Source of the DNA: a virus
DNA: 41,425 nucleotides
IMG/VR virus record: IMGVR_UViG_3300010399_000056
Location: 1 to 41,425 of that record
Reading direction: 5' to 3' (one strand)
The notes under the pieces are model-generated. The model saw nothing but the letters and a program-made list of their open reading frames with translations, had not been told where the DNA came from and did no database searches. How positions within the stretch are numbered: the stretch's first letter is position 1; every line of letters begins with the position of its first letter. Shown here one piece after another: positions 1 to 41,425 of this stretch. A program made the translations under genes and the position numbers.

Positions 1-34
1 CCTTTTCTTTAACGCTAACTCACAATTCCCGGCA

Positions 35-46
35 GAAACTTTTCCC
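35..46 (+). repeat. GAAACTTTTCCC, left-edge member of a repeat family spanning the genome ends
   Basis: GAAACTTTTCCC sits just upstream of the small terminase start. Three related copies lie in the last 80 bases of the window (41347, 41362, 41396). If the ends join, all four fall within about 115 bp next to the terminase genes, where cosB or pac recognition sites usually lie. The terminase-binding role is inference. Confidence 0.45.
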
Positions 47-48
47 AC

Positions 49-525
49 ATGGCAACTCGTCAACCCCGATCCGACAGCGCAACGGCGGCCTTGAAGGCTG
101 CAAAAAATGCCGCGCTGGGCGACAAGATGCCGCCGGATCACGTGCAAATTTCCGAAGCTGCGATGCCCGACTACCGGGCCATCGTGCGCGCGCGTGCGAG
201 AGACGAGTGGAGCGAGATGGATCTCATCGTCGCCTCCCAGCTCGCCGAGTGCGTGGCCCGTCAGCGCGAGCACGACGCCTTGCTGCTGGCCGAAGGTGAC
301 GTGGTCGAGAACGCCAAAGGCACCCGGGTGTGCAATCCCCGCATTTCGATTCTGGAGCAGCTGGCCCGGCGCCAAATGGCGTACATGCGTTCGCTGCAGA
401 TGGGCGGCCGGGTGCCAGGCACCGCCGGCGACAAGCGGGTGAAACAGCAGGGCCGCGCGCTGGAGCGCCAGGCCCGCGCCGCACACGAGGAAGCCGCCGA
501 AGAAAACGACGGCTTGCTGGCGTAA
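49..525 (+). CDS. terS: Terminase small subunit
   Basis: Predicted DNA-recognition subunit of the packaging motor, which would bind the packaging site and hand DNA to the large subunit. The 158-residue size is usual for the family. The N-terminal third is basic and low in complexity; the middle is helical, and a stretch near residues 95-118 (PRISILEQLARRQMAYMRSL) resembles the oligomerisation helices of P27/TerS-type subunits. The C terminus is charged. The call rests mainly on position: it is the first gene, and its TAA stop overlaps the ATG of an unmistakable large terminase (TAATG). Repeats that may be its binding sites flank the start. No catalytic residues are expected. Confidence 0.8.
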   Translation: MATRQPRSDSATAALKAAKNAALGDKMPPDHVQISEAAMPDYRAIVRARARDEWSEMDLIVASQLAECVARQREHDALLLAEGDVVENAKGTRVCNPRISILEQLARRQMAYMRSLQMGGRVPGTAGDKRVKQQGRALERQARAAHEEAAEENDGLLA

Positions 526-2102
526 TGGCCGCGCGCGCAAAGAAACCGCTGACCCGCGGCGAGCGGGTGATCGCCTTCATCGAGAAATTCTGTCGGGTGC
601 CCGAAGGCAAACTGCTTGGGCAGCCGATCCACCTGGAACCGTTTCAGAAAAAATGGATCCTGGAGGTGTACGACAACCCGCACGGCACCCACACCGCGGT
701 GCTGTCCATCGGCCGCAAGAACGGTAAGACCGCATTGATCGCCTGTTTGCTGCTGGCCCACATCGCCGGCCCCGAGGCGATTGAGAACAGCCAGATTGTC
801 AGCGGCGCGCTGTCCAAGGACCAGGCCGCAATCGTGTTCAAGCTGGCGCGCAAGATCATCGCACTGTCCGAGGAACTGACCGCGCGCATCCGTATTTTCC
901 CTTCCCTGAAATCGTTGCTGGGCCTGTCTAAAAACGTCGAGTACAACGCGTTGTCGGCCGAGGCAAAAACCAAACACGGCCTGTCTCCGGCGCTGATCAT
1001 CTTCGACGAGATGGGCCAGGTGAAAGGGCCGGTCAACGATTTTGTCACGGCACTGGAAACCGCCCAGGGCGCCTACGACAACGGGGTGAAGTTCATCATC
1101 TCCACCCAGGCCCCGACCGATGCTGACATGCTGTCCCTGATCATCGACGCGCAGCGCCTGAAACCCGATCCGCACGTGGTCTGCCATGTGTACGAGGCGC
1201 CGATGCAACAAGCGAACCTGGCCAACGGCGCCATGGAGGACATACCGCTGGACGACGAGGCCGGCATGCGCGCGGCCAACCCCGCCCTGGGTGTGTTCCG
1301 TTCACTGGCCGACCTGCAGATGCTGTGCAAGAAGGCCAAGGACCAGCCGAGCTTTGAACCCGAGTTCCGCAACCTGAACCTGAATCAGCGGGTAGAGGCA
1401 ACGGCGCCATTCGTGTCGCGCTCGATCTGGGAGGCCAACGGCATGGCGCCTTCCGGCGGCGAACGCCCCCGGGTGTACGGGGGCCTGGACCTGTCCAGCG
1501 TCAGCGATTTGACCGCCTGCGTGCTGGTGGGCGAGGAGGACGGCAGCGTCTATCCGACGTTCTGGCTGCCTGAGCACGGCCTAAAAACCAAGGCAGAAAA
1601 GGATAAAGTGCCGTATGATGTGTGGGCAAAGCAAGGATTCTTGCAGACAACACCGGGAAAAGCGATAGAATACGAATACGTGGCGCTGTACCTGCGCAAA
1701 ATATTCGATGAATTCGACGTACAATTGTTCGGTTTCGACCGTTACCTGATGGGCTTCTTGCGGCCGTGGCTGGTGAAAGCCGGGTTCACCGAGGCGGAGC
1801 TGGACAAGTTCGTGGAATTCGGCCAAGGCACGGCGGGCATGACGCCGGCCCTGCGCGACCTGGAGGTGAAATTGCTTAACACACAACTCAAGCACGGCAA
1901 GCACCCGATCTTGACGATGTGCGCGGCCAACGCCAAAGTGGTCGGGGACAGCGGGGCACGCAAGTTCGACAAGCGCACAGCGCGCGGCCGCATCGACGGC
2001 ATGGTGGCCTTGGCCATCGCGGTGGGTGTGATGCCGCAGGCCGTCGACGGCGACCTCGGCACGCTGGACGACTTCCTGCGCGACATGGCGGTGCCCGCAT
2101 GA
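525..2102 (+). CDS. terL: Terminase large subunit (packaging ATPase/nuclease)
   Basis: Motor that pumps DNA into the prohead and cuts it. The ATG at 525 overlaps the terS stop and gives 525 residues, a normal length; the frame is open further upstream but that part overlaps terS. Walker A is GRKNGKT (residues 63-69). Walker B is ALIIFDEM with the catalytic Glu near residue 166, followed by the coupling motif ISTQAP. The C-terminal half carries the RNase H-like nuclease: the YGGLDLSS aspartate, a second acidic patch around LFGFDRY, and the late GRIDGMVALA aspartate. This pattern matches phage Terminase_1 (HK97/P27 type). The stop overlaps the portal ATG, so translation is probably coupled. Confidence 0.96.
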   Translation: MAARAKKPLTRGERVIAFIEKFCRVPEGKLLGQPIHLEPFQKKWILEVYDNPHGTHTAVLSIGRKNGKTALIACLLLAHIAGPEAIENSQIVSGALSKDQAAIVFKLARKIIALSEELTARIRIFPSLKSLLGLSKNVEYNALSAEAKTKHGLSPALIIFDEMGQVKGPVNDFVTALETAQGAYDNGVKFIISTQAPTDADMLSLIIDAQRLKPDPHVVCHVYEAPMQQANLANGAMEDIPLDDEAGMRAANPALGVFRSLADLQMLCKKAKDQPSFEPEFRNLNLNQRVEATAPFVSRSIWEANGMAPSGGERPRVYGGLDLSSVSDLTACVLVGEEDGSVYPTFWLPEHGLKTKAEKDKVPYDVWAKQGFLQTTPGKAIEYEYVALYLRKIFDEFDVQLFGFDRYLMGFLRPWLVKAGFTEAELDKFVEFGQGTAGMTPALRDLEVKLLNTQLKHGKHPILTMCAANAKVVGDSGARKFDKRTARGRIDGMVALAIAVGVMPQAVDGDLGTLDDFLRDMAVPA

Positions 2103-3394
2103 GCTTCGCCAGCAAAGCCGCCAACTTCCTGAAAAAATCGTTCTCGATCGGTGACGCCTCCGCGTATCGCACCGAAGTTCAGCGCAACGGTAGCACGGGC
2201 ACCAGCGCCGGCCAGAACGTGACCGTGAACACTGCTCTACAGCTGTCCACCGTATGGGCCTGCGTGCGCCTGATCGCGGAGACGATCAGTACGCTACCGC
2301 TGTTTCTGTACGAGAAGCAGGGCAAGCTGCGCCAGCTGGCGCCGGACCATCCGCTGTACGTGCTGATCCACGAATCCCCCAACGCCGACATGACAGCGGT
2401 GGAGTTCTGGGAAGCCGTGGTGTCGCAGCTCCTTTTGTGGGGCAATTCCTATGTCCTGAAAAGCTTCAATGGCGCCGGCAAGATCGTCGCCCTGGATCCG
2501 CTCGATCCGGCCAAGATGACGGTGCGTCGCACCAACGACGGCGCGGTGACGTTCATCTACGCCGACCCGCGCGGCCAAAAGACCTACACCGAGCGCGAGA
2601 TATGGCACGTGAAGGGTTTCGGCACCGACGGCCTGTGTGGACTGTCGCCGATCCGTGCCGGCCTGCGCTCGATGGGTGGCGCCCTGGCGGCCGAGAACGC
2701 CAGCACCAGCACATTCACCGACGGCATGCGCCCGTCCAGCGTGGTGTCGCTCAAGGAATTTTTGAAGCCAGACCAACGCAAGCAGTACAAAGACAAGCTG
2801 GCCGAGTCCACTGTCGGCACCCCGGCCACCGGCCAGGTGCTGCTGTTGGAGGGCGGCGCGACGCACAGCAATGCTATCGGCATGAACCCGGATGACGCGC
2901 AAATGTTGGAAACGCGCAGTTTCAACGTCGAGGATTTATGCCGCTGGTTCAACGTGCCTCCATCCATGATTGGCCACGGCACCGCGGTGTCGAACTGGGG
3001 CACCGGCCGAGAACAGATCATGCTCGGCTTCCTCACCTTCGTGCTGCGCCCGTATCTGGTGCGCATCGAGCAAGGCATCAAGAAATCCTTGCTGACGCCG
3101 GCCGACCGCCTGCGCTACTTCGCGGAGTACAGCGTGGAGGGTTTGCTGCGCGCCGACAGCGCCGCACGCGCCGCGTTCTATTCGACCATGACACAGAACG
3201 GCCTCAAAACCCGCAACGAGTGCCGCCTGCTGGAGAACGACCCGCCGTTGCCGGGCGGCGACGAATTGACTGTACAAAGCAACCTTATCCCCCTTACACT
3301 GTTGGGCAAAATCACTAATACTGCCCAGAACGCAAAGGCCGCCATGCAGGAATGGCTTGGCATCAAAAAGGACGAAGATGGACTACCTGACTAA
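2099..3394 (+). CDS. Portal protein, HK97 type
   Basis: Would form the dodecameric ring through which DNA enters and leaves the head, and onto which the connector proteins dock. The 431-residue sequence has the HK97 portal hallmarks: TVWACVRLIAETISTLPLFLYEK near residues 50-72, HPLYVLIHESPNADMT, WGNSYVL, and a C-terminal FNVPPSMIGH followed by an SNWGTGREQIMLGFLTFVL helix. The start was chosen at 2099 because ATGA overlaps the terL stop; the frame is open 180 bases further upstream but only as a shadow of terL. The last bases overlap the prohead protease start, as is usual in portal-protease-capsid cassettes. Confidence 0.95.
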   Translation: MSFASKAANFLKKSFSIGDASAYRTEVQRNGSTGTSAGQNVTVNTALQLSTVWACVRLIAETISTLPLFLYEKQGKLRQLAPDHPLYVLIHESPNADMTAVEFWEAVVSQLLLWGNSYVLKSFNGAGKIVALDPLDPAKMTVRRTNDGAVTFIYADPRGQKTYTEREIWHVKGFGTDGLCGLSPIRAGLRSMGGALAAENASTSTFTDGMRPSSVVSLKEFLKPDQRKQYKDKLAESTVGTPATGQVLLLEGGATHSNAIGMNPDDAQMLETRSFNVEDLCRWFNVPPSMIGHGTAVSNWGTGREQIMLGFLTFVLRPYLVRIEQGIKKSLLTPADRLRYFAEYSVEGLLRADSAARAAFYSTMTQNGLKTRNECRLLENDPPLPGGDELTVQSNLIPLTLLGKITNTAQNAKAAMQEWLGIKKDEDGLPD

Positions 3395-4034
3395 ATCCGT
3401 TGCGCTGGAGCTGAAAGCGTCAAGCGATGATGGCAAGTTCTCCGGCTATGGCTCGGTGTTCAACGTGCTGGACAAGGGCGGCGACATCATCGTGCCCGGC
3501 GCCTTTACCGCCAGTCTGGCGCGCTGGAAATCGTCCGGCCGCAATGTCCCGGTGCTGTGGCAGCACGACACCGACGAGCCGATCGGCCACTGGCCCGAGC
3601 TGAAAGAGGACGACCACGGCCTGTTCGGCGACGCCGAGCTGTGGCTGGAGGACGCACCCTATGCGCGTCTCGCCCAGAAGGGTATGAAAACCAAGACCAT
3701 CACGGGCCTGTCGATCGGCTACCGGGTGAAGCGTTTCAGCAAGGACACCGCCACCGGCGTGTACACCCTGCAGGAACTGGACCTGGTGGAGATCTCGGTG
3801 GTCACCAACCCGATGAACGACCAAGCACGGGTGTCCGATGTGAAGTCCATGATCGAGGCCGGCAAGCTGCCGAGCCTTCCAGAATTTGAGGGTTTCCTGC
3901 GCGAGGCAGGCGGCTTTTCGAAATCCCAGGCGGCGGCTATTGCCGGCGGCGGCCTGGTGAAACTGCTTTCGCGGGGTGAGCCCGCTGGCGACAATGGCGA
4001 ATTGCTGGCCGCATTGAGCGGCTTCAAAATTTAA
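3378..4034 (+). CDS. Prohead maturation protease (HK97 gp4-like, U35)
   Basis: Serine protease that would trim the capsid N-terminal delta domain during head maturation and then digest itself. It has 218 residues. The family signature GYGSVFNVLDKGGDIIVPGAF is near the N terminus, the catalytic His is in LWQHD (about residue 62), and the nucleophile Ser is in TGLSIGY (about residue 112). VEISVVTNPMN follows. ATG 3378 is preferred over an in-frame TTG at 3357 because AAAAAGGACGA supplies a ribosome site at the right distance. The start lies inside the portal gene. The C-terminal region after residue 160 is poorly conserved and is probably the part removed on self-cleavage. Confidence 0.93.
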   Translation: MDYLTKSVALELKASSDDGKFSGYGSVFNVLDKGGDIIVPGAFTASLARWKSSGRNVPVLWQHDTDEPIGHWPELKEDDHGLFGDAELWLEDAPYARLAQKGMKTKTITGLSIGYRVKRFSKDTATGVYTLQELDLVEISVVTNPMNDQARVSDVKSMIEAGKLPSLPEFEGFLREAGGFSKSQAAAIAGGGLVKLLSRGEPAGDNGELLAALSGFKI

Positions 4035-4058
4035 ACTCACCCTACCAGGAGAAACACC

Positions 4059-5246
4059 ATGGCCGATATGACCGACGCAGTAGAAATTAAAAAAGAACTT
4101 TCCAAGATTGGCGACCAAGTCAAAGAGCACGGCGAGAAGGCCCTGGCCGAGGCGCAAAAAGGCATCAAAATGGCCGAAGGCGTCAAACAGACGGTGGACG
4201 AGCTGCTGACCAAACAGGCCGAGCTGCAAGCGTCGCTGACCGAGCTGGAACAAAAGGCCGCGCGCCGCGGCGGCGACGACGCCCCGCACCTGAAATCTAT
4301 GGGCTTCCAGGTTATCGAAAACGAAACCTTCAAGAAGGCTGTGGAGTCGGGCGAAGTGCGCCGCAAAGGCGGCCGCCACTCGATCGAAGTGAAAGCCATC
4401 ACCAGTGCAGCAGGCAGTGCCGGCGCCGGCGTGGTGCCGGACTACCGTCCCGGCGTGCTGAACCTGCCTGACCGCCGGCTGACCATCCGTGATCTGGTGT
4501 CGCCAGGCCGCACCAATTCCAATCTGGTGAACTACCTGAAAGAAACCGGCTTCACCAACGCCGCCGCACCGGTGGCCGAAGGCGCGCGCAAGCCGGAATC
4601 GGATATCGACTACACCCTGACCCCGGCAGCGGTCAAGAAGCTGGCGCACTTCATCAAGGCATCTTCCGAGATCCAGGACGACTTCCCGGCCCTGCAATCG
4701 CAGATCGATGCGCGCCTGATGTACGGCCTGAAACTGGTGGAAGAAAACCAGCTGCTGAAAGGTTCCGGCGCCGGCAACAACCTGAACGGCATCTATACGC
4801 AGGCCACCGCCTACGCGGCGCCGATCGTGGTGGCCACCCCGACGATCATCGACACTCTGCGCTTGATGCTGCTGCAAGCCGAACTGGCCGAATTCCCGTC
4901 CGACGGCATCGTGTTGCACCCATCCGATTGGGCGCTCATCGAGCTGCTGAAAGACACCACCGGCCGCTACCTGATCGGCAATCCACAAGGCACCCTGTCG
5001 CCAACCCTGTGGGGCCGCTCGGTCGTGGCCACCCAGGCCATGACCCAGGACACCGCCCTGGTGGGCGCGTTCAAGATGGGCGCCCAGATCTTCGACCGCG
5101 AGGACGCGAATATCGTCATCGCGACCGAGAACGAGGACGACTTCGTGAATAACCTGGTGACGATCCTGATCGAGGAACGCCTGGCGCTGGCAGTGTACCG
5201 TCCGGAAGCCTTCGTGAAAAACACCAACCTGGACGGCAGCGTCTAA
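4059..5246 (+). CDS. Major capsid protein, HK97 gp5-like
   Basis: Main shell protein of the head. It has 395 residues and a strong ribosome site (AGGAG, 4049). Residues 1 to about 100 are helical and highly charged (EIKKELSKIGDQVKEHGEKALAEAQKG and following), matching the delta domain that works as built-in scaffold and is removed by the neighbouring protease. The body follows the HK97 fold pattern: a Gly/Ala-rich stretch, LPDRRLTIRDLVSPGRT, the long spine helix, a DWALIELLKDTTGRYL region and a C-terminal FVNNLVTILIEERLALAVYRPEAFVK strand. The predicted cleavage is near residues 107-115 (KAITSAAGS), which is inference. A stable UUCG hairpin follows the stop. Confidence 0.95.
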   Translation: MADMTDAVEIKKELSKIGDQVKEHGEKALAEAQKGIKMAEGVKQTVDELLTKQAELQASLTELEQKAARRGGDDAPHLKSMGFQVIENETFKKAVESGEVRRKGGRHSIEVKAITSAAGSAGAGVVPDYRPGVLNLPDRRLTIRDLVSPGRTNSNLVNYLKETGFTNAAAPVAEGARKPESDIDYTLTPAAVKKLAHFIKASSEIQDDFPALQSQIDARLMYGLKLVEENQLLKGSGAGNNLNGIYTQATAYAAPIVVATPTIIDTLRLMLLQAELAEFPSDGIVLHPSDWALIELLKDTTGRYLIGNPQGTLSPTLWGRSVVATQAMTQDTALVGAFKMGAQIFDREDANIVIATENEDDFVNNLVTILIEERLALAVYRPEAFVKNTNLDGSV

Positions 5247-5253
5247 TCTGGTG

Positions 5254-5273
5254 GGCGGCGCTTCGGCGCCGCC
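5254..5273 (+). other. Strong UUCG hairpin after the capsid gene
   Basis: GGCGGCGC-TTCG-GCGCCGCC is a perfect 8-bp stem closed by a UUCG tetraloop, eight bases after the capsid stop. No T-run follows, so it is more likely an mRNA 3'-end stabiliser or partial terminator that lowers downstream expression than a full terminator. Confidence 0.6.
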
Positions 5274-5291
5274 TTCAACGAACAGGAGAAC

Positions 5292-5540
5292 ATGATGGCA
5301 AAAGTAAAAGTCAAAGCGCTGGACGCGTTCAGCCATGGCCGCCTCAACACCCGACCGGGCGAGACCTACACCATGAGCACGGGCGACGCCGAGGATTTGG
5401 AAAAGCTGGGCCTGGTCAAGATCGAAGGCGAAGCCGCCGACGAAGAGGTGGACGACCTGGTGGGCGACGGCAAGAAGATGGCACCGCTGACCAGCAACAA
5501 GATGGAAGCCAAGCACGAAAATAAAGGCGCTAAAAAGTGA
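5292..5540 (+). CDS. Small conserved head-region protein, function unknown
   Basis: An 82-residue acidic protein between the capsid and the first connector. The start is one of two adjacent ATGs (5292 or 5295) after AGGAGAA. Residues 3-50 look like a small beta-rich fold (VKVKALDAFSHGRLNTRPGE), with a TMSTGDAEDLEKLGLVKI segment of the kind seen in short proteins of this locus in many siphophages. The C-terminal 35 residues are charged and probably disordered. The stop overlaps the GTG of the next gene. A head accessory role is inferred from position only. Confidence 0.75.
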   Translation: MMAKVKVKALDAFSHGRLNTRPGETYTMSTGDAEDLEKLGLVKIEGEAADEEVDDLVGDGKKMAPLTSNKMEAKHENKGAKK

Positions 5541-6121
5541 CCCCTATCGTTGTCACGCCGCCGGCTGCTGAACCAATCACATTGGAGGAAGCCAAGGCGC
5601 ACCTACGCGTCGTGGTGGCGGACGACGATAACTACATCACCGGCCTGATCACCGCGGCCCGGATGATGGTCGAACAGCGCACGCAACGCGCGATGATGCC
5701 GCAGACTATTGCCATCGGACTGGACAAATTCTGTCCGGTCGTTCAATTGCCGCGCGCGCCGTTCATCTATTCGCTGGCAACCCCGCCCGTGGTGATCAAG
5801 TATTTCGACGAAAACGGGGATCTGCAGACGCTTGCCGAATCGGTTTACCACGTCAACAAATACGTAGAGCCGGCGGAAGTATCGCTGGTGGCGGGGCAGT
5901 CCTGGCCAAGCATCACCCCGCAGCCCGGCGGCGTGACCATGGAATACCAAGCGGGATATGCCGACGCGGCCTCGGTGCCCGGCCCCCTGAAACAGTGGAT
6001 GCTGTTGGCCATCGGCGCCATGTATGACAACCGCGACCAGGTCTATACAGGAGCGGAAACCTATCCCCTGCCCGAGTCCTTCATGGGCTTGCTGTGGCAA
6101 CCCTACATGGTGTACACGTAA
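5537..6121 (+). CDS. Head-tail connector protein (HK97 gp6-like)
   Basis: Predicted adaptor ring under the portal. It has 194 residues and a GTG start overlapping the previous stop (GTGA). The N-terminal signature ITLEEAKAHLRVVVADDDNYITGLITAARMMVEQRTQRAMMPQT (about residues 14-58) is the classic start of the gp6/YqbG connector family, followed by a beta-rich middle with PPVVIKYFDENGDLQTL. The C terminus (GPLKQWMLLAIGAMYDNRDQVYTG) is the typical terminal helix. Its position between capsid and adaptor genes supports the call. Confidence 0.9.
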   Translation: MTPIVVTPPAAEPITLEEAKAHLRVVVADDDNYITGLITAARMMVEQRTQRAMMPQTIAIGLDKFCPVVQLPRAPFIYSLATPPVVIKYFDENGDLQTLAESVYHVNKYVEPAEVSLVAGQSWPSITPQPGGVTMEYQAGYADAASVPGPLKQWMLLAIGAMYDNRDQVYTGAETYPLPESFMGLLWQPYMVYT

Positions 6122-6489
6122 TGCGCAGCGGCCAAATGGATCGGCGTATCACCATCGAGCGCCCGCCCGTCTACGTCGACCCGGTGTATGGGCCGCAGAC
6201 GGCGCCGGCAGGCACACCCTGGGACGTGTTCGGCGTGGCGCGCATGCCGGCCCAGCTGATGGACGATCTGCCCAGCAAGAACGAGCGCACCGAGGGCGCG
6301 CTCAAAATCGCCGACCGGCCGGCGCGCGTGCGCATTCGCTACCTGCGCGGCATCACTTCCGACATGCGGGTGATCCTGCATGACGGCCCGGACGAGAGCG
6401 GCGACCAGGTATTTCAGATCGCTGGCGGCCCGGCCGAGATTGGGCGCCGCGAATGGACCGAGATCACGGTGAAGGCATACAGCGTATGA
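6121..6489 (+). CDS. Head-tail joining/adaptor protein
   Basis: A 122-residue protein of the phage head-tail adaptor group (SPP1 gp16/HK97 gp7 position). The start MRSGQMDRRITIERPPVYVDPVYGP is typical: a short Met-rich leader, then a strand-rich barrel ending in WTEITVKAYSV. ATG 6121 overlaps the previous TAA (TAATG), and the stop overlaps the next ATG. It would cap the connector and form the surface onto which the tail docks. Confidence 0.85.
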   Translation: MRSGQMDRRITIERPPVYVDPVYGPQTAPAGTPWDVFGVARMPAQLMDDLPSKNERTEGALKIADRPARVRIRYLRGITSDMRVILHDGPDESGDQVFQIAGGPAEIGRREWTEITVKAYSV

Positions 6490-7028
6490 GCAATCAGCAC
6501 ATCCAAGGCGGCGCCGAACTGGACAAAATGCTGCAGACCCTGCCCGTCAAACTCGAAAAGAACATCATGCGCGCGGCCCTCGCCGCTGGTGCCCGGGTGA
6601 TCATGCGCGAGGCCAAGGCGTTGGCGCCAGTCGGTCGTCCGTCGAACACCAATGCACGGGAGTACGGGGGCTACCCCGGCGCGCTGCGCGACAGCGTGCG
6701 CGTAACTACACGTTTCACGAAAGACGGGCAAGCCACCGCCAGCGTGAAGGCCGGCGGCCGCACCAAGAAGGGCGCTGACGTGTTCTACGCGCATATCGTG
6801 GAGTACGGCGCGCGGCGCCATATCATCAAACCCCGGGCAAAAAGAATGCAAATCGGCGATAACTTCGTCGCTGGCCAGGTGGAGCACCCAGGCGTGCGTC
6901 CGCGGCCTTTCATGCGCCCGGCAGCCGACACCAAGATGGCCGAAGCGGTAGACGTCGCAACGGCCTATATCCGCAAGCGGCTGACTAAGGAGGGGATCGA
7001 CGTACCTGTGCCGATCCCGACCGAATGA
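6486..7028 (+). CDS. HK97 gp10-like tail completion protein
   Basis: A 180-residue protein with the HK97-gp10 pattern: an N-terminal helix (GGAELDKMLQTLPVKLEKNIMRAALAAGARVIMREAKALAPVG), a Gly/Arg-rich middle, YAHIVEYG, and the conserved C-terminal HPGVRPRPFMRPA with following helix. The family works at the head-tail interface or in tail completion. It overlaps both neighbours by four bases, so the connector genes form one translationally coupled unit. The sequence from about residue 120 (KRMQIGDNFVAGQVEHPGV) is a local insertion relative to shorter members. Confidence 0.88.
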   Translation: MSNQHIQGGAELDKMLQTLPVKLEKNIMRAALAAGARVIMREAKALAPVGRPSNTNAREYGGYPGALRDSVRVTTRFTKDGQATASVKAGGRTKKGADVFYAHIVEYGARRHIIKPRAKRMQIGDNFVAGQVEHPGVRPRPFMRPAADTKMAEAVDVATAYIRKRLTKEGIDVPVPIPTE

Positions 7029-7435
7029 GCGCGGTAGCCATCATGCGGGCGCTGTTGACCCAGCACGCCCCTTTGTTGGCGTTGGTGCCGGCAGAGCGCA
7101 TCTTTGCCGGCATCATCCCGCAGAACACCCCATTGCCCGCGGTGTCCATCCAAGAGGTTGACGGCTTCGAACAGAGCACGGTGGCGCGCCAGCAGGAGAC
7201 CACCATGCAACGCCGCCGCGTTCAGGTGACGGTTTGCGCGCTGAGCTATGCAAGCCAGAAGGCGGTTCACACCGCCTGCAAGATAGGGCCCGGCGTGCAC
7301 CGCGGCACCTACCTGGGCTTCAAAACCTTGAGCGTGCTCCCAGCCGGCGTCGGGCCGGACCTGAATGACCTGGATGACGACGGAGTTTATGAGCAATCGC
7401 GGGATTTTATGGTAACTTTCGCGGAAGCAAATTAA
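7025..7435 (+). CDS. Tail completion/terminator protein (DUF3168-like)
   Basis: A 136-residue protein placed where lambda U-type tail terminators lie. It begins with a helix, IMRALLTQHAPLLALVPAERIFAGIIPQNTPLPAVSIQEV, the usual opening of DUF3168 proteins. It continues with beta strands (RRRVQVTVCALSY) and an exposed loop. ATGA overlaps the previous stop. It would form the ring that stops tail-tube polymerisation and joins the head. The family call rests on order and the N-terminal pattern. Confidence 0.82.
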   Translation: MSAVAIMRALLTQHAPLLALVPAERIFAGIIPQNTPLPAVSIQEVDGFEQSTVARQQETTMQRRRVQVTVCALSYASQKAVHTACKIGPGVHRGTYLGFKTLSVLPAGVGPDLNDLDDDGVYEQSRDFMVTFAEAN

Positions 7436-7454
7436 AATACCGGATAGATTATTA

Positions 7455-7483
7455 GCCCGCCCGTGCGCACCCAGCGAGCGGGC
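7455..7483 (+). other. Hairpin in the tail-tube leader
   Basis: GCCCGC (7455-7460) pairs with GCGGGC (7478-7483), enclosing the self-complementary GTGCGCAC. It lies just upstream of the ribosome site AAGGAGAG. It may set the expression of the very abundant tube protein; no T-run is present. Confidence 0.45.
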
Positions 7484-7501
7484 CAATTTAAGGAGAGCAT
7501 C

Positions 7502-7954
7502 ATGGCATGGGAAAGTGAAGATTTTGAAGTGGTTGCGGGCACTACGCTGGAGGTTTCTGCCGGCGCAGTGCCAACCGAGGACGTGGCAGGCTTTGAATCC
7601 CTGACCTACACCCCGGTCACCCTGACCCAGGTGGGCGCAGTGGAGGGACTGGAGTGGTCCACCGCCACCCTGTCAGAGGTGTCCAACCCGCATGATCGTG
7701 TGAAGAAGGCCGCGTACACCTACCCGCAAGCCGAGTTTGGTGTCACCTGGAAACCGGCGGAACCGGGCCAGATCATCCTGGCCGCGGCGTCGGTCAATAC
7801 CGACATCATCGCGTGCAAAGTCACCCGCCCGAGTGGCCAGGTGATTTATTTCCGCGCCCAGGTGATGGCCTTCGCTGACAGCGGCGGCGGCAACACCGAT
7901 GCGCTGACCGGCTCGCTCACCTTGCTGCGCCAGTCGCAGACGTTCACCGCGTAA
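7502..7954 (+). CDS. Major tail tube protein
   Basis: A 150-residue, beta-rich, Thr/Val-rich protein that would stack in rings to form the tail tube. Features are FEVVAGTTLEVSAGAVPTEDVAGFESLTYTPVTLTQVGAVEGL, a characteristic opening of phage tail-tube proteins, then WKPAEPGQIILAAASVNTDIIACKVTRPSGQVIYFRAQVM and a final TGSLTLLRQSQTF strand. ATG 7502 follows AAGGAGAGCAT, a strong ribosome site. It is preceded and followed by structured intergenic RNA, consistent with a high and separately tuned expression level. Position between terminator and chaperone genes supports the call. Confidence 0.9.
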   Translation: MAWESEDFEVVAGTTLEVSAGAVPTEDVAGFESLTYTPVTLTQVGAVEGLEWSTATLSEVSNPHDRVKKAAYTYPQAEFGVTWKPAEPGQIILAAASVNTDIIACKVTRPSGQVIYFRAQVMAFADSGGGNTDALTGSLTLLRQSQTFTA

Positions 7955-8062
7955 GAACCCGGCCCGCAAGGGCCATAACCTGCACCGAGTCGTCGCGCGT
8001 CGCCCATCGAGAGGGCGCGCGCGGCGGCCACGGGCAAATCCTCTCGATGAAGGGAAGTAGAA
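7955..8062 (+). promoter_or_regulatory. Structured 108-nt intergenic leader before the tail chaperone gene
   Basis: GGCCC-GCAA-GGGCC (a GNRA-capped hairpin) lies just after the tube stop. Further on, CATCGAGAGG (8005-8014) is perfectly complementary to CCTCTCGATG (8040-8049), closing a 45-nt GC-rich domain directly before the ribosome site AGGGAAG. The stems could reduce chaperone expression relative to the tube protein. No promoter is evident. Confidence 0.5.
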
Positions 8063-8506
8063 ATGGCAAGCCTTAAAAAATTAGCAATCACGTCCACCGG
8101 CGTATTCCTGGTGCGCGACGCCGCCGGCAAACTGGTGGAGGACGAGAACGGCCAATGGTCGATCACGGTCCACAGCCCTGGCACCAAACAATTCCAGAAG
8201 GCCAAGCATGCTTACGACGAGAAGCGCAGCAACGCGCTGGCCGCCATCATGGGCCGTGACGACAGCAAGCGCACTCCGGAAGATGACGCGCGCGACGTGG
8301 CCGACTTCCTGGCGGCGGTAACTGTCAGCTTCAACAACTTCGATTACGAAGGCAAGAAGGGCCACGAAGCATACAAAGCCGCATACATGGACATCGAAAT
8401 CGGCCATGTGGCGGACGGCCTTAACAAGTTCCTGGGTGATCGGGGAAACTTCTTGCCGACCAAGGCCGACGACTCGTCGAATACGTCCGACAAATCGCCT
8501 GGCTAA
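8063..8506 (+). CDS. Tail assembly chaperone, short form (lambda G-like)
   Basis: A 147-residue protein between tail tube and tape measure, the invariant place of the lambda gpG-type chaperone. It opens with KKLAITSTGVFLVRDAAGKLV and has a middle of short helices ending in GHVADGLNKFLGDRGNFLPTK. The normal-frame C terminus is a short polar tail (ADDSSNTSDKSPG). It should coat the tape-measure protein during tail assembly and be absent from virions. A slippery heptamer 18 codons before its stop directs a minority of ribosomes into the T frame. Confidence 0.88.
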   Translation: MASLKKLAITSTGVFLVRDAAGKLVEDENGQWSITVHSPGTKQFQKAKHAYDEKRSNALAAIMGRDDSKRTPEDDARDVADFLAAVTVSFNNFDYEGKKGHEAYKAAYMDIEIGHVADGLNKFLGDRGNFLPTKADDSSNTSDKSPG

Positions 8507-8907
8507 ACGCCATCCCGGAAGCGCCGCAGACGCATTCAAGGAGCAGGAAGCCAAAGGCCGCGGCGCCAGGCAGGCCCAGGAGGGAACTGATCAAGCAGTA
8601 TAGGATCGACCCTGTGGTGCCCCCACTGACGGATGGCGCGTATTTGATTGAATATCTGTTCGAGATGGGGCCGACCAACGGGGACCACGCACTAACCGCC
8701 GGCGACCTGGTGAACTACCAGACGTTGATGGGCATAGAGTGGACCCCCCACCAGGCAGGCACGTTGCTGAGATTGTCCCGAGCGTACCTCGGCGAAATGC
8801 ATGCAGCAACAAAGCACGACGCGCCACCCCCTTGGGAGATATTCAAAGCCCCGTGGCGGTGGATCCAGCGGCAGCAAGAAGAGCGACGGCTGGACGCATT
8901 TCTGTAA
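8063..8907 (+). CDS. Tail assembly chaperone GT, made by -1 frameshift
   Basis: The frame from 8449 to 8907 is open without interruption, has no convincing start of its own, and begins inside G. Slippage on G GGA AAC at 8443-8449 joins them: 129 codons of G followed by 152 residues of T, 281 in all, close to the lambda gpGT size. The T part begins LLADQGRRLVEYVRQIAWLN, passes a basic linker, and then has a conserved-looking helical domain (YLIEYLFEMGPT and a TLMGIEWTPHQAGTLL segment) that would recruit tail-tube subunits to the G-coated tape measure. A GTG at 8614 is a possible internal start but lacks a good ribosome site. Confidence 0.88.
8443..8449 (+). promoter_or_regulatory. -1 programmed frameshift site GGGAAAC
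   Basis: In the G frame the heptamer reads G GGA AAC, the canonical X XXY YYZ pattern, and differs from the lambda site (GGGAAAG) only in the last base. After the shift, the T frame stays open for 459 bases. It lies just before the end of G, as expected. Confidence 0.9.
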
Positions 8908-8910
8908 CAC

Positions 8911-8930
8911 CACCGGCCCACGGGCCGGTG
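8911..8930 (+). other. Hairpin between the chaperone and tape-measure genes
   Basis: CACCGGCC-CACG-GGCCGGTG is a perfect 8-bp stem directly after the GT stop and before the AGGAGCA ribosome site of the tape measure. No T-run follows. It probably protects mRNA ends or tunes readthrough. Confidence 0.55.
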
Positions 8931-8954
8931 CTCACCTAGGAGCACTGCAGCGCG

Positions 8955-11900
8955 ATGATCAGCGAAATCGAAATCCGGCTACGCGCCGATATCGCCCGGC
9001 TCCAACAAGACATGGACCAGGCCCGCAAAGCAGTCGGCGGCGGTCTGGATAAAATCAATGCGGCGGTGGGCAAAACCGTCGGACTGCTGGGCGGCCTGGC
9101 GGTGGGTGCCGCTGCCGTTTCCTTTGCCAGTTTCATTAAAGGCGCCATCGACGCCACCGACGCGCTGAACGATTTGAGCGCGCGCACCCAGGTATCCGTG
9201 GAGGATCTTGGGGGGCTGGCCTATGCCGCGAAGCTTTCCGGCACCGAGCTGGATGCGGTAGCGGGCGCGGTGAACAAGCTGGGCCAGAACGTCGGCAAAG
9301 AAACGGACAAATTCCGCGCGCTGGGCGTCACCGCCACCGAGCCGCTGGAAGCGTTTAAGCAGCTGGCCGAGGTGTTCAAAGCCATCCAGGACCCACAGCA
9401 AAGGGCCGCCTTCGGTGCGGCAGCGCTCGGCAAGTCGTGGGCGGAAGTTGCGCCGCTGCTGGACGCCGGCGCGGACGGTATCGACAACCTGGTGAAACGG
9501 GGCAAAGAACTTTCCGGGGTGACGCAGCAGAGCGCGGAGCAGGCGGCCGCCCTGAACGACAAACTGGACGAACTGAGTTTCCGCGCGCAAGGCCTTGGCA
9601 AGAGGCTGGCGGCCGAGGTGGTGCCGGCGCTGGACAAGACAGTCACCGCAGTGACCGCAGCCTATGACGAGTCGGGCAAGCTGGCCGCTCTGTGGACTTC
9701 CCTCGGCGCCGTCGGCGCTTTCCTGTTCACCGACGAATTTGCGAGCGCTTCAGTACAGCTCAAGGGTTTGAACAAGGAACTGGCCCAAACACTCCAGGAT
9801 CTGCAGCTGGCCAAGGAAGCCCCGGCGGTGGGCTTCCTGGGCCGCTGGCTGTTCGGGGAAACCGAAGGGCAACTGGAAAGCAAGGTTGCCAGCCTGCGCG
9901 CACAGATCAAAGGGCTGCAAGGAGAAGTGCCGGCAAAAGACGAACTGGCCGAGTTCATGGCCGGCGTCGACAAGGCGATATCGGACGGGCAGAAGGCCGC
10001 GAAAGCAGCGGAATTCCTCCAGGCCGAAGAGATCGCAGCCGCACGCAAGAAAGCGGCCGAAGAGGCGCAAGCCGCCGCGAAAAAAGAGACCGACGCGTAC
10101 CGCAGCACCATCAGCGCGATCCGGGAAAAACTGGCTGCCGACCAAGCAGAAATGGCCGCAGGTGTGCCGCTGCTGGAAGCGCAAAAAGAGCGGATCAAGC
10201 TGGATCAAGACCTGAAAGAAGGCAAGCTGGTCCTCACTGCAGCGCACGAAAAAGAAGTGCGCGCGGCACTGGAAGCGTTGGAGGTACAGGAGAAGCTGCG
10301 CCGATCCGCTGAGCAGACCAAGAAAGCCACGGAGGAGTTGAACGAAGAGCGCGCGGACGACTACCGGGCTGCGCTCCAGGAAGCCAAGGCCGCCGAGGCG
10401 CTGGTCGAAAATTTTGGCAAAACGAAACAGGCGATCGAACGGGCCACCCTTGCGCGCATGGAGGAGCGGCTGGCACAGCGGGGCGCGCTGGAATTGGACA
10501 AGGCCGAGGTAGAGCAGCTCGAGAGGCTGATCGAGGCGAAGAAACGCGCCGTAGACGCCGGTGACCAGCTGGAGGTACTGGAGCGGCAGAAGGCCGCCAC
10601 CGAAGAGGCCACGAAAGCCCAACAGGATATGTGGAAAGCCATCGAGGACACTGCGCACGATACCTTCGTCAGCATCCTGGACGGCGGCAAGAACGTCGGG
10701 CAGCGGCTGAAAGACTCGCTGAAAAATACTTTTTTCGATTGGCTCTACCAGCAGACCCTGAAAAAGTGGATCATCAACATCGGCACGTCCATGAGCGGCG
10801 GCGCGGCGGGTGGTGGCGGGGACGTCGCCTCGGGCCTGCAACAGGCCGCGGCGATCTTTGGCGGCGGCAGCACGGCCGGCGCCGGCGGATCGTCCAGCGC
10901 GCTAAGCTTGCTATCGACCGGCAAATCAGTCTACGACGCGATCACCAAGGGCTTTGCGGGCGTATCCGCCAGCATCGGCACTATGGTATCTGGTTTCGGC
11001 AACGCGATCGGCTCCAGTGGCATCAGCGCATTCGGCACAGGCATGGGCCTGACCAGCGAGCAGGCCGCAGCGGCTGCCGCCCAATATTCAGCGGCTGGTG
11101 CCGGCAGCACTGGGGCAGGGCTCACGGCCGGCGCCGGCTTCGCCAAGGCGATACCGATCATCGGGTGGATCATCGCAGGTATGCAGGCGGCAAATGGTTT
11201 CATGAAACAGGGATTCACTCCAGGTCGTGACCTGAATGCCGCCGGCAAAGTCGTCGGCGCCCCGACCAATTTCGAATACAGCTCCATGCGCAAGCTGGGT
11301 GTTGGCTCGTCCCTCGCTAATATCATCTCCGGCGCCGCGATCACCACAAAGCTGTTCGGGCGCGCAGCGCCCCGGGTGGAGAGCCAAGGGATTAGCGGCA
11401 TGTTCGGGCCGGAGGGTTTCAGCGGGGAGACGTACCAGAACTGGCTGGCCAAGGGCGGCCTGTTCCGCAGCGACAAGAGGGGCACCAACAAGCAAGCGGT
11501 GTCTGGTGAAAGCGCATCAATTCTGTCAGAAAGCTTCGGCAACGTGAAAGCCATGGCGCTGGCATTCGCCGATGCGTTGGGGGCACCGACCGACCAGATC
11601 ACCACGTACACCCGCACCATTAAGATGGCGTTGACGTCGGATGACACGAAGAATCAGGAAATCTTCAACCAGCTGATGAACGACATCGGCAACGATCTGG
11701 CTTATCGGCTCGTACCGAACCTGGACAAATTCCAGCAGAAGAACGAAACAGCCAGCGCTGCGTTGGCGCGTCTGACCAACAATTACGTGTCGCTGGATGC
11801 GGTGCTCAAGACCATCGGGACAACGTTCGGGGCGGTGGGCGTCGGCAGTCTGGAGGCGCGCGAACGGCTGATCACACTGTCCGGCGGCCTGGAACAATTG

Positions 11901-13157
11901 GCCACCAACGCCGCCGGCTTCGCCCAGAACTTCCTGACCACGGCCGAACGCCAAAAGCCGGTCATGGACGCTGTCACCAAGACGCTGGCCGACATGGGCT
12001 TGGGCTGGGTGGATACGCGCGAAGAGTTCAAGCAAGTGGCCCTTGCCACCGACAAGACCACCGAGGCCGGCGCCAAGCAGTTCGCCGGACTGATGGCATT
12101 GCAGGCTGCCTTCGCTTCGCTCTACCCATCCACCGAGGAGCTGACCGCCGCGCTCAAAGCGCAAGAGGATGCGCAGAAAGCGGCGGCCGAGGCAGCAGCA
12201 CAGGCGGCGGCCGAGGCGGCCAAGGCACAGCGCGAGAAGATGCTCCAAGGGCTGGAGGGCGCAGTGTCTGACACGCTGGCCAACCTCGGCAACCTGGTGG
12301 ATGCGCAGAAACAGAAACAGCAGGACGCCTTCGACGACCTGATCAAAGGGATCAACACCGGCATCGACACGACGAACAAACGGGTGGCGAAACTGCGCGA
12401 GCTGTCGAGCGCGCTGGCCAGCTTCCGACCAGCCCAGACCGGGAATCAGGCGGTGCTGTCACGCCAGGTCGGCGCGGCGCAGATCACCACGGCGCTGGCG
12501 ATCGCCAAAGCATCCGGCGTGCTGCCGTCGGCCGATAGCCTGCAGTTCGCCCTGTCGTCGCTGTCCCAGGATATTTCCGGCGAGTTCGCCACGTCCGAGG
12601 ACTACCAGCGCGCCCAGCTGCGCGCCGCCAACGACATCGCGGCGTTGAACAACTTGGCCGCAGCACAGACGACAATCGAAGAGCGCACCCTGCAGGCCCT
12701 GCAGGAACAGAAGGTGGCCGCACAAACCAACTTCGATGCCCAAATGGGCGTGCTGAATAGCTTGCTCACCACGGCCCGGGAACAGGCCGCCGCAGCCACC
12801 AAGACGGCCGACAGCGTGGCGCGCGCCAGCACCCTGCCCGAGGCTCTGGGCGAGTTCAGCCGCGCGATCACGGCCCTGGTGACGGGTCGCGGCGCAGATT
12901 TGCCACAAAGCAGCTTAACGCAACTGTCGCAAGGCGGTACAATGGGGCAAGAAAATGTTGACGCCCTGCTATACGAATTGCAAACCTTGAACACCCAAAT
13001 GGCGAATTTGAAATCGGAAATGGCGCGCACCGCAGCCAACACGGGCGCCTCGGCGATGTCGAACCTGCAATTAGCACAGCAGTTCGATCAGGTGTCGGCC
13101 GGCGGAAACGCGCTGTTCACTGAGCTGGCGCCTGGCACTACGGTGAAAACGACATGA
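8955..13157 (+). CDS. Tail tape-measure protein
   Basis: At 1400 residues this is the longest gene and sets tail length. By the usual ratio of about 0.15 nm per residue, a tail of roughly 200 nm is expected. The N terminus opens with a helix and a small hydrophobic stretch (GLLGGLAVGAAAVSFASFI, about residues 35-53). Residues 60-300 hold the LSARTQVSVEDLGGLAYAAKLSG region common to tape measures. Residues 330-560 are a long charged coiled coil; 600-740 are Gly/Ala/Ser-rich and hydrophobic (probable membrane-active segment). A second Ala/Gln-rich coiled coil lies near 1060-1300. The stop overlaps the next ATG. Confidence 0.95.
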   Translation: MISEIEIRLRADIARLQQDMDQARKAVGGGLDKINAAVGKTVGLLGGLAVGAAAVSFASFIKGAIDATDALNDLSARTQVSVEDLGGLAYAAKLSGTELDAVAGAVNKLGQNVGKETDKFRALGVTATEPLEAFKQLAEVFKAIQDPQQRAAFGAAALGKSWAEVAPLLDAGADGIDNLVKRGKELSGVTQQSAEQAAALNDKLDELSFRAQGLGKRLAAEVVPALDKTVTAVTAAYDESGKLAALWTSLGAVGAFLFTDEFASASVQLKGLNKELAQTLQDLQLAKEAPAVGFLGRWLFGETEGQLESKVASLRAQIKGLQGEVPAKDELAEFMAGVDKAISDGQKAAKAAEFLQAEEIAAARKKAAEEAQAAAKKETDAYRSTISAIREKLAADQAEMAAGVPLLEAQKERIKLDQDLKEGKLVLTAAHEKEVRAALEALEVQEKLRRSAEQTKKATEELNEERADDYRAALQEAKAAEALVENFGKTKQAIERATLARMEERLAQRGALELDKAEVEQLERLIEAKKRAVDAGDQLEVLERQKAATEEATKAQQDMWKAIEDTAHDTFVSILDGGKNVGQRLKDSLKNTFFDWLYQQTLKKWIINIGTSMSGGAAGGGGDVASGLQQAAAIFGGGSTAGAGGSSSALSLLSTGKSVYDAITKGFAGVSASIGTMVSGFGNAIGSSGISAFGTGMGLTSEQAAAAAAQYSAAGAGSTGAGLTAGAGFAKAIPIIGWIIAGMQAANGFMKQGFTPGRDLNAAGKVVGAPTNFEYSSMRKLGVGSSLANIISGAAITTKLFGRAAPRVESQGISGMFGPEGFSGETYQNWLAKGGLFRSDKRGTNKQAVSGESASILSESFGNVKAMALAFADALGAPTDQITTYTRTIKMALTSDDTKNQEIFNQLMNDIGNDLAYRLVPNLDKFQQKNETASAALARLTNNYVSLDAVLKTIGTTFGAVGVGSLEARERLITLSGGLEQLATNAAGFAQNFLTTAERQKPVMDAVTKTLADMGLGWVDTREEFKQVALATDKTTEAGAKQFAGLMALQAAFASLYPSTEELTAALKAQEDAQKAAAEAAAQAAAEAAKAQREKMLQGLEGAVSDTLANLGNLVDAQKQKQQDAFDDLIKGINTGIDTTNKRVAKLRELSSALASFRPAQTGNQAVLSRQVGAAQITTALAIAKASGVLPSADSLQFALSSLSQDISGEFATSEDYQRAQLRAANDIAALNNLAAAQTTIEERTLQALQEQKVAAQTNFDAQMGVLNSLLTTAREQAAAATKTADSVARASTLPEALGEFSRAITALVTGRGADLPQSSLTQLSQGGTMGQENVDALLYELQTLNTQMANLKSEMARTAANTGASAMSNLQLAQQFDQVSAGGNALFTELAPGTTVKTT

Positions 13158-14110
13158 CGCTGGAGGCGACCGACAGCATCAACATCATGGCGCCGAATGC
13201 CATTACGGCGGCCATGATCACGTCGACCAACATCACGCCAGAGGATCCGAATCCGGCGTGGAACAGCGGCACCACGTACACCACCGGGCAAAGGGCCTAT
13301 TCGGCATCCACGCACCGGGTGTATGAGAGCCTGCAGAACAGCAACCTGAACAAGGACCCCACGCTACCAGCCAACCAGGTAGACAGCCAAGGCAACGGCA
13401 CCTGGTGGCTGGATCTCGGTCCCACCAACTTGTGGGCGATGTTCGACGCCATGGTATCCACGCAATCGGCGCGGGCCAACAACCTCACGATCACGCTGCG
13501 CCCTGGGTCGTTCAACGGTTTCGCGCTGTTTGCGTTGGACGGGGATCACATCCACATCACCGCACGGCAATCGCCGGGTGGCCCGATCTATTATGAATAC
13601 GACGCCGACCTGGAAGATTCAGCGCCTCCGGATTACTACGAATATTTTTTCGACCCGTTCAAGCCGCAGACCCAGCTCATCGCCACCGGGTTGCCGCCCT
13701 ACGCCTCGGCCGAGATCACTTTCGAGATCACCAAGGTAACCGGCGACGCCAAAATCGGCATGCTGGCTATCGGCGTATTCTCATCGATCGGCGCCCCGTT
13801 GCGCGGCGCCTCGGTGGAGCCACAAGATTACAGCTTTATCTCAACTGATCAGTTTGGTACGACCACCATCACGAAGCGCCGCAATGCCACCGGCCTGGTG
13901 ATCAGCGGCAAGTCCGATGTGACCGATGCCAGCGTTGTATTGGACACCATCAAACGGTTGTTGGGCACGCCCGTGGTGGTGATCGGCAGCACGAAGGCCA
14001 ACTATCAAGGCATGACGGTGTTCGGCCTGGTCAGCGGCCGGATGGTCTACGCACCGGACAACGCGGTCGACGAAGTAACGCTCAACCTTACAGTAAAAGG
14101 ACTGGTTTAA
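13154..14110 (+). CDS. Distal tail protein with carbohydrate-binding-like segment
   Basis: A 318-residue beta-rich protein that starts inside the tape-measure stop (ATGA). Residues 33-70 (PAWNSGTTYTTGQRAYSAST, then HRVYESL) resemble the aromatic carbohydrate-binding modules (CBM5/12-like) seen in phage tail-tip proteins. The middle is strand-rich with many aromatic residues. It takes the place where a distal tail or M/L-type minor tail protein normally lies, so it probably forms the first disc after the tube. No known enzyme motif was found. The exact family is uncertain. Confidence 0.7.
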   Translation: MTLEATDSINIMAPNAITAAMITSTNITPEDPNPAWNSGTTYTTGQRAYSASTHRVYESLQNSNLNKDPTLPANQVDSQGNGTWWLDLGPTNLWAMFDAMVSTQSARANNLTITLRPGSFNGFALFALDGDHIHITARQSPGGPIYYEYDADLEDSAPPDYYEYFFDPFKPQTQLIATGLPPYASAEITFEITKVTGDAKIGMLAIGVFSSIGAPLRGASVEPQDYSFISTDQFGTTTITKRRNATGLVISGKSDVTDASVVLDTIKRLLGTPVVVIGSTKANYQGMTVFGLVSGRMVYAPDNAVDEVTLNLTVKGLV

Positions 14111-14111
14111 T

Positions 14112-15806
14112 ATGGCCACCCCACCACCACCAATTACGCCGGTTCCGACGCCGGCCCCGCAGCGCGGCGATCGCTCCACCTTCTCCGACCGCGTGGACGC
14201 TTTCGTCACCTGGCTGGAAGGCGCCACGGCTGAATTTGAAGCAGTGGCCGAGAACACCTACGAGAACGCCACCATCGCAGAAGCATCGGGCGATCTGGCC
14301 TCGGTGGGCCTCGGTATCACCACCGCCGCACCCCACATGCCGAACGTCGACAATGTCGGCGTGGCGGCCGGGTTCTGGTACATCGATGGAACGTCGATCG
14401 GCACGCTACCGCTGGCAGCCAGCCCGGCCATGCTGTTCCACAAAGTGTACGGAACGAACGGTTTCCAGTTGCTGGACTATGCCAACTCCGACCGGATGTT
14501 TTTCCGCCGTCGCACCGGCAGCGCGTGGCAGACCTGGCAGGAAGTGGCGCGGATGACAGACCTCGCCGGCAAAGCCGGTAGCGGCGTCAATACTGATATC
14601 ACCCAGCTGAACGGGGCTTCCCAGGTAAATTTAGTGGGCGCGGTGCCGCTCGTATCGTTCACCGAAAATGATCAGGCCAGCCCAGCCGGCCGGTGGCGCA
14701 TGCGCGCCGAGGGCAATGCCTGGTCTTTGGAAAAGAACACGGCCGCAGGCGGGGATTTTTCCTCCGTAGCCACTCCGTTTAGCGCGAACACGGCCGGCAC
14801 AGGTTTCGCCAGTGGCAACGTGCAGCAAGGCACTGGCATAGGACAGGGCACGAATACTGTCAAATTGGGCTGGGGCTCTAGTGGTGGCGGTTTGAAATTT
14901 ACCATCGACGGTACTGATTTTGGTTATATCGCCAACTCCAGCACAAACCCTTCGAGCGGCGGAACTATTACCTACAACAATCCGCTGACAGCACAGGCGG
15001 CCAACTTCACTACGTTGACCGCCAGTGGTTTGCTCTCCGGCAGCGCCGGCCTGTCGATCACCGGGGCCGCGTCCATCCTTAACGGTGGCGCGCTGGGGAC
15101 ACTGGCCAATAATGGATACCTACAACTCGGCGGTTCGGGTGGCCTGAACATCATTCAGGACTATACCAATATTCAGGCGCGCAACAACGGCGCGGCTACT
15201 ACGCTGAACCTGAACAGCTTGGGCGGCCTGGTGCAAGTCGGTGGAGGCGGATTAGCCACATCGGGCAGCGGTGCCCTGTCAGGCGATAACGTTATCGCCC
15301 GCAATATAGTACAGGTCCAGTCAGCAGGCCCGAATAAAATTCAACTGATGACCGGAGGCACGACCAATGGCTATATTCAATCAAATGGCAGCCAGTGTTT
15401 TGTTGCAGTCAATGCTTCCAACACCATCCAAGCATTCTATGCAGATAATTCTGGCAATTTCACGGCGGCCGGCAACATCACGGCAAACTCCGATGAGCGC
15501 TTGAAAACGAACTGGCGCGATCTGCCCGGATTCCTGGACGAGCTGGCCAGCATTACCCTGGTGGGCGCTTACGAAAGGATTGACACTGGCGAGGATCAAA
15601 TCGGCATGTCGGCCCAGCAGGTGCAGGCCTTCGCGCCCGAACTGGTAACCGCGCACCCGGATACCGGTCTGCTGTCGCTGAACTACGGCGCACTCGGTGC
15701 GGTGGCCGCGGTGAAACTGGCTCAGCGCGTCAAGCACCAGCAGCAGGAAGTCAACGAATTAAAAATACTGGTTAAAAACCTGATCGAGAAAGTAGGCGGC
15801 GCATGA
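14112..15806 (+). CDS. Tail fibre with C-terminal S74 self-cleaving chaperone domain
   Basis: A 564-residue fibre likely to bind the host surface. The N terminus is Pro-rich (PPPPITPVPTPAP), probably the anchor. Residues 20-150 contain a phage-fibre-like SVGLGITTAAPHMPNVDNVGVAAGFWYIDG segment, and residues 160-450 are low-complexity Gly/Ser/Thr/Asn repeats typical of beta-helical or triple-stranded shafts. The last 105 residues are an intramolecular chaperone: NSDERLKTN supplies the Ser-Asp pair near residue 459 at which S74 domains cut themselves off after trimer folding. IGMSAQQVQAFAPELV and a C-terminal coiled coil follow. It has no close ribosome site and lies two bases after the previous stop. 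Confidence 0.9.
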   Translation: MATPPPPITPVPTPAPQRGDRSTFSDRVDAFVTWLEGATAEFEAVAENTYENATIAEASGDLASVGLGITTAAPHMPNVDNVGVAAGFWYIDGTSIGTLPLAASPAMLFHKVYGTNGFQLLDYANSDRMFFRRRTGSAWQTWQEVARMTDLAGKAGSGVNTDITQLNGASQVNLVGAVPLVSFTENDQASPAGRWRMRAEGNAWSLEKNTAAGGDFSSVATPFSANTAGTGFASGNVQQGTGIGQGTNTVKLGWGSSGGGLKFTIDGTDFGYIANSSTNPSSGGTITYNNPLTAQAANFTTLTASGLLSGSAGLSITGAASILNGGALGTLANNGYLQLGGSGGLNIIQDYTNIQARNNGAATTLNLNSLGGLVQVGGGGLATSGSGALSGDNVIARNIVQVQSAGPNKIQLMTGGTTNGYIQSNGSQCFVAVNASNTIQAFYADNSGNFTAAGNITANSDERLKTNWRDLPGFLDELASITLVGAYERIDTGEDQIGMSAQQVQAFAPELVTAHPDTGLLSLNYGALGAVAAVKLAQRVKHQQQEVNELKILVKNLIEKVGGA

Positions 15807-16711
15807 ACATCACGACAAGCATTGTAGATATCGGCCACGGGTTGGACGAGCACGGCGTGCTGGGCGTGCTCAATTTCGCCGTGCTGGCGACGGCCGACAC
15901 CGGCGAAACCTGCCGTTGTGACGTGTCGCAGATCGGCGGCGAATATCCCCCGCCGACCACCCCGCGCACGCCGGTCATGGCGCCAATAATGGCCCCGGTG
16001 ATGGAACCCATCATGGAGCCGGTCATGGAAGATATCACCGAACCGGTAATCGGCCAAGTGCTGGGCGAGGATGGCGAACTGCACGAACAGATCATCGGCA
16101 CCAAGGTGGTCGGGCAGCGCCAGATCGGCGAGCGGCAAGTGGGCGAACGCCAGGTCGGGGAGCGGCAAGTGGGCGAAAAGATCGTCGGCTATCAAGGTGG
16201 GTACACCGAGGCCGAGCTGCTGGCCATCGCGGAAACTGTCGCCGTCACGCGTGATGCACACACCGCCGCCCGTTCGCGCCTGGAAACTATGCTTGCCAAA
16301 CCCTTCGTCTATACACCACCGCCCGTGCACGTGCCGACCGACGCCGAGCGCAAGCAGGCTATGTCCGACCAGATTGATAGCCGCATTGCCTACGTGTACA
16401 GCCGCTACACCCGGTTTCAGCTGGAGTACGAGCTGCGCGAAGCAGCGGCCAAGGCGTACAAAGACGCGGGCTATTCCGGCACGCCCGACGAACTGGTGAA
16501 GCGTTTCGCCGATAACAAGGAACTGCCGTACAACGTCGCAACCGATTTGATCCTGACACAAGCCAATCAGCTGCGCGGCGCGGTCCGGGCACTGGGCACC
16601 TTGCGCATGGACAAGTACCTGGTGACAGATGCGGCAACAATCCAAGAGGCTGCCGCTGCGTTCGATACCACCACGGCGGCTGTTGACGCCATCGACCGGA
16701 GTCTAGCATGA
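15803..16711 (+). CDS. Tail-associated protein with two short tandem peptide repeats
   Basis: A 302-residue protein whose ATGA overlaps the fibre stop. Residues 1-50 look beta-rich (IVDIGHGLDEHGVLGVLNFAVLATADTG). Residues 57-82 repeat P-[IV]-M-[AE] units, and residues 103-130 repeat GERQV five-residue units. The C-terminal 170 residues are helical (YTEAELLAIAETVAVTRDAHTAARS onward) and resemble fibre-assembly or accessory proteins. The position after the fibre suggests a fibre assembly factor or adhesin accessory. I do not recognise the family. The repeats could change copy number by slippage. Confidence 0.65.
   Translation: MNITTSIVDIGHGLDEHGVLGVLNFAVLATADTGETCRCDVSQIGGEYPPPTTPRTPVMAPIMAPVMEPIMEPVMEDITEPVIGQVLGEDGELHEQIIGTKVVGQRQIGERQVGERQVGERQVGEKIVGYQGGYTEAELLAIAETVAVTRDAHTAARSRLETMLAKPFVYTPPPVHVPTDAERKQAMSDQIDSRIAYVYSRYTRFQLEYELREAAAKAYKDAGYSGTPDELVKRFADNKELPYNVATDLILTQANQLRGAVRALGTLRMDKYLVTDAATIQEAAAAFDTTTAAVDAIDRSLA
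16111..16185 (+). repeat. Tandem 15-bp repeats encoding GERQV
   Basis: Five imperfect 15-bp units of the form GGCGARCGSCARGTS encode IGERQ-VGERQ-VGERQ-VGEKI. Third-position differences among units show that the peptide, not just the DNA, is maintained. Confidence 0.75.
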
Positions 16712-17178
16712 CACTCCCAGCGAGCTTCCCCTTGTCCATGTCGCAAATTAACGTGGAGCTAGGTCGGGCGTCGAACGCCACCACCTCGTTGCTGGAAAGC
16801 GCGGTGCGCACACTAGCGCAAAGGCCATCGGGATCCGTGGGCTTTAACAACCTGTTGGGCAAGGCGTCGTTGACGGTCACCGGCAACAGCGACGACCGCA
16901 GCTATAACAGCAGCGGGGTGGGCGGCAATGCAAACTCGTTCCCTACTGTAACTATCGTAGGCGGGCAAGCGCCGTACACTTACGCGTGGAGTTTCACTAG
17001 CAACCCGAACGCGGCCAGCCTGACCAACGGCACGACGGCAACGCCGACCGTCAGCAAAGTCTACACCGCGAATTCAGTCGGGGCTTACTCCTCCACCCTG
17101 CAATGCGTCGTGACCGACAACCTCGGCACGGTGCGCACTGCAACTGGCATCACCGCAAGCGCGAACTGGGAGCCTTAA
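16708..17178 (+). CDS. Minor tail protein with Ig-like domain
   Basis: A 156-residue protein. The N terminus LPASFPLSMSQINVELGR and a following NNLLGKASLTVTG belong to a common opening of tail and fibre accessory proteins (compare the ISLSDI...ELG pattern). Residues 60-156 look like an immunoglobulin or PKD-type sandwich: regular strands, a YTYAWSF tryptophan strand, and LQCVVTDNLGTVRTATG at the end. Such domains decorate virions and bind cell-surface sugars weakly. ATGA overlaps the preceding stop and the next gene starts two bases after its stop. Confidence 0.75.
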   Translation: MTLPASFPLSMSQINVELGRASNATTSLLESAVRTLAQRPSGSVGFNNLLGKASLTVTGNSDDRSYNSSGVGGNANSFPTVTIVGGQAPYTYAWSFTSNPNAASLTNGTTATPTVSKVYTANSVGAYSSTLQCVVTDNLGTVRTATGITASANWEP

Positions 17179-17180
17179 AA

Positions 17181-17621
17181 ATGGTCAACGTCATTTTCTC
17201 TCGTCGGCATCACCTGGGCTCTGTCCTGCTGCGCACCGGCATGTGGTCCCCTTGGTCCCACTGTGGGGTGATCGAAGGCGATACGGTGATCCAGGCCGCC
17301 TTCGGCGCGGGCGTCGTGCGCACCTCCCTCGCCGAGTTCAAGGGCATAGCCAGCCAGTGGGCGGTGGTGGAGTTCCCGGCCAGCGAAACTTTCACCGCCA
17401 TGGCCGCAGCAAGCCAGATCGGCAAGCCCTACGACCTGGCCGGCGCCGTCGGCATTGCGGTGCATAGGGATTGGGGCGAGGATGATAGTTGGTTCTGTTC
17501 GGAGCTGGTGGCCTACGCGCTGCAGGAAGCCGGCCTGCCGCTGTTCCGTGACGGCGCGCCGCGGGTCACGCCACAGCACCTGTGGATGCTGAACTACCCG
17601 ATTATTGAATCGACCGAGTAA
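17181..17621 (+). CDS. Papain-like (YiiX/DUF830-type) hydrolase, tail-associated
   Basis: A 146-residue protein with the permuted NlpC/P60 pattern: a His in WSHCGVIEGD near residue 27, placed before the nucleophile in DSWFCSELVAYAL (about residue 104). FCSELV is the signature of the YiiX/DUF830 branch. Members are amidases or peptidases acting on peptidoglycan or related amide bonds; tail-located versions usually help penetrate the cell wall (compare lambda K). There is no signal peptide. ATG 17181 is chosen two bases after the preceding stop, with only a weak ribosome site, so translational coupling is likely. The exact substrate is unknown. Confidence 0.8.
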   Translation: MVNVIFSRRHHLGSVLLRTGMWSPWSHCGVIEGDTVIQAAFGAGVVRTSLAEFKGIASQWAVVEFPASETFTAMAAASQIGKPYDLAGAVGIAVHRDWGEDDSWFCSELVAYALQEAGLPLFRDGAPRVTPQHLWMLNYPIIESTE

Positions 17622-17638
17622 AAATCTGTCGAAACAAA

Positions 17639-17647
17639 TGTTAGAAT
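17639..17647 (+). promoter_or_regulatory. Possible extended -10 promoter before the 17682 gene
   Basis: TGTTAGAAT is an extended -10 element (TGnTAGAAT) in the only AT-rich gap of the late region. There is no good -35 hexamer. It would give the following small protein and lysis genes extra transcription. Weak evidence. Confidence 0.35.
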
Positions 17648-17681
17648 TACGCAATTGTCTATTCAGCCCGAGGAGAACAGC

Positions 17682-18035
17682 ATGGCCGCCCTGACCGTCA
17701 CCACCCGCACCGCCAACGCACAAAACGCCGTCGTCAACAACCTGTCGGCTTCCGACACCCTGGCTTATGTCGCCGGCAAGAACATGGAGCTGGAGCTGCG
17801 CAACACCACCGCGGCGCCCGTCGTTGTCACCGTGCGCGGCTCGACCGCCACTACTGTGCCTGTCACCGGCACCGGCGGTGCCACGTTCGACGTCTCCGGC
17901 GGCAAGGAGATCACTGTGCCCGGCGTGATCGGGGCTACCGTGCGCGTTCCGCTGGATTCCCTGGCCTCCTACATGAAGGGCAACATCACGGTGGAGGACG
18001 GCGTGGGCGTCGCCGCCGTGGTCTGGGCCAACTAA
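17682..18035 (+). CDS. Small beta-rich structural protein, possible decoration protein
   Basis: A 117-residue protein with a strong ribosome site (GAGGAGA) and start ATG 17682. The sequence is nearly all strands: Thr, Val and Gly rich, with LELRNTTAAPVVVTVRGST in the middle and a C-terminal VEDGVGVAAVVW. There are no Cys, no signal peptide and no membrane segment. Its composition and size resemble head or tail decoration proteins, but its position just before the lysis genes is unusual. It follows a 60-bp gap with a possible promoter, so it may be expressed independently and strongly. No family is recognised with confidence. Confidence 0.65.
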   Translation: MAALTVTTRTANAQNAVVNNLSASDTLAYVAGKNMELELRNTTAAPVVVTVRGSTATTVPVTGTGGATFDVSGGKEITVPGVIGATVRVPLDSLASYMKGNITVEDGVGVAAVVWAN

Positions 18036-18053
18036 ACCAACCGAGGGGAGCCA

Positions 18054-18383
18054 ATGGCCGCCGATCTGCCAACACCTGAAAGCACCATACTGGGGGTAAA
18101 AACCGCCACGCTGGTGTGCTCTTTCATTGGGGCCGCCCTGTCGCTCAGCTACGCCAAGGAAATGACGCGTAGCCAGGCCGTCGTGGCGGTGCTGACTGGC
18201 ACCTCGGTGGCGGTGTTCGCGGCGCCGCTGGCGCTGCACTACCTCGGTCTGTCCGAGGGTTTCGAGCGCGCTGTGGCGTTCTTCACCGGGCTGTTGGCCA
18301 TCCGTGCTGTGCCGGTGGCGCTCGGCTTGGTGGAACGTGTGCGCGACATTAAGCTGCCCAATCTTCCAGACAACAAGGAATGA
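18054..18383 (+). CDS. Putative holin (three membrane segments)
   Basis: A 109-residue membrane protein directly before the endolysin cluster. Hydrophobic segments lie near residues 14-34 (GVKTATLVCSFIGAALSLSY), 43-64 (VAVLTGTSVAVFAAPLALHYL) and 72-93. The C terminus is charged (VRDIKLPNLPDNKE). Size, topology and position fit a class I holin that would open the inner membrane and release the cytoplasmic lysozyme. The ribosome site is GAGGGGAG. The next gene is also a small membrane protein, so one of the two may act as an antiholin or second holin. Confidence 0.75.
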   Translation: MAADLPTPESTILGVKTATLVCSFIGAALSLSYAKEMTRSQAVVAVLTGTSVAVFAAPLALHYLGLSEGFERAVAFFTGLLAIRAVPVALGLVERVRDIKLPNLPDNKE

Positions 18384-18384
18384 T

Positions 18385-18636
18385 ATGGTTGCCTTCAATA
18401 TCCTACAAGCTGCCGCAGCGCTGTACGTGTTGGGCGTCGGGCTGATCGCCCTGAACCGCATGAGCCACAACACCGCGCACACCATACGCTTTGCGTACAT
18501 CACCCTCACGGCCGGCGCGTTGGCGGCCCTGGCGTCGACCGTCGGCGCTACCAGCAAATTTGAATGCGCCTTCGCCGTCGGCGTGGCGCTGTACCTGGCA
18601 GCGGATCGCCGCAAACACCGAAAGGCCCGACAATGA
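18385..18636 (+). CDS. Second small membrane protein of the lysis cassette
   Basis: An 83-residue protein starting one base after the stop of the first holin candidate, with the ribosome site AAGGAA inside that gene. Hydrophobic stretches are near residues 6-24 (LQAAAALYVLGVGLIAL), 36-54 (AYITLTAGALAALASTVG) and 61-74, and the tail is very basic (DRRKHRKARQ). Holin or antiholin are the likely roles. Its stop overlaps the endolysin ATG (ATGA), so it is coupled to lysozyme synthesis. Confidence 0.7.
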   Translation: MVAFNILQAAAALYVLGVGLIALNRMSHNTAHTIRFAYITLTAGALAALASTVGATSKFECAFAVGVALYLAADRRKHRKARQ

Positions 18637-19049
18637 ACGAGCAACGACTGTACGTCGATCTGCGCCGCGACGAAGGCGAGAAGAACAGGCCTTACCGCGA
18701 CACCGTGGGCAAGTGGACTATCGGGGTGGGCCGCAACCTGGACGACGTGGGTCTGCGCGCGGATGAAATGGCGCTCATGCTCAAGAACGACGTGGCCAAC
18801 GCGGTGTATCACCTGGACACGAATTTCCCCTGGTGGCGCCAGATGACCGACGCCCGCCAGAACGCGCTTGTCAACATGTGTTTCAACATGGGGATCGCGC
18901 GGCTCAAGGGCTTCGTGAATATGCTGGCTATGCTGGCAAAGGGCAGCTACGACGAGGCCGCCGATGAAGCGCTCAAATCCAAGTGGGCATCCCAGGTGGG
19001 CAGCCGCGCCGAGCGCATCGCCGCCATTTTCCGCAAAGGGGAATACTGA
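18633..19049 (+). CDS. Endolysin, T4-type lysozyme (GH24)
   Basis: Muramidase that would cut the MurNAc-GlcNAc bond of peptidoglycan. It has 138 residues. The catalytic triad is visible near the N terminus: Glu14 in RRDEGEK, Asp23 in YRDTVG and Thr29 in KWTIGVG, with the same 9 and 6 residue spacing as T4 lysozyme. ATG 18633 overlaps the preceding stop. There is no signal peptide or N-terminal anchor, so the enzyme should depend on the holin to leave the cytoplasm. The C-terminal half has the usual ARQNALVNMCFNMG region. Rz and Rz1 follow. Confidence 0.95.
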   Translation: MNEQRLYVDLRRDEGEKNRPYRDTVGKWTIGVGRNLDDVGLRADEMALMLKNDVANAVYHLDTNFPWWRQMTDARQNALVNMCFNMGIARLKGFVNMLAMLAKGSYDEAADEALKSKWASQVGSRAERIAAIFRKGEY

Positions 19050-19564
19050 TGCCACCCCGGCTGCTGGGCTATCTGGCGGCCGCCCTGGTGGTGCTCGGCG
19101 CGCTGGCCGGCGTCTACTTCAAAGGCCAATCCAACGGCAAAGCCCAGGTACAAGCCAAGTGGGACGCAGCCAATACGCGGGCGGCCGTAGCGCAAAAGCT
19201 GGCCGACGAAGCGCAACAAAAGCGCTTCGACGCCCTGGAAACGAGTTACAAAACGAAGAACATCGAGGTGTCCAATGACCACCAAAAAGCTATCGATGCG
19301 TTGTTCGCTGACCTGGTTCGCGCCCGCGCTGATGTGCGCGCTGCTGGCGGGCTGCGCATCCCGTCCACAGTATGTGCCAGCGCAGCAGAAGGAACCGCCA
19401 AAGCCGGTGGCGACAGCCGACATGATGCAGACGTTGCCGGCACCGTCGCACTTCCTGAACGAATTGAAACTGATCTTCTCGATCTCGCAGCCGAAGCCGA
19501 TCGCGTCACAGAAATAGCCCGGTCCTGCCAGGCCTGGGTGCGCAAACAGGGCTTCTATCAGTAA
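19049..19564 (+). CDS. Inner-membrane spanin (Rz)
   Basis: A 171-residue protein; the start ATG overlaps the lysozyme stop (TGATG). An N-terminal membrane segment (LLGYLAAALVVLGALAGVYF, residues 5-24) is followed by a long periplasmic coiled coil (QVQAKWDAANTRAAVAQKLADEAQ and beyond). It would pair with Rz1 to fuse inner and outer membranes at the last step of lysis. The C terminus contains two Cys (VCASAA, SCQAW). The Rz1 gene is fully nested in its +1 frame. Confidence 0.9.
   Translation: MPPRLLGYLAAALVVLGALAGVYFKGQSNGKAQVQAKWDAANTRAAVAQKLADEAQQKRFDALETSYKTKNIEVSNDHQKAIDALFADLVRARADVRAAGGLRIPSTVCASAAEGTAKAGGDSRHDADVAGTVALPERIETDLLDLAAEADRVTEIARSCQAWVRKQGFYQ
19275..19517 (+). CDS. Outer-membrane lipoprotein spanin (Rz1), nested in Rz
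   Basis: An 80-residue protein read in the +1 frame entirely inside Rz, the arrangement known from lambda. The signal sequence is basic-hydrophobic with a clear lipobox LLAGC, giving lipidation at Cys27. The mature part is Pro-rich (RPQYVPAQQKEPPKP), as in most Rz1 proteins, and somewhat longer than lambda Rz1. GAGGTG eight bases upstream supplies the ribosome site. It is predicted to be anchored in the outer membrane and bind the C terminus of Rz. Confidence 0.92.
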   Translation: MTTKKLSMRCSLTWFAPALMCALLAGCASRPQYVPAQQKEPPKPVATADMMQTLPAPSHFLNELKLIFSISQPKPIASQK

Positions 19565-19746
19565 GGCCCGAGTAGCAACATAGCCACCACCGACAGGATG
19601 GCCAGCACCGCCACCACCCCGCTTGCTGTTTGGGCTCCTCGCTCGGCACGCAAACGTTTAGCCTTGGCTTCGCGGATTGCGCGCCGGTACGAATTCTTCA
19701 TGATCGAGAGGGTGGCGGTTGTCATTGCTGAGTAACGCGCAGTCAC
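19558..19746 (-). CDS. Small basic protein with C-terminal membrane segment
   Basis: Opposite strand to the lysis genes. The open frame of 62 residues starts at GTG 19746, or 55 from ATG 19725, or 47 from ATG 19701; no start has an ideal ribosome site, although GGGGAGG lies very close before the GTG. A basic N-terminal helix (KNSYRRAIREAKAKRLRAERG) precedes a single hydrophobic segment (ASGVVAVLAILSVVAMLLLG). It follows a ribbon-helix-helix gene by 15 bases and ends inside Rz, so its mRNA could be antisense to Rz. A pairing of DNA-binding protein and short membrane peptide invites a toxin-antitoxin reading, but this is inference. Confidence 0.5.
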   Translation of the reverse strand: MTARYSAMTTATLSIMKNSYRRAIREAKAKRLRAERGAQTASGVVAVLAILSVVAMLLLGPY

Positions 19747-19761
19747 CCCTCCCCGATGACA

Positions 19762-19962
19762 CTACCTCTTGCGGCGCCGATCCAGCGCGCCGTGGCGCCT
19801 CTCTTTAAAGCCCTGCATGTCCGCCTCGATCAATTGCCTCACATAGTCCGAGGTGTTCCCCTCGCCCATCTTGCGCGCCCACCGCTCATGTGCCAGTAGC
19901 ATGCGGAGAGACACAACAGCCATAGGTTTTTCCTGTTCCTGCCGCAGTTTGCTTTTGGCCAT
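19762..19962 (-). CDS. Ribbon-helix-helix-like DNA-binding protein
   Basis: A 66-residue basic protein. The N-terminal MAKSKLRQEQEKPMAVVSLRM could supply the beta strand. It is followed by a helix (LLAHERWARKMG), a turn, and GNTSDYVRQLIEADMQG, which fits the second helix of Arc/MetJ-type ribbon-helix-helix proteins. ATG 19962 was chosen over an upstream GTG because it matches family length. It is transcribed leftward, divergent from the 20071 gene. An inverted repeat GTAATAC/GTATTAC in the gap is a candidate operator for it. It probably autoregulates and also controls the divergent gene. Confidence 0.7.
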   Translation of the reverse strand: MAKSKLRQEQEKPMAVVSLRMLLAHERWARKMGEGNTSDYVRQLIEADMQGFKERRHGALDRRRKR

Positions 19963-19975
19963 TGGGCACACCTTG

Positions 19976-20005
19976 TGTAATACGCTAGCACCCGATTGTA
20001 TTACG
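19976..20005. promoter_or_regulatory. Inverted repeat between divergent genes, candidate RHH operator
   Basis: GTAATAC (19977-19983) and GTATTAC (19998-20004) are 7-bp inverted repeats 14 bp apart, close to the start of the ribbon-helix-helix gene. On the leftward strand a TACAAT -10-like hexamer overlaps the right half-site. Spacing of about two helical turns suits a dimer-of-dimers binder. Inferred. Confidence 0.45.
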
Positions 20006-20070
20006 GGCTCAGCCGGACACTATTGACCATTCGCAAATACCTGCGAACTAAACAACTAGTGGAGGCCATC

Positions 20071-21036
20071 ATGGGCATGGAAGGCGTAAGCGACAAAGTA
20101 AATATCAACCTGGGCGATGGTTACGGCCGTGGCGGCGGTGGCGACAGCCTGGGTGGCGCAGGCCTTGCAGCGGTGATCGCCGCGCTGGGCAACCGCAACG
20201 AGGGCGGCGACACCGCCGGCCTGATCGCCGCGCTGGGCAACCGCAACAACGACGGCCTGGGCGGTGGCGGTCTGGCTGCGATGATGGCCATGAACGGCAA
20301 CAACGGCATGAACAACATGTGGCCGATCATCCTGCTGGCGCTGCTGGGCCGGGGCCGTGGTGGTCTGTTCGGTGGCGGCGATGGTGAATGCGGCGTACCT
20401 GGCGGCATTGGCCCAGGTCAGGCGGCCATCCTGCAAACCCTGTTGGAAGGCCAAAGTTCGTTGCGCGCCGAAGTGCCGACCACCGCACTGGAAACCCAGA
20501 ACGCGATCAACTCGGCCATCGGATCGCTGGCGCTGGGCACGCAGCAGGGCTTCGCCAACACCAAGGACGCAGTGCAAAACGGCATCAGCTTCCTGGACCG
20601 CGATATCCAAATGACCAACCAGAATGTCAGCTCCCAAGGCTGCCAGACCCGCGAAGCCGTGCAGAACGACGGTGACAAGACCCGCGCCCTGTTGGTGTCG
20701 CGCTTCCAGCAGGAAGATGCAACCCGCATTGCCGCGCTCAACGCCGAGGTGATCGAGCTGCGCAACGAAGGCCGCCGCCGCGCCGACCACGACGAACTGC
20801 GCATCCAGGTGTCTAACACCAACGTGGCGAACGCGACCCAGACGCAAGCACAGGCACAGTTCCAAGTGCAAGCGCAGTTCCAGGACCTGAACGCCCGCCT
20901 GGGGCGCCTGTTCGACCGGGTGGACATTGTTCACCAGGAGCAGCGCTCGACCAACGCCAACATCATCGCAGGCAACACCGGTGCCGTTGTGACGGGCCCT
21001 CAGACCTCCACGCCCACCAACGTTAACGCCCGCTAG
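20071..21036 (+). CDS. Gly-rich N-terminal, coiled-coil C-terminal protein of unknown function
   Basis: A 321-residue protein; ATG 20071 follows GTGGAGG, which decides the start over an upstream in-frame ATG. Residues 12-120 are Gly/Asn/Ala-rich with repeated LAAVIAALGNRN units, then a hydrophobic run (MWPIILLALLGRGRGGLFGGG) that might enter a membrane. Residues 150-300 are Gln/Asn/Ala-rich and helical (DGDKTRALLVSRFQQEDATRIAALNAEVIELRNEGRR), a probable coiled coil. Position after the lysis genes, with its own terminator-like hairpin downstream, suggests a virion or assembly protein expressed late. No family was recognised. A 26-bp exact DNA repeat encodes the internal units. Confidence 0.65.
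   Translation: MGMEGVSDKVNINLGDGYGRGGGGDSLGGAGLAAVIAALGNRNEGGDTAGLIAALGNRNNDGLGGGGLAAMMAMNGNNGMNNMWPIILLALLGRGRGGLFGGGDGECGVPGGIGPGQAAILQTLLEGQSSLRAEVPTTALETQNAINSAIGSLALGTQQGFANTKDAVQNGISFLDRDIQMTNQNVSSQGCQTREAVQNDGDKTRALLVSRFQQEDATRIAALNAEVIELRNEGRRRADHDELRIQVSNTNVANATQTQAQAQFQVQAQFQDLNARLGRLFDRVDIVHQEQRSTNANIIAGNTGAVVTGPQTSTPTNVNAR
20174..20247 (+). repeat. Two exact 26-bp direct repeats inside the Gly-rich gene
   Basis: The 26 bases at 20174-20199 recur at 20222-20247, 48 bases apart, both encoding IAALGNRN. Loss of one unit would remove 16 residues in frame. Confidence 0.8.
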
Positions 21037-21109
21037 TATTGATGCGGGCGAGCTGGACGAGTTAGTCCGGTACGTCGAATGGTGGGTCAGGAGATCCCTG
21101 GCGGATTGA
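20993..21109 (+). other. Open +1-frame tail after the 20071 gene, possible tiny gene
   Basis: In the frame +1 to the Gly-rich gene an open stretch runs from 20993 to a TGA at 21107. It ends in a protein-like, amphipathic sequence, SIDAGELDELVRYVEWWVRRSLAD. No ATG or GTG start is present in this frame; ATT 21038 would be needed, or a +1 frameshift near the end of the upstream gene. It ends five bases before the terminator hairpin. Evidence for expression is weak. Confidence 0.25.
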
Positions 21110-21113
21110 AACA

Positions 21114-21140
21114 GACAGCCCCTCGGGGCTGTCATTTTAT
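21114..21140 (+). terminator. Rho-independent terminator
   Basis: GACAGCCC-CTCG-GGGCTGTC (8-bp stem, 21114-21121 with 21126-21133) followed by ATTTTAT. It lies after the 20071 gene and should end late rightward transcripts, with some readthrough to the next small gene. Confidence 0.8.
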
Positions 21141-21152
21141 GAGGAGAGCAGG

Positions 21153-21458
21153 ATGGATCAGCAAGACGATTTGATGCAAACCCTGGCGAAGCTGCGCGCC
21201 CAGATGGCACAGCCGGCCAGCCCCATGGAAATGGTCCGGGCCTCGCTACAGCGCGATCTTGGCCGCAAGCAGGACGTGCCGATCTTCAACGACGAGCAAC
21301 GCGCCACCCTGGTGGCGGACATTGGGAAGATCGAAGCATTCATTAAGAGCCAGGATGGCGCCGACGCGGTGGCGCTACTGGTGGCCACGTTCGAAGCGTT
21401 TGAGCATGGCGGGGATTTGTTCGGGGAGGACGATCCGAAGCCGCACGCGGGCGACTGA
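21153..21458 (+). CDS. Small acidic protein, function unknown
   Basis: A 101-residue protein with a strong ribosome site (GAGGAGAGCAGG) and ATG 21153, transcribed rightward just after a terminator hairpin. It is helical and acidic: QQDDLMQTLAKLRAQM, a DEQRATLVADIGKIEAFIKSQDG helix, then VALLVATFEAFEHGGDLF and a disordered acidic end. Nothing identifies a family. It is the last rightward gene before the convergent leftward operon, and the two transcripts meet at the terminator directly after it. Function unassigned. Confidence 0.65.
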   Translation: MDQQDDLMQTLAKLRAQMAQPASPMEMVRASLQRDLGRKQDVPIFNDEQRATLVADIGKIEAFIKSQDGADAVALLVATFEAFEHGGDLFGEDDPKPHAGD

Positions 21459-21459
21459 C

Positions 21460-21484
21460 AAAAAGACGGCGCCAGGAGGCGCCG
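21460..21484 (-). terminator. Rho-independent terminator of the leftward early operon
   Basis: Read leftward, CGGCGCC-TCCT-GGCGCCG forms a perfect 7-bp stem followed by TCTTTTTG. It lies 25 bases after the last leftward gene, so it should end the whole early leftward transcript. On the rightward strand no T-run follows. Confidence 0.85.
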
Positions 21485-21508
21485 CGGAAAACTGATGTAA
21501 CGGGGGTC

Positions 21509-21604
21509 TCAAGCGTACCACACGCCGAGCACGGCGGCGAGCAGCACAGTGAAAGTAACCGCCGGCTCATGGCGCAGAAGCCACAGCGCGATGCGCCGCT
21601 TCAT
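21509..21604 (-). CDS. 31-residue membrane peptide
   Basis: Reads MKRRIALWLLRHEPAVTFTV and continues for 11 more hydrophobic residues to a TGA. The basic N terminus and one hydrophobic segment (about residues 14-29) predict a single membrane span with the N terminus inside. The ATG overlaps the stop of the upstream 26-residue peptide gene (ATGA), and it is the last gene before the leftward terminator. Overlap coupling in a row of three small membrane genes is the main support. Function unknown; participation in superinfection exclusion together with its neighbour is inference. Confidence 0.6.
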   Translation of the reverse strand: MKRRIALWLLRHEPAVTFTVLLAAVLGVWYA

Positions 21605-21681
21605 TCCAGCCACCAGATCAAGGCCGCCCAGATCGCGATGGCGCCGGCGGCCATCAACCATTCCTTCCAGTTGTCGCTCAT
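21601..21681 (-). CDS. 26-residue membrane peptide
   Basis: Very short: MSDNWKEWLMAAGAIAIWAA and six further residues ending in WWLE. It has one hydrophobic segment with interfacial Trp residues at both ends, typical of single-span peptides. AAGGAGCG gives a good ribosome site, and its ATG overlaps the stop of the superinfection-immunity-like gene (ATGA). It is also overlapped by the next gene. Such small phage peptides often act on envelope proteins or holins; none is recognised here. Confidence 0.6.
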   Translation of the reverse strand: MSDNWKEWLMAAGAIAIWAALIWWLE

Positions 21682-21845
21682 GGCGCGCTCCTTGGCTGTG
21701 GGCGGACGGCGATCGCCAGGGCGACCACCCAGCCGATGATGGTCCAGCCGGTGAACAGGTTGATCACGAACACCATCGCGCGGTCGCGTGGCTTGGCGAC
21801 GATCGAGGGCAGCAGGTACAGCAAGATGACAGCAACAGTTATCAT
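21678..21845 (-). CDS. Superinfection-immunity-like membrane protein (T4 Imm type)
   Basis: A 55-residue protein with two membrane segments (about residues 3-17 and 26-47). The pattern LLYLLPSIVAKPRDRAMVFV then NLFTGWTIIGWVVALAIAV matches the superinfection immunity family (T4 Imm, PF14373): a YxLPSIVA-type first helix, a short basic loop, and the conserved N-LF-GWT-IGWVVAL second helix. T4 Imm sits in the inner membrane and blocks DNA entry of later phages of the same type. The ribosome site is CTGGAAAGA. Recognition is from the conserved second helix, so the family call is good but the specificity is unknown. Confidence 0.82.
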   Translation of the reverse strand: MITVAVILLYLLPSIVAKPRDRAMVFVINLFTGWTIIGWVVALAIAVRPQPRSAP

Positions 21846-21877
21846 GGTCTTTCCAGGTGGGTTTTATTGACGACAAA

Positions 21878-21894
21878 GCCGCGTCGTGCGCGGC
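21878..21894 (-). other. Small hairpin in the gap before the immunity-like gene
   Basis: GCCGCG pairs with CGCGGC around a 5-base loop. On the leftward strand it is followed by TTTGTCG. The rest of the 64-base gap holds no start codon. Weak attenuator or processing site at best. Confidence 0.35.
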
Positions 21895-21909
21895 GTGTGG
21901 TGGTGCTGG

Positions 21910-22104
21910 TTACTTCTGCGTCTCTGCGCGATCACAAGGCTCATCGTCTTGGATGCGGGAGCGCAAGAACTGCTGCCTATTCAATTTCGGGTATTTTTCA
22001 AATTCCGAGCGCTCAGCATCAGAAAAATGCAAGTGACCGCTCTTGCTATTCTCCGATTCTTTGATTCGGAAATTTACCTCTACGACTTTGCTTTCGACTT
22101 TCAT
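21910..22104 (-). CDS. Small charged protein, function unknown
   Basis: A 64-residue protein with ribosome site GAAAGGGC before ATG 22104. Sequence: a strand-like N terminus (KVESKVVEVNFRIKE), then a charged helical part (HFSDAERSEFEKYPKLNRQQFLRS) and a polar tail. No motif or membrane segment. It lies in the leftward early operon, directly after the repeated 27-bp hairpin. Its codon use is more AT-rich than the structural genes, as are its upstream neighbours, suggesting separate acquisition of this cassette. Confidence 0.65.
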   Translation of the reverse strand: MKVESKVVEVNFRIKESENSKSGHLHFSDAERSEFEKYPKLNRQQFLRSRIQDDEPCDRAETQK

Positions 22105-22121
22105 GATGCCCTTTCGTTGAT

Positions 22122-22148
22122 GCGCCCCGAAGGGCGCGGGTTGGTTTA
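22122..22148 (-). repeat. 27-bp repeated intergenic hairpin, copy 1
   Basis: Exact 27-bp match to 26724-26750. Read leftward it is TAAACCAACCC followed by GCGCCC-TTCG-GGGCGC, a UUCG-capped stem. It lies between a stop codon and the next ribosome site, like a 3'-end stabiliser or processing site. Confidence 0.85.
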
Positions 22149-22154
22149 GGCGGC

Positions 22155-22355
22155 TTACTTGATAAGAACGCGCAATGTATGAAAGGCGTATTCTTCTCCG
22201 TCTATTTCAACCAGCCCATCAGAAAGCATCTCTATTCGTTTAATTTCCAGATGCGCAGGGATATGAGCCATGCTGCGCGTTGTAAATTTCTGCTGGAGTA
22301 TATAAGTTCCCTTGTTATATTTTCTTTCAAGTAATAGCTTCTCTTTGCGTTTCAT
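22155..22355 (-). CDS. Small basic protein, function unknown
   Basis: A 66-residue protein whose ATG overlaps the upstream stop (TAATG). The N terminus is strongly basic (KRKEKLLLERKYNKGTYILQQ). The rest looks like a small alpha-beta fold: RSMAHIPAHLEIKRIEMLSDG, then LVEIDGEEYAFHTLRVLI. It is relatively AT-rich. It is third in a set of three overlapping genes transcribed from the first copy of the duplicated promoter. No family recognised. Confidence 0.65.
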   Translation of the reverse strand: MKRKEKLLLERKYNKGTYILQQKFTTRSMAHIPAHLEIKRIEMLSDGLVEIDGEEYAFHTLRVLIK

Positions 22356-22579
22356 TATTTCCCCAATAATAGTAGTCCACGGTTACGCATCACTTTTGCA
22401 AGTATTACCAGCCACGGCCCACATACACATGGGCCTAACGTGCGCTCTATTTCAGCATCGCTTGCATCTTTCGCGCCTTCCGCAACCATTCGCCCAATGA
22501 CCGCGTTGCCATATTTGGAAATAAACGCATCTGCGTGCGCTTCAATTTCTGCCCTCCGACTTGGATCAATTGCGCTCAT
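22355..22579 (-). CDS. Small helical protein, function unknown
   Basis: A 74-residue protein; ATGA overlap with the upstream gene and TAATG overlap with the next. The sequence is helical: PSRRAEIEAHADAFISKYGNAVIGRMVAEGAKDASDAEIERTL, then CVCGPWLVILAKVMRNRG and a hydrophobic tail. Two Cys in CVC might bind metal but no partner pair is present. It sits in the P1 cassette, where genes are small and probably act early on host targets. Confidence 0.65.
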   Translation of the reverse strand: MSAIDPSRRAEIEAHADAFISKYGNAVIGRMVAEGAKDASDAEIERTLGPCVCGPWLVILAKVMRNRGLLLLGK

Positions 22580-22746
22580 GCCGCATCCAGCATCGCCTGC
22601 AGCTTGGCTTTATGCGATTTGCAGAAGTCCAAGTGTTTCTGTGCGTCGGCTGGGCGCAAGGCAACGTTACGTGGGTCTTCCTTGGCGATAAAGCGCTCGC
22701 AGTCAGCAATTGCGCTCTTGATCTTGTTGATTTGGTATTCGCTCAT
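22576..22746 (-). CDS. Small coiled-coil-like protein, first gene of the P1 cassette
   Basis: A 56-residue protein. ATG 22746 is preferred over an upstream in-frame start because GGAGGATCAAGAAA gives a proper ribosome site. The sequence is helical with regular hydrophobic spacing: SEYQINKIKSAIADCERFIAK, a short break at EDPRNVALRP, then ADAQKHLDFCKSHKAKLQAML. Two Cys. It lies about 45 bases after the predicted transcription start of promoter P1. A 28-codon leader frame starting in the promoter repeat overlaps its first 14 codons in another frame. Confidence 0.65.
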   Translation of the reverse strand: MSEYQINKIKSAIADCERFIAKEDPRNVALRPADAQKHLDFCKSHKAKLQAMLDAA

Positions 22747-22789
22747 TTTCTTGATCCTCCATTCCCGCCGCGGCAATCGCTGCGTCCAT
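22703..22789 (-). CDS. Possible leaderless leader peptide MDAAIAAAGM...
   Basis: A 28-codon frame beginning MDAAIAAAGMEDQENERIPN and ending in NC before TGA. Its ATG lies at, or two bases from, the expected transcription start of promoter P1, so translation would be leaderless. The other promoter copy encodes MDAAIGAAGM in the same place. The start belongs to the duplicated segment, which may explain the similarity without function. Expression is unproven. Confidence 0.35.
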   Translation of the reverse strand: MDAAIAAAGMEDQENERIPNQQDQERNC

Positions 22790-22835
22790 GTACCGAACTA
22801 TACCACAAATAAAAACTTGTACAAGTATTTTATTT
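22764..22835 (-). repeat. 72-bp duplicated promoter segment, copy 1
   Basis: Matches 27160-27231 with one mismatch (G at 22773, C at 27169). It spans the end of the helicase gene, the operator palindrome, the promoter and the first codons of a leader frame. The two copies are 4396 bp apart in direct orientation. Confidence 0.92.
22797..22826 (-). promoter_or_regulatory. Leftward early promoter P1 with operator on its -35
   Basis: Read leftward: TTGTAC (-35, 22824-22819), 16 bases, TATAGT (-10, 22802-22797). The -35 is embedded in the perfect palindrome ACTTGTACAAGT (22815-22826), so a bound repressor would exclude RNA polymerase. It drives the cassette down to the 21460 terminator. Confidence 0.82.
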
Positions 22836-24209
22836 GTAGCCGCGTACCTTCATGGCGTCCAGCAGGATGTCCTGCACCTCGCGCTTGCTGTTCACCCGCT
22901 CGATCACCATCTCGTCCACCGTATCCGCAGCTATTATGTTGTAGATAAACATCGCCCGGTCGTGCCCGGCCTGCAGCTGCCGCGTGGGGCCGATCCGCTC
23001 GATGATCTGCATGCGCTCCTCCAGGTTCCACCAGTGCGAGAAGAACACCAGGATATTGCCGCCGTCCTGCAGGTTCAGCCCGTGGCCGGCGCTAGCCGGG
23101 TGGGCGAACAGCAACGGGATCCTGCCTTTGTTCCAGTCCTCGATGGTCTTGGGATCGGCGTCCAGCTGCCGGCCTTGGGGGAAAGCTTTCATCAGCCGGG
23201 CCAGGTCGGACTTGAAATGGTAGGCGACCAAGATCGGCATGCCTCCAGACTCCTCCAGGATGTCCTCCAGCGCGTCCAGCTTCGCGTCGTGGATGCCGCG
23301 CCACTCCTTGCCGTCGTCGCCAACATACGCCGCGCCGGACGCAATTTGCAAACATTTTACCGTCCTCGCAGCGGCGCCGAACGCCTCCACCTCGTGCTGG
23401 TCCAGTTCCATGAACATGCGTTTTTCCATGTCCTCGTACAGCGCCCGGGCCTTGGCCGGCAGATCGACGCGCACGTCGGTGACGACCGGCGCTTTCAGGT
23501 CAAACCAATCTTTGGCCTCGATGGTAATACACAGGTGCGCCAGCGCGCGCTGTATCTGCGCCTGGGCGTGGTCGCGCGGCGTGATCGAGTAGCCGTCGAA
23601 CGACTTTTCAAACCACCGCTGACGGAACGCGTCATAGGTCTTGCCGAGAGCCTGCCCGCGATCGAGGAACCACGCTTGCCCCCATAGGTCGGCCAGACCG
23701 TTGGGCGCCGGCGTGCCGGTCAGTTCGATGAACCGTTTCACCTTGGTGTGCGCCACCCGGCCCAGGGCCTTAGCGCGTGCGGTGCCTTGCCGCAGGCGGA
23801 ACCCTTTCAGCTTCGTCGACTCGTCGGCCACCACGGTGGCGAACGGCCAGCGCTCACCGAAGTGCTCCACCAGCCACGGCAACTGTTCGTAATTCGTCGT
23901 GTAAATATTGCTGTCGTACTTGAGCGCGGCCAGCCGTTCCTTTTCACTGCCGACGATCGGCGTCACCGACAGGTGTCGGAAATTGCGCCACTTGCGCGCT
24001 TCGTCCGGCCAGGTGGAGCGCGCCACGCGAAGCGGGGCAACGATCAGCACCGGGCGATTGTCCAGAAGCTGCAGCGTATCGACAGCGGCCAGGGTGGAGG
24101 AGGTCTTGCCCATGCCCATGCCCGCCCACGCCGCACCGCGCGGCGCGTCCAGCATGTGGTCGATGATCAGCTCTTGATAAGGGCGAGGGGTGAATTCGCG
24201 GGCGGTCAC
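22830..24209 (-). CDS. SNF2-type DEAD-box helicase/ATPase
   Basis: A 459-residue superfamily 2 ATPase likely used in replication or recombination. Motif I is AGMGMGKT (Lys35), motif II is VVADESTKLK, motif III is ELTGTPAPN, motif V is SAGHGLNLQ and motif VI is IIERIGPTRQ. The spacing and the PRPYQELIIDHML opening match phage SNF2-like helicases. The start is GTG 24209, overlapping the upstream stop (GTGA). The last bases lie in the 72-bp promoter repeat. It works with the polymerase and VRR-NUC genes of the same transcript; a direct replicative role is inference. Confidence 0.93.
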   Translation of the reverse strand: MTAREFTPRPYQELIIDHMLDAPRGAAWAGMGMGKTSSTLAAVDTLQLLDNRPVLIVAPLRVARSTWPDEARKWRNFRHLSVTPIVGSEKERLAALKYDSNIYTTNYEQLPWLVEHFGERWPFATVVADESTKLKGFRLRQGTARAKALGRVAHTKVKRFIELTGTPAPNGLADLWGQAWFLDRGQALGKTYDAFRQRWFEKSFDGYSITPRDHAQAQIQRALAHLCITIEAKDWFDLKAPVVTDVRVDLPAKARALYEDMEKRMFMELDQHEVEAFGAAARTVKCLQIASGAAYVGDDGKEWRGIHDAKLDALEDILEESGGMPILVAYHFKSDLARLMKAFPQGRQLDADPKTIEDWNKGRIPLLFAHPASAGHGLNLQDGGNILVFFSHWWNLEERMQIIERIGPTRQLQAGHDRAMFIYNIIAADTVDEMVIERVNSKREVQDILLDAMKVRGYK

Positions 24210-24439
24210 TCGGATTTCTCCATGTGCGGCACCTCAAACACGCCCATATCGGGCAGTTCCAGAATGCCTTTGTCCGCCAGCAGTTCGATAAGCGCGGCGT
24301 TTTGCTCGGCCACCCGCTTGGCATAATTGAATACCTGCCGCACGTCGTCGGGGTCGACCATGTAGTCGTCTACCTCCACCACGTGGGCCAGGCGTTTTTC
24401 TTCGGCGCGGTACGTGCCCGGGTTGACGATCACTCGCAT
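24206..24439 (-). CDS. Small acidic protein, function unknown
   Basis: A 77-residue protein overlapping the gene before it by 10 bases and the helicase after it by 4. The start MRVIVNPGTYRAEEKRLAHVVEVDDYMVDPDDVRQV looks like a beta hairpin followed by a helix, then NYAKRVAEQNAALIELLADKGILEL. The C terminus is acidic. There are no known motifs. The tight overlaps suggest coupled translation with the helicase and perhaps a physical partnership, which is inference. Confidence 0.65.
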   Translation of the reverse strand: MRVIVNPGTYRAEEKRLAHVVEVDDYMVDPDDVRQVFNYAKRVAEQNAALIELLADKGILELPDMGVFEVPHMEKSE

Positions 24440-24813
24440 ACGGCCACCTCCTCGACTTCATCGCCGAACGCGGCCCGCACGACGGCGCGGCAGATGGCCA
24501 CCTGGGGGGTGGGGCCGTAGGAGTACATCGACCTTCCGCGCCAGTACAGGGCCTGCCAGCGCTTCGTGTCGGTGTTGACTTCCAATTCGATGTTGTGCTG
24601 CTCCAGCAGCGCGCCGGCCAGGTTCCAGTCGTCGCTGTAATCCAGCCGCTCCACGCGCGAGCTGGTGAAGCCCACCGGGTGGGCCAGATCAACGCAAATC
24701 AGCGTATCGGTGCGCGGCACCCGGCGAATCTTCAGGCGCTCGGCCGGGATGCCCTGCGCGCGGGCGGTGTGGTAGTCCAGCTGTGCGCCGGTCAGGTCAG
24801 CGGTGCGGATCAC
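24430..24813 (-). CDS. NinX/DUF2591-like protein
   Basis: A 127-residue protein with GTG start 24813 (GTGA overlap). The start RTADLTGAQLDYHTARAQGIP is the characteristic opening of DUF2591 (phage NinX): a short motif, LTG-xLDY-WVA. The middle YSDDWNLAGALLEQHNIELEV and the C-terminal GPTPQVAICRAVVRAAFGDEV also fit the family pattern (W-xxGG-x-IIE, GPTPLIAAMR). DUF2591 genes are common in the early regions of phages of Gram-negative hosts; their role is not established. Some domain members have a conserved YSP or SW sequence that is altered here. Confidence 0.8.
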   Translation of the reverse strand: MIRTADLTGAQLDYHTARAQGIPAERLKIRRVPRTDTLICVDLAHPVGFTSSRVERLDYSDDWNLAGALLEQHNIELEVNTDTKRWQALYWRGRSMYSYGPTPQVAICRAVVRAAFGDEVEEVAVCE

Positions 24814-25355
24814 GATTGCACCTCAGTAAGTGCACGGAGCTTTTGCATAGCCTCGGTTTGGTGTTTGGCGCCCAGCAGATCCCACAACGATTGCAGCGCA
24901 TCGGTCGCACACTGAGCCGCCACCCCGTCGCTGGTGTAGCCTTTCGCCCAGTGTGGGCGCAGCTTCTCCAGGCGCTCCACCTGGTCGCGCAGCGCTTTGT
25001 TCTCCGCCGCCAGCTTGTTGGCGTGGGCCTGCGCGGCGTGCAACAAGGCTTCCGTCTTGCCCGCACGGCGCCCCATCAAGATAAACGATTCCTGCTCTTG
25101 GGTCACAGGCGGCGCCGGGAACGTACCAACCATCACGACAGGGTGCTGGCGACCAGGTGCGCGCACGTGCAGCGCGATACCGCCGCCGGCCAGCAGCTCG
25201 GCCAGGTCGTCCGGCTCGGGCTGCCAGAAGCTGACAGCGAACTGACCGTGCTCGGTGTCTTGGTACATCACCGGCAGCGCATCGCAGCTACCGTCTTGCA
25301 TATCGCTCGGGGCGCCAAGCTGGTGGGCGCATGCGGGGTGGTTGATGATTTTCAT
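24810..25355 (-). CDS. Early protein with Trp-rich N terminus and coiled coil
   Basis: A 181-residue protein; ATG 25355 overlaps the upstream stop, and an earlier in-frame start is less likely. Residues 1-75 contain CAHQLGAPSDMQDGSCDALPVMYQDTEHGQFAVSFWQPE, which looks like a short conserved phage domain that recurs at the N terminus of early proteins. Residues 75-90 are QEQESFILMGRRAGKTEAL; GRRAGKT resembles a P-loop but lacks a matching Walker B. Residues 95-125 form a coiled coil (AQAHANKLAAENKALRDQVERLEKLR). The C terminus is helical. Function unknown. Confidence 0.65.
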   Translation of the reverse strand: MKIINHPACAHQLGAPSDMQDGSCDALPVMYQDTEHGQFAVSFWQPEPDDLAELLAGGGIALHVRAPGRQHPVVMVGTFPAPPVTQEQESFILMGRRAGKTEALLHAAQAHANKLAAENKALRDQVERLEKLRPHWAKGYTSDGVAAQCATDALQSLWDLLGAKHQTEAMQKLRALTEVQS

Positions 25356-25540
25356 TTCGGTTTGTCCTCGGTGAGTTTGCGAATTTCCAGCCACACCCGG
25401 CTTTGCGCCAGGGTAAATTCCTCGCGGATGTGCATGGCGGTGTGCGGGTCTTGCGCGCCGGCGTGCGCGTTGTCGTCGGCGCTTTCGATCAGCGCGCAGA
25501 TCAGGCCGCGCAGGCGGCGCGCTTCTTTTTCGGTGATCAT
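25352..25540 (-). CDS. Small helical protein, function unknown
   Basis: A 62-residue protein linked to both neighbours by ATGA overlaps. Predicted all-helical: TEKEARRLRGLICALIESADDN, a short Gly/Pro break, then THE-type polar residues followed by MHIREEFTLAQSRVWLEIRKLTEDKPK. One Cys. There is no membrane segment or zinc motif. Coupled to the VRR-NUC gene, it could be an accessory subunit, but no evidence identifies it. Confidence 0.6.
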   Translation of the reverse strand: MITEKEARRLRGLICALIESADDNAHAGAQDPHTAMHIREEFTLAQSRVWLEIRKLTEDKPK

Positions 25541-25881
25541 TTGTCGCCTTTCAATTTATGGTTAATGCCCAGCACCTGGTCGACGGCAGCGAAGCTGTCC
25601 ACCACCTTCACGCGCTGCCCCATCCGGCGCATGCGGGTGTGTTCGCGCATCTGGTGTGGTTCGGGCAGCACGCCGGGTGCTTTCAGCTCGACCCAGATAG
25701 TGCGCCCGTCGTCCGAGCCGTAGGTGAAACGTTCTGCAGCGGGCGGCAGCATAACTAAGCGGTCAGGCGCCCCGGTGCGGCCGATCCAGCGAACTTTGCG
25801 CACCTCGCCGCCCAGCAGTTTCACCTGTTGCACCAGGTAGCGCTCTATGTCGCGCTCGCGGATTGGTTTATTCGCGGGCAT
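25537..25881 (-). CDS. VRR-NUC domain nuclease
   Basis: A 114-residue PD-(D/E)XK nuclease of the VRR-NUC family, likely a structure-specific or Holliday-junction-type nuclease in phage recombination. The motif pieces are RERDIERYLVQQVKLLGGEVRKV (N-terminal helix with Glu), the GAPDRLVML aspartate and the catalytic IWVELKAPG (E-x-K). A C-terminal HQMREHTRMRRMGQRVKVVDSF fits the rest of the fold. ATG 25881. Standalone VRR-NUC genes next to SNF2 helicase and polymerase are a common phage replication set. Confidence 0.92.
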   Translation of the reverse strand: MPANKPIRERDIERYLVQQVKLLGGEVRKVRWIGRTGAPDRLVMLPPAAERFTYGSDDGRTIWVELKAPGVLPEPHQMREHTRMRRMGQRVKVVDSFAAVDQVLGINHKLKGDK

Positions 25882-26248
25882 TTATAACCTCGCACGCTTC
25901 GTTCAACAACGCGATGATGGCGCTGGCTTCCTGATCGGTCAGCATGTACGAGTCGGTGAAAGAAACACCCTCGGCGTCAAGCACTGCGGCCATGTAAGCC
26001 ACCAACAGATTGCGGTAGTCCGGCGCAAACGTGATCGTCTCGTCGTGGGTCTGTTGGCGCATTTCCGCATTGACCAGCGCGCCGGGGTGGACCTGGAGCA
26101 GCGCCAGCACCAGCGGCTGGAAGTCGGCCTGTGCGTGCTCCAGCACGGCCTCGGCGCGCAGCCGGTCGTCGTGGGCGTAGACGCGCACGGTGGCAACAGT
26201 TTCCAGGGTCTTGGGGTGGCGGGCATGCAGCCAAACTTCGTATTTCAT
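25868..26248 (-). CDS. Early protein, function unknown
   Basis: A 126-residue protein starting at ATG 26248; the open frame extends upstream but that part overlaps the previous gene. The N terminus is a beta hairpin-like segment (KYEVWLHARHPKTLETVATVRVYAHDDRLRAEAVLEHAQ). The C-terminal half is helical (LLVAYMAAVLDAEGVSFTDSY, DQEASAIIALLNEACEVI). No catalytic motif. It overlaps the VRR-NUC start by 14 bases. Nothing links it to a family I recognise. Confidence 0.65.
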   Translation of the reverse strand: MKYEVWLHARHPKTLETVATVRVYAHDDRLRAEAVLEHAQADFQPLVLALLQVHPGALVNAEMRQQTHDETITFAPDYRNLLVAYMAAVLDAEGVSFTDSYMLTDQEASAIIALLNEACEVINARE

Positions 26249-26258
26249 TTTGGACCTT

Positions 26259-26705
26259 TCAGTCGGTGGAAGATGGCACATCGCAGGACGTGCTGCCGGT
26301 GTCGCTTGGCGCATCGCAGCGGGCTTGCTGCTCCTGCCAAAATTCATTGAGCGCCGGATGGGCGCAACGGAACTCGTGCACAACGCTTTCGGACTGCTGC
26401 ACACCGTAGGGCGCGGCCAGCTCTTTGCGGAACGCAGCGGCTCGCTGGTCGGCGCGCTTCTCTTCTTCGGCAGCAGCGGCGTATCGGCCGCTCTGGATAG
26501 CTGCCTGGCGCTCGGCCTCGCGCTCCTTGATCTTGGCACGTTGTTCCGGCGTCAGGTTGCGCGGGTGGCGGGGATCGTCCATCGGAGTCACCTTGTTGCG
26601 CTTTGGCTGGCCAACTTCGGAATGGGTCCAGAACGTGGCGGGCGCGGCGTGCTCGACCTCGCGGCGCTTGCGGGCGATATTGAAGGGCCAGAAATTGAAC
26701 ATCAT
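26259..26705 (-). CDS. Early protein with charged helical region, function unknown
   Basis: A 148-residue protein starting ATG 26705 with AAAGGAAAC upstream. The N terminus MMFNFWPFNIARKRREVEH is aromatic then basic, and could be membrane-associated. The central part (LTPEQRAKIKEREAERQAAIQSGRYAAAAEEEKRADQRAAAFR) is a charged helix, and the C-terminal part has HPALNEFWQEQQARC and a Ser/Thr/Asp-rich disordered end. CCCTCTCGAT and the second copy of the 27-bp hairpin lie just upstream. It may be a membrane-proximal host-takeover factor, but this is guesswork. Confidence 0.6.
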   Translation of the reverse strand: MMFNFWPFNIARKRREVEHAAPATFWTHSEVGQPKRNKVTPMDDPRHPRNLTPEQRAKIKEREAERQAAIQSGRYAAAAEEEKRADQRAAAFRKELAAPYGVQQSESVVHEFRCAHPALNEFWQEQQARCDAPSDTGSTSCDVPSSTD

Positions 26706-26723
26706 GTTTCCTTTATCGAGAGG

Positions 26724-26750
26724 GCGCCCCGAAGGGCGCGGGTTGGTTTA
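26724..26750 (-). repeat. 27-bp repeated intergenic hairpin, copy 2
   Basis: Identical to 22122-22148. Here it begins with the TAA stop of the upstream zinc-finger gene and continues into GCGCCC-TTCG-GGGCGC. CCCTCTCGAT follows it directly on the leftward strand. Confidence 0.85.
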
Positions 26751-27140
26751 GAAAGCGTAGGCGGCCAGCGAATACTTGGCGGCGATTTCGGCGCGCTTTG
26801 CGCTAGCAGCATCCGAAGTAGCGCGGCAGAACTCGCGGAACGCAATGCCGATCAATTTAGCTTTGTGCGCTTCGTTCATGCGGGCGTTCGCGGTCATTTC
26901 CTCGTTGCTGTCGCGCAATTCAACGCGGGCCAGATGCACGCGGCGGTCATGTTCGGCTTTCGCTTCGGACTTGATGGCTTTGGTATCGCGGCCACTGTGG
27001 CGGGCTGCGCATACCGAACCGAAATACAGGACTTCGCCGTCATCGCGCTCCATGGCGACAGTCGATTTCAGGTTCGACTTACCGCAGCAATCGCAGGTGT
27101 TCACATCATCAACGATTGCCAGAGTCTTGTAAGTTGCCAT
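26748..27140 (-). CDS. Zinc-finger-like early protein
   Basis: A 130-residue protein. ATG 27140 has the ribosome site AAAGGGCA; an in-frame ATG at 27185 would add MDAAIGAAGMKGQDI and could be used by a leaderless transcript. Residues 5-45 hold CDCCGKSNLKSTVAMERDDGEVLYFGSVCAARHSGR. The pattern C-x-C-C-G-K-x2-L-K, an FGSVCA second site and a downstream His resemble a small treble-clef or zinc ribbon found in phage early proteins. The C-terminal part is helical. Probably DNA or protein binding. It is the sole gene of the second promoter cassette (P2). Confidence 0.72.
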   Translation of the reverse strand: MATYKTLAIVDDVNTCDCCGKSNLKSTVAMERDDGEVLYFGSVCAARHSGRDTKAIKSEAKAEHDRRVHLARVELRDSNEEMTANARMNEAHKAKLIGIAFREFCRATSDAASAKRAEIAAKYSLAAYAF

Positions 27141-27159
27141 GATGTCTTGCCCTTTCATC

Positions 27160-27231
27160 CCCGCCGCGCCAATCGCTGCGTCCATGTACCGAACTATACC
27201 ACAAATAAAAACTTGTACAAGTATTTTATTT
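27160..27231 (-). repeat. 72-bp duplicated promoter segment, copy 2
   Basis: Matches 22764-22835 with one mismatch. It begins with the stop codon of the DNA polymerase gene, as copy 1 begins with that of the helicase. Both carry operator, promoter and first codons of a leader frame. Confidence 0.92.
27193..27222 (-). promoter_or_regulatory. Leftward early promoter P2 with operator on its -35
   Basis: Same as P1: TTGTAC, 16 bases, TATAGT (27198-27193), with the palindrome ACTTGTACAAGT at 27211-27222 covering the -35. It re-initiates leftward transcription after the polymerase gene. Confidence 0.82.
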
Positions 27232-29620
27232 AATCCTTGCGGTAGCGATCTGCCTCAAAGCCAGCCGCAGCCAGCGGCAAGCCGGTCGCCCAGTCCGGCA
27301 CGCGCGCCATGAGCGCGGCCAGGTGCTCCGGGTTCCAATCCGGACTATCCGGGGCCTCGCAAATTATTTCGTCGTGCACAGTGAGGGTGATCTCGTAACC
27401 CTGGGCCTCGATTTCGTGCATGTTGGCTGCCATCACGTCGCGCGCGATTGCCTGGCAAATGTTTTCACAAATCATGCCCCCGTATGTGTGGATGCGCTCC
27501 CACTTCCGGGTGTATTGATTCATGCCCATGTACGAAATCGAGGTGCGGCCGCTGGCCGGCGCTTCCTCTTCCAGCTCGGCCTCTGCCTCGTGCTCGTTCT
27601 TGACCTTCTTTTTCTTCTCGGGCACCAGGGCTGGGCCGGGGTAGCACAGCGCGCGACCGGACGGCAGCACGATGCGCAGCCAGGCGCCATCACGTCGAAC
27701 CCGCACCTTGCCGCACTGGATCGTCACACCGGGGTTGGTGATGGCTTCGCGCACACTGACGTCGAGATCTTTCCAGAATTGTTTAACGTTGGCGTGGGCG
27801 TCACGCCAGCCCAGCACGAACGCTTCGCACACCAGCCACGCGCGCTCGCTCAGCCCGGTCAGTTTCAACGGGTTACGGCCGTGCTTCTGATGCCATTCCA
27901 GCATGATGCGAGAGCGGCCCATCACCTCGCCGGGGATCGCGCGGTGGGCCTTCTCGGCCATGTCCTCCAGGTCGATGCCGTAGGTCGCGGCACCGGTCAT
28001 GTACGCGCCCACCCCGCCCTCGTATCCAAGCATCAGCTCCTGCACCTTGCCGATCTGGCGCTGGTCTTTGGACACGTCTGATGGCGAAACGCCAAACGAC
28101 TTGGCGTAAGACAGCTTGTACAGGTCCGGACCGCGCCGCACGGGCTCGTCTTTGGCGTCCAGCTCCAACTCCGGCGCGGCGCCGGCTAGGCAAGCCTCGT
28201 AGTAATCCGGCCCCCGCATCCAGCTGCCGTTCTCCAGCATGAGGGTGTCGAACTCGGCGAACGCTTTCAGCTTCCATTGCTCGCCAGCCACCCAGGCTAA
28301 CACCCGGCCCTCGATGTTCGACAGGTCGGCCACCACCAGTTTGCGGCCGGGCGGCGCCACGATGCACCCCCGGATGGTGGAGCTGGTCAGCTTCATGACG
28401 TTATCGAACAGCAGATCGGCGTAGCCGCCTTTCAGGGCTTCAATGCCCTCGGTAATCTGCGGTGCCGGCAGCAGCCCGCGCGAGGGCAGGTTCTGCGGCT
28501 GGAACAGGCGCCCCGCCCACCTCCCGGTGCGGCTGGCGCCACAGAACTGCAGCAGCCCGCGCAAGCGGCTGTCGGCGCTGGTGCAACGGATCAGCACCCG
28601 GTATTTGCTGGTGCTGGTGGTGGACGCCTGGAGCCGGACGCGCAGTAGCTCTTTCAAGCCCTCGGGGATATCCGGGTCAGCGATACGCCGCTCCAGCGTG
28701 TCCTTTTTCATGTCGGGCAGGTCCACGCCGTACTCGGCCAGCAGGTACTCCAGCAGCTTGTCGCGCTGGGTGGCCGACTCAATGCCCTCGCCCGTCTCTG
28801 GATCGTAACCGGTCATCTGCTGGGCCTTCTCGCGCAGGACGATCTGCGCGGCGTCGACGGCGTTCACCGCGCATTCGGCCAGCTCCAGGTCGATCATGGC
28901 GCCGCGGTCGTTGATCAGCTGGTCAAGCTGCCACAGTGCCAGCTCCGCGCCGCGGTAATTCCACATCGGCATGATCTTGCTGGCCGCGCGCATGGCCACG
29001 ATGTCCTGGCCGGCATAGATCAGGAACTTGTGCCACTCAGCTGGGTGCGTGTCGCGCGTAGCGCGGCCGGCCCACGTCGCCGCGGCGGCCTCTTTCGCTG
29101 CCTTGTAGTCGGCCAGCTTCTCGCCGCCGGCGGTATCGCGCTTGCGGAACTTGAAAGCCTGGGGTTTGCAAAAAAGCTGGATCAATGCCTTGCCCGCTTT
29201 GTCCTTCGCCTTGTCCTCGGGGAGCTTAAGCGCCATGCACATTTGTTCCAGCTTGCCGGGCAGGCCGTGCGCCATGGCCTGCACCATGGTATCGCGCCAG
29301 CGGTGCAATGGGATTTTTAGTCCGGCCACGCGTTCCACGGTGCGGTCAAAACGGGAATTCTGAGCCCACACCTCGCCATCGCCGTTGCGCAGCTCGTCGT
29401 CAATCGCTTCGACATATTCGGCCGGCGCCAGCACCAAGTCGTCGTCGTCCACCAGCAGCCAGTCCTCACCGCCGGGCGTCAGGTCGCGCACCAGGATAGG
29501 GCCATCGCCCAGCGCCAACGCGCGGATCATGATTTCCACACCTTCGCTATAGCGGTCCACCCCGTTGGTGATCTGGAAGGGAGAAAAGGTTTCGTCGTCA
29601 AGCCAAACGCGGGTCGTCAT
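27230..29620 (-). CDS. Family A DNA polymerase
   Basis: Replicative polymerase of 796 residues. An N-terminal 3'-5' exonuclease is recognisable from LDDETFS (D-x-E, residues 8-10), NSRFDRTVERV and YAGQDIVAM. The polymerase has motif A (VVADLSNIEGRVLAW, near residue 440), an O-helix region KVQELMLGYEGGVGAY (motif B), and motif C TVHDEIICEAP near the C terminus. Acidic-basic insertion KKKKVKNEHEAEAELEEEAP lies between motifs B and C and is probably a surface loop. The start ATG overlaps the upstream stop. It is transcribed leftward from P3. Confidence 0.96.
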   Translation of the reverse strand: MTTRVWLDDETFSPFQITNGVDRYSEGVEIMIRALALGDGPILVRDLTPGGEDWLLVDDDDLVLAPAEYVEAIDDELRNGDGEVWAQNSRFDRTVERVAGLKIPLHRWRDTMVQAMAHGLPGKLEQMCMALKLPEDKAKDKAGKALIQLFCKPQAFKFRKRDTAGGEKLADYKAAKEAAAATWAGRATRDTHPAEWHKFLIYAGQDIVAMRAASKIMPMWNYRGAELALWQLDQLINDRGAMIDLELAECAVNAVDAAQIVLREKAQQMTGYDPETGEGIESATQRDKLLEYLLAEYGVDLPDMKKDTLERRIADPDIPEGLKELLRVRLQASTTSTSKYRVLIRCTSADSRLRGLLQFCGASRTGRWAGRLFQPQNLPSRGLLPAPQITEGIEALKGGYADLLFDNVMKLTSSTIRGCIVAPPGRKLVVADLSNIEGRVLAWVAGEQWKLKAFAEFDTLMLENGSWMRGPDYYEACLAGAAPELELDAKDEPVRRGPDLYKLSYAKSFGVSPSDVSKDQRQIGKVQELMLGYEGGVGAYMTGAATYGIDLEDMAEKAHRAIPGEVMGRSRIMLEWHQKHGRNPLKLTGLSERAWLVCEAFVLGWRDAHANVKQFWKDLDVSVREAITNPGVTIQCGKVRVRRDGAWLRIVLPSGRALCYPGPALVPEKKKKVKNEHEAEAELEEEAPASGRTSISYMGMNQYTRKWERIHTYGGMICENICQAIARDVMAANMHEIEAQGYEITLTVHDEIICEAPDSPDWNPEHLAALMARVPDWATGLPLAAAGFEADRYRKD

Positions 29621-29943
29621 AGGAGGTCACTAAAATCATCTTCAAGGGTTTCAAAATCGTCCGCCAGGAACAGCGCTACGACGCGTTCGCACGTGGCCAC
29701 GTCGAACATTTGCATATGCGCCTGGTGCTTCGGGATGCCGAGGCGCCGCGCCAGTTCGCTATACGCCCGGTTGCGGGTCATACGGCCCGACTGCCACAGC
29801 GGGTCGAACGCGGCGTGAGCCGCAATGCGCGCTTTGGCCAGGTCGCTGCCGGGCTCGGCGGGCTTTCCGTAATGCCGGGGTGTACGCCGTCCACGGCTGC
29901 GGCCGTAGATGATGTAATCCTCGTTGTCGTCAAAGTAGCTCAA
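29617..29943 (-). CDS. DUF3268-like protein lacking its zinc finger, with acidic tail
   Basis: A 108-residue protein; the start is TTG 29943, overlapping the HNH gene. Residues 30-90 (PGSDLAKARIAAHAAFDPLWQSG, RNRAYSELARRLGIP, HMQMFDVATCERVVAL) match the C-terminal half of the DUF3268 family. The usual N-terminal Cys4 finger is replaced by a Tyr/Arg-rich segment without cysteine pairs. The C terminus LADDFETLEDDFSDLL is nearly identical to a linker in the primase-helicase. This may be a replication accessory protein docking on a shared partner. ATGA overlaps the polymerase start. Confidence 0.7.
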   Translation of the reverse strand: MSYFDDNEDYIIYGRSRGRRTPRHYGKPAEPGSDLAKARIAAHAAFDPLWQSGRMTRNRAYSELARRLGIPKHQAHMQMFDVATCERVVALFLADDFETLEDDFSDLL

Positions 29944-30304
29944 GTTGTTCGTTCCACATATCCGGCCAGGTAAAAGCGCCCTTGGCCGCGTTTTCGCGCC
30001 AGTGCACTACGCGCAAATTCCAAGGCGCGTGCAGTCCGCACACCGTCTTGCCCATCTTCGGCACGATGTGGTCGACCACATACAGCTCGCCTGTCCAGCG
30101 CGTCAAACGCCGGGCCTGCGCGTAGGCGCGGGCGATCTGCTGGCGCTGCTCTGCTGTCAACCAGGGCGGCGTGGCGCGGCGCGTTTGCGCCCGGTGCACT
30201 ATGCCCTCTTTACCCTTTGGCCGCACCGGCATTCGCTGTTTGCGAATCACGAACAGCGGGCCGACGTGAAAGCCATCGGGCAGCGGCAAAGGGCGCTGGG
30301 TCAT
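29930..30304 (-). CDS. HNH endonuclease (early region)
   Basis: A 124-residue protein from ATG 30304 (ATGA overlap). The HNH core is clear at residues 74-105: ELYVVDHIVPKMGKTVCGLHAPWNLRVVHWRENAAKG, with the paired DHI, then HAPWNL and the N-x3-K end. The N-terminal part is basic and helical (TAEQRQQIARAYAQARRLTRW). Such early HNH proteins in phage replication regions may nick DNA or aid recombination; homing activity is possible, but no intron or intein is associated with it. Confidence 0.85.
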   Translation of the reverse strand: MTQRPLPLPDGFHVGPLFVIRKQRMPVRPKGKEGIVHRAQTRRATPPWLTAEQRQQIARAYAQARRLTRWTGELYVVDHIVPKMGKTVCGLHAPWNLRVVHWRENAAKGAFTWPDMWNEQLELL

Positions 30305-30558
30305 GCCAGACCTTTGCGCTTGCGGTAGTTGTCCATCAAAATGTCGTCGCCTTTCGGGCAGCGGTCCAGGGCATGCCATGCGCCGGGTTTTTGCGATTCC
30401 AACTTGTCACCAAGTGGGGTAACGCAACATTGCCACAGGCGCCAGGATTTCGGGCCGTTGCGCCGCGGGCTGGCCAGCAGGTACAGGCGCATGTAGGTCG
30501 CATCCAGTTTGCGCAGCCGTTCTATCTGTGCCTTGCGGCGTCGTTTCTTCGCGCTCAC
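30301..30558 (-). CDS. Small basic protein, function unknown
   Basis: An 85-residue protein. GTG 30558 is preferred to earlier in-frame starts because AGGAGCGG precedes it and GTGA overlaps the upstream stop. The N terminus is very basic (SAKKRRRKAQIERLRKLD). A WRLWQCCVTPLGDKLESQKPGAW segment and RCPKGDD follow. Three Cys (CC, C) do not form a standard finger. Probably nucleic-acid binding. Confidence 0.6.
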   Translation of the reverse strand: MSAKKRRRKAQIERLRKLDATYMRLYLLASPRRNGPKSWRLWQCCVTPLGDKLESQKPGAWHALDRCPKGDDILMDNYRKRKGLA

Positions 30559-30731
30559 AGCCCGCTCCTGGCCCTGCCGTGACGGAGTGCGCCGCAAGCG
30601 CATTTGAAAACGCCGACGCGGCGCACGTGTTTGGTTGTGCCGCGCGCGGTCATTTTGATATCGACCAGCGTGCGGTCTTCGGCCCAATCCCATTTATGTT
30701 TGGGGCCAAGGGTGCAGGGTTTAGTTTTCAT
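30555..30731 (-). CDS. 58-residue zinc-knuckle-like protein
   Basis: Not detectable by length cut-offs, but well supported by context: ATG 30731 overlaps the upstream stop, and the TGA overlaps the GTG of the next gene. Sequence begins MKTKPCTLGPKHKWDWAEDR, continues with a strand-like VDIKMTARGTTKHVRRVGV, and ends in FKCACGALRHGRARSGL. CAC plus an upstream Cys and His could bind one metal ion. The pattern (HKWDW, then KCACGA) resembles one-finger phage proteins. Function unknown. Confidence 0.65.
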   Translation of the reverse strand: MKTKPCTLGPKHKWDWAEDRTLVDIKMTARGTTKHVRRVGVFKCACGALRHGRARSGL

Positions 30732-31051
30732 TTTGGCCAGTACTCCTGTGGTATGTCGTCATGCGCCACGTCCTGGGCGCGCGCCTGGTTATAAAAGCCG
30801 TGCGGGTGTTGGGCGCACAGCGGGTGGGTGGTGCGGTGTGGGAAGTGCTGCCCCGCACCTGTGGCCGACATATCCGGCCCGCTGCAGTGGCACAGCCCGC
30901 GCTTGTTATACGCCCTGGCCTCAATGCGCCACCCCTTGCGGCTGCCGCACATCGGGCATTTCGGCACCACCTTGTATTCGTCCGGGTGGGTGCGCGTCAC
31001 GCGCCGGTGGCGGCAGGCCGAATGCCTGCAGCGCACGCTGTAAGTGGTCAT
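30728..31051 (-). CDS. Zinc-ribbon protein, function unknown
   Basis: A 107-residue protein. The N-terminal CRHSACRHRRVTRTHPDEYKVVPKCPMCGSRKGWR is a C-x4-C ... C-x2-C zinc ribbon; CHCSGPD and a CAQHPHGFYNQ tail may hold a second site. Many His and Cys point to metal binding. ATGA overlap with the 58-residue gene. Probably DNA or protein binding in the replication block. Confidence 0.7.
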   Translation of the reverse strand: MTTYSVRCRHSACRHRRVTRTHPDEYKVVPKCPMCGSRKGWRIEARAYNKRGLCHCSGPDMSATGAGQHFPHRTTHPLCAQHPHGFYNQARAQDVAHDDIPQEYWPK

Positions 31052-31066
31052 GGCTGCCGACTTCGC

Positions 31067-31249
31067 TTACTGCTCGGCGGCCATTTCAGCGCCCAGCAGC
31101 GCCACCGCCATCATGGCGTGTCCTTCTGGGTACTTGGCGACGATAGCGCGGATTTCCTGCTCGGCCGCTTTCACCTTGGCTTGGTTTTCGGGGCTTTGCT
31201 CCGCGATCGTGCCGCGAATGATCCGCAGCGTTTGTTTTTCTGGGGTCAT
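31067..31249 (-). CDS. Small helical protein, function unknown
   Basis: A 60-residue protein; ATG 31249 is favoured over one 12 bases upstream by the ribosome site TGGAGGAC. The sequence is one long charged helix and a second short one: TPEKQTLRIIRGTIAEQSPENQAKVKAAEQEIRAIVAK, then EGHAMMAVALLGAEMAAEQ. No motif. It follows the SSB-like gene after a UUCG hairpin. Confidence 0.6.
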   Translation of the reverse strand: MTPEKQTLRIIRGTIAEQSPENQAKVKAAEQEIRAIVAKYPEGHAMMAVALLGAEMAAEQ

Positions 31250-31263
31250 GGTGTCCTCCAAAT

Positions 31264-31281
31264 GGCCCGCCGAAGCGGGCC
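31264..31281 (-). other. UUCG intergenic hairpin after the SSB-like gene
   Basis: Read leftward: AACCC followed by GGCCCGC-TTCG-GCGGGCC, ending 14 bases before an ATG with GGAGG. It resembles the repeated 27-bp hairpin in shape and in the AACCC prefix. No T-run. Confidence 0.6.
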
Positions 31282-31290
31282 GGGTTGCAA

Positions 31291-31842
31291 TTAGGCCAGA
31301 TCGTCGGCGTCGGTGCCGTCGCCCAGGTCGTCGAAGTCGGATTCGTCCGCCGCTACGCCACCACCGGAAAACGCGTCCCCTGGTCCGTAGAACTGGACGC
31401 CGCCAAGCTGCGCGTTGATCCGCTTGCCGTACTGGTTATCCTGTGCCCACAATTCCAGCGACACATTGCAGTAGCAGCCCGAGTAAAGCACGCCGTCCTC
31501 TTCTACCAGCGGGGTTTTGTCACGGTTCAACGCCAGTGGGCGCACCGCACTGGTGGACGAAATGAACATCATGCCTTCAAAGCCTTCGTAGCTGGCCTTG
31601 CTGTCGCCGTCTTTCAGACACAGGCGGCCGCCCGATTTCAGTTCTTTGTAGATGGCGTCGGCCTTAGCACCCCACTTCTCTTTGCACACTGCCTTGATGG
31701 CTTCTTCGATGGTTTTGATCTGTGGGTCTTTCGGGTCGATCAGCCAGGAAGCGCCAAACACCGGCTTGTCGCCGCCGTTGACGGCTTCGGCCTTGAACAC
31801 TTTCAGGAATGCGGCGCGCACGTTGGTCAGTTTCAGTTTCAT
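31291..31842 (-). CDS. Single-stranded DNA-binding protein, DUF2815 type
   Basis: A 183-residue protein matching the DUF2815 family, proposed phage SSBs with the T7 gp2.5-like fold. It begins KLKLTNVRAAFLKVFKAEAVNGGDKPVFGASWLIDPKDPQIK and has YEGFEGMMFISSTSAVRPLALNRD, GCYCNVSLELWAQDN and GKRINAQLGGVQFYGPGDAF. The Gly-rich hinge and strongly acidic end (DESDFDDLGDGTDADDLA) are what an SSB protein-interaction tail looks like. The gene lies between DUF2800 and small genes in the P3 transcript, the usual company of DUF2815. Confidence 0.9.
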   Translation of the reverse strand: MKLKLTNVRAAFLKVFKAEAVNGGDKPVFGASWLIDPKDPQIKTIEEAIKAVCKEKWGAKADAIYKELKSGGRLCLKDGDSKASYEGFEGMMFISSTSAVRPLALNRDKTPLVEEDGVLYSGCYCNVSLELWAQDNQYGKRINAQLGGVQFYGPGDAFSGGGVAADESDFDDLGDGTDADDLA

Positions 31843-31859
31843 AATTTTTCTCTTTCAGG

Positions 31860-33434
31860 TTAAGCCAGGTCGGCGAAATCGTCGTCCGCTGGCAGGGTTT
31901 CAAAATCGTTTTCAACTTGCGGCGGCTGCCAGGCGGGCCGGCGATCGCTCGCCGGCGCAACCGAGGGCTTGCCGTCGCTACGGGTGATCAGGTTTTGCAG
32001 CTTGGCCCACTGCTTCGCGCCGATCAGCGGCTTGCCCTTCTCGTCCATCGCGGTGGTCAGCTTCTCCGCGCTGGTCGGGCTGATAAGGGTGAAGTCGTAC
32101 ATTTCTTCCTTCTTCAATCTGAACGACTTGAGCATGGCTTCGGCTTCCATTTCGTCCGAGAACTTGCGGTTGCCCTGCTTGCCCTCCACCAGCTTCCAGC
32201 CCGGCATGGCGCGGCCGGCCAGCAGTCGGCGCTCCATTTCCGCGCGCACTGCCTTGGCCCAGCCTTCCACCAGGTCCACGGCGTCCATGCACACCGCCAG
32301 GTGCCCGTCGTCCACGTTCGCCAGCCGGGTTTCAGCGCCATCAAGTGCCGGCCGGAGGGTCGGTTTCTTGATGGTGAAGCAGGCCGGGAACGTGTAGTTA
32401 GGATCGTCGTTTTCACCGGTGCCCGCCGGCTCCGCTTCGTGAAAGTCCACCGCCTTCGGCGCCACACCGTGCGCCACCGCCAAGATCTTTTCGGCATCGG
32501 CGATCGATACGGCAACTTCTCCTTTACCCAGCTTGATCAGGTTGTCGATCACGGGCAAAGGCACTTCCACCAGGTCGTCCTCGCCGATAACCGTTTCGGT
32601 CATCGCCTCGAAGTCACCTGCCACCGTGGCCAGCACCTGGTCGCGCAGCGCCGGGCAGCTGCCCTTCGCTTTGCAGAAGCGGCATTGGTCGTCGCCGGGC
32701 TTGAGCGCGTCGAGCGTGGCCGCGCCGATGTCGCCGCATTGCGCATCGCTGTGAGCCAGGAACATTGCTGCATTCGCTGCCTTGAGAGCTTCGGCCTCGA
32801 ACTCGAGCAGCTCTTCTACGGACACCACATACTCGTCGAAGTGATTCAGGCGAGGCTGGTGAATCCAGATCCGAACCCATTTGATCTCATTCAGCAGACT
32901 GTGCTCGCGGTAGGCTGCAACGCCGTAAAGCATCAGCTGGGGGTTGCCCCGGCGACGTTCCGGGTTTTCTGGCGTCGGTGCCGGGTACGAGGCGAACACC
33001 TGAACACCACGGCCGTATTTCAGGTCGCCCACCTCGAGCTCTTCGGCCAAAAAATCAAGGATAAGCGCATCTGTCGTGCCGAACTGGTCCGGGATCTCGC
33101 CTTCGAAGAACGACAGCCGCTGCTCCACCAGTAGTACTTTTCCGCTGGATCGGTTGCGAACCAGATCAATGTACTTCTGCACCTCGGTCGCCATTTCCGG
33201 GGTGATGGTCGCCATCTTCGCCACCCCGTGGTCCAGGTAGCTGAACGGCTTGCCCACGAACACCGCTGCGTCGAACTCCTGTTCAAGGCAACCGGCGGCC
33301 AAGGCGTGGGCCAGCGTGCCCTCTTCGGCGAACTCGCTGGAGCTGTCGGGCACGCCGGATTCCATCGCCAGCGAGCCGGCGCAGGCCATCCAGCGGTGCG
33401 CCGAGGACGGCGAGAGTTTAGCGTGTTCAGCCAT
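31860..33434 (-). CDS. DUF2800 family PD-(D/E)XK nuclease
   Basis: A 524-residue protein of the DUF2800 family, related to Cas4/RecB-type nucleases. The opening [21 protein letters not shown] and [16 protein letters not shown] are diagnostic. The nuclease core is [26 protein letters not shown] (D...D-x-K), followed by [24 protein letters not shown] looks like part of a metal or Fe-S site, as in Cas4-type proteins. The acidic end [14 protein letters not shown] repeats the shared tail motif. ATG 33434 is chosen; a GTG six bases upstream is an alternative. Likely an exonuclease in recombination or replication. Confidence 0.88.
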
Positions 33435-33612
33435 TGGCACCCCCGAACATCTTGAGCATTTTGATCATCGGCTTGGTGGTCTGCCCGGTCACGCTGATAT
33501 CGAGGATTTCACCGTCCGTTTTGCAGACCACATATTCCACCTCGGCGGCCTGGTCCATCTTCTGGAGCCGTGCCACCACTTCGGCGATCGTGCGTTTTTG
33601 TTGGCTAGCCAT
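33427..33612 (-). CDS. Small protein of the replication block, function unknown
   Basis: A 61-residue protein from ATG 33612 (ribosome site AAAGGTGG inside the previous gene). It is an N-terminal helix ([16 protein letters not shown]) with two strands ([21 protein letters not shown]) and a final helix ([11 protein letters not shown]). It overlaps the DUF2800 start. One Cys. No family recognised. Confidence 0.65.
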
Positions 33613-33712
33613 TTGGCACCACCTTTCCGTGTTCAACACGCCACCGCAGGCCGATCAGCGCGCAGGCAAAGCGCACGGCCTCGGCCATCGGTTTTGTCGT
33701 GGTTCCGGCCAT
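33605..33712 (-). CDS. 35-residue peptide of the replication block
   Basis: Sequence begins MAGTTTKPMAEAVRFACALI and continues with [15 protein letters not shown] before TAG. The short gap after the upstream stop (TGATCATG) and overlap with the next ATG support translation. A helix with one Cys and a basic strand. No known function. Confidence 0.55.
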   Translation of the reverse strand: MAGTTTKPMAEAVRFACALIGLRWRVEHGKVVPNG

Positions 33713-33714
33713 GA

Positions 33715-34167
33715 TCAGGCGGCCTCGATATCAGCCAGGAACGCGGCCAGGTCCGCCTGCGCCACCTGGCTGCCCGACTTCGCTTTGTACTTGCCCAGCA
33801 GCGCCAGCCCGGCTTCGCGGCCTTTGGCTTTCAGGAAGGCTTTGAACTTCTCTTCCACGTCCTTGGCGTAGTCCAGTTCGGTGACCGGCTCGCCGCTGCC
33901 GGCCAGATCTTCCTCGGCGGCCTTGTCCGCTTCCGCTTCCGCTTCCTTGGCCGCCTTGGCCTCAGCTTCCGCTTTTTTCTTCGCTGCCAGTTTCGCCTCG
34001 CCCCCGGCGATGGCCTGTTTAATCAGTTCTTCCTTCGACTGCGTGGCCTTTACTTCCGTTTTGACGGCGACTGCCGGCGCGCCGTTTGCGCCGGACATGT
34101 TCAGGATGGCCGAGGCCAGTTCACGGATGGCGGCGGCGTGGTCGTTGATTGCTTGTTCAAGGGACAT
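33715..34167 (-). CDS. Coiled-coil protein, first gene of the leftward early operon
   Basis: A 150-residue protein starting ATG 34167 with GAAAGGAAA upstream. Residues 1-25 are a helix, residues 35-95 are a highly charged Ala/Glu/Lys coil (EAKLAAKKKAEAEAKAAKEAEAEADKAAEE), and residues 96-150 a compact helical domain (VTELDYAKDVEEKFKAFLKAKGREAGLALLGKYKAKSG then QADLAAFLADIEAA). This C-terminal domain occurs in early genes next to DUF2800/DUF2815. First in the P3 transcript, so abundant early. Function unknown. Confidence 0.7.
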   Translation of the reverse strand: MSLEQAINDHAAAIRELASAILNMSGANGAPAVAVKTEVKATQSKEELIKQAIAGGEAKLAAKKKAEAEAKAAKEAEAEADKAAEEDLAGSGEPVTELDYAKDVEEKFKAFLKAKGREAGLALLGKYKAKSGSQVAQADLAAFLADIEAA

Positions 34168-34207
34168 GCTATTTCCTTTCGGTTAGGGTTTGCGTTAATG
34201 CCCAGCC

Positions 34208-34238
34208 ATTAAGCCACAAGAAAAAACTTGTTGCAAGT
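34208..34238 (-). promoter_or_regulatory. Leftward early promoter P3 with variant operator
   Basis: Read leftward: ACTTGCAACAAGT (34238-34226) contains the -35 TTGCAA, then 17 bases and CTTAAT. The stretch from the operator through TTTGTGG-like bases closely resembles P1 and P2, so it is a diverged third copy. It drives the coiled-coil gene and the replication block. Confidence 0.75.
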
Positions 34239-34270
34239 CTTTTTCACAAAATATTTTTGTACTAAATTTT

Positions 34271-34316
34271 GCTTGTACAAGTTGACTTTTCCGCGCATAC
34301 TCCCGCTTGTACAACC
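34271..34316 (+). promoter_or_regulatory. Rightward promoter P4 with two operators
   Basis: TTGTAC (34273-34278), 17 bases, CATACT (34296-34301). Operators GCTTGTACAAGT at 34271-34282 cover the -35, and GCTTGTACAAC at 34305-34315 lies over the expected transcription start. It drives the Cro-like gene, implying strong autoregulation. Confidence 0.75.
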
Positions 34317-34332
34317 ACACATGGAGAACCGT

Positions 34333-34569
34333 ATGTCCCGTAAGAAGAAAGAACCGACCGGCATTGAAAAGGCGATCGCCGCCGCCGGCAGCCAGGCACA
34401 GCTGGCGCGCGAGCTGGGTTGCACCCAGCAGAATGTTAGCCTGTGGCTGGCGCAAGGCTGGGTGCCCGCCAAGCGCGCCCAGGAGATCGAGATGCTGCAC
34501 GGCGTGCCACGCAAATCGCTAGTGGATCCGCGCTTGCTGGAGCGACTGGATACCGAGGTGGGGCTGTGA
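34333..34569 (+). CDS. Cro/YdaS-like repressor
   Basis: A 78-residue DNA-binding protein. ATG 34333 has GGAG seven bases upstream; an ATG at 34321 in frame would add four residues. The helix-turn-helix is AGSQAQLARELGCTQQNVSLWLAQGWVPAKRAQEIEMLHG, the typical YdaS/Cro pattern with a Gly in the turn and Q-x2-V-S-x-W in the recognition helix. It lies directly after P4 with its two operators, so it should autoregulate and, through the same palindrome, repress P1, P2, P3 and P5. It has no dimerisation or cleavage domain like CI, so it resembles a lone Cro. Binding to the palindrome is inferred from location. Confidence 0.85.
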   Translation: MSRKKKEPTGIEKAIAAAGSQAQLARELGCTQQNVSLWLAQGWVPAKRAQEIEMLHGVPRKSLVDPRLLERLDTEVGL

Positions 34570-35075
34570 GCGCGCCAGCCGAGTTGCCGCCGCTGCCGCA
34601 TGCGTACCTCATCTACCAAGTCAGCAGCGATAGTGATTTCGCAAGCAACTGGGGATCCGCGTACACCGCCGACCAGATGCGCGAATACGGCAGGCAATGC
34701 GCTGCCCTCGCCACTGCTCCCGCATCCCCGCAGCCAGAGCTGAGCGGCAGTATCGATACAGATGAATTTTCAAAGCTCTTGGCCGAAGTCTCCATGTTGT
34801 GGTTGCAAGACCCACTTCGCTATGCACATGCGCGTGAGAAACTTGTCACCCACATCGACGCCTGGAAAGATGCCGCGCTGGCCGAGCTGCACCCGCTGTG
34901 GCTGGCCGAGAAGGAGCGCGCTGATAGGCTGCAAACCCAGTCCAACGAAGAGGCGCTCGACAAGCTGCTGGCCGACGTGCCCTCGTATTGCGTCCACCAG
35001 TTCGAGCCCGACGGACAATCGCACGGGAAAACCTTCTGGCGCTGCAGCAAGTGCGGCGCGGAGCGCCAGCGGTGA
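34566..35075 (+). CDS. Early protein with C-terminal Cys motif, function unknown
   Basis: A 169-residue protein with GTG start overlapping the repressor stop (GTGA). The opening PAELPPLPHAYLIYQVSSDSDFASNWGSAYTADQMREYG resembles a short phage domain (the Y-T-x-DQMR-xYG pattern) common in early proteins. The middle is helical with a probable coiled coil. The end CVHQFEPDGQSHGKTFWRCSKCGAERQR is a zinc-ribbon-like tail (C ... C-x2-C). Mixed domain make-up suggests a regulator or adaptor. Function unknown. Confidence 0.68.
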   Translation: MSAPAELPPLPHAYLIYQVSSDSDFASNWGSAYTADQMREYGRQCAALATAPASPQPELSGSIDTDEFSKLLAEVSMLWLQDPLRYAHAREKLVTHIDAWKDAALAELHPLWLAEKERADRLQTQSNEEALDKLLADVPSYCVHQFEPDGQSHGKTFWRCSKCGAERQR

Positions 35076-35284
35076 GAACCAACACGCATAAGCGGGGCAC
35101 GCACCGCCGCGACCGCAAGCCGAGCGGGCCTGTTCGCGTGCCCGATGCCGATGTACTGGCCATGCGCCATATGCACGAGGTCGAGCGCAAGGCGTTTCAC
35201 CTCGTGGCCCGTGCTTTCCCTCAGTACAGTGAAAATTACGTGCACCAGGTGCTGCAGTACTCCGTGCGCGCTGGCGTAAAATAG
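35072..35284 (+). CDS. Small basic protein, possibly DNA-binding
   Basis: A 70-residue protein, GTG start overlapping the previous stop. The N terminus is very basic (RTNTHKRGTHRRDRKPSG). The C-terminal half is helical: VLAMRHMHEVERKAFHLVARAFPQYSENYVHQVLQYSVRAGV, with a helix-turn-helix-like rhythm. Position right after the repressor suggests a regulator of early transcription. There is no firm match. Confidence 0.62.
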   Translation: MRTNTHKRGTHRRDRKPSGPVRVPDADVLAMRHMHEVERKAFHLVARAFPQYSENYVHQVLQYSVRAGVK

Positions 35285-35313
35285 TTGACACACGAACAAA
35301 AGGAACCCTCTCG

Positions 35314-35592
35314 ATGACCCGCATCAAACTTTTCCTGTTCTATTCGCTGATGGCCTGGGCCTCGGCAATCCGCCCCGAGGAGGGCGCCAAGATGATCGAC
35401 GACGCGGAGGCCGGGGCGCTCGAGCGTGCCCGGCGCCGACTGATCCACGATATCCACCACAACGGCGCCGTGCAACGTGAATTGCGCACGCCAGGCAACG
35501 GCACGGTAGCGCTGGCCATCACCCTGGCATTGATGGTCACGGGTGGGTGGATCGCGTTGCTGGTCGAGGCTGCCTTGGAGCTGATGCGATGA
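35314..35592 (+). CDS. Small membrane protein, function unknown
   Basis: A 92-residue protein. AAAAGGAA 10 bases before ATG 35314 is the ribosome site, and CCCTCTCGAT overlaps the start codon. The N terminus is moderately hydrophobic (IKLFLFYSLMAWASAI), the middle is charged (EGAKMIDDAEAGALERARRRLIHDIHHNG), and residues 66-88 (TVALAITLALMVTGGWIALLVEAA) form one confident membrane segment. Probably a tail-anchored inner-membrane protein. It could be involved in exclusion or host takeover. Confidence 0.68.
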   Translation: MTRIKLFLFYSLMAWASAIRPEEGAKMIDDAEAGALERARRRLIHDIHHNGAVQRELRTPGNGTVALAITLALMVTGGWIALLVEAALELMR

Positions 35593-35801
35593 AACACCTG
35601 GACGAAATCGAATATTACGCCGCCATTCGCGCCAAGGGCCGTGGCGTGTTCGCCGATGTGGTGGCCGACCGGCTGGGCATCGAGTGGAACCGGGCTGAAT
35701 ACCTGCTGGAGAAGTGGACGCGCGCCGGCTGGTGGGAATGGGGCGTTTCGCTGCGCTCGGGCTGGCTGACGGACGAGGCGCCGCAGGAGCTGACAGCGTG
35801 A
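35589..35801 (+). CDS. Small winged-helix-like protein
   Basis: A 70-residue protein; ATGA overlaps the membrane protein stop. The sequence KHLDEIEYYAAIRAKGRGVFADVVADRLGIEWNRAEYLLEKWTRAGWWEWGVSLRSGWLTDEA has the order helix, helix, recognition-like helix, then two Trp-rich strands, like a minimal winged helix. Phage genes of this type sit next to DNA methylases and regulators. Binding site and role unknown. Confidence 0.65.
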   Translation: MKHLDEIEYYAAIRAKGRGVFADVVADRLGIEWNRAEYLLEKWTRAGWWEWGVSLRSGWLTDEAPQELTA

Positions 35802-36307
35802 AACGTGTTCTTGATCCGTGCTGCGGCAGCCGCATGATGTGGTTTGACAAGGCTGACCCCCGCGCCGTTTTCGGCGACCAGCGCAGCGAAACAATTGTGG
35901 TTACAGATCGCACACACTGCGACGACGGAACGCGCACCTTGCAGATCACTCCGGATACCGTTATGGACTTTCGGGCAATGCCGTTCGCCGACGATAGCTT
36001 TCGCCTAATCGCCTTTGACCCGCCCCACTTGGAGCGCGCAGGCCCGAAAAGCTGGCTGGCGGCGAAGTACGGCAAGCTTTCCGACGACTGGCGCGCCGAC
36101 CTGCGCGCCGGCTTTACGGAATGCTTCCGTGTGCTGGAGCCGGAAGGCGTGCTGGTGTTCAAGTGGAATGAAACCCAGGTAAAGCTCAAGGAAGTGCTGG
36201 CGCTCACCTCACACCGGCCGCTGTTCGGGCAGGTAAGCGGACGCGCAGGCCTCACGCATTGGCTGGTGTTTATGAAGTCTTCGGACGATTTTGCCGATCT
36301 GTTATAA
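35798..36307 (+). CDS. DNA N6-adenine-type methyltransferase
   Basis: A 169-residue class I SAM methyltransferase with GTG start overlapping the upstream stop. Motif I is VLDPCCGSRMMWFD, motif IV is AFDPPHL (DPPx, typical of amino-group DNA methylases such as N6-adenine or N4-cytosine types), and the late FKWNETQVKLKEVLAL with HWLVFMK completes the fold. It probably protects phage DNA or marks it. The exact target is not visible because the TRD is minimal. It ends in SSDDFADLL, the same acidic tail as the nuclease and replication proteins. It ends just before P5. Confidence 0.87.
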   Translation: MKRVLDPCCGSRMMWFDKADPRAVFGDQRSETIVVTDRTHCDDGTRTLQITPDTVMDFRAMPFADDSFRLIAFDPPHLERAGPKSWLAAKYGKLSDDWRADLRAGFTECFRVLEPEGVLVFKWNETQVKLKEVLALTSHRPLFGQVSGRAGLTHWLVFMKSSDDFADLL

Positions 36308-36318
36308 CTTTTTGATCT

Positions 36319-36347
36319 AACTTGTACAAGTTTTGCCGGGGTACAAT
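36319..36347 (+). promoter_or_regulatory. Rightward promoter P5 with operator
   Basis: AACTTGTACAAGTT (36319-36332) is a perfect 14-bp palindrome. TACAAT at 36342-36347 is a good -10. The TTGTAC -35-like hexamer is only 14 bases away, so the exact -35 is unclear. A start near 36354 would place the 5' end of the RNA at the beginning of the structured leader. Confidence 0.7.
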
Positions 36348-36353
36348 TCCCGC

Positions 36354-36459
36354 AGCCAAACCTTTACAAACAGTATGCCCCGGTGGGGCGCTTCGCATCC
36401 CGGTACTGGCCGGGAAGGTTTGGCGACCGCGAAGCGCTCCACCGGGGCATTTTTATTTT
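36354..36459 (+). ncRNA. Structured RNA leader, copy 1 (new family with 40614-40722)
   Basis: Begins at the predicted P5 start. 5' strand GCCAAACC (36355-36362) is exactly complementary to GGTTTGGC (36417-36424). The outer stem pairs 36375-36396 with 36429-36450: 22 pairs with one G-U (36387:36438). Inner hairpin A is CCCGG/CCGGG (36399-36403, 36410-36414), then AA, then hairpin B GGTT/GACC (36417-36420, 36425-36428) directly against the outer stem. A TTTTTATTTT tract follows, then GGAG six bases before the methyltransferase TTG. The 5' strand would compete with or pseudoknot to hairpin B. Transcription attenuator, antitermination signal or small RNA are all possible. Confidence 0.8.
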
Positions 36460-36469
36460 GGAGTGCCAA

Positions 36470-37945
36470 TTGATTGACATTACTTTCGGCGGGGTCTGCA
36501 GCGGCATATCGGCCCCTGCTGTCGCCTGGCATGTGCTGGGCTGGCGGGCCGTGTGGGAGGCCGAGATAGAGGACTTCCCGTCCAAGGTGCTCGCGCACCA
36601 TTACCCCCAAGTGCCGAACCTGGGCGACATGACCAAGATCGCCGCCATGGTGCGCGCGCGCCAAGTCGCCGCGCCCGACGTGCTGGTGGGCGGCACCCCT
36701 TGCCAGGCCTTCTCTGTGGCGGGCCTTCGTGAATCGCTGGACGACGCGCGCGGCCAGCTTACCCTTGCTTATGTGGAGCTTGCTGATGAAATCGATCGCG
36801 TCCGAATTGCCGATGGCGAACCTGAATGTATTATCGTCTGGGAAAACGTCCCCGGCGTCCTCAACACCAAAGACAATGCCTTCGGCTGCTTCCTTGCCGG
36901 CCTTGCCGGCGAAGATTGCGCACTCGTCCCTCCAGGGGGAAAATGGCCGAACGCTGGTTGTGTGTATGGACCCAAAAGGACAGTCGCGTGGCGGGTCACA
37001 GATGCCCAATATTTCGATGTGGCCCAACGACGCGCGCGTGTGTTCGTTGTCGCAAGTGCTCGTGACGGGTTTGATCCCGCAGAGGTACTTTTTGAGTTCG
37101 ACGGCGTGCGCCGGGATACTCCGCCGAGCCGCGAGCCGGGGCAAGAAACTGCCGGCACCCTTACAGGCAGCCTTGGCCGCCGTGGCGGGCAGCCAGATTG
37201 CGGCAGCACTCCCGGACTGCTCCAGCCAGTCGGAAGACTGGGCGGATCTGATCTGATCTGCATGGCTCACGGGCAGGGTGGCGCGGAGATAAGATTCGAC
37301 TCGGCGCCGACACTGACATGTAATCACGAGGCGCCGATAGCCGCTTATTCTGTGGCACTGCGCGGCCGCGAAGGTGGCGCGACTGCCGAACTGGGTGACG
37401 ATTTGGCCAACTGCCTGCGCGCCAGCGGCGGCGGCGGGGACAAACCGCATGTGCTGGCACCGGTGTGCATCCAGAACGCCACGCGCGGCAAAGACCAGAA
37501 CGGCCTTGGCGTCAGTGAGCCGGGCGCGCCCATGTACACCCTGGATCAGGGCTCACAGCACGGCGTGGCCTATGCTTTCGACAGCCGTCAGGAGTGTGTC
37601 AGCAGTCCGCACGTGTTCGGCGCGCTTGGCTCGTCCAGCCCGCAGGCGCAGGCCGTGGCCACCGAGTGGGAGCTGGTGGGCGGCTGGGCGGTGCGCCGCC
37701 TGATGCCGATCGAGTGCGAGCGCCTGCAGGCCTTCCCAGACAACTACACCTTGATCCCGGTGAAGAAGGCGAAGAAGCGCAGCAAAATGTACGACTACGC
37801 CGAGATTGACGGGCAACTGTGGCAACTCGCTGCCGACGGCCCGCGCTACAAAGCCCTGGGCAATTCCATGTGCGTCTTCAATATGCGCTGGATCGGCCAG
37901 CGCATCCACAACCACCTGACAAACCCATACGGGGACTTGATCTAA
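36470..37945 (+). CDS. DNA (cytosine-5) methyltransferase
   Basis: A 491-residue C5 methylase. Start TTG 36470 has GGAG six bases upstream and places motif I at the very N terminus, as is usual: IDITFGGVCSGISAP. Motif IV is GGTPCQAFSVAG with the catalytic Cys78, motif VI is ENVPGVL, motif VIII is QRRARVFVVA, and motif IX/X is CERLQAFPDNYT followed by YKALGNSMCVFNMRWIGQRI. The target-recognition region between VIII and IX is long (about 200 residues) and Gly/Thr-rich. It probably shields phage DNA from restriction. It is expressed from P5 through the structured leader and coupled to the primase-helicase by TAATG. Confidence 0.95.
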   Translation: MIDITFGGVCSGISAPAVAWHVLGWRAVWEAEIEDFPSKVLAHHYPQVPNLGDMTKIAAMVRARQVAAPDVLVGGTPCQAFSVAGLRESLDDARGQLTLAYVELADEIDRVRIADGEPECIIVWENVPGVLNTKDNAFGCFLAGLAGEDCALVPPGGKWPNAGCVYGPKRTVAWRVTDAQYFDVAQRRARVFVVASARDGFDPAEVLFEFDGVRRDTPPSREPGQETAGTLTGSLGRRGGQPDCGSTPGLLQPVGRLGGSDLICMAHGQGGAEIRFDSAPTLTCNHEAPIAAYSVALRGREGGATAELGDDLANCLRASGGGGDKPHVLAPVCIQNATRGKDQNGLGVSEPGAPMYTLDQGSQHGVAYAFDSRQECVSSPHVFGALGSSSPQAQAVATEWELVGGWAVRRLMPIECERLQAFPDNYTLIPVKKAKKRSKMYDYAEIDGQLWQLAADGPRYKALGNSMCVFNMRWIGQRIHNHLTNPYGDLI

Positions 37946-40062
37946 TGGCCACACCGCAAACCCTCCCTACCCTCCTGCCCGTCACCGTCGACGGCATCCC
38001 CGCCAGCATGCTCGACACCCCCCGCTGGGCGCCCTGGCGCGCCATGTGGAACGACAAGAAGCAGAAGTACGAGAAAATCCCGCACCGCTCCGACAAGCCG
38101 CAGTATGGCCTGTCCAGCCAGACCACGCGCGGCTGGTCCTCCTTCCACGACGCCATGCGCGCTTACCAGCGCCAGCCAGACAAGTTCGCTGGTGTTGGCT
38201 ACCTCATGACCGGCGCCCACGGCCTGGTGGCGGTGGATCTTGACCACTGCGTGAAGGATGGCGAGATTGCCCCCTGGGCCGCCGAGGTGGTGGCCAAGCT
38301 GGACAGTTACACCGAGGTGAGCCCGTCGGGCAATGGCCTGCGCATTATGCTGGAAGGCGAGATAGAGCGCGATTGGACCAACCACGAGCGCGGCATCGAG
38401 GTGTATGGCGGCCTGGACGCCCGGTTCGTGACGATCACCGGGGCCAAGGTTGAGGGCAGCTCGCCGCGGGTGAGGAAGCCACGCCCAGGTGCTATGGACG
38501 AGATCACCGCCCGCTACCGCAAGGCCAAGACTTCGGCCCAGGTGCAGGACTTGCACCTGCCGCCGCTGCTGGGCGACGACGAGCTGCCGGACCTGGACGA
38601 TATCGACTTGCCCCCGCACGCCAAGAATTTCCTGGTCGACGGCCCGGGCCCGGCCGATGACCGATCGCGGCTGATGTTCGCCACCGCCATCGCGCTGCGG
38701 CAGTCCGGACTGTCCCACCAGCAAATCCTGTCGATCATGGAAGCTAACGAGCATTTCATGGAAGCGGCGATGGACCACCGCAAGCAGGATTACGACAAGA
38801 CCCTGCGCTATCTGTGGGACCACCATTGCAAGGCGGGGGTGGCGCGCGCCGAGGAGTTGCGACAGCTGGACCTTGCGCAGTTCGATGACATGGACCTGTC
38901 CGAAGGCGTGCAGGATGAACAGGAAGGGGCTGCCATGCGTGATTCGACACCAGACCGGGGGCAGAGTGTGGCCGACGACTTCGAGGCCTTGGAGGACGAT
39001 TTTAGCGACTTGCTGAGCGCACCCCCGCCCAAGCCGGTCAAACTGCCCCGATTCACCCCGCTACCGGCCGCCACGTTCATGCAACGCAAGCCGGGCAGCT
39101 GGATCATCAAGGGGGTGTTGCCCAAGGCTGGGCTGGTGCTGGTGTACGGCGACAGCGGCGCCGGCAAGACCTTCCTGGTGCTGGACCTGGTGGGCGCGGT
39201 GGCGCGTGGTGCCGACTGGCGCGAGCATAAGGTAAAGCGGGGCCGCGTGGTGTACGTGGTGGCCGAGGGCGCCAGCGGGTTCCAGAAGCGGCTCGCGGCC
39301 TATTGCCAGTTCAACGGCATCGACCCCGAAGACCTGGATTTGTTGGTGATTCCGGACGTACCGAACCTGATCGACAAGGGCCACATGAAGGAACTGATCC
39401 CCGCGCTCAAGAAGGCCGGCCCGGTGGCGGTGGTGGTGATCGACACCTATGCCCGCGCGATGGCCGGCGCCAATGAGAACGACGCCAAGGACACCGGCCA
39501 GGCGGTGGCCCACTGCGACCTGATCCACCGAACCACCGGAGCACTGGTGATGCTGGTCCACCACAGCGGCAAGGATGGCAGCAAGGGCGCACGGGGCAGT
39601 GGTGCGCTCAGGGCAGCGGCCGACGCCGAGCTGGAGGTGGTGCAGCTGCGCGACTATCGGGTGGCCACCGTCACCAAGATGAAGGATGGTGAGGACGGCA
39701 AAGAATATGCGTTCAAATTGCAGGAGGTGGTGCTGGGGCAGGACGACGAGGGCGACCCTATCACCTCCTGTATCACCGAGGCGCGCGCCACCCAGCCACG
39801 CCATTTGGTGGTCCAGCGGCGCCCACTCACCGAGCGCCAACAGATGGTGATGGCACTACTGCAGGACGCCCAGGACTTGACCGGCGAGGGGTTGCACTTC
39901 GCGGTGCTCAAACAACAGGCCGTGGAACGCATTCCTTTTGATGGAAACAGCCACCGGGACAACCGCGGGCGCGATGTGACTAGGGCAATTGAGTCGCTGG
40001 TGGATGGTCAATATGTAGAAAAATGCGAAGATGGCGTGTTAAAAATTGCAGATAGCATTTAA
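37945..40062 (+). CDS. Primase-polymerase/helicase (AEP primase with RepA-type ATPase)
   Basis: Replication initiator of 705 residues. N-terminal prim-pol domain: FAGVGYLMTGAHGLVAVDLDHC (catalytic D-x-D, residues 98-100), then SPSGNGLRIMLEG (metal and nucleotide site). A helical PriCT-type region follows (RSRLMFATAIALRQSGLSHQQILSIM). The linker near residues 340-360 carries DDFEALEDDFSDLL. The C-terminal domain is a RecA/RepA-like ATPase: GDSGAGKT near residue 405, VVVIDTYARAMAG (Walker B region), and LVMLVHHSGKDGSKGARGSGALRAAAD. A winged-helix-like end follows. The repeat cluster after its stop is a likely binding target. Confidence 0.92.
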   Translation: MATPQTLPTLLPVTVDGIPASMLDTPRWAPWRAMWNDKKQKYEKIPHRSDKPQYGLSSQTTRGWSSFHDAMRAYQRQPDKFAGVGYLMTGAHGLVAVDLDHCVKDGEIAPWAAEVVAKLDSYTEVSPSGNGLRIMLEGEIERDWTNHERGIEVYGGLDARFVTITGAKVEGSSPRVRKPRPGAMDEITARYRKAKTSAQVQDLHLPPLLGDDELPDLDDIDLPPHAKNFLVDGPGPADDRSRLMFATAIALRQSGLSHQQILSIMEANEHFMEAAMDHRKQDYDKTLRYLWDHHCKAGVARAEELRQLDLAQFDDMDLSEGVQDEQEGAAMRDSTPDRGQSVADDFEALEDDFSDLLSAPPPKPVKLPRFTPLPAATFMQRKPGSWIIKGVLPKAGLVLVYGDSGAGKTFLVLDLVGAVARGADWREHKVKRGRVVYVVAEGASGFQKRLAAYCQFNGIDPEDLDLLVIPDVPNLIDKGHMKELIPALKKAGPVAVVVIDTYARAMAGANENDAKDTGQAVAHCDLIHRTTGALVMLVHHSGKDGSKGARGSGALRAAADAELEVVQLRDYRVATVTKMKDGEDGKEYAFKLQEVVLGQDDEGDPITSCITEARATQPRHLVVQRRPLTERQQMVMALLQDAQDLTGEGLHFAVLKQQAVERIPFDGNSHRDNRGRDVTRAIESLVDGQYVEKCEDGVLKIADSI

Positions 40063-40066
40063 GTAG

Positions 40067-40200
40067 TTGCCTTCCATTGCCTTCCATTTGCCTTCCAATG
40101 GAGTAAGTGGAAGGCGCCATAACTCCAAATTTGCCTTCCTTCCACTTCCAACCCCCTTTAGGGGGTGGAAGGATGGAAGGCAAAGATGGAAGGCAAGGAC
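40067..40200 (+). repeat. Iteron-like cluster of TTGCCTTCCA repeats, candidate replication origin
   Basis: This noncoding gap (40063-40265) holds TTGCCTTCCA at 40067, 40077 and 40088 (10-11 bp apart), a partial copy at 40131, and the inverse TGGAAGGCAA at 40174 and 40187, with further TGGAAGG half copies at 40108 and 40166. CCCCC-TTTA-GGGGG lies in the centre and AT-rich sequence follows. Phased direct and inverted repeats beside a RepA-type helicase gene are what an initiator-bound origin looks like. Origin function is inferred. Confidence 0.65.
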
Positions 40201-40265
40201 GGAAGAAACAAGTAATTTTCTGCACATACAATTTGTCGTGTAATTTTTCGCAAAGAGGGTTTGGT

Positions 40266-40604
40266 ATGGCTTGGTCAAAGGAAAGCAGGCAAAGTCGGGG
40301 GTACGGGCGGGACTGGGAGATTGCCCGGGCCCAGGTGGTCAAGCGCGACAAGGGGTTGTGCCAAGCGTGTTTGGCCAAAGGCCGGGTGACGATCGGCCGA
40401 GAGGTGGACCACCGGGTGCCCAAGGCCGAATGCGCGCGGCTCAGGTGGAGCCAGGCCAAGACCGATCACCCCGACAACCTGTGGTTGCTGTGCACGCCCT
40501 GCCACGACCACAAGACGGCCCAGGACAACGGACGGGCGTACCGGCCCAAGGTGCAGATTGGCGAGGATGGGTGGCCGCTTGACAACCCGGATAAGCTGGG
40601 CTAA
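40266..40604 (+). CDS. HNH endonuclease adjacent to the packaging genes
   Basis: A 112-residue protein. ATG 40266 follows AGAGGG; an open extension upstream crosses the repeat cluster and is not coding. HNH core: LCQACLAKG, EVDHRVPKAECARLRWSQAKTDHPDNLWLLCTPCHDHKT, with two C-x2-C pairs for structural zinc and the DH, N, and H residues of the active site. HNH proteins encoded next to terminase in HK97-like phages help the large terminase cut at cos sites. Here it lies about 870 bp before terS if the genome is circular. Confidence 0.92.
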   Translation: MAWSKESRQSRGYGRDWEIARAQVVKRDKGLCQACLAKGRVTIGREVDHRVPKAECARLRWSQAKTDHPDNLWLLCTPCHDHKTAQDNGRAYRPKVQIGEDGWPLDNPDKLG

Positions 40605-40607
40605 GCT
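40579..40607 (+). promoter_or_regulatory. Promoter P6 for the second structured leader
   Basis: TTGACA (40579-40584) is a perfect -35, followed by 17 bases and TAAGCT (40602-40607), which keeps the three most conserved -10 positions. It lies inside the 3' end of the HNH gene and has no operator palindrome. Transcription would start near 40614. Confidence 0.7.
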
Positions 40608-40613
40608 TCGTTC

Positions 40614-40722
40614 CATCGGTGGGCAAACATCGACGCGCAAGGGCTTTGCCTTGTGCTCTCAACGGTTCGCCGTAAGGTTGTTTGCCCAACCGAGAGCACG
40701 AGGCAAAGCCCTTTTTCGTTTT
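40614..40722 (+). ncRNA. Structured RNA leader, copy 2
   Basis: Starts just after P6. The 5' strand TGGGCAAACA (40620-40629) is exactly complementary to TGTTTGCCCA (40679-40688). The outer stem pairs 40639-40660 with 40692-40713: 22 pairs with one G-U (40652:40700). Inner hairpin A is ACGG-TTCG-CCGT (40662-40673), then AA, then hairpin B GGTTG/CAACC (40676-40680, 40687-40691). TTTTTCGTTTT follows, then GGAG six bases before ATG 40733. Every element and spacing of copy 1 recurs while the stem sequence is unrelated. Confidence 0.82.
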
Positions 40723-40732
40723 GGAGAACAGC

Positions 40733-41149
40733 ATGACCCGAATCATCGTCGCACGGTACATGGAGCCGACCCAGGCCGAGAAGCTGAACACGTTGAAGCA
40801 GCGCGTACAGGAGCAGCTGCCCGAAGGCTACCTGGTGGTCGTCGTGCCTCACGGCGTTGAGCTGTTCGAGCTGAGCGCAAAGGAACCGATCTACCACACC
40901 GAGCTGGCCGAGCCGCCAGCGAACACCACCGAGTCGCCTTCGGGCCGCGTGGTTGAGCACGTGGACGTGCCGGACGACGATGCCCCAATCCGTTTCGTGT
41001 GGATGACCCGGGCCGAATGCACGGACGAGCAACGCGCAATGGGGATTGGGCATGACGACACAGGCCCGATCACGAAGTGGGCTATCCCGGTCGATCAGCT
41101 CAGCGAAGAAGACCAGGTGCGCTACGCTGACCGCGTGAGGGAGCTGTGA
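40733..41149 (+). CDS. Protein of unknown function after the second RNA leader
   Basis: A 138-residue acidic protein. ATG 40733 has GGAG six bases upstream. It has an N-terminal alpha-beta domain: TRIIVARYMEPTQAEKLNTLKQRVQEQLPEGYLVVVVPHGVELFEL. The C-terminal part is acidic and probably flexible (EHVDVPDDDAPIRFVWMTRAE and beyond). The gene lies between HNH and the terminase if the ends join, and it heads the transcript starting at P6. Its stop overlaps the next gene. No family recognised. Confidence 0.65.
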   Translation: MTRIIVARYMEPTQAEKLNTLKQRVQEQLPEGYLVVVVPHGVELFELSAKEPIYHTELAEPPANTTESPSGRVVEHVDVPDDDAPIRFVWMTRAECTDEQRAMGIGHDDTGPITKWAIPVDQLSEEDQVRYADRVREL

Positions 41150-41151
41150 CC

Positions 41152-41412
41152 ATGGCCGAGATGATCGTGAAGCTTGATGCCGCCGACCTGTTGGCTGCTG
41201 TCGCCAAGCTGCTGGAACCCGGCAGCGTACTGCTGTCGGCCGAGGCCGTGGAGAAGCTGGCGCAGTACGTCGGATTCAACAGCGCGGAAGACTTTGCCGA
41301 CGCCCTGACGCACTGCGGCGCGATCTTCGCGCAGAAAAATGCGCATGAAACTTTCCCCGAAGAAACTTTGCTCAAAAATGAGGCAGGGGCGGGTCGAAAC
41401 TTTCCCGCTTGA
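41152..41412 (+). CDS. Small protein before the genome end, function unknown
   Basis: An 86-residue protein. ATG 41152 is preferred to a GTG at 41146, because GAGGGAG is well spaced from the ATG. The sequence AEMIVKLDAADLLAAVAKLLEPGSVLLSAEAVEKLAQYVGFNSAEDFADALTHCGAIF is helical with one Cys. The last 25 codons (ETFPEETLLKNEAGAGRNF) run through the GAAACTTT repeats, so this part of the protein may be dictated by DNA signals rather than function. The last gene before terS in a circular map. Confidence 0.6.
   Translation: MAEMIVKLDAADLLAAVAKLLEPGSVLLSAEAVEKLAQYVGFNSAEDFADALTHCGAIFAQKNAHETFPEETLLKNEAGAGRNFPA
41346..41408 (+). repeat. GAAACTTT repeats near the right end, candidate packaging site
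   Basis: GAAACTTTCCCC (41347), GAAACTTTGCTC (41362) and GAAACTTTCCCG (41396) lie in the same orientation; a fourth is at 35-46. If the ends are contiguous, they form a cluster beside terS, as for cosB or pac sites. The function is inferred. Confidence 0.5.
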
Positions 41413-41425
41413 CTTTTTCAAGGAC

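Follow-up and report, generated by a model that had tools for sequence, protein, structure and literature searches.

Putative Imm-family exclusion gene and two coupled membrane micropeptide genes at the end of a phage replication operon

Introduction

Imm of bacteriophage T4 is an inner-membrane protein that stops the entry of secondary phage DNA, and it has been described as holin-like and as affecting lysis inhibition (PMC6832632). Strong or full exclusion by T4 Imm is reported to require another membrane protein (PMC9952470). The T4 protein (NP_049660.1, 83 aa) belongs to Pfam family PF14373 (Imm_superinfect), and its gene is located between 42 and imm.1, close to gene 43, within the cluster of DNA-replication genes. 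PF14373 proteins are also present in bacterial chromosomes, an example being Campylobacter Cj0423, which is induced by phage attack (PMC6024767). Because of these bacterial members, exclusion is not proven by family membership, and the name Imm as used below should be taken to denote the domain rather than a proven function.

Here, we describe an imm gene in a 41,425-base virus record with a siphophage-like genome (the window, meaning the whole stretch of DNA analysed). A sequence-only reading had singled out three ATGA-overlapping genes at the end of a leftward operon. It likened the first to T4 imm, regarded the other two as genuine coupled membrane genes without known relatives, and proposed that the three products could form a single exclusion complex, block DNA entry or affect a host transporter. 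We compared this locus with known Imm proteins and with the corresponding region of related phages.

Results

Genome layout

The structural genes and the lysis genes occupy the rightward half of the genome, and the replication genes the leftward half. The lysis set is complete, comprising holin, endolysin, Rz and Rz1 (18054-19564, plus strand). An 83-aa hydrophobic ORF without a PHROG match lies between the holin and endolysin genes (18385-18636), and possibly encodes a second holin or an antiholin. A 326-aa protein, also lacking a PHROG match, is encoded just before the convergent junction (20056-21036), its N-terminal part being glycine-rich with NRN repeats. Replication genes on the leftward strand include a DNA polymerase (27230-29620) and a DNA helicase (22830-24209, minus strand; PHROG 62, E 8e-153). 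The helicase belongs to the same operon as the trio and was used to locate related phages. Neither the record nor five relatives yielded a tyrosine integrase, a serine integrase or a resolvase. The absence of an integrase makes a virulent, T4-like lifestyle probable, with the proviso that such records can be fragments. No DNA-level match to annotated or known phages was obtained for the first 25 kb of the window.

Organisation of the trio

The trio spans 21845-21509 on the minus strand and consists of genes of 55, 26 and 31 codons: imm (21678-21845), which encodes a 55-aa Imm-family membrane protein; p26 (21601-21681), which encodes the 26-aa single-span peptide MSDNWKEWLMAAGAIAIWAALIWWLE; and p31 (21509-21604), the last gene of the operon, which encodes the 31-aa single-helix peptide MKRRIALWLLRHEPAVTFTVLLAAVLGVWYA. 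Both overlaps, at 21681-21678 (imm/p26) and 21604-21601 (p26/p31), have the sequence ATGA, coupling p26 to each of its neighbours. The arrangement at the leftward operon end is thus as initially read. The accompanying statement that all three genes fall below usual length thresholds applies clearly only to the 26-codon gene, as 55 codons are normally called by common gene callers, whose usual lower limit is ~90 nt.

A strong intrinsic terminator-like hairpin follows p31 (21466-21485, minus strand; GCGGCGCC-TCCT-GGCGCCGT, then CTTTTTG), with an 8-bp G+C-rich stem that starts 23 bases past the p31 stop codon. A weaker G+C-rich hairpin followed by TTTG (21878-21894, minus strand; consensus match only) is located between the upstream gene and imm, at the front of the cassette. 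Beyond the operon end lies a convergent gene of 101 aa (21153-21458, plus strand), for which no relative was found. No sigma-70-like promoter site was detected in 21100-23000; the phage may use other promoters or read-through.

Between the helicase and the trio there are four small A+T-rich genes, with a G+C content of 0.48-0.49 versus 0.62 for the window. Two of these, small accessory genes of 64 and 66 aa that belong to no family (21910-22355, minus strand; G+C about 0.48-0.49), precede imm. The A+T-rich cluster at 22105-22830 (G+C 0.48), which lies after the helicase and before the G+C-rich trio, likely represents recent acquisitions. Unlike the A+T-rich genes preceding it, the trio displays third-position G+C at the level of core genes (imm 0.84, p26 0.89 and p31 0.78, versus 0.77-0.84 for the big core genes of the phage).

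The first gene encodes an Imm-family protein

The imm product matches PHROG 1039 ('immunity to superinfection') with E 2.5e-13 and PF14373 with E 7e-13, the latter at 48.6 bits, above the curated cut-off of 27.9. T4 Imm (from NC_000866), scanned identically, gives E 7e-16 and 58.2 bits against PF14373. A pairwise score of 69 was found between the two proteins, compared to a maximum of 50 among 500 shuffles. The first gene is therefore a PF14373/PHROG 1039 protein of the same family as T4 Imm, and the claimed resemblance is borne out. In a 48-sequence family alignment, the P and both GW motifs are invariant and N, T and L near-invariant; the window protein retains P13, N29, G33, W34, T35, G38, W39 and L43.

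The T4 and window proteins share the same motif order, with LP near the end of helix 1 followed by a W-x-IIGW core in the second hydrophobic segment, and both genes lie among replication genes. They differ in length (83 aa versus 55 aa), with three residues fewer separating the two hydrophobic segments in the window protein. They also differ in their neighbours, which for T4 imm are 42 and imm.1, while the window imm is followed by two coupled single-span genes. Imm-like proteins of mycobacteriophages (e.g. Bxb1 and Turj99) are 50-60% identical to the window protein over 40-46 residues, but possess an extra N-terminal region and occur in another genome context without p26 or p31.

The AlphaFold model of the imm product (pLDDT 89.5) has a first helix that is kinked ahead of the conserved proline, and a second hydrophobic segment that is broken at the conserved GWT to give helices 22-32 and 36-47. 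A Foldseek search of the BFVD viral models placed annotated Imm proteins in the top five positions, with E-values (0.04-1.5) that are modest because the protein is tiny. Models from Pseudomonas phage PspYZU05, Mycobacterium phage U2 and Serratia phage PS2 superimpose with TM-scores of 0.70-0.77 and probability 1.00, at E-values of only 0.04-0.1 for so short a protein. Searching the PDB with the same model yielded no matching solved structure.

A compact Imm of 55 aa, closely similar to that of the window, is also encoded in a different phage type (L224:2727-3046), where it adjoins the head-gene strand and is ATGA-coupled to a 51-aa basic soluble protein. This case suggests that Imm is mobile.

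Coding status of p26 and p31

The start codon of p26 is preceded, 6 nt upstream, by the Shine-Dalgarno sequence AAGGAG (21688-21693, minus strand), located within the 3' end of imm. When an ATGA start is given, a hydrophobic ORF of 20-60 aa arises in 0.5% of 20,000 dinucleotide shuffles, and two coupled hydrophobic ORFs in none of the 20,000. No relative of p26 was found in any collection searched, including a tblastn search of 50,697 phages that returned no match at E 10, with the reservation that similarity searches are weak at 26-31 residues. A DNA-pattern search of viral contigs gave 63 matches, none a convincing relative. The first peptide of a tandem in the relative L140 (D-x-W-x-x-W...GA) scores 40 against p26, a value reached by 0.6% of block shuffles; with 18 comparisons made, we regard this as a lead only. 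Neither p26 nor p31 matches Pfam or PHROG at E 0.001 (the best hit, E 0.055, is to an unrelated model), and this includes the known holin and antiholin lysis families.

p31 does have a relative, the only one known, in L078 (MKARVVKWLLRNEPAVTWAVLVAAVLAVLV, positions 10433-10525; 68% identical across 28 residues, with E 8e-8 in tblastn). There it is likewise the last gene of the same operon, in a phage whose helicase is 81% identical to that of the window. Over the 28 aligned codons, 18 of the 30 base changes fall at third positions (p 0.002), with synonymous change saturated and dN 0.23; the match was found via protein similarity, which slightly biases this substitution test, and the genome position provides independent support. 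On this comparison, p31 is a real gene under purifying selection. AlphaFold predicts one helix for p31, spanning residues 3-30 (pLDDT 87), and the N-terminus is strongly basic (KRR...R). A p31 profile run against viral and bacterial genome collections recovered only L078 again (as L160), and a further DNA-pattern search gave nothing. Two tblastn matches to p31 at E 5-6 were obtained among the 50,697 phages; the one from Alcaligenes lies inside a pilot-protein gene and is taken as chance. Kinship of p31 with the terminal-peptide family of L100 and L140 (W-xx-VKRAA-...-AERDLAVQGWL), as a divergent member, was rejected by profile comparison and block shuffles.

It could be argued that p26, and perhaps p31, is not functional, its frame being a by-product of GC-rich coding-like sequence, with only Imm mattering. 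The lack of any p26 relative fits this view. The strong Shine-Dalgarno sequence, the double coupling and the rarity of such an ORF among shuffles speak against it for p26, as does the in-frame purifying selection for p31, and we consider it quite unlikely. As p26 has no relative, its translation is something that we infer. The view that both are genuine coupled membrane genes hence gains strong support for p31 and moderate support for p26, and the claim that they have no known relatives stands for p26 and falls for p31.

The trio does not stay together in relatives

Imm and p31 were found to occur apart. The whole 42-kb record of L078 contains p31 without any PF14373 match and without p26; upstream of its p31 are a terminator-like hairpin and a gene for a 139-aa protein whose start resembles a signal peptide. 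Conversely, the corresponding operon end of L079, L082 and L232, likewise downstream of the helicase, encodes an Imm that resembles the window protein in being compact with a GRRGSVFV-type loop, and that is followed by other small genes. These encode soluble small proteins in L079 and L232 and a weakly hydrophobic one of 45 aa in L082; neither p26 nor p31 was found in the three records.

We furthermore compared the neighbours of 194 distinct Imm loci, drawn from viral and bacterial collections, with those of long ORFs in general. By simple hydrophobicity and Shine-Dalgarno rules, a tiny hydrophobic ORF follows Imm at 4 of the 194 loci (2.1%) and any long ORF in 26 of 1240 cases (2.1%). An ATGA-coupled single-span gene directly follows Imm in L002 and L276, so the arrangement recurs, at background frequency. 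Since the next genes differ and tiny membrane neighbours are not in excess, the trio is not a conserved unit, and the neighbours of the 194 loci rule it out as a widely conserved one; the collections searched exclude records very near the window's own, and a trio shared by the nearest relatives may have escaped notice. In-frame conservation among relatives, on which the original proposal depended, was therefore recovered for p31 as a gene and lost for the trio as a unit.

These results bear directly on the proposal of one inner-membrane exclusion complex, in which p26 and p31 would be dedicated partners of Imm and coupling would set their stoichiometry. The double ATGA coupling within a single hairpin-bounded unit is consistent with such a complex, as are the coupled single-span genes in L002 and L276 and the reported dependence of strong exclusion by T4 Imm on another membrane protein (PMC9952470). 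Against this, p31 is kept in L078 without any Imm, L079, L082 and L232 carry Imm without either peptide, and tiny membrane neighbours are no more frequent after Imm than elsewhere. The comparison hence lends no support to a single complex. We consider it unlikely while retaining it as a minority view, given the apparent need of T4 Imm for a partner and the stoichiometry that coupling would provide.

A variable slot downstream of the helicase

Tiny ATGA-coupled single-span gene pairs were counted around the helicase, with 7 found in 177 kb downstream, compared to 2 in 473 kb on the upstream side and none in antisense orientation. The downstream enrichment (p 0.002) applies to one definition of a pair and is not corrected for the relatedness of the phages. 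The pairs in L140, L142 and L152 consist of genes of 38 plus 44-45 codons, and that in L144 of 32 plus 24 codons. Together with L100, these tandems resemble the window peptides in their position after the helicase, their -4 overlaps and their single-span products of 24-45 aa. They differ in sequence, with no significant similarity to either p26 or p31, and no Imm was found in the L100, L140 and L144 records searched. Because tiny coupled membrane genes of other sequence recur downstream of the helicase, the end of the operon, ahead of the convergent late genes, is by this comparison a variable slot for accessory genes that is enriched in micro-membrane genes, with Imm and p31 as two of its occupants.

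A second true trio, of 30, 35 and 39 codons with four-base overlaps, was observed at the same operon end in L100 (10127-10439), without any Imm; the gene ahead of it encodes a lipoprotein that weakly matches a Gly-zipper model. Peptides of 43-45 aa encoded ~1.0-1.7 kb after the helicase in L140, L142, L146, L152 and L157 share the pattern W-x-x-VKRAA-x-RAERDLAVQGWL... and a C-terminal membrane span, and match no known family; in L140, L142 and L152 they are coupled to a 38-aa peptide beginning MNKPIPTLND. The terminal peptide of L100 and L140 forms a small family of its own, and the operons of L079 and L082 end with a 45-aa peptide that looks tail-anchored. In L144 (2457-2917), a soluble protein of 51 aa that resembles the N-terminus of the W-x-x-VKRAA family is encoded after the tiny membrane genes. 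An Rz1-like lipoprotein gene (PHROG 1275, E 1e-7) also follows them, on the replication strand.

Alternatively, p26 and p31 could act on lysis timing or membrane potential, as small toxic peptides or in the manner of an antiholin or pinholin, being unrelated to exclusion and parked beside the convergent late region. Single-span peptides at an operon end that adjoins spanin and endolysin genes in relatives, the Rz1-like gene after the tiny membrane genes of L144, and the description of T4 Imm as holin-like and affecting lysis inhibition (PMC6832632) would fit such a role. However, the window already possesses a separate and complete rightward lysis set, and p26 and p31 belong to the replication operon, on the other strand. 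A role in lysis is thus considered improbable.

Discussion

With moderate confidence, we favour a reading in which this probably virulent siphophage carries a moron-like accessory cassette at the far end of its replication operon. In this reading, an Imm-type exclusion gene shares the cassette with two independent, swappable membrane micropeptides. The cassette is a hairpin-bounded unit, a terminator-like hairpin also precedes p31 in L078, and the contents of the site vary between close relatives.

Under the favoured reading, Imm would be expressed early with the replication proteins. By analogy with its family, it would insert into the inner membrane and bar the DNA of a secondarily adsorbing phage from the cytoplasm. 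p26 and p31 would be produced along with Imm by translational coupling and inserted as single helices, p31 presumably adopting an N-in/C-out topology because of its basic N-terminus. Most likely, the two are not obligate subunits of Imm but envelope effectors that act separately and can be exchanged. p31 in particular has a function independent of Imm, since it is kept in an Imm-less phage and is under purifying selection of its own. The likeliest task for p26 and p31 may be to add to exclusion or to protect the membrane of the infected cell. A bolder proposal, which we regard as rather unlikely, is that the cassette is a self-contained Imm exclusion machine, in which p26 and/or p31 supply in cis the membrane partner that T4 Imm requires, as one of several swapped micropeptide sets.

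Exclusion by T4 Imm has been known for decades, and both its mechanism and the required membrane partner are unsettled. With an Imm of 55 residues coupled to two single-helix peptides, the locus offers close to the minimal system for asking whether Imm needs a phage-encoded partner. Furthermore, the end of the replication operon in this phage group appears to be a variable slot at which short membrane peptides are swapped. The micropeptides of this slot are candidate exclusion or host-envelope effectors, many of which gene callers likely miss.

Follow-up and report, generated by a model that had tools for sequence, protein, structure and literature searches.

In the cryptic prophage CP-933P of E. 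coli O157:H7, YdaS has been shown experimentally to be a Cro analogue that represses PRM, PR and a PL promoter (PMC8630535). The phage gene described here, which is predicted to encode a 78-aa YdaS/Cro-like repressor, resembles it in being divergent from a leftward operon, the CP-933P operators being located at PRM and PR (PMC8630535). On the other hand, CP-933P has a CI analogue (PaaR2), YdaT and 18-bp operators, whereas in the window (the whole stretch of DNA that was analyzed, 41,425 bp) neither gene was found and the repeated word is a 12-bp palindrome which, unlike the CP-933P operators, also occurs at internal operon promoters. The Bordetella phage BPP-1, whose immunity region contains bbp31 cro and bbp32 cI, has replication operons homologous to those of the window, and one word, ATGCGYNNRCGCAT, is likewise used at cro-cI and one left promoter (five sites). 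In contrast with the window, BPP-1 has CI and an integrase, and its Cro belongs to another HTH type and has an operator unrelated to that of the window. The OR/OL regions of lambda are similar in that a small Cro repressor is combined with several operators, located both in divergent early promoters and in distant ones, whereas the window has no CI, no bistable switch, and single sites at internal promoters. Finally, TgrL of the lytic phage phiCbK is an XRE-type regulator that is made early, but it acts mainly on host genes (PMC10688885), whereas the sites considered here are in the phage genome. Based on these comparisons and on the sequences described below, we consider it likely that the palindromes serve as operators for the 78-aa repressor that the phage itself encodes, which would shut the early promoters down by feedback.

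The window is the whole of virus record IMGVR_UViG_3300010399_000056, a tailed phage with tape-measure and tail-fibre genes, in which intergenic DNA accounts for 6.3% according to our gene calls and a tRNA search found none. From 34.2 to 22.1 kb the minus strand carries the left early operons, with genes for a DUF2800 exonuclease, an ssDNA-binding protein, a family A polymerase and an SNF2 helicase, and the right early genes (Cro-like protein, methyltransferases, primase-helicase and HNH) are on the plus strand between 34.3 and 41 kb. The predicted repressor gene (34333-34569, plus strand; recognition helix TQQNVSLW) heads the rightward early operon, and three operator-like sites lie between it and the divergent leftward operon. 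In profile searches its product scored 47.7 bits against PF15943, above the curated cut-off of 30, and 28.0 bits against P22_Cro (PF14549), below the cut-off of 30.2. A Cro-type HTH fold is predicted by its AlphaFold model (pLDDT 84), whose closest structure was Xfaso 1 Cro (PDB 3bd1, TM 0.84), also the closest solved structure by sequence (E 2e-4), followed by N15 Cro with its operator, and with P22 Cro and YdaS lower. Pfam scans revealed no other HTH gene in the window. YdaS was absent from plasmids, and the bacterial genome collection gave one weak match only; no YdaT family was found among the early ORFs in a Pfam scan whose sensitivity had no control.

A reading made from the sequence alone (hereafter the sequence-only reading) had placed six palindromic sites in intergenic DNA, and all six strings were found at their positions, each entirely within intergenic DNA. 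Three of these candidate operators, to which no strand is assigned, have the form ACTTGTACAAGT: one in a leftward promoter directly after the helicase gene (22815-22826), one in a leftward promoter directly after the DNA polymerase gene (27211-27222; extended -10 TATAGT), and one in P5 (36320-36331; -10 TACAAT at 36342-36347). The other three lie just upstream of cro, in a region that could be aligned with that of G014 (IMGVR_UViG_3300030732_000036, detected through its helicase), the closest of the relatives found. The candidate PL operator ACTTGTTGCAAGT (34226-34238) overlaps the -35 of the leftward promoter and is imperfect (CTTG-N3-CAAG, 13 bp), with TTGTTGCAAG kept in G014. The two at PR are O1, GCTTGTACAAGT (34271-34282), of which CTTGTAYA is kept in G014, and O2, GCTTGTACAAC (34305-34315), which reads CTTGTACAAC, is imperfect in one half, lies between the -10 and the cro start, and has its TTGTACAA core kept in G014. 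Two further words were absent from the sequence-only reading. Between PL and PR, at 34254-34270, there is a conserved TTTTTGTAC-T-AAATTTT, a possible extra operator (TTTTTGTACTAAATTTT) that is kept in G014 according to the alignment, and CTTGTTCAAG at 34152, within the first left gene, may be due to chance.

The palindrome is strongly enriched: four copies of CTTGTACAAG are present in the window compared with a mean of 0.0125 and a maximum of 1 in 400 dinucleotide shuffles, and five copies of TTGTACAA compared with a shuffle mean of 0.16, and no AT-rich 10-bp palindrome exceeded two copies in any shuffle. The sites at 22815 and 27211 should be counted as a single event since both lie in copies of an 87-bp repeat (duplicated promoter modules D1a, 22749-22835, and D1b, 27145-27231, both on the minus strand, 93% identity), and PL aligns with both modules, so that the three promoters are probably of common ancestry; the PR O1, PR O2 and P5 sites are separate occurrences. 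This recent duplication and shared ancestry, together with the fact that the -35 falls inside the word in four promoters, would fit the idea that the word is only shared, duplicated promoter sequence around the -35, palindromic in form but with no regulator. However, the PR O2 and P5 sites have no -35 function, a -35 does not require the symmetric outer bases, G014 has a copy of TTGTACAA before TerS with no matching promoter seen, and many phages show an enrichment of TTGTA half-sites in the region preceding cro. Thus, we regard mere promoter duplication as very improbable. Downstream of each duplicated module there is an identical 28-bp hairpin sequence (22122-22149 and 26724-26751), with no U-tract in the direction of transcription. 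In addition, the leaders at 22749-22790 and 27145-27187 can encode MDAAIAAAG/MDAAIGAAG, which resemble the Cro N-terminus IEKAIAAAG, and judging from this similarity the module may carry a remnant of the cro 5' end.

With regard to the promoters themselves, the palindrome overlaps the -35 at PL, PR O1 and the two internal left promoters, but not at P5. At PR, TTGTAC of O1 (34273-34278) forms the -35, 17 bp ahead of CATACT (34296-34301). Apart from P5, the -35 hexamers are weak (TTGTAC or TTGCAA), with about 8 of 12 matches counting the -10 where scored. In P5 the distance from TTGTAC to TACAAT is 14 bp, a non-canonical spacing, and the palindrome is therefore not usable as its -35. The statement of the sequence-only reading that all visible early promoters carry the palindrome appeared to be too strong, because of this short P5 spacing and because at least one early promoter-like site that it had missed, TTGACA-17-TAAGCT at 40579, has no palindrome.

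The sequence-only reading had also proposed a search for a palindrome that covaries with the recognition helix in related phages, and such covariation was observed. G014 (81% identity to the window in helicase, 67% in polymerase and 75% in TerL; recognition helix TQQVVSHW) has TTGTACAA at matching slots, that is, upstream of cro, just after the helicase (L172 11387), before a methyltransferase gene and before TerS, as well as degenerate forms at PL and PR O1 and TAGTACAAC after the polymerase. Its P5 slot, before the methyltransferase gene, reads AATTTGTACAAATA...TATACT with an ordinary 18-bp spacer. The copy before TerS (L253 5712-5719) lies about 25 bp ahead of that gene and downstream of a TTGACT-type promoter; the window record stops just short of the corresponding position. 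In the more diverged G001 (IMGVR_UViG_3300046684_000128, polymerase about 60%), whose recognition helix, SGQAVGTW, is unlike that of the window, a different common operator, CTTGCGCMAAC...TTTRGTTGT (also given as CTTGCGCMAAC...TTTRGTTGTCCTATAST), is present at PL, PR, after the polymerase (3357), after the helicase region (7161) and at one more site, and CTTGTACAAG is absent from all of these sites. The G001 cro (L160 9736-10101) encodes a tandem two-HTH protein of 121 aa, and G017 and G018 seemingly have similar fused forms. In a third relative, G011, ACTTGCATTTGCTTGT is present both at cro and within the left operon, and the site that follows the polymerase (10639) is a version with two mismatches. 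Among 14 relatives, TTGTACAA was present in 6 of the regions upstream of cro (0.19 in shuffles, with a maximum of 3 in 2000), and TTGTA/TACAA half-sites were counted 48 times there versus 10.8 expected and a shuffle maximum of 24. Six of the nine phages with a QQ helix had TTGTACAA versus none of the five without it (p 0.028, a post hoc value from few, partly related phages); one phage, L214, has an SQQ helix yet lacks TTGTACAA. This group may therefore be seen as a natural set for how a repressor and all of its operators change together, with several of the same slots retained and both word and helix swapped.

These data bear on the possibility that the palindrome is recognized by a transcription factor of the host, which would then control the early promoters. 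Although promoter-overlapping palindromes are typical of host regulators too, the relatives retain the slots, whereas the word at these slots is exchanged jointly from phage to phage along with the repressor, which argues for a phage-encoded rather than a host regulator, and the sites are clustered around the phage's own cro gene. Control by the host has, in our view, little chance of being correct. No literature match was found for TTGTACAA as a known operator; in one paper that contained the word, it came from cloning primers. It is also conceivable that some other phage protein, so far unrecognised, binds the sites, or that they are used for activation rather than repression, for example at P5: many of the small early proteins have no family, and P5 has no good -35, which is frequent in activated promoters. 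Nevertheless, the Pfam scans detected no HTH gene besides YdaS/Cro, differences in the operator word among relatives go along with differences in the Cro recognition helix, and the P5 slot of G014 is ordinarily spaced, so that this explanation also seems improbable. Repression by the phage's own Cro is the reading that we retain.

We next consider CI, for which the sequence-only reading had seen no counterpart. The analysis agreed: no HTH_3 or S24 match was found in the window beyond cro, and the scan of early ORFs showed none. The integrase family PF00589 is absent from the window and present in G003 and BPP-1, and no lysogeny module was found in the window, serine integrases and partition genes having been covered by Pfam scans alone. 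Thus, neither of the two features of a lambda-type lysis/lysogeny switch, a CI-type gene sharing the operators and an integrase/lysogeny module, was seen in the window. Across the relatives, G003, BPP-1, G020, G021 and G022 each have an integrase together with a second HTH gene, of CI size, next to cro, and in some of these integrase-bearing phages the CI-sized gene has the same TQQ-type helix; both genes are missing from the window, G001, G014 and G018. The correlation is imperfect, since G016 and G023 have a larger HTH gene and no integrase match. In both the window and G001 the left-hand neighbour of cro is the bbp35 homologue (named after the BPP-1 gene), which leaves no slot for CI. As virus records may be incomplete, such absence is no proof, but we infer that CI was lost rather than never present. 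Most likely, the window carries a Cro-only derivative of the early-control region of BPP-1-like temperate phages.

The following scheme of control is what we infer from the sequences with respect to Cro binding, dimer mode, repression and timing. A Cro dimer would bind the CTTGT/ACAAG half-sites and block RNA polymerase; the half-sites overlap the -35 at PL, PR O1 and the two internal left promoters, the start region at PR O2, and the core at P5. Early in infection the promoters would be free to fire. As Cro builds up from PR, it would repress PR and the replication operons, resulting in negative feedback and early shut-off. With an architecture presumably derived from the CI/Cro region of BPP-1-like temperate phages but with CI and integrase absent, the network would be Cro-only, and the role of Cro would be the timing and dosage of early genes instead of a switch. 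The phage thus probably keeps a Cro-type repressor to turn off early genes after their work is done, which raises the question of the purpose of a Cro with no competing CI. With regard to the one-repressor regulon that had been proposed earlier, a single operator set tied to the phage Cro was supported, but the arrangement is not unique: the design is known from early control in BPP-1-like temperate relatives, of which this would be a CI-less form. For a site bound by a Cro-type dimer, a palindrome of 12 bp is short (434 and lambda Cro-type sites are within 14-18 bp, and the CP-933P operators are 18 bp), and the true footprint may therefore be longer or in another register, which at the left promoters may be, for example, ACAA-N8-TTGT.

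P5 reads straight into a predicted structured RNA element, E1 (36356-36459, plus strand; RNAfold z -7.1 to -7.8), whose folding begins at about +2 of P5. The layout of E1 comprises a 5' tail (GCCAAACCTT), a 22-bp stem, two apical hairpins and a U-tract, directly followed by the SD of a C-5 cytosine DNA methyltransferase gene (36471-37945, plus strand; PF00145, E 1.5e-27); the ten-base tail is perfectly complementary to an apical AAGGTTTGGC. A second predicted element, E2 (40617-40725, plus strand; z -8.5), has the same plan but a different sequence, with a 5' hairpin loop GGCAAA complementary to an apical loop UUUGCC, and precedes a gene located a short distance ahead of the terminase genes, with its own TTGACA promoter-like site and no palindrome. 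G014 has homologues of both elements (L253 892-1000 and 4822-4938), and G018 (IMGVR_UViG_3300034069_000811) has E1 only (L260 919-1033), upstream of a methyltransferase gene. E1 precedes DNA methyltransferase genes that are unrelated, and GGAGTGCCAATTG is conserved in the window and G014.

The proposed pairings are supported by sequence changes. Between the window and G014, five of the six E2 loop-loop pairs have changed on both sides with pairing kept, and in E1 the tail-loop pairing has one compensatory change and the long stem has six, compared with 13 relative to G018, all counted on hand-made alignments. The tail-loop complement exceeded that of shuffles in four of the five copies (fractions 0.0006-0.0022; 0.15 in G018). 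Rfam had no counterpart, its four matches being all far under the gathering score and taken as chance; a scan of IMG/VR for the E1 apical motif matched G014 and G018 only, and exact scans for the promoter and for the E1 stem gave no match outside the window. A loose palindrome-plus--10 scan of viral contigs was discarded as it returned AT-rich, unrelated contigs. Simple attenuation is disfavoured for both elements: the bases with which the tail pairs are not those needed by the terminator arms, and because of this a pseudoknot or kissing-loop fold seems likelier. E1 and E2 may each function as a small RNA on its own, as a terminator whose fold is locked, or as a regulatory leader of the next gene. 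Whether transcription from P5 yields a structured phage RNA of a new class, with E1 and E2 as discrete small RNAs or next-gene leaders and E1 under Cro, is in our estimation evenly balanced. These elements appear to represent a conserved, unclassified phage RNA. Finally, clustered, foldable repeats of GGAAGG/CCTTCC are located at 40069-40213, between the primase-helicase and HNH genes.

Follow-up and report, generated by a model that had tools for sequence, protein, structure and literature searches.

Why should five proteins of one phage, otherwise unrelated and encoded on both strands, carry much the same short acidic peptide built around one aromatic residue, and what reads it? The question is raised by the IMG/VR virus record IMGVR_UViG_3300010399_000056. 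The window analysed here is the whole stretch from position 1 to 41,425 of that record (41425 bases), and its gene set consists of 60 genes, called by a codon model trained on known replication genes. An earlier note on this DNA placed the peptide on a DUF3268-like protein, a primase-helicase, a DUF2800 nuclease, a methylase and a single-stranded DNA-binding protein (SSB), and the sequence contains each of these five peptides in frame. The features needed for the argument are the following.

22830-24209, minus strand: SNF2-type helicase (PF00176, phrog_62), without the tag in the window, conserved in the module
27230-29620, minus strand: family A DNA polymerase (phrog_17, E 3.9e-96), without the tag, the rival candidate for receptor
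29617-29943, minus strand: DUF3268-like protein (PF11672, E 3.6e-18), tag DDFETLEDDFSDLL at the C-terminus (29620-29661)
31291-31842, minus strand: gp2.5/Enc34-type SSB (PF10991, Enc34_ssDNA-bd, DUF2815, E 7.4e-37; phrog_112), tail ESDFDDLGDGTDADDLA at 31294-31344
about 31363-31842, minus strand: OB-fold core of the SSB, the proposed receptor
31860-33440, minus strand: DUF2800 exonuclease (PF10926, E 8.4e-89; phrog_69 exonuclease), C-terminal tag at 31863-31910
35714-36307, plus strand: N6-type DNA methyltransferase (phrog_954, E 1e-72; start at 35834 according to the codon model), tail SSDDFADLL at 36278-36304
36633-37256, also listed from 36729, plus strand: open frame overlapping the Dcm gene (36533-37945), ending SEDWADLI (37230-37253)
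37945-40062, plus strand: primase-helicase (DNA primase PHROGs phrog_13901, phrog_1829 and phrog_2850; AAA_25), tag DDFEALEDDFSDLL in the interdomain linker (38974-39015)

On most carriers the tag is bipartite. Its first part surrounds one aromatic with acidic residues, roughly D-[DE]-F-[DE]-x-[LVI]; its second part, a few residues further on, is again acidic and forms the carboxyl terminus with D-L-hydrophobic. In the window the core takes the form D-D-F-x-x-L, and the shared DDFxxL peptide described earlier is indeed found on all five proteins, with the qualification that the first half of the bipartite tag is absent from the methylase and that the core of the SSB is SDFDDL, not DDF. The SSB has an acidic C-terminal tail ending DDLA. 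In the exonuclease a strongly conserved block, GKPSVAPESDKRPAL, stands directly before the tag near the C-terminus, in the window (31863-31997) as well as in relatives.

The likeness is not explained by chance. The core pattern [DENS][DE][FWY][DESTANQ].[LVIMF], sought in the last 30 residues, is found in four of the 60 called genes (exonuclease, SSB, N6 methylase, and DUF3268). Shuffling these residues gives 0.41 carriers on average and at least four in only 13 of 20000 shuffles, and a chance origin is therefore rejected. The DUF3268 protein and the primase-helicase are identical at 13 of 14 residues, the top 14-residue match among 1770 protein pairs of the window, where the runner-up has 9/14. 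It could be supposed that tag DNA has been copied between genes by recombination and serves no function, as neighbouring genes hold near-identical peptides. However, the tag codons of DUF3268 and the primase-helicase differ at many synonymous positions, so this pair is not a recent DNA copy, and recent copying between genes is rejected on that ground. Against L012, the closest relative compared, identity is 71% in the linker motif and 23% in the 30 residues preceding it. Functionless copying by recombination is thus hardly credible.

A sixth carrier, missed by the earlier note, is possible. The frame overlapping Dcm holds a conserved PQR[YF]FLS..C.GILRRAEKRGK block and looks like a real overlapping gene. 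Both frames are open in 10 listed loci, of which the window is one and two are identical; the overlapping frame has 140-213 codons in them and in four of the 10 ends D-L-hydrophobic (SDLL, SDLV, HDLI, and ADLI).

The tag is widespread among related phages. Relatives consist of 256 loci gathered by protein and six phage genomes; the first set, including the window, has 266 records with 5137 distinct genes. Later additions are 80 loci with a family B polymerase, seven with a Firmicutes-type exonuclease, and 17 further named phage regions. In the first set the core is found in the last 30 residues of 150/180 distinct SSB genes, 105/194 exonucleases, 6/9 DUF3268 genes, and 1/9 of the N6 family, compared with 45/4337 other genes. 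The exonuclease count is a floor because many of the misses have a related tail outside the strict pattern and others are broken or partial frames; on some exonucleases (the L001 group) the tag is altered, and the aromatic column is invariant in an alignment of 34 exonuclease rows. Polymerase (0/167 relatives) and SNF2 helicase (0/119) do not have the core in their last 30 residues. Within the primase-helicase the core occurs anywhere in 77 of 108 distinct relatives, as against 26 of 167 polymerases and 21 of 119 helicases. Of the other carriers, 12 form the biggest cluster, a family of small proteins containing cysteine to which bbp41 of BPP-1 belongs, the gene just before the BPP-1 polymerase.

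A search for the motif in related phages, as the earlier note had proposed, thus finds it on SSB, exonuclease and primase-helicase, and it also finds homologues without the tail, which make up 8/9 of the N6 family. Such homologues, if they lacked any pattern of co-loss, were to count against a shared tag. One locus bears on the pattern. At 9977-11122 of L157 a DUF2800 exonuclease ends right after DKRPAVTN, without the tag, and a DUF2815 SSB was not found in that locus; it is the only clear DUF2800 exonuclease found with neither an SSB nearby nor a tail. Among seven relatives fetched with the L157 protein, the SSB is present in 7/7 and the exonuclease tail with Phe in 7/7. This would fit co-loss of tail and SSB, in one case only. 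Another variation is seen in DUF2815 SSBs of Firmicutes prophages (L172, L183, L148, L175, and L177), where NPITG, DPITG or DPLTG near the end replaces the acidic tag; three of these have a terminal PF like the host SSB.

While the tails differ between phages, their letters are often matched within one genome. In Enc34 the primase ends DPFDDEDEV, ORF3 GEEEEV, the exonuclease AYDDEDEDDDEV, and the SSB AYDEDEDEWDEDEV. The corresponding ends in KPN U2874 are NPFDDEDDDEV (primase), AYDDEDDDDEV (exonuclease), and DEDDDV (SSB). UF_RH7 has AFEDVDDDL on the primase, EEGDGL on gp3, AFESMDDDL on the exonuclease, DDDEDGL on the SSB, and AFDDDDL on the SNF2 helicase. Jersey-type SS5 has TEGDLE (primase-helicase), TEDDLE (exonuclease), and VDDLED (SSB); in BcepC6B the primase ends DFEGSDLA and the exonuclease ADDGSDLA, and DEFEDVA is found on both the SSB and the small cysteine protein of L242.

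In 21 named phages, a set neither blind nor fully independent because the genes were picked from annotation and a few phage pairs are related, the exonuclease tail scores on average 26.7 against its own SSB tail and 20.8 against those of other phages (0/10000 permutations), and the primase tail 19.6 against 16.7 (2/10000). For the SNF2 helicase tail the values are 18.1 and 15.7 (208/10000, n=16). The polymerase, as a control, scores 13.4 with its own SSB and 13.3 with others (4293/10000, n=18). Among the SSBs of the named set, the own one ranks first for just 5/21 exonucleases and 3/21 primases. In 158 genomes, the distance between SSB tags is a predictor of that between exonuclease tags in a regression that takes the core distances of exonuclease, SSB and helicase into account (coefficient 0.26, 0/999 permutations), and same-genome similarity in this set exceeds that of within-cluster shuffles (2771 versus 2494, s.d. 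42, 0/5000). A fine-scale control gave no such effect: when the own SSB tag is compared with that of the nearest relative having a different SSB tag, the exonuclease match is better in 68 genomes, worse in 80 and tied in 10. The match therefore holds between lineages and is not visible among close relatives, and common ancestry and common acidity account for part of the concordance.

A gene-wide scan against the own SSB tail (3531 genes) places the exonuclease family near the top with 80/136 at a score of at least 22, together with the small cysteine family (4/9); over all genes other than exonucleases the rate is 2.9%. There are hits, too, among terminase small subunits, N6/N4 methylases, and Cro-like repressors, and the carriers include some packaging proteins and methylases. 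Terminase small subunits of L209, L237 and L024 end like the SSB tail of their own genome (QDEFGDLA, IDDLV, and DGLLA). The window gene at 91-525 ends ENDGLLA. Tag-like tails on Cro-like repressors are LDDFQQVTR (L018, 30510-30758) and EFDDLSESK (L033, 8136-8423).

Could such tails have no specific receptor at all? Acidic tails may be general on phage proteins that handle DNA, through DNA mimicry or for solubility, and their likeness would then come from composition and ancestry. Tails of the Enc34 type consist mostly of acidic residues, and the failed nearest-relative control also fits. However, neither the rarity of the observed count among shuffled window tails nor the 13/14 identity between two unrelated proteins is expected from composition, and the same is true of the invariant aromatic column and of the polymerase control without effect. 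We consider the reading improbable. A conserved peptide on functionally different DNA proteins, which tracks the own SSB tail across distant phages, is most simply read as a docking tag, and the results suggest one that is shared and gathers enzymes on single-stranded DNA. The earlier proposal of a common docking site stands to this extent; its choice of partner, a separate replisome protein, does not hold as well, as the following comparison of candidate receptors indicates.

The genes for SSB, polymerase and SNF2 helicase lie close together in most loci. Where a locus has the exonuclease, the SSB and enough flank, polymerase is present in 132/138 and SNF2 helicase in 128/138. The polymerase is the obvious candidate, since in T7 the acidic tails of the primase-helicase gp4 bind basic patches on the polymerase gp5, according to PMC12593628 and PMC8472574, and the T7 record shows acidic tails both ending DF on the SSB (gp2.5) and on gp4. 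The T7 pair also makes the earlier statement that no shared tag of this kind had been described too strong. By this analogy basic patches of the phage polymerase would bind the tails of SSB, primase-helicase and other enzymes, and the regular presence of the polymerase and its own lack of a tag are consistent with such a role. Nevertheless, polymerase A is missing from six loci. Its place in the replication module is taken by a family B polymerase (phrog_1252) in L032, L055, and L076 and, where read, by a VapE-type helicase in L173, while L201 and L231 overlap or are near-identical to L076. The tags stay where family B replaces family A. In the 80 family B loci, with 62 exonuclease, 61 SSB and 59 SNF2 helicase frames, no polymerase A was found, yet tags are still present on SSB and exonuclease. 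The kind of tag is also unchanged between family B and polymerase A genomes that share up to 76% identity in the SSB core. This swap argues against T7-like binding to basic patches of the polymerase and lowers the polymerase as sole receptor, a reading that we regard as rather unlikely.

Other replication proteins were considered as well. The SNF2 helicase is not favoured because in UF_RH7 it has a matching tail of its own and in the Enc34 group an acidic end. A phage sliding clamp was considered on the basis of an annotation in Acinetobacter phage 4316, which is the only sign of a clamp that was noticed. The motif that binds sliding clamps is a Gln-led hydrophobic pentapeptide, and the tags of the window contain no Gln. 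The annotated gene of phage 4316 (L023, 21062-21640) is called DNA polymerase III subunit beta and lies beside the phage polymerase.

The receptor may also belong to the host. The C-terminal tip of bacterial SSB is acidic with terminal hydrophobics (Pro-Phe) and serves recruitment, so a host protein that reads it could be captured by a mimic. Acidic residues followed by terminal hydrophobics do resemble the tip, and some Firmicutes prophage SSBs end PF. Most tails, however, lack a terminal Pro-Phe (those of the window end LA or LL), the copy in the primase-helicase is internal, and the tag persists in phages of widely differing hosts while tracking the phage SSB. A host receptor is very unlikely.

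The SSB fold itself is more likely to be the partner than a separate replisome protein. The polymerase never carries the tag, and the tag survives the exchange of polymerase A for B. We favour a reading in which the tag mimics the tail of the phage's own SSB and docks in the groove of the SSB OB fold, recruiting its carriers to SSB-coated single-stranded DNA, and give it slightly better than even odds (about 0.52). The groove as the docking site is what we infer from sequence comparison and from crystals of related SSBs. According to PMC5686142, the tails of the Enc34 SSB, two other DUF2815 SSBs and T7 gp2.5 contact a neighbour in crystals, the Enc34 tail lying in the groove, and 11 C-terminal residues of the Enc34 SSB are not visible. 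From the residue count given there and the deposited sequence, not from coordinates, the visible trace of this 200-residue protein ends GRVDTSDAYD, and AYD is the core common with the Enc34 exonuclease. Note that such contacts can be packing effects. Solved relatives of the window SSB are 4JG2, 5ODJ, and 4KLK. An AlphaFold2 model was made of a single chain joining the L013 exonuclease tail, a spacer and the SSB core, with 34 tandem alignment rows in which the Phe of the tag is invariant. The modelled core, a close relative of the window SSB, has pLDDT near 90 and matches 5ODL, 5ODJ, 4JG2, 4KLK, and 1JE5. Over the leader blocks pLDDT is 41, 49, 65, 48, and 43, with the modest peak at the TPVADDFEAL block. 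The peak gives slight support to docking, for which the SSB core is the sole folded body in the chain, although the place of the tag in the model could not be seen.

According to the mechanism proposed here, the tag would be a copy of the C-terminal tail of the phage's gp2.5/DUF2815-type SSB, retained by selection at the protein level. Its aromatic core would dock into the concave groove of the OB fold, where the SSB's own tail sits in crystals, and an enzyme bearing a copy would displace an SSB tail and so be recruited to SSB-coated DNA. The exonuclease would thereby be brought to the annealing protein, with DUF2800 and SSB acting as a nuclease-annealase pair. The primase-helicase would be brought to lagging-strand DNA, and the methylase and the DUF3268 protein to newly made DNA. 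A possible extension, which we hold to be doubtful, is a lineage-specific recognition code, in which exonuclease, primase-helicase, modification and even packaging proteins are matched to their own SSB through its tail, so that they change as a set and stay apart from the proteins of any co-infecting phage.

If docking on the SSB is correct, phages with a gp2.5/DUF2815-type SSB and a DUF2800 nuclease would rely on one peptide code, with the SSB as its reader, to replicate, recombine and modify their DNA. The usual picture of the SSB as a hub would be inverted, with the tail on the partners and the pocket on the SSB. Unknown members of the phage DNA machinery could be found by their tails from sequence alone, and the crystal contact reported in 2017 would become a testable functional site.

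How does this compare with known systems? The T7 system resembles this one in that acidic tails containing an aromatic are found on both the primase-helicase and the SSB, whose fold is the same as here. Its known carriers are two, with a DF end, whereas here there are at least five, including exonuclease, methylase and DUF3268. The aromatic stands at the extreme C-terminus of both T7 proteins; here the core is internal to the tail, as in the window SSB, and the primase-helicase copy lies in a linker. The proposed receptor differs as well. In the bacterial SSB system, the SSB has the peptide and its partners have the pockets, while here the partners carry copies of the peptide. Another likeness is found in eukaryotes, where acidic motifs of repair proteins dock on RPA70N. 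There too a single acidic-aromatic peptide, present on many unrelated proteins, docks on an OB fold, but those proteins are unrelated to the phage ones and the SSB does not have the motif as its own tail. Enc34 ORF6 belongs to the same DUF2815 SSB family, and its docking tail segment is the core found on other Enc34 proteins; the available part of PMC5686142 discusses the SSB's own tail only and makes no mention of copies on other proteins. HSV ICP8 is likewise an annealing SSB with a disordered, Phe-bearing tail, in which FNF docks on a second ICP8 (PMC12409425), although the proteins are unrelated. The duf2800-gp2.5-polA gene module has been noted earlier, as PMC8093625 records. Searches of open-licence full texts listed nothing recognisable as a description of phage proteins, whether exonuclease, primase, methylase or others, that bear copies of the SSB tail. 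A docking peptide of the replisome is already known; what appears to be new is that the partners carry copies of the SSB tail.

Follow-up and report, generated by a model that had tools for sequence, protein, structure and literature searches.

Two structured leader RNAs of a tailed phage belong to an uncatalogued family of short phage RNAs and may act as autoregulatory antisense attenuators

Two structured RNAs encoded by a tailed phage are members of an uncatalogued family of short phage RNAs, and we consider it probable, at roughly 60%, that each element is an autoregulatory antisense attenuator. The DNA under study, called the window below, is the whole 41,425-bp IMG/VR virus record IMGVR_UViG_3300010399_000056. 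The virus has an HK97-like terminase and capsid, a replication module with polA and a DUF2800 exonuclease of the BPP-1/BcepC6B kind, and its best capsid relatives in prophages of Massilia and Undibacterium. Copy 1 (RNA-1) and copy 2 (RNA-2) lie in a rightward cluster composed of a Cro/YdaS-like gene (34327–34569), a methyltransferase gene, RNA-1, a C-5 cytosine DNA methyltransferase gene (36470–37945, plus strand, TTG start at 36470), a primase/RepA-like ATPase gene (from near 37945 to 40062), an HNH nuclease gene, RNA-2, and the gene of a 138-aa protein (40733–41149, plus strand, ATG start at 40733). The latter protein is without a Pfam or PHROG match and without a relative in IMG/VR. A transcript of about 95–100 nt is predicted for the two loci from the -10 boxes and the T-tracts.

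Architecture of the two RNAs

All elements of both RNAs lie on the plus strand. RNA-1 is preceded by a -10 box, TACAAT (36342–36347), and its 5' tail carries two segments complementary to the loops further downstream. Specifically, a1 (GCCAAACCTT; 36355–36364), located at or adjoining the predicted transcription start, is complementary to hairpin B, and b1 (CAGTAT; 36371–36376), which overlaps the first two nucleotides of the outer stem, is complementary to the loop of hairpin A. The 22-nt 5' arm of the outer stem (36375–36396) is followed by hairpin A with its loop ACTG, termed b' (36398–36415), by hairpin B (GGTTTGGCGACC; 36417–36428, with a' at 36415–36424), which includes the GTTTGGCGAC motif common to the family, and by the 3' arm (36429–36450). 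The T-tract at 36451–36459 has the properties of an intrinsic terminator tail and runs directly into the GGAG and the TTG start codon of the methyltransferase gene (36460–36472). The GCCAA located between GGAG and TTG could pair with hairpin B, a match that alone is not significant.

A perfect 14-bp palindrome, AACTTGTACAAGTT (36319–36332), covers the -35 region of the RNA-1 promoter. Sites with zero to two mismatches are found at 22814–22827, 27210–27223, 34270–34283 and 36319–36332, and six matches occur when up to three mismatches are allowed, as compared with 0.38 expected. These copies are probably dispersed operators of the phage repressor or Cro. Since the palindrome recurs near the Cro/YdaS-like gene and overlaps the -35 region, RNA-1 is probably under repressor control. 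The site at 34270–34283 is positioned immediately before the Cro/YdaS-like gene.

The promoter of RNA-2 (40579–40607) consists of TTGACA, a 17-nt spacer and TAAGCT; the latter is a poor -10 box, yet it is placed 17 nt 3' of a perfect TTGACA. Here a1 (TGGGCAAACA; 40620–40629) begins about 6 nt 3' of the predicted start and is again complementary to hairpin B. The 5' arm of the outer stem (40639–40660) is followed by hairpin A (ACGG TTCG CCGT; 40662–40673), which is without a b1 match, by hairpin B (GGTTG TTTGCC CAACC; 40676–40691, with a' at 40679–40688), and by the 3' arm, ending at 40713, and the T-tract (40712–40716), which together occupy 40692–40716. Dense direct and inverted CCTTCC/GGAAGG repeats are present at 40068–40210, immediately 3' of the primase/RepA-like ATPase gene, and they probably represent the replication origin of the phage. 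A like repeat array follows the primase gene of Yersinia phage YeP5 (L006, 17280–17380), and comparable repeats are found in two prophage loci (L110, 5582–5663; L125, 5053–5147).

In a scan of the whole window, the stems at 36375–36450 and 40639–40713 were the only ones longer than 11 bp that are followed by a T-tract. Each copy has a 22-bp outer stem in the scan and one G-U pair on direct reading, just as an earlier reading made from the sequence only had described it, and both copies fold with the two inner hairpins, outer-stem closure and subsequent T-tract listed in that reading. Likewise, GGAG is found 6 nt 5' of both start codons (TTG at 36470, ATG at 40733). Two details of the sequence-only reading had to be modified: the 5' strand is indeed exactly complementary to hairpin B, but over 10 bp in both copies rather than "8 or 10 bp", and the AA linker said to separate hairpins A and B is present in copy 2 only, copy 1 having a single A. 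The same reading had not listed the second tail–loop match of copy 1, CAGTA/TACTG, which has no counterpart in copy 2. Between the 22-bp arms there are 32 nt in copy 1 and 31 nt in copy 2. Fold energies amount to -63.9 kcal/mol for copy 1 and about -60 kcal/mol for copy 2 (z = -6.4 to -8.1), and 0 of 200 shuffled sequences equalled the native folds. The tail–hairpin B complementarity sits at the same inner offset, 18, in both copies with different letters (GCCAAACCTT versus TGGGCAAACA); each copy pairs with itself over 10 bp and with the other copy over only about 5 bp.

An RNA family with covarying stems and tail–loop codes

As protein-anchored searches (primase, 138-aa protein, capsid, DUF2800 exonuclease and TerL) had yielded no copies, the match between tail and hairpin B (the a1/a' 7-mer), its spacing and the T-tract were used as a DNA pattern in IMG/VR. 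This search returned 36 contigs, in which 24 rows comprising 19 distinct sequences fold like the window copies; the remaining contigs look like chance matches. Outer stem, hairpin A, promoter and downstream gene provide independent evidence because the pattern did not require them; the a1/a' complementarity does not in these IMG/VR members, since the 7-mer was part of the pattern, and the sampling favours the GCCAAAC type. Neither BLASTN with both copies and two family members against 50,697 phage records nor inspection of Burkholderiaceae DNA lying upstream of terminase genes (about 1 Mb) revealed any copies.

Two covariance models were built, R1 from copy 1 only and R2 from the 19 IMG/VR members without any window sequence. 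With R1, copy 2 was the best match outside the locus of copy 1 itself (34.8 bits, E = 6.7e-7), and all 19 IMG/VR members were recovered (E between 4e-12 and 2e-7). In the reverse test, which is the strongest evidence for the family, the only sequence in 1.94 Mb that R2 matched was copy 1, with a score of 91.6 bits (E = 7.4e-22); once filters were switched off, copy 2 scored 38.7 bits (E = 1.7e-8). With default filters R1 misses copy 2, a kind of miss that is no test of absence, and whole-genome searches with R1 and R2 scored only 11–12 of up to about 2,800 candidates per genome, a depth too shallow to be informative.

Across the 19 members 96.3% of the stem cells are paired, and in 29 of 33 stem pairs both partners have changed, a result reached in none of 500 shuffles and approached by no slide. 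The proposal that the arms differ in sequence while compensatory changes preserve the fold is thus borne out, and the covariance model and homologue search suggested as a check did uncover homologues with covarying arms. With 19 further distinct members, covariation and no Rfam family matching either the window or the IMG/VR members, the RNAs also qualify as the new phage leader or small-RNA family that had been envisaged. Matches to miRNAs and other Rfam entries were dismissed as chance hairpin similarity, and MAFFT alignments of copies 1 and 2, in which the stems were scrambled, were left out.

One additional locus, L019, is a plausible but weak relative (19.4 bits and E = 0.005 under R2, with a different inner layout) and is treated as a supporting, not a defining, member. 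Promoter, tail, stem and an CCGGTACTGTTACCGG hairpin are recognizable at positions 4733–4858 of this contig, which is shared with L035; the loop matches AAACAGT before the stem, and the linker CGGCCAA matches TTGGCCG in the tail. A link between this RNA and its downstream gene was rejected, the relatives of the gene being without the RNA, and a pattern of AACAGT followed by CCGGTACTG retrieved only the same contig again. A match in a Luteibacter genome (L079, 1501–1613) was discarded as a REP-like intergenic repeat with a stem of about 31 bp (GGTAGGAGCGCGCCCTGCGCGCGAC...).

In most members b1, the nucleotides just 5' of the outer stem, is complementary to b' in the loop of hairpin A, and the two segments co-vary. 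The pairs are CTGTCC/GGACAG, CGTGTA/TACACG, CCAACA/TGTTGG, CCGAGTA/TATTCGG, AACCAGTA/TATTGGTT and CCAGTA/TACTGG, next to CAGTAT/GTACTG in copy 1; a single-step compensatory change from CTGTCC/GGACAG to TTGTCC/GGACAA is seen in L368. When one representative per distinct loop was tested (n = 15), own pairs scored 5.6 and crossed pairs 3.9, and 0 of 100,000 permutations reached the observed sum. Copy 2 is without a b1/b' pair. The a1/a' pair is re-coded in copy 2 and in L218, and its complementarity extends beyond the searched 7-mer (27 of 5000 permutations). The best -10-like hexamer begins 12 nt 5' of a1 in 13 of 22 members and 13–15 nt 5' of it in six more, a spacing that places a1 at the very 5' end of the transcript or close to it; in copy 2 and L019 the start falls a few nucleotides earlier relative to a1.

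A start codon is located 3' of the T-tract, usually within about 40 nt. According to Pfam, the gene it belongs to encodes primase/helicase domains in L370, L374, L367, L377 and L371, a DNA methylase in L373, L146 and L384 as well as in L231 (an N6/N4 methylase with a helicase), and antirepressors in L378 (AntA and ANT) and L381 (Rha and ANT). The truncated downstream gene of L369 resembles primase/helicase genes by sequence. In L239, L367, L149, L373, L369, L146 and L231 the start region itself also matches hairpin B (for example GAAAGTCGCCAA). This second target, a2, has p < 0.05 in 8 of 22 members, including the weaker L378, and is not significant in the window copies; the combined value (Fisher p = 1.6e-6) is generous because those members are partly related. 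A corresponding downstream target of hairpin A (b2) was not found (Fisher p = 0.83). In L239, L149, L369, L373 and L146, a possible in-frame start, TTG AAA GTC GCC (L-K-V-A), overlaps the hairpin B complement and precedes the likely ATG.

Relation to known regulatory RNAs

The sequence-only reading had named C4 and HK022 put RNA as the nearest ideas. For C4 of phages P1 and P7 (RF01695; targets c4-a1b1, RF03163) this is justified with respect to architecture, but the family is not a recognizable C4 homologue: the Rfam model matched nothing in the window, even at E values up to 10, and none of the family members, while the positive controls P1 and P4 scored 68.8 and 74.9 bits. C4 of P1 is a processed RNA, and its 77-nt product represses ant in trans. 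C4 represses the synthesis of Ant (PMC8546580). Like C4, the family features an outer stem enclosing two hairpins, two short antisense segments whose targets a1 and b1 lie upstream in the same transcript (a1 only in copy 2), and adjoining antirepressor genes (L378 and L381). At the downstream ribosome-binding region, where C4 has its targets a2 and b2, a candidate a2 is seen in 8 of 22 members and not in the window. By contrast, the antisense segments of the family are located in the loop of hairpin A and in hairpin B, and the unpaired 3' linker that follows hairpin B in the C4 model is missing. Moreover, a1 and b1 lie just 5' of the stem at the transcription start, whereas the P1 targets are located about 70 nt upstream of C4 RNA, and the outer stem of the family is itself an intrinsic terminator. 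The family has no b2.

The CI RNA of satellite phage P4, which matches RF01695, base-pairs with seqA upstream and seqC downstream and in this way stops transcription of the replication genes prematurely (PMC4825925). It shares with the family the character of a short leader RNA that precedes replication genes and is complementary to part of its own transcript further upstream; it differs in being processed from a longer transcript and is unrelated in sequence and model. IsrK of the Salmonella prophage Gifsy-1 is likewise a prophage leader RNA that ends at its own Rho-independent terminator; read-through generates the antirepressor mRNA, and the short form acts on its own leader. IsrK, however, activates rather than represses (PMC4825925), and its fold and sequence differ from those of the family. 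The isrK model (RF01394) had no match in the window, and P4 matches in the control.

In the attenuators of pT181 and pIP501, as in the family, a complementary RNA selects between competing terminator and antiterminator folds of a leader. There the antisense RNA is transcribed from the opposite strand, whereas the candidate antisense RNA described here is the terminated leader itself. The put RNA of HK022 is a short structured phage leader RNA that influences termination, but it is an antitermination site and has no terminator itself; neither sequence nor fold of put matches the family (no Rfam hit), and it is a poor model because the stem of the family itself is the terminator.

Given that the C4 model finds no match and that antisense segments, target positions and the built-in terminator differ, we treat the RNAs as a new family and not as C4. 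Judged by its layout, the family follows the C4/CI RNA plan while being unrelated in sequence, and its members are probably self-regulating switches that turn the replication, DNA-methylation and antirepressor genes behind them on or off.

Antisense attenuation and its alternatives

Family, fold, covariation, tail–loop complementarity, promoter position, terminator and gene context are documented at the sequence level, and from them we infer co-transcriptional competition, action in trans, negative feedback and immunity. We propose that RNA polymerase would start at or adjoining the 5' tail, so that a1 and, in most members, b1 would be made first. Before the 3' arm exists, a1 would pair with a' in hairpin B, and b1 could pair with b' in the loop of hairpin A, an early tail–loop fold that would compete with the terminator. 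If the 22-bp outer stem formed in time, it would act as an intrinsic terminator and release a two-hairpin RNA of about 95–100 nt. The released RNA would expose a' and b' in its loops, pair in trans with a1 and b1 of the nascent transcript that next arises from its own promoter and thereby favour the terminator on that transcript, which would amount to negative feedback. In some relatives the region around the start codon of the downstream gene might be a further partner of a'. The outcome would be to hold down phage genes for replication, methylation or antirepression, in the way C4 does in P1 and CI RNA in P4.

Folding models of partial transcripts that extend to hairpin B have a1 paired with a' in 22 of 22 members, and the real tail folds better in such transcripts than most shuffled tails. 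In a thermodynamic calculation with an assumed polymerase footprint of 12 nt, the terminator overtakes all other folds, on average, 3 nt into the U-tract if the tail is free and 1 nt before the U-tract if the tail is sequestered. This difference of about 4 nt is small, varies with the footprint chosen and is not seen in L368 or L019; according to this model, it falls where termination is decided. It is because of the partial-transcript folds, the position of this flip and the C4/P4 precedent that we regard the attenuator as the best reading. Arguing against it, the released RNA keeps its a1/b1 tail, which could block the loops in cis unless it is removed; moreover, a2 is significant in only eight of 22 members and not in the window, b2 is missing, and copy 2 lacks b1/b'.

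A first alternative is a switch that operates in cis only. There, the tail would pair with the loops of its own molecule, as a pseudoknot or kinetic antiterminator and without any RNA acting in trans, and termination would answer some other cue, for instance translation, the speed of transcription or a phage protein. The prevalence of a1:a' in every partial transcript, the tail that remains attached to the RNA, the nested order of a1 and b1 with a' and b', and the absence of b1/b' from copy 2 are all compatible with such a switch. We nevertheless consider it rather unlikely, as a1:a' and the outer stem have no bases in common and are thus not strictly exclusive, as C4 and CI RNA are typified by just such complementary segments, exposed in loops beside an operon for replication or antirepression, and as the start-codon complementarity in eight of 22 members points to an antisense role or to sequestration of the start codon. 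A small RNA that targets other mRNAs of the host or of competing phages in trans, with the tail as a self-inhibitor or decoy closing the loops, is improbable: it would fit the stand-alone promoter and terminator and the variation of the b sequences between phages, as expected of specificity codes, but in most members the loops fit the tail upstream of them, no further conserved target turned up, and complements of at least 8 nt elsewhere in the window look like chance.

We assign an equally low probability to the view that each element is simply a strong terminator heading an operon, similar to lambda 6S RNA/tR', that would be overcome by a protein antiterminator and in which inner hairpins and tail are incidental. 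Both terminators are strong, and RNA-2 is situated near the right end of the record, a place that in a circular genome would immediately precede the terminase genes; such a terminator, however, needs neither a covarying tail–loop complementarity nor a hairpin B conserved across unrelated stems. Finally, long perfect inverted repeats in phage DNA could represent an origin, a cruciform or a mobile palindrome. An element acting at the DNA level is highly improbable in view of the invariable order of promoter, tail, stem, T-tract and gene, the tolerated G-U pairs, the conservation of the loop sequence on one strand and the separate location of the origin-like repeats (40068–40210).

Returning to the antisense attenuator, it is tempting to speculate, at somewhat below even odds, that a single leader of about 95 nt serves as its own antiterminator, terminator and antisense repressor, its product recognizing the first nucleotides of the next transcript by one or two loop codes that are re-coded between phages. 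With such re-coding (10 bp within and only about 5 bp between the two copies), one phage could carry two independent copies. If true, replication and antirepressor genes would be subject to feedback control by RNA only. Phage regulation gains an uncatalogued, strongly covarying RNA family, and the C4/CI RNA plan, with targets upstream and antisense loops downstream, is seen to occur also in RNAs that are unrelated in sequence and use the stem as terminator. The variability of the loop codes hints at RNA-based specificities of immunity, and in many uncultured phages the elements mark regulated operons of replication, methyltransferase and antirepressor genes.

Follow-up and report, generated by a model that had tools for sequence, protein, structure and literature searches.

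The window, by which we mean the whole 41,425-nt stretch of DNA analysed here, is a virus record that has no close annotated relatives. In it a structured leader of about 105 nt follows a promoter; we read this leader, with a probability of roughly 55%, as a promoter-proximal attenuator in which a pseudoknot that would form first gates an intrinsic terminator. The parts of this leader (40614–40722), referred to below as copy 2, are as follows.

40579–40607, + strand: promoter of copy 2 (type II), TTGACA-N17-TAAGCT, read from the sequence as a −35 hexamer TTGACA (40579–40584), 17 bp and a −10 hexamer TAAGCT (40602–40607) ending 12 nt 5′ of the S1 5′ strand
40620–40629, + strand: 5′ strand of S1, TGGGCAAACA, complementary at 10 of 10 positions to 40679–40688
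40630–40638, + strand: linker L1 (9 nt)
40639–40660, + strand: 5′ arm of the terminator stem S2 (pairing, comparative alignment)
40662–40673, + strand: inner hairpin H3, ACGG-UUCG-CCGU (ACGG-GAGA-CCGU in the sister phage L003)
40676–40691, + strand: hairpin B, GGTTG-TTTGCC-CAACC, mutually exclusive with S1
40679–40688, + strand: 3′ strand of S1, TGTTTGCCCA, within the S2 loop (complementarity, alignment)
40692–40713, + strand: 3′ arm of S2 (pairing, alignment)
40714–40722, + strand: U-tract TTTCGTTTT, directly 3′ of S2 and followed by GGAG and an ATG at 40733
40733–41149, + strand: first gene 3′ of copy 2, encoding 138 aa; its L003 homologue precedes terS and terL

The promoter, the 22-bp stem and the U-tract before 40733 that the initial annotation had described are all present, the stem with zero mismatches and one G-U pair, the promoter with a poor −10 that matches the consensus in three of six letters; the corresponding L003 promoter, TTGACA-17-TAGGAT, has 10 of 12 consensus letters. 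Since the S1 3′ strand lies within the loop of S2, S1, which pairs the 5′ leader strand with that loop, is a pseudoknot helix, and the complete pairing of its two strands agrees with the earlier proposal that the 5′ strand excludes hairpin B. H3 sits between the S2 5′ arm and the S1 3′ strand, and in the truncated fold the end of L1 and the start of S2 make up a local hairpin, GCGCAAGG/CCTTGTGC. In L003 the S1 5′ strand is TGTGGTCGCA instead of TGGGCAAACA, the partner strand having changed along with it, and hairpin B is kept as GGTTG-CGACCA-CAACC. The 138-aa protein has no Pfam or PHROG match.

The other leader of this kind in the window, copy 1 (36355–36459), lies before a methyltransferase gene and comprises the following features.

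36320–36331, + strand: palindrome ACTTGTACAAGT in the copy 1 promoter
36342–36347, + strand: −10 hexamer TACAAT, 7 nt 5′ of the S1 5′ strand
36355–36364, + strand: 5′ strand of S1 of copy 1 (type I), GCCAAACCTT (alignment)
36371–36375, + strand: 5′ strand of P4, CAGTA, made of the end of L1 plus the first nucleotide of S2
36375–36396, + strand: 5′ arm of S2 (pairing, alignment)
36399–36414, + strand: inner hairpin H3, CCCGG-TACTGG-CCGGG, whose loop (36404–36408) is the 3′ strand of P4
36415–36424, + strand: 3′ strand of S1, AAGGTTTGGC, sharing GGT with hairpin B (GGT-TTGGCG-ACC)
36429–36450, + strand: 3′ arm of S2 (pairing, alignment)
36451–36459, + strand: U-tract TTTTATTTT, then GGAG and a TTG start codon at 36470
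36470–37945, + strand: C5 DNA methyltransferase, the first gene 3′ of copy 1

That the two leaders are copies of one RNA, as had been claimed, holds for their architecture, namely the order of elements, the stem length and the U-tract/GGAG tail; it does not hold for the stems, as the S1 and S2 sequences are unrelated. A search for a sequence copy of copy 2 elsewhere in the window gave none, the two leaders being alike in architecture only, and they are the sole structures of this kind in the window.

The surroundings of copy 1 hold repeats of their own. A search of the window for the ACTTGTACAAGT palindrome returned six matches versus 0.5 expected, including exact copies at 22815 and 27211 and a one-mismatch copy at 34271, and the palindrome is likely the operator of a phage repressor. 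Two of the sites (22815–22826 and 27211–27222; the others are 34271–34282 and 36320–36331) fall inside two 87-nt direct repeats, 22749–22835 and 27145–27231, which are 93% identical and seem to be a duplicated promoter module with an apparent minus-strand promoter, operator and gene start. Further along, at 40060–40200, just 3′ of the primase-helicase gene, there are short direct and inverted repeats, TTGCCTTCCA / TGGAAGGCAA; the primase-side clusters of relatives use wholly different units (TCCCACAAATCCCACA, CTACCTCTACC, TACCCGAAATACCCGAA and GTCAAAAGTC), and the cluster in the window resembles an origin of the iteron type whose unit is specific to the phage.

A chance origin of the two leaders is unlikely. 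The fold z-score is −6.8; in 40 dinucleotide-shuffled versions of the window the best combination of stem and U-run scored 15.9, against 21.3 for each real copy; and the S1 helix was equalled in 48 (one copy) and 23 (the other copy) of 20,000 loop shuffles, that is, in 0.1–0.2%. Neither the window nor nine relatives contained a family at the gathering threshold of Rfam 15, and at E ≤ 10 merely sub-threshold, microRNA-like chance matches appeared. With one type-I copy as query, blastn found nothing in annotated phages and only short chance matches in plasmids, and we found no description of this RNA family in the open-access literature. Attenuators and antiterminating leaders are already known; this family is absent from Rfam 15 and appears undescribed in the open-access literature searched.

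Relatives came from TerL and primase scans of viral contigs combined with a pattern scan. The resulting set comprises 16 distinct copies, spread over about 15 phage contigs; alignment-based and TerL scans of the viral contigs yielded relatives, scans with the 138-aa protein alone or the primase alone yielded none, and the last TerL scan added no further distinct copy. A covariance model of the type-I copies, R1, recovers every type-I copy at E < 1e-12 and found a second copy in the L147 phage, outside its training set, at E = 2e-10; on virus records it found the type-I copies and missed the type-II copies of G008 and G009. Among 392 Oxalobacteraceae genomes R1 had no match, and neither did the pattern among 399 Burkholderiales genomes, but in large genomes just the best ten first-look candidates were scored, and these negative results carry little weight. 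Several candidates were set aside: 38 of 52 pattern matches have no stem and score at most 7.6, as compared to at least 15 for real copies, and the repeat clusters beside the primase gene of L004/L069, L044, L123, L126, L133, L144, L073 and L068 (minus strand), which pass a crude scanner, are direct or inverted repeat arrays and not this RNA.

In the sister phage L003 both copies occupy homologous places, and the order there is contiguous: copy 1, methyltransferase, primase, HNH, copy 2, a 150-aa gene, terS and terL, with no +-strand terminator between copy 2 and the terminase genes. This contiguity places copy 2 at the head of the terminase side of the genome, as had been suggested for the case that the genome circularises, when the transcript would continue into terminase. 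In other relatives a promoter is found 3′ of HNH, with no RNA there. Which gene lies 3′ of the element depends on the phage (methyltransferases of two kinds, HD-domain, DUF1376-like and Rha-like genes), and the element is therefore tied to the promoter position and not to a gene. The L003 methyltransferase (L003:977–2190) is apparently of a different kind from that at 36470–37945 of the window, with RNA and primase conserved, which appears to be a gene replacement behind a fixed leader. In L100 about 250 nt of structured-looking non-coding DNA (L100:8600–8850) lies 3′ of HNH and has no Rfam family at the gathering threshold. In L057 (11255–11479) and L059 (13456–13680) a near-identical 74-aa Cys-containing protein, KTCRGCLFQRQFSPVCRR, is encoded directly 5′ of the type-II RNA; it follows a NinG-like gene, which is the position of a Q-like gene in PAJU2, and has no PHROG match.

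In the window, as in L003 and L147, two operon promoters each carry a copy, which raises the question of whether the leader is a processive antiterminator that, once folded, binds RNA polymerase and makes it resist this and later terminators, as put RNA does in phage HK022 through the β′ zinc-binding domain and without the help of proteins; the initial annotation had drawn this comparison from the layout. The put RNA is about 73 nt long, consists of two successive stem-loops, has no terminator of its own and influences RNA polymerase at terminators far downstream (PMC9378689). Both are phage leader RNAs located just past an early promoter, structured from the 5′ end of the transcript (as in HK022 putL) and present twice per genome. 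Furthermore, the compact pseudoknot exceeds what a terminator needs, and, as the initial annotation had claimed for the phage, no N or Q could be recognised as far as window ORFs were compared with PHROGs: no PHROG antiterminator turned up among the 29 tested, several of which are families of unknown function or orphans. The fold is nevertheless a different one, a pseudoknot round an 18–22-bp stem with its own built-in terminator, neither of which put has; the sequences of S1 and S2 vary with hardly any constraint, unlike those of a protein-binding RNA; no clear terminator calling for readthrough was seen further downstream; and R1 searched up to E = 10 gave no match in HK022 (L197). The examination of HK022 and PAJU2 brought up one HK022 site, at 28325–28412 between nun and cI, which scored barely above background and was judged to be chance or operator repeats. 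We therefore do not retain the comparison with put, and consider a put-like action unlikely.

The covariation among copies is, on comparative grounds, the decisive evidence that the structure is real. In a hand-made structural alignment of 15 copies, with rows checked against the loci, S1 is paired in 100% of cells with two-sided changes at all 10 of its positions (three copies with a bulged or shorter S1 left out), S2 is paired in 95% with two-sided changes at 21 of 22 positions, and H3 in 100% with two-sided changes at three of five (15 copies each for S2 and H3). When strands were swapped between copies, pairing fell from 8.4 (own) to 4.9 (crossed) for S1 and from 0.95 to 0.58 for S2, and in both cases none of 20,000 permutations reached the real total; as the permutations keep the column make-up and not the relatedness of the copies, these figures are supportive and not exact probabilities. 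P4, formed by the last 5–7 nt before S2 and the H3 loop, is present in all 11 type-I copies aligned and also, with the unrelated sequence ACGGTA:TACCGT, in L057. Permutation backs it less strongly (5 of 20,000, type I plus L057) because both strands are fairly conserved. No P4 is seen in two type-II copies, copy 2 of the window and that of L003, where H3 has a UUCG or GAGA tetraloop. Hairpin B occurs in 12 of 12 type-I copies, in 3-bp variants GAC/GTC, GGC/GCC and GGT/ACC. Hairpin B and S1 compete for one strand, and the copies that have hairpin B conserve the two alike: a clear case of covariation supporting alternative, competing pairings.

The complete replacement of the copy 2 S1 strands between the window and L003 is also what might be expected of a specificity element, and could point to a dual-function small RNA, in which the terminated, end-protected RNA of about 105 nt would act in trans, for example on the readthrough transcript or on a superinfecting phage. 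A precedent for the layout exists in the prophage Gifsy-1, where IsrK RNA has a promoter, a structured small RNA and a terminator with partial readthrough into phage genes, and activates translation in trans (PMC4825925). The arrangement of promoter, small RNA, terminator and readthrough genes is alike in the two, with no shared fold known. However, in every copy the changing strands can still pair with each other in cis, something that action on a trans target would not demand, and the readthrough genes include the replication and terminase operons, which must be expressed. Such a role seems rather improbable.

The position of the element relative to the promoter is also fixed. The −10 hexamer ends 6–7 nt before S1 in type I and exactly 12 nt before it in the four type-II copies (in L071 and L100 the scorer chose another hexamer, and TATGCT or TATTCT was placed by eye at the expected position), and given this fixed spacing S1 begins at about +1 or +6. 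A helix starting there might lock the 5′ end of the transcript against decay, with the two-turn S2 serving as an RNase III substrate that frees the mRNA. Some phage RNase III sites resemble S2-like stems; S2 has a near-constant 18–22 bp and, in five type-I copies, a 2x2 internal loop. This reading does not account for the T-run found 3′ of S2 in 16 of 16 copies, which RNase III does not need, nor for the tail GGGCTTTTTCTTTT, which is the same in plain terminators located just upstream of several elements in the same phages, and a processing or protection leader is in our judgement a poor candidate. On the downstream side, a start codon follows S2 at 17–27 nt in 15 of the 16 copies, as would suit a leader fold that controls translation of the first gene. 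That such control is the function is very doubtful: the GGAG is sequestered by no helix, the first genes are unrelated between phages, and in L059 about 250 nt separate the element from the start of the next gene, so that translation alone does not explain it.

The preferred reading, attenuation, makes use of both the competing pairings and the terminator. In all 16 copies a G+C-rich stem is followed at once by the U-tract, as in an intrinsic terminator. When the transcript is cut before the S2 3′ arm, the nested minimum free energy (MFE) structure contains S1 in 16 of 16 copies; in the full-length leader it has S2 and no S1, again in every copy, and hairpin B is there as well in 14. In the window copies S2 amounts to about −55 to −65 kcal/mol versus −33 to −37 kcal/mol for the truncated fold, these calculations being blind to pseudoknots and kinetics. 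S2 becomes the MFE structure only once 8–17 nt of its 3′ arm are present. About 14 nt of RNA are still inside RNA polymerase, and allowing for these the takeover by S2 falls near the U-tract. An idealised A-form helix estimate makes P4 and a complete S2 incompatible in 12 of 13 copies tested, with L147 copy 2 as the exception and L070 and L168 marginal. S1 would probably hinder S2 as well, since two turns of the 3′ arm would have to be wound round a strand held within the loop that S1 closes. There are thus two mutually exclusive folds, one of which has the terminator, and the attenuation switch put forward in the initial annotation is well supported by the shared strand and by the change of nested MFE structure in every copy.

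In the mechanism we propose, that of a kinetic attenuator, transcription would start at, or a few nucleotides before, the S1 5′ strand. As the RNA emerges, H3 would fold, the type-I H3 loop would pair with L1 (P4) and the 5′ end would pair 3′ of H3 (S1), so that the S2 5′ arm is tied up within a closed loop or by local hairpins. The S2 3′ arm, once made, would have to invade this S1/P4 fold to form the 18–22-bp terminator hairpin at the U-tract, and hairpin B would take over from S1 in the terminated state. If S1/P4 lasts past the U-tract, the operon would be transcribed; otherwise the RNA of about 105 nt would be released. The trigger could be elongation speed, NusA, or a phage or host factor, or there could be none, with a set readthrough fraction. 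In this model S2 and the U-tract would terminate and S1/P4 would be the antiterminator, and the direction of regulation and any trigger are to be read in the same conditional sense. Some points weigh against it: S2 is far more stable at equilibrium, so that termination may simply be the usual outcome; the type-II copies without P4, copy 2 among them, might let S1 and S2 coexist as a true pseudoknot; and stems of 18–22 bp are longer than usual terminators.

The closest known parallel is the fluoride (crcB) riboswitch of Bacillus cereus, in which an early pseudoknot prevents an intrinsic terminator that arises by strand displacement (PMC11077080). The phage leader would likewise fold a pseudoknot first during transcription and hold off the downstream terminator while it lasts. 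It differs from the riboswitch in being a phage element without an Rfam match or a known ligand, in carrying the 5′ arm of its terminator inside the pseudoknot loop with a stem of 18–22 bp, and in standing at the 5′ end of the transcript in several copies per genome. The late leader of phage lambda (pR′-tR′, 6S RNA) also places a late promoter, a short leader and a terminator before the late genes, as copy 2 does. The lambda leader depends on protein Q, of which none was recognised here; the present leader, moreover, has a competing fold built in, and copy 1 heads an early operon.

Lambdoid phages switch operons by antitermination proteins or, in HK022, by put RNA. In the phages described here, with no antitermination protein recognised among the ORFs tested, a strongly conserved RNA design, unlike put, starts the replication operon, and in two phages it precedes terminase. 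If our proposal is true, the design would attenuate without a protein, the order of folding deciding the outcome. It is also conceivable, though we hold this to be a tentative reading and on balance not a likely one, that the element represents a new class of antitermination RNA in phages, its pseudoknot at the 5′ end blocking a built-in terminator by topology: with the loop closed by S1, the S2 3′ arm could not wind its two turns before RNA polymerase has passed. If so, early and late operons of one phage group would share a protein-free, sequence-independent timer. Almost any stem sequence is tolerated, which makes the design testable and re-engineerable with simple compensatory mutants.
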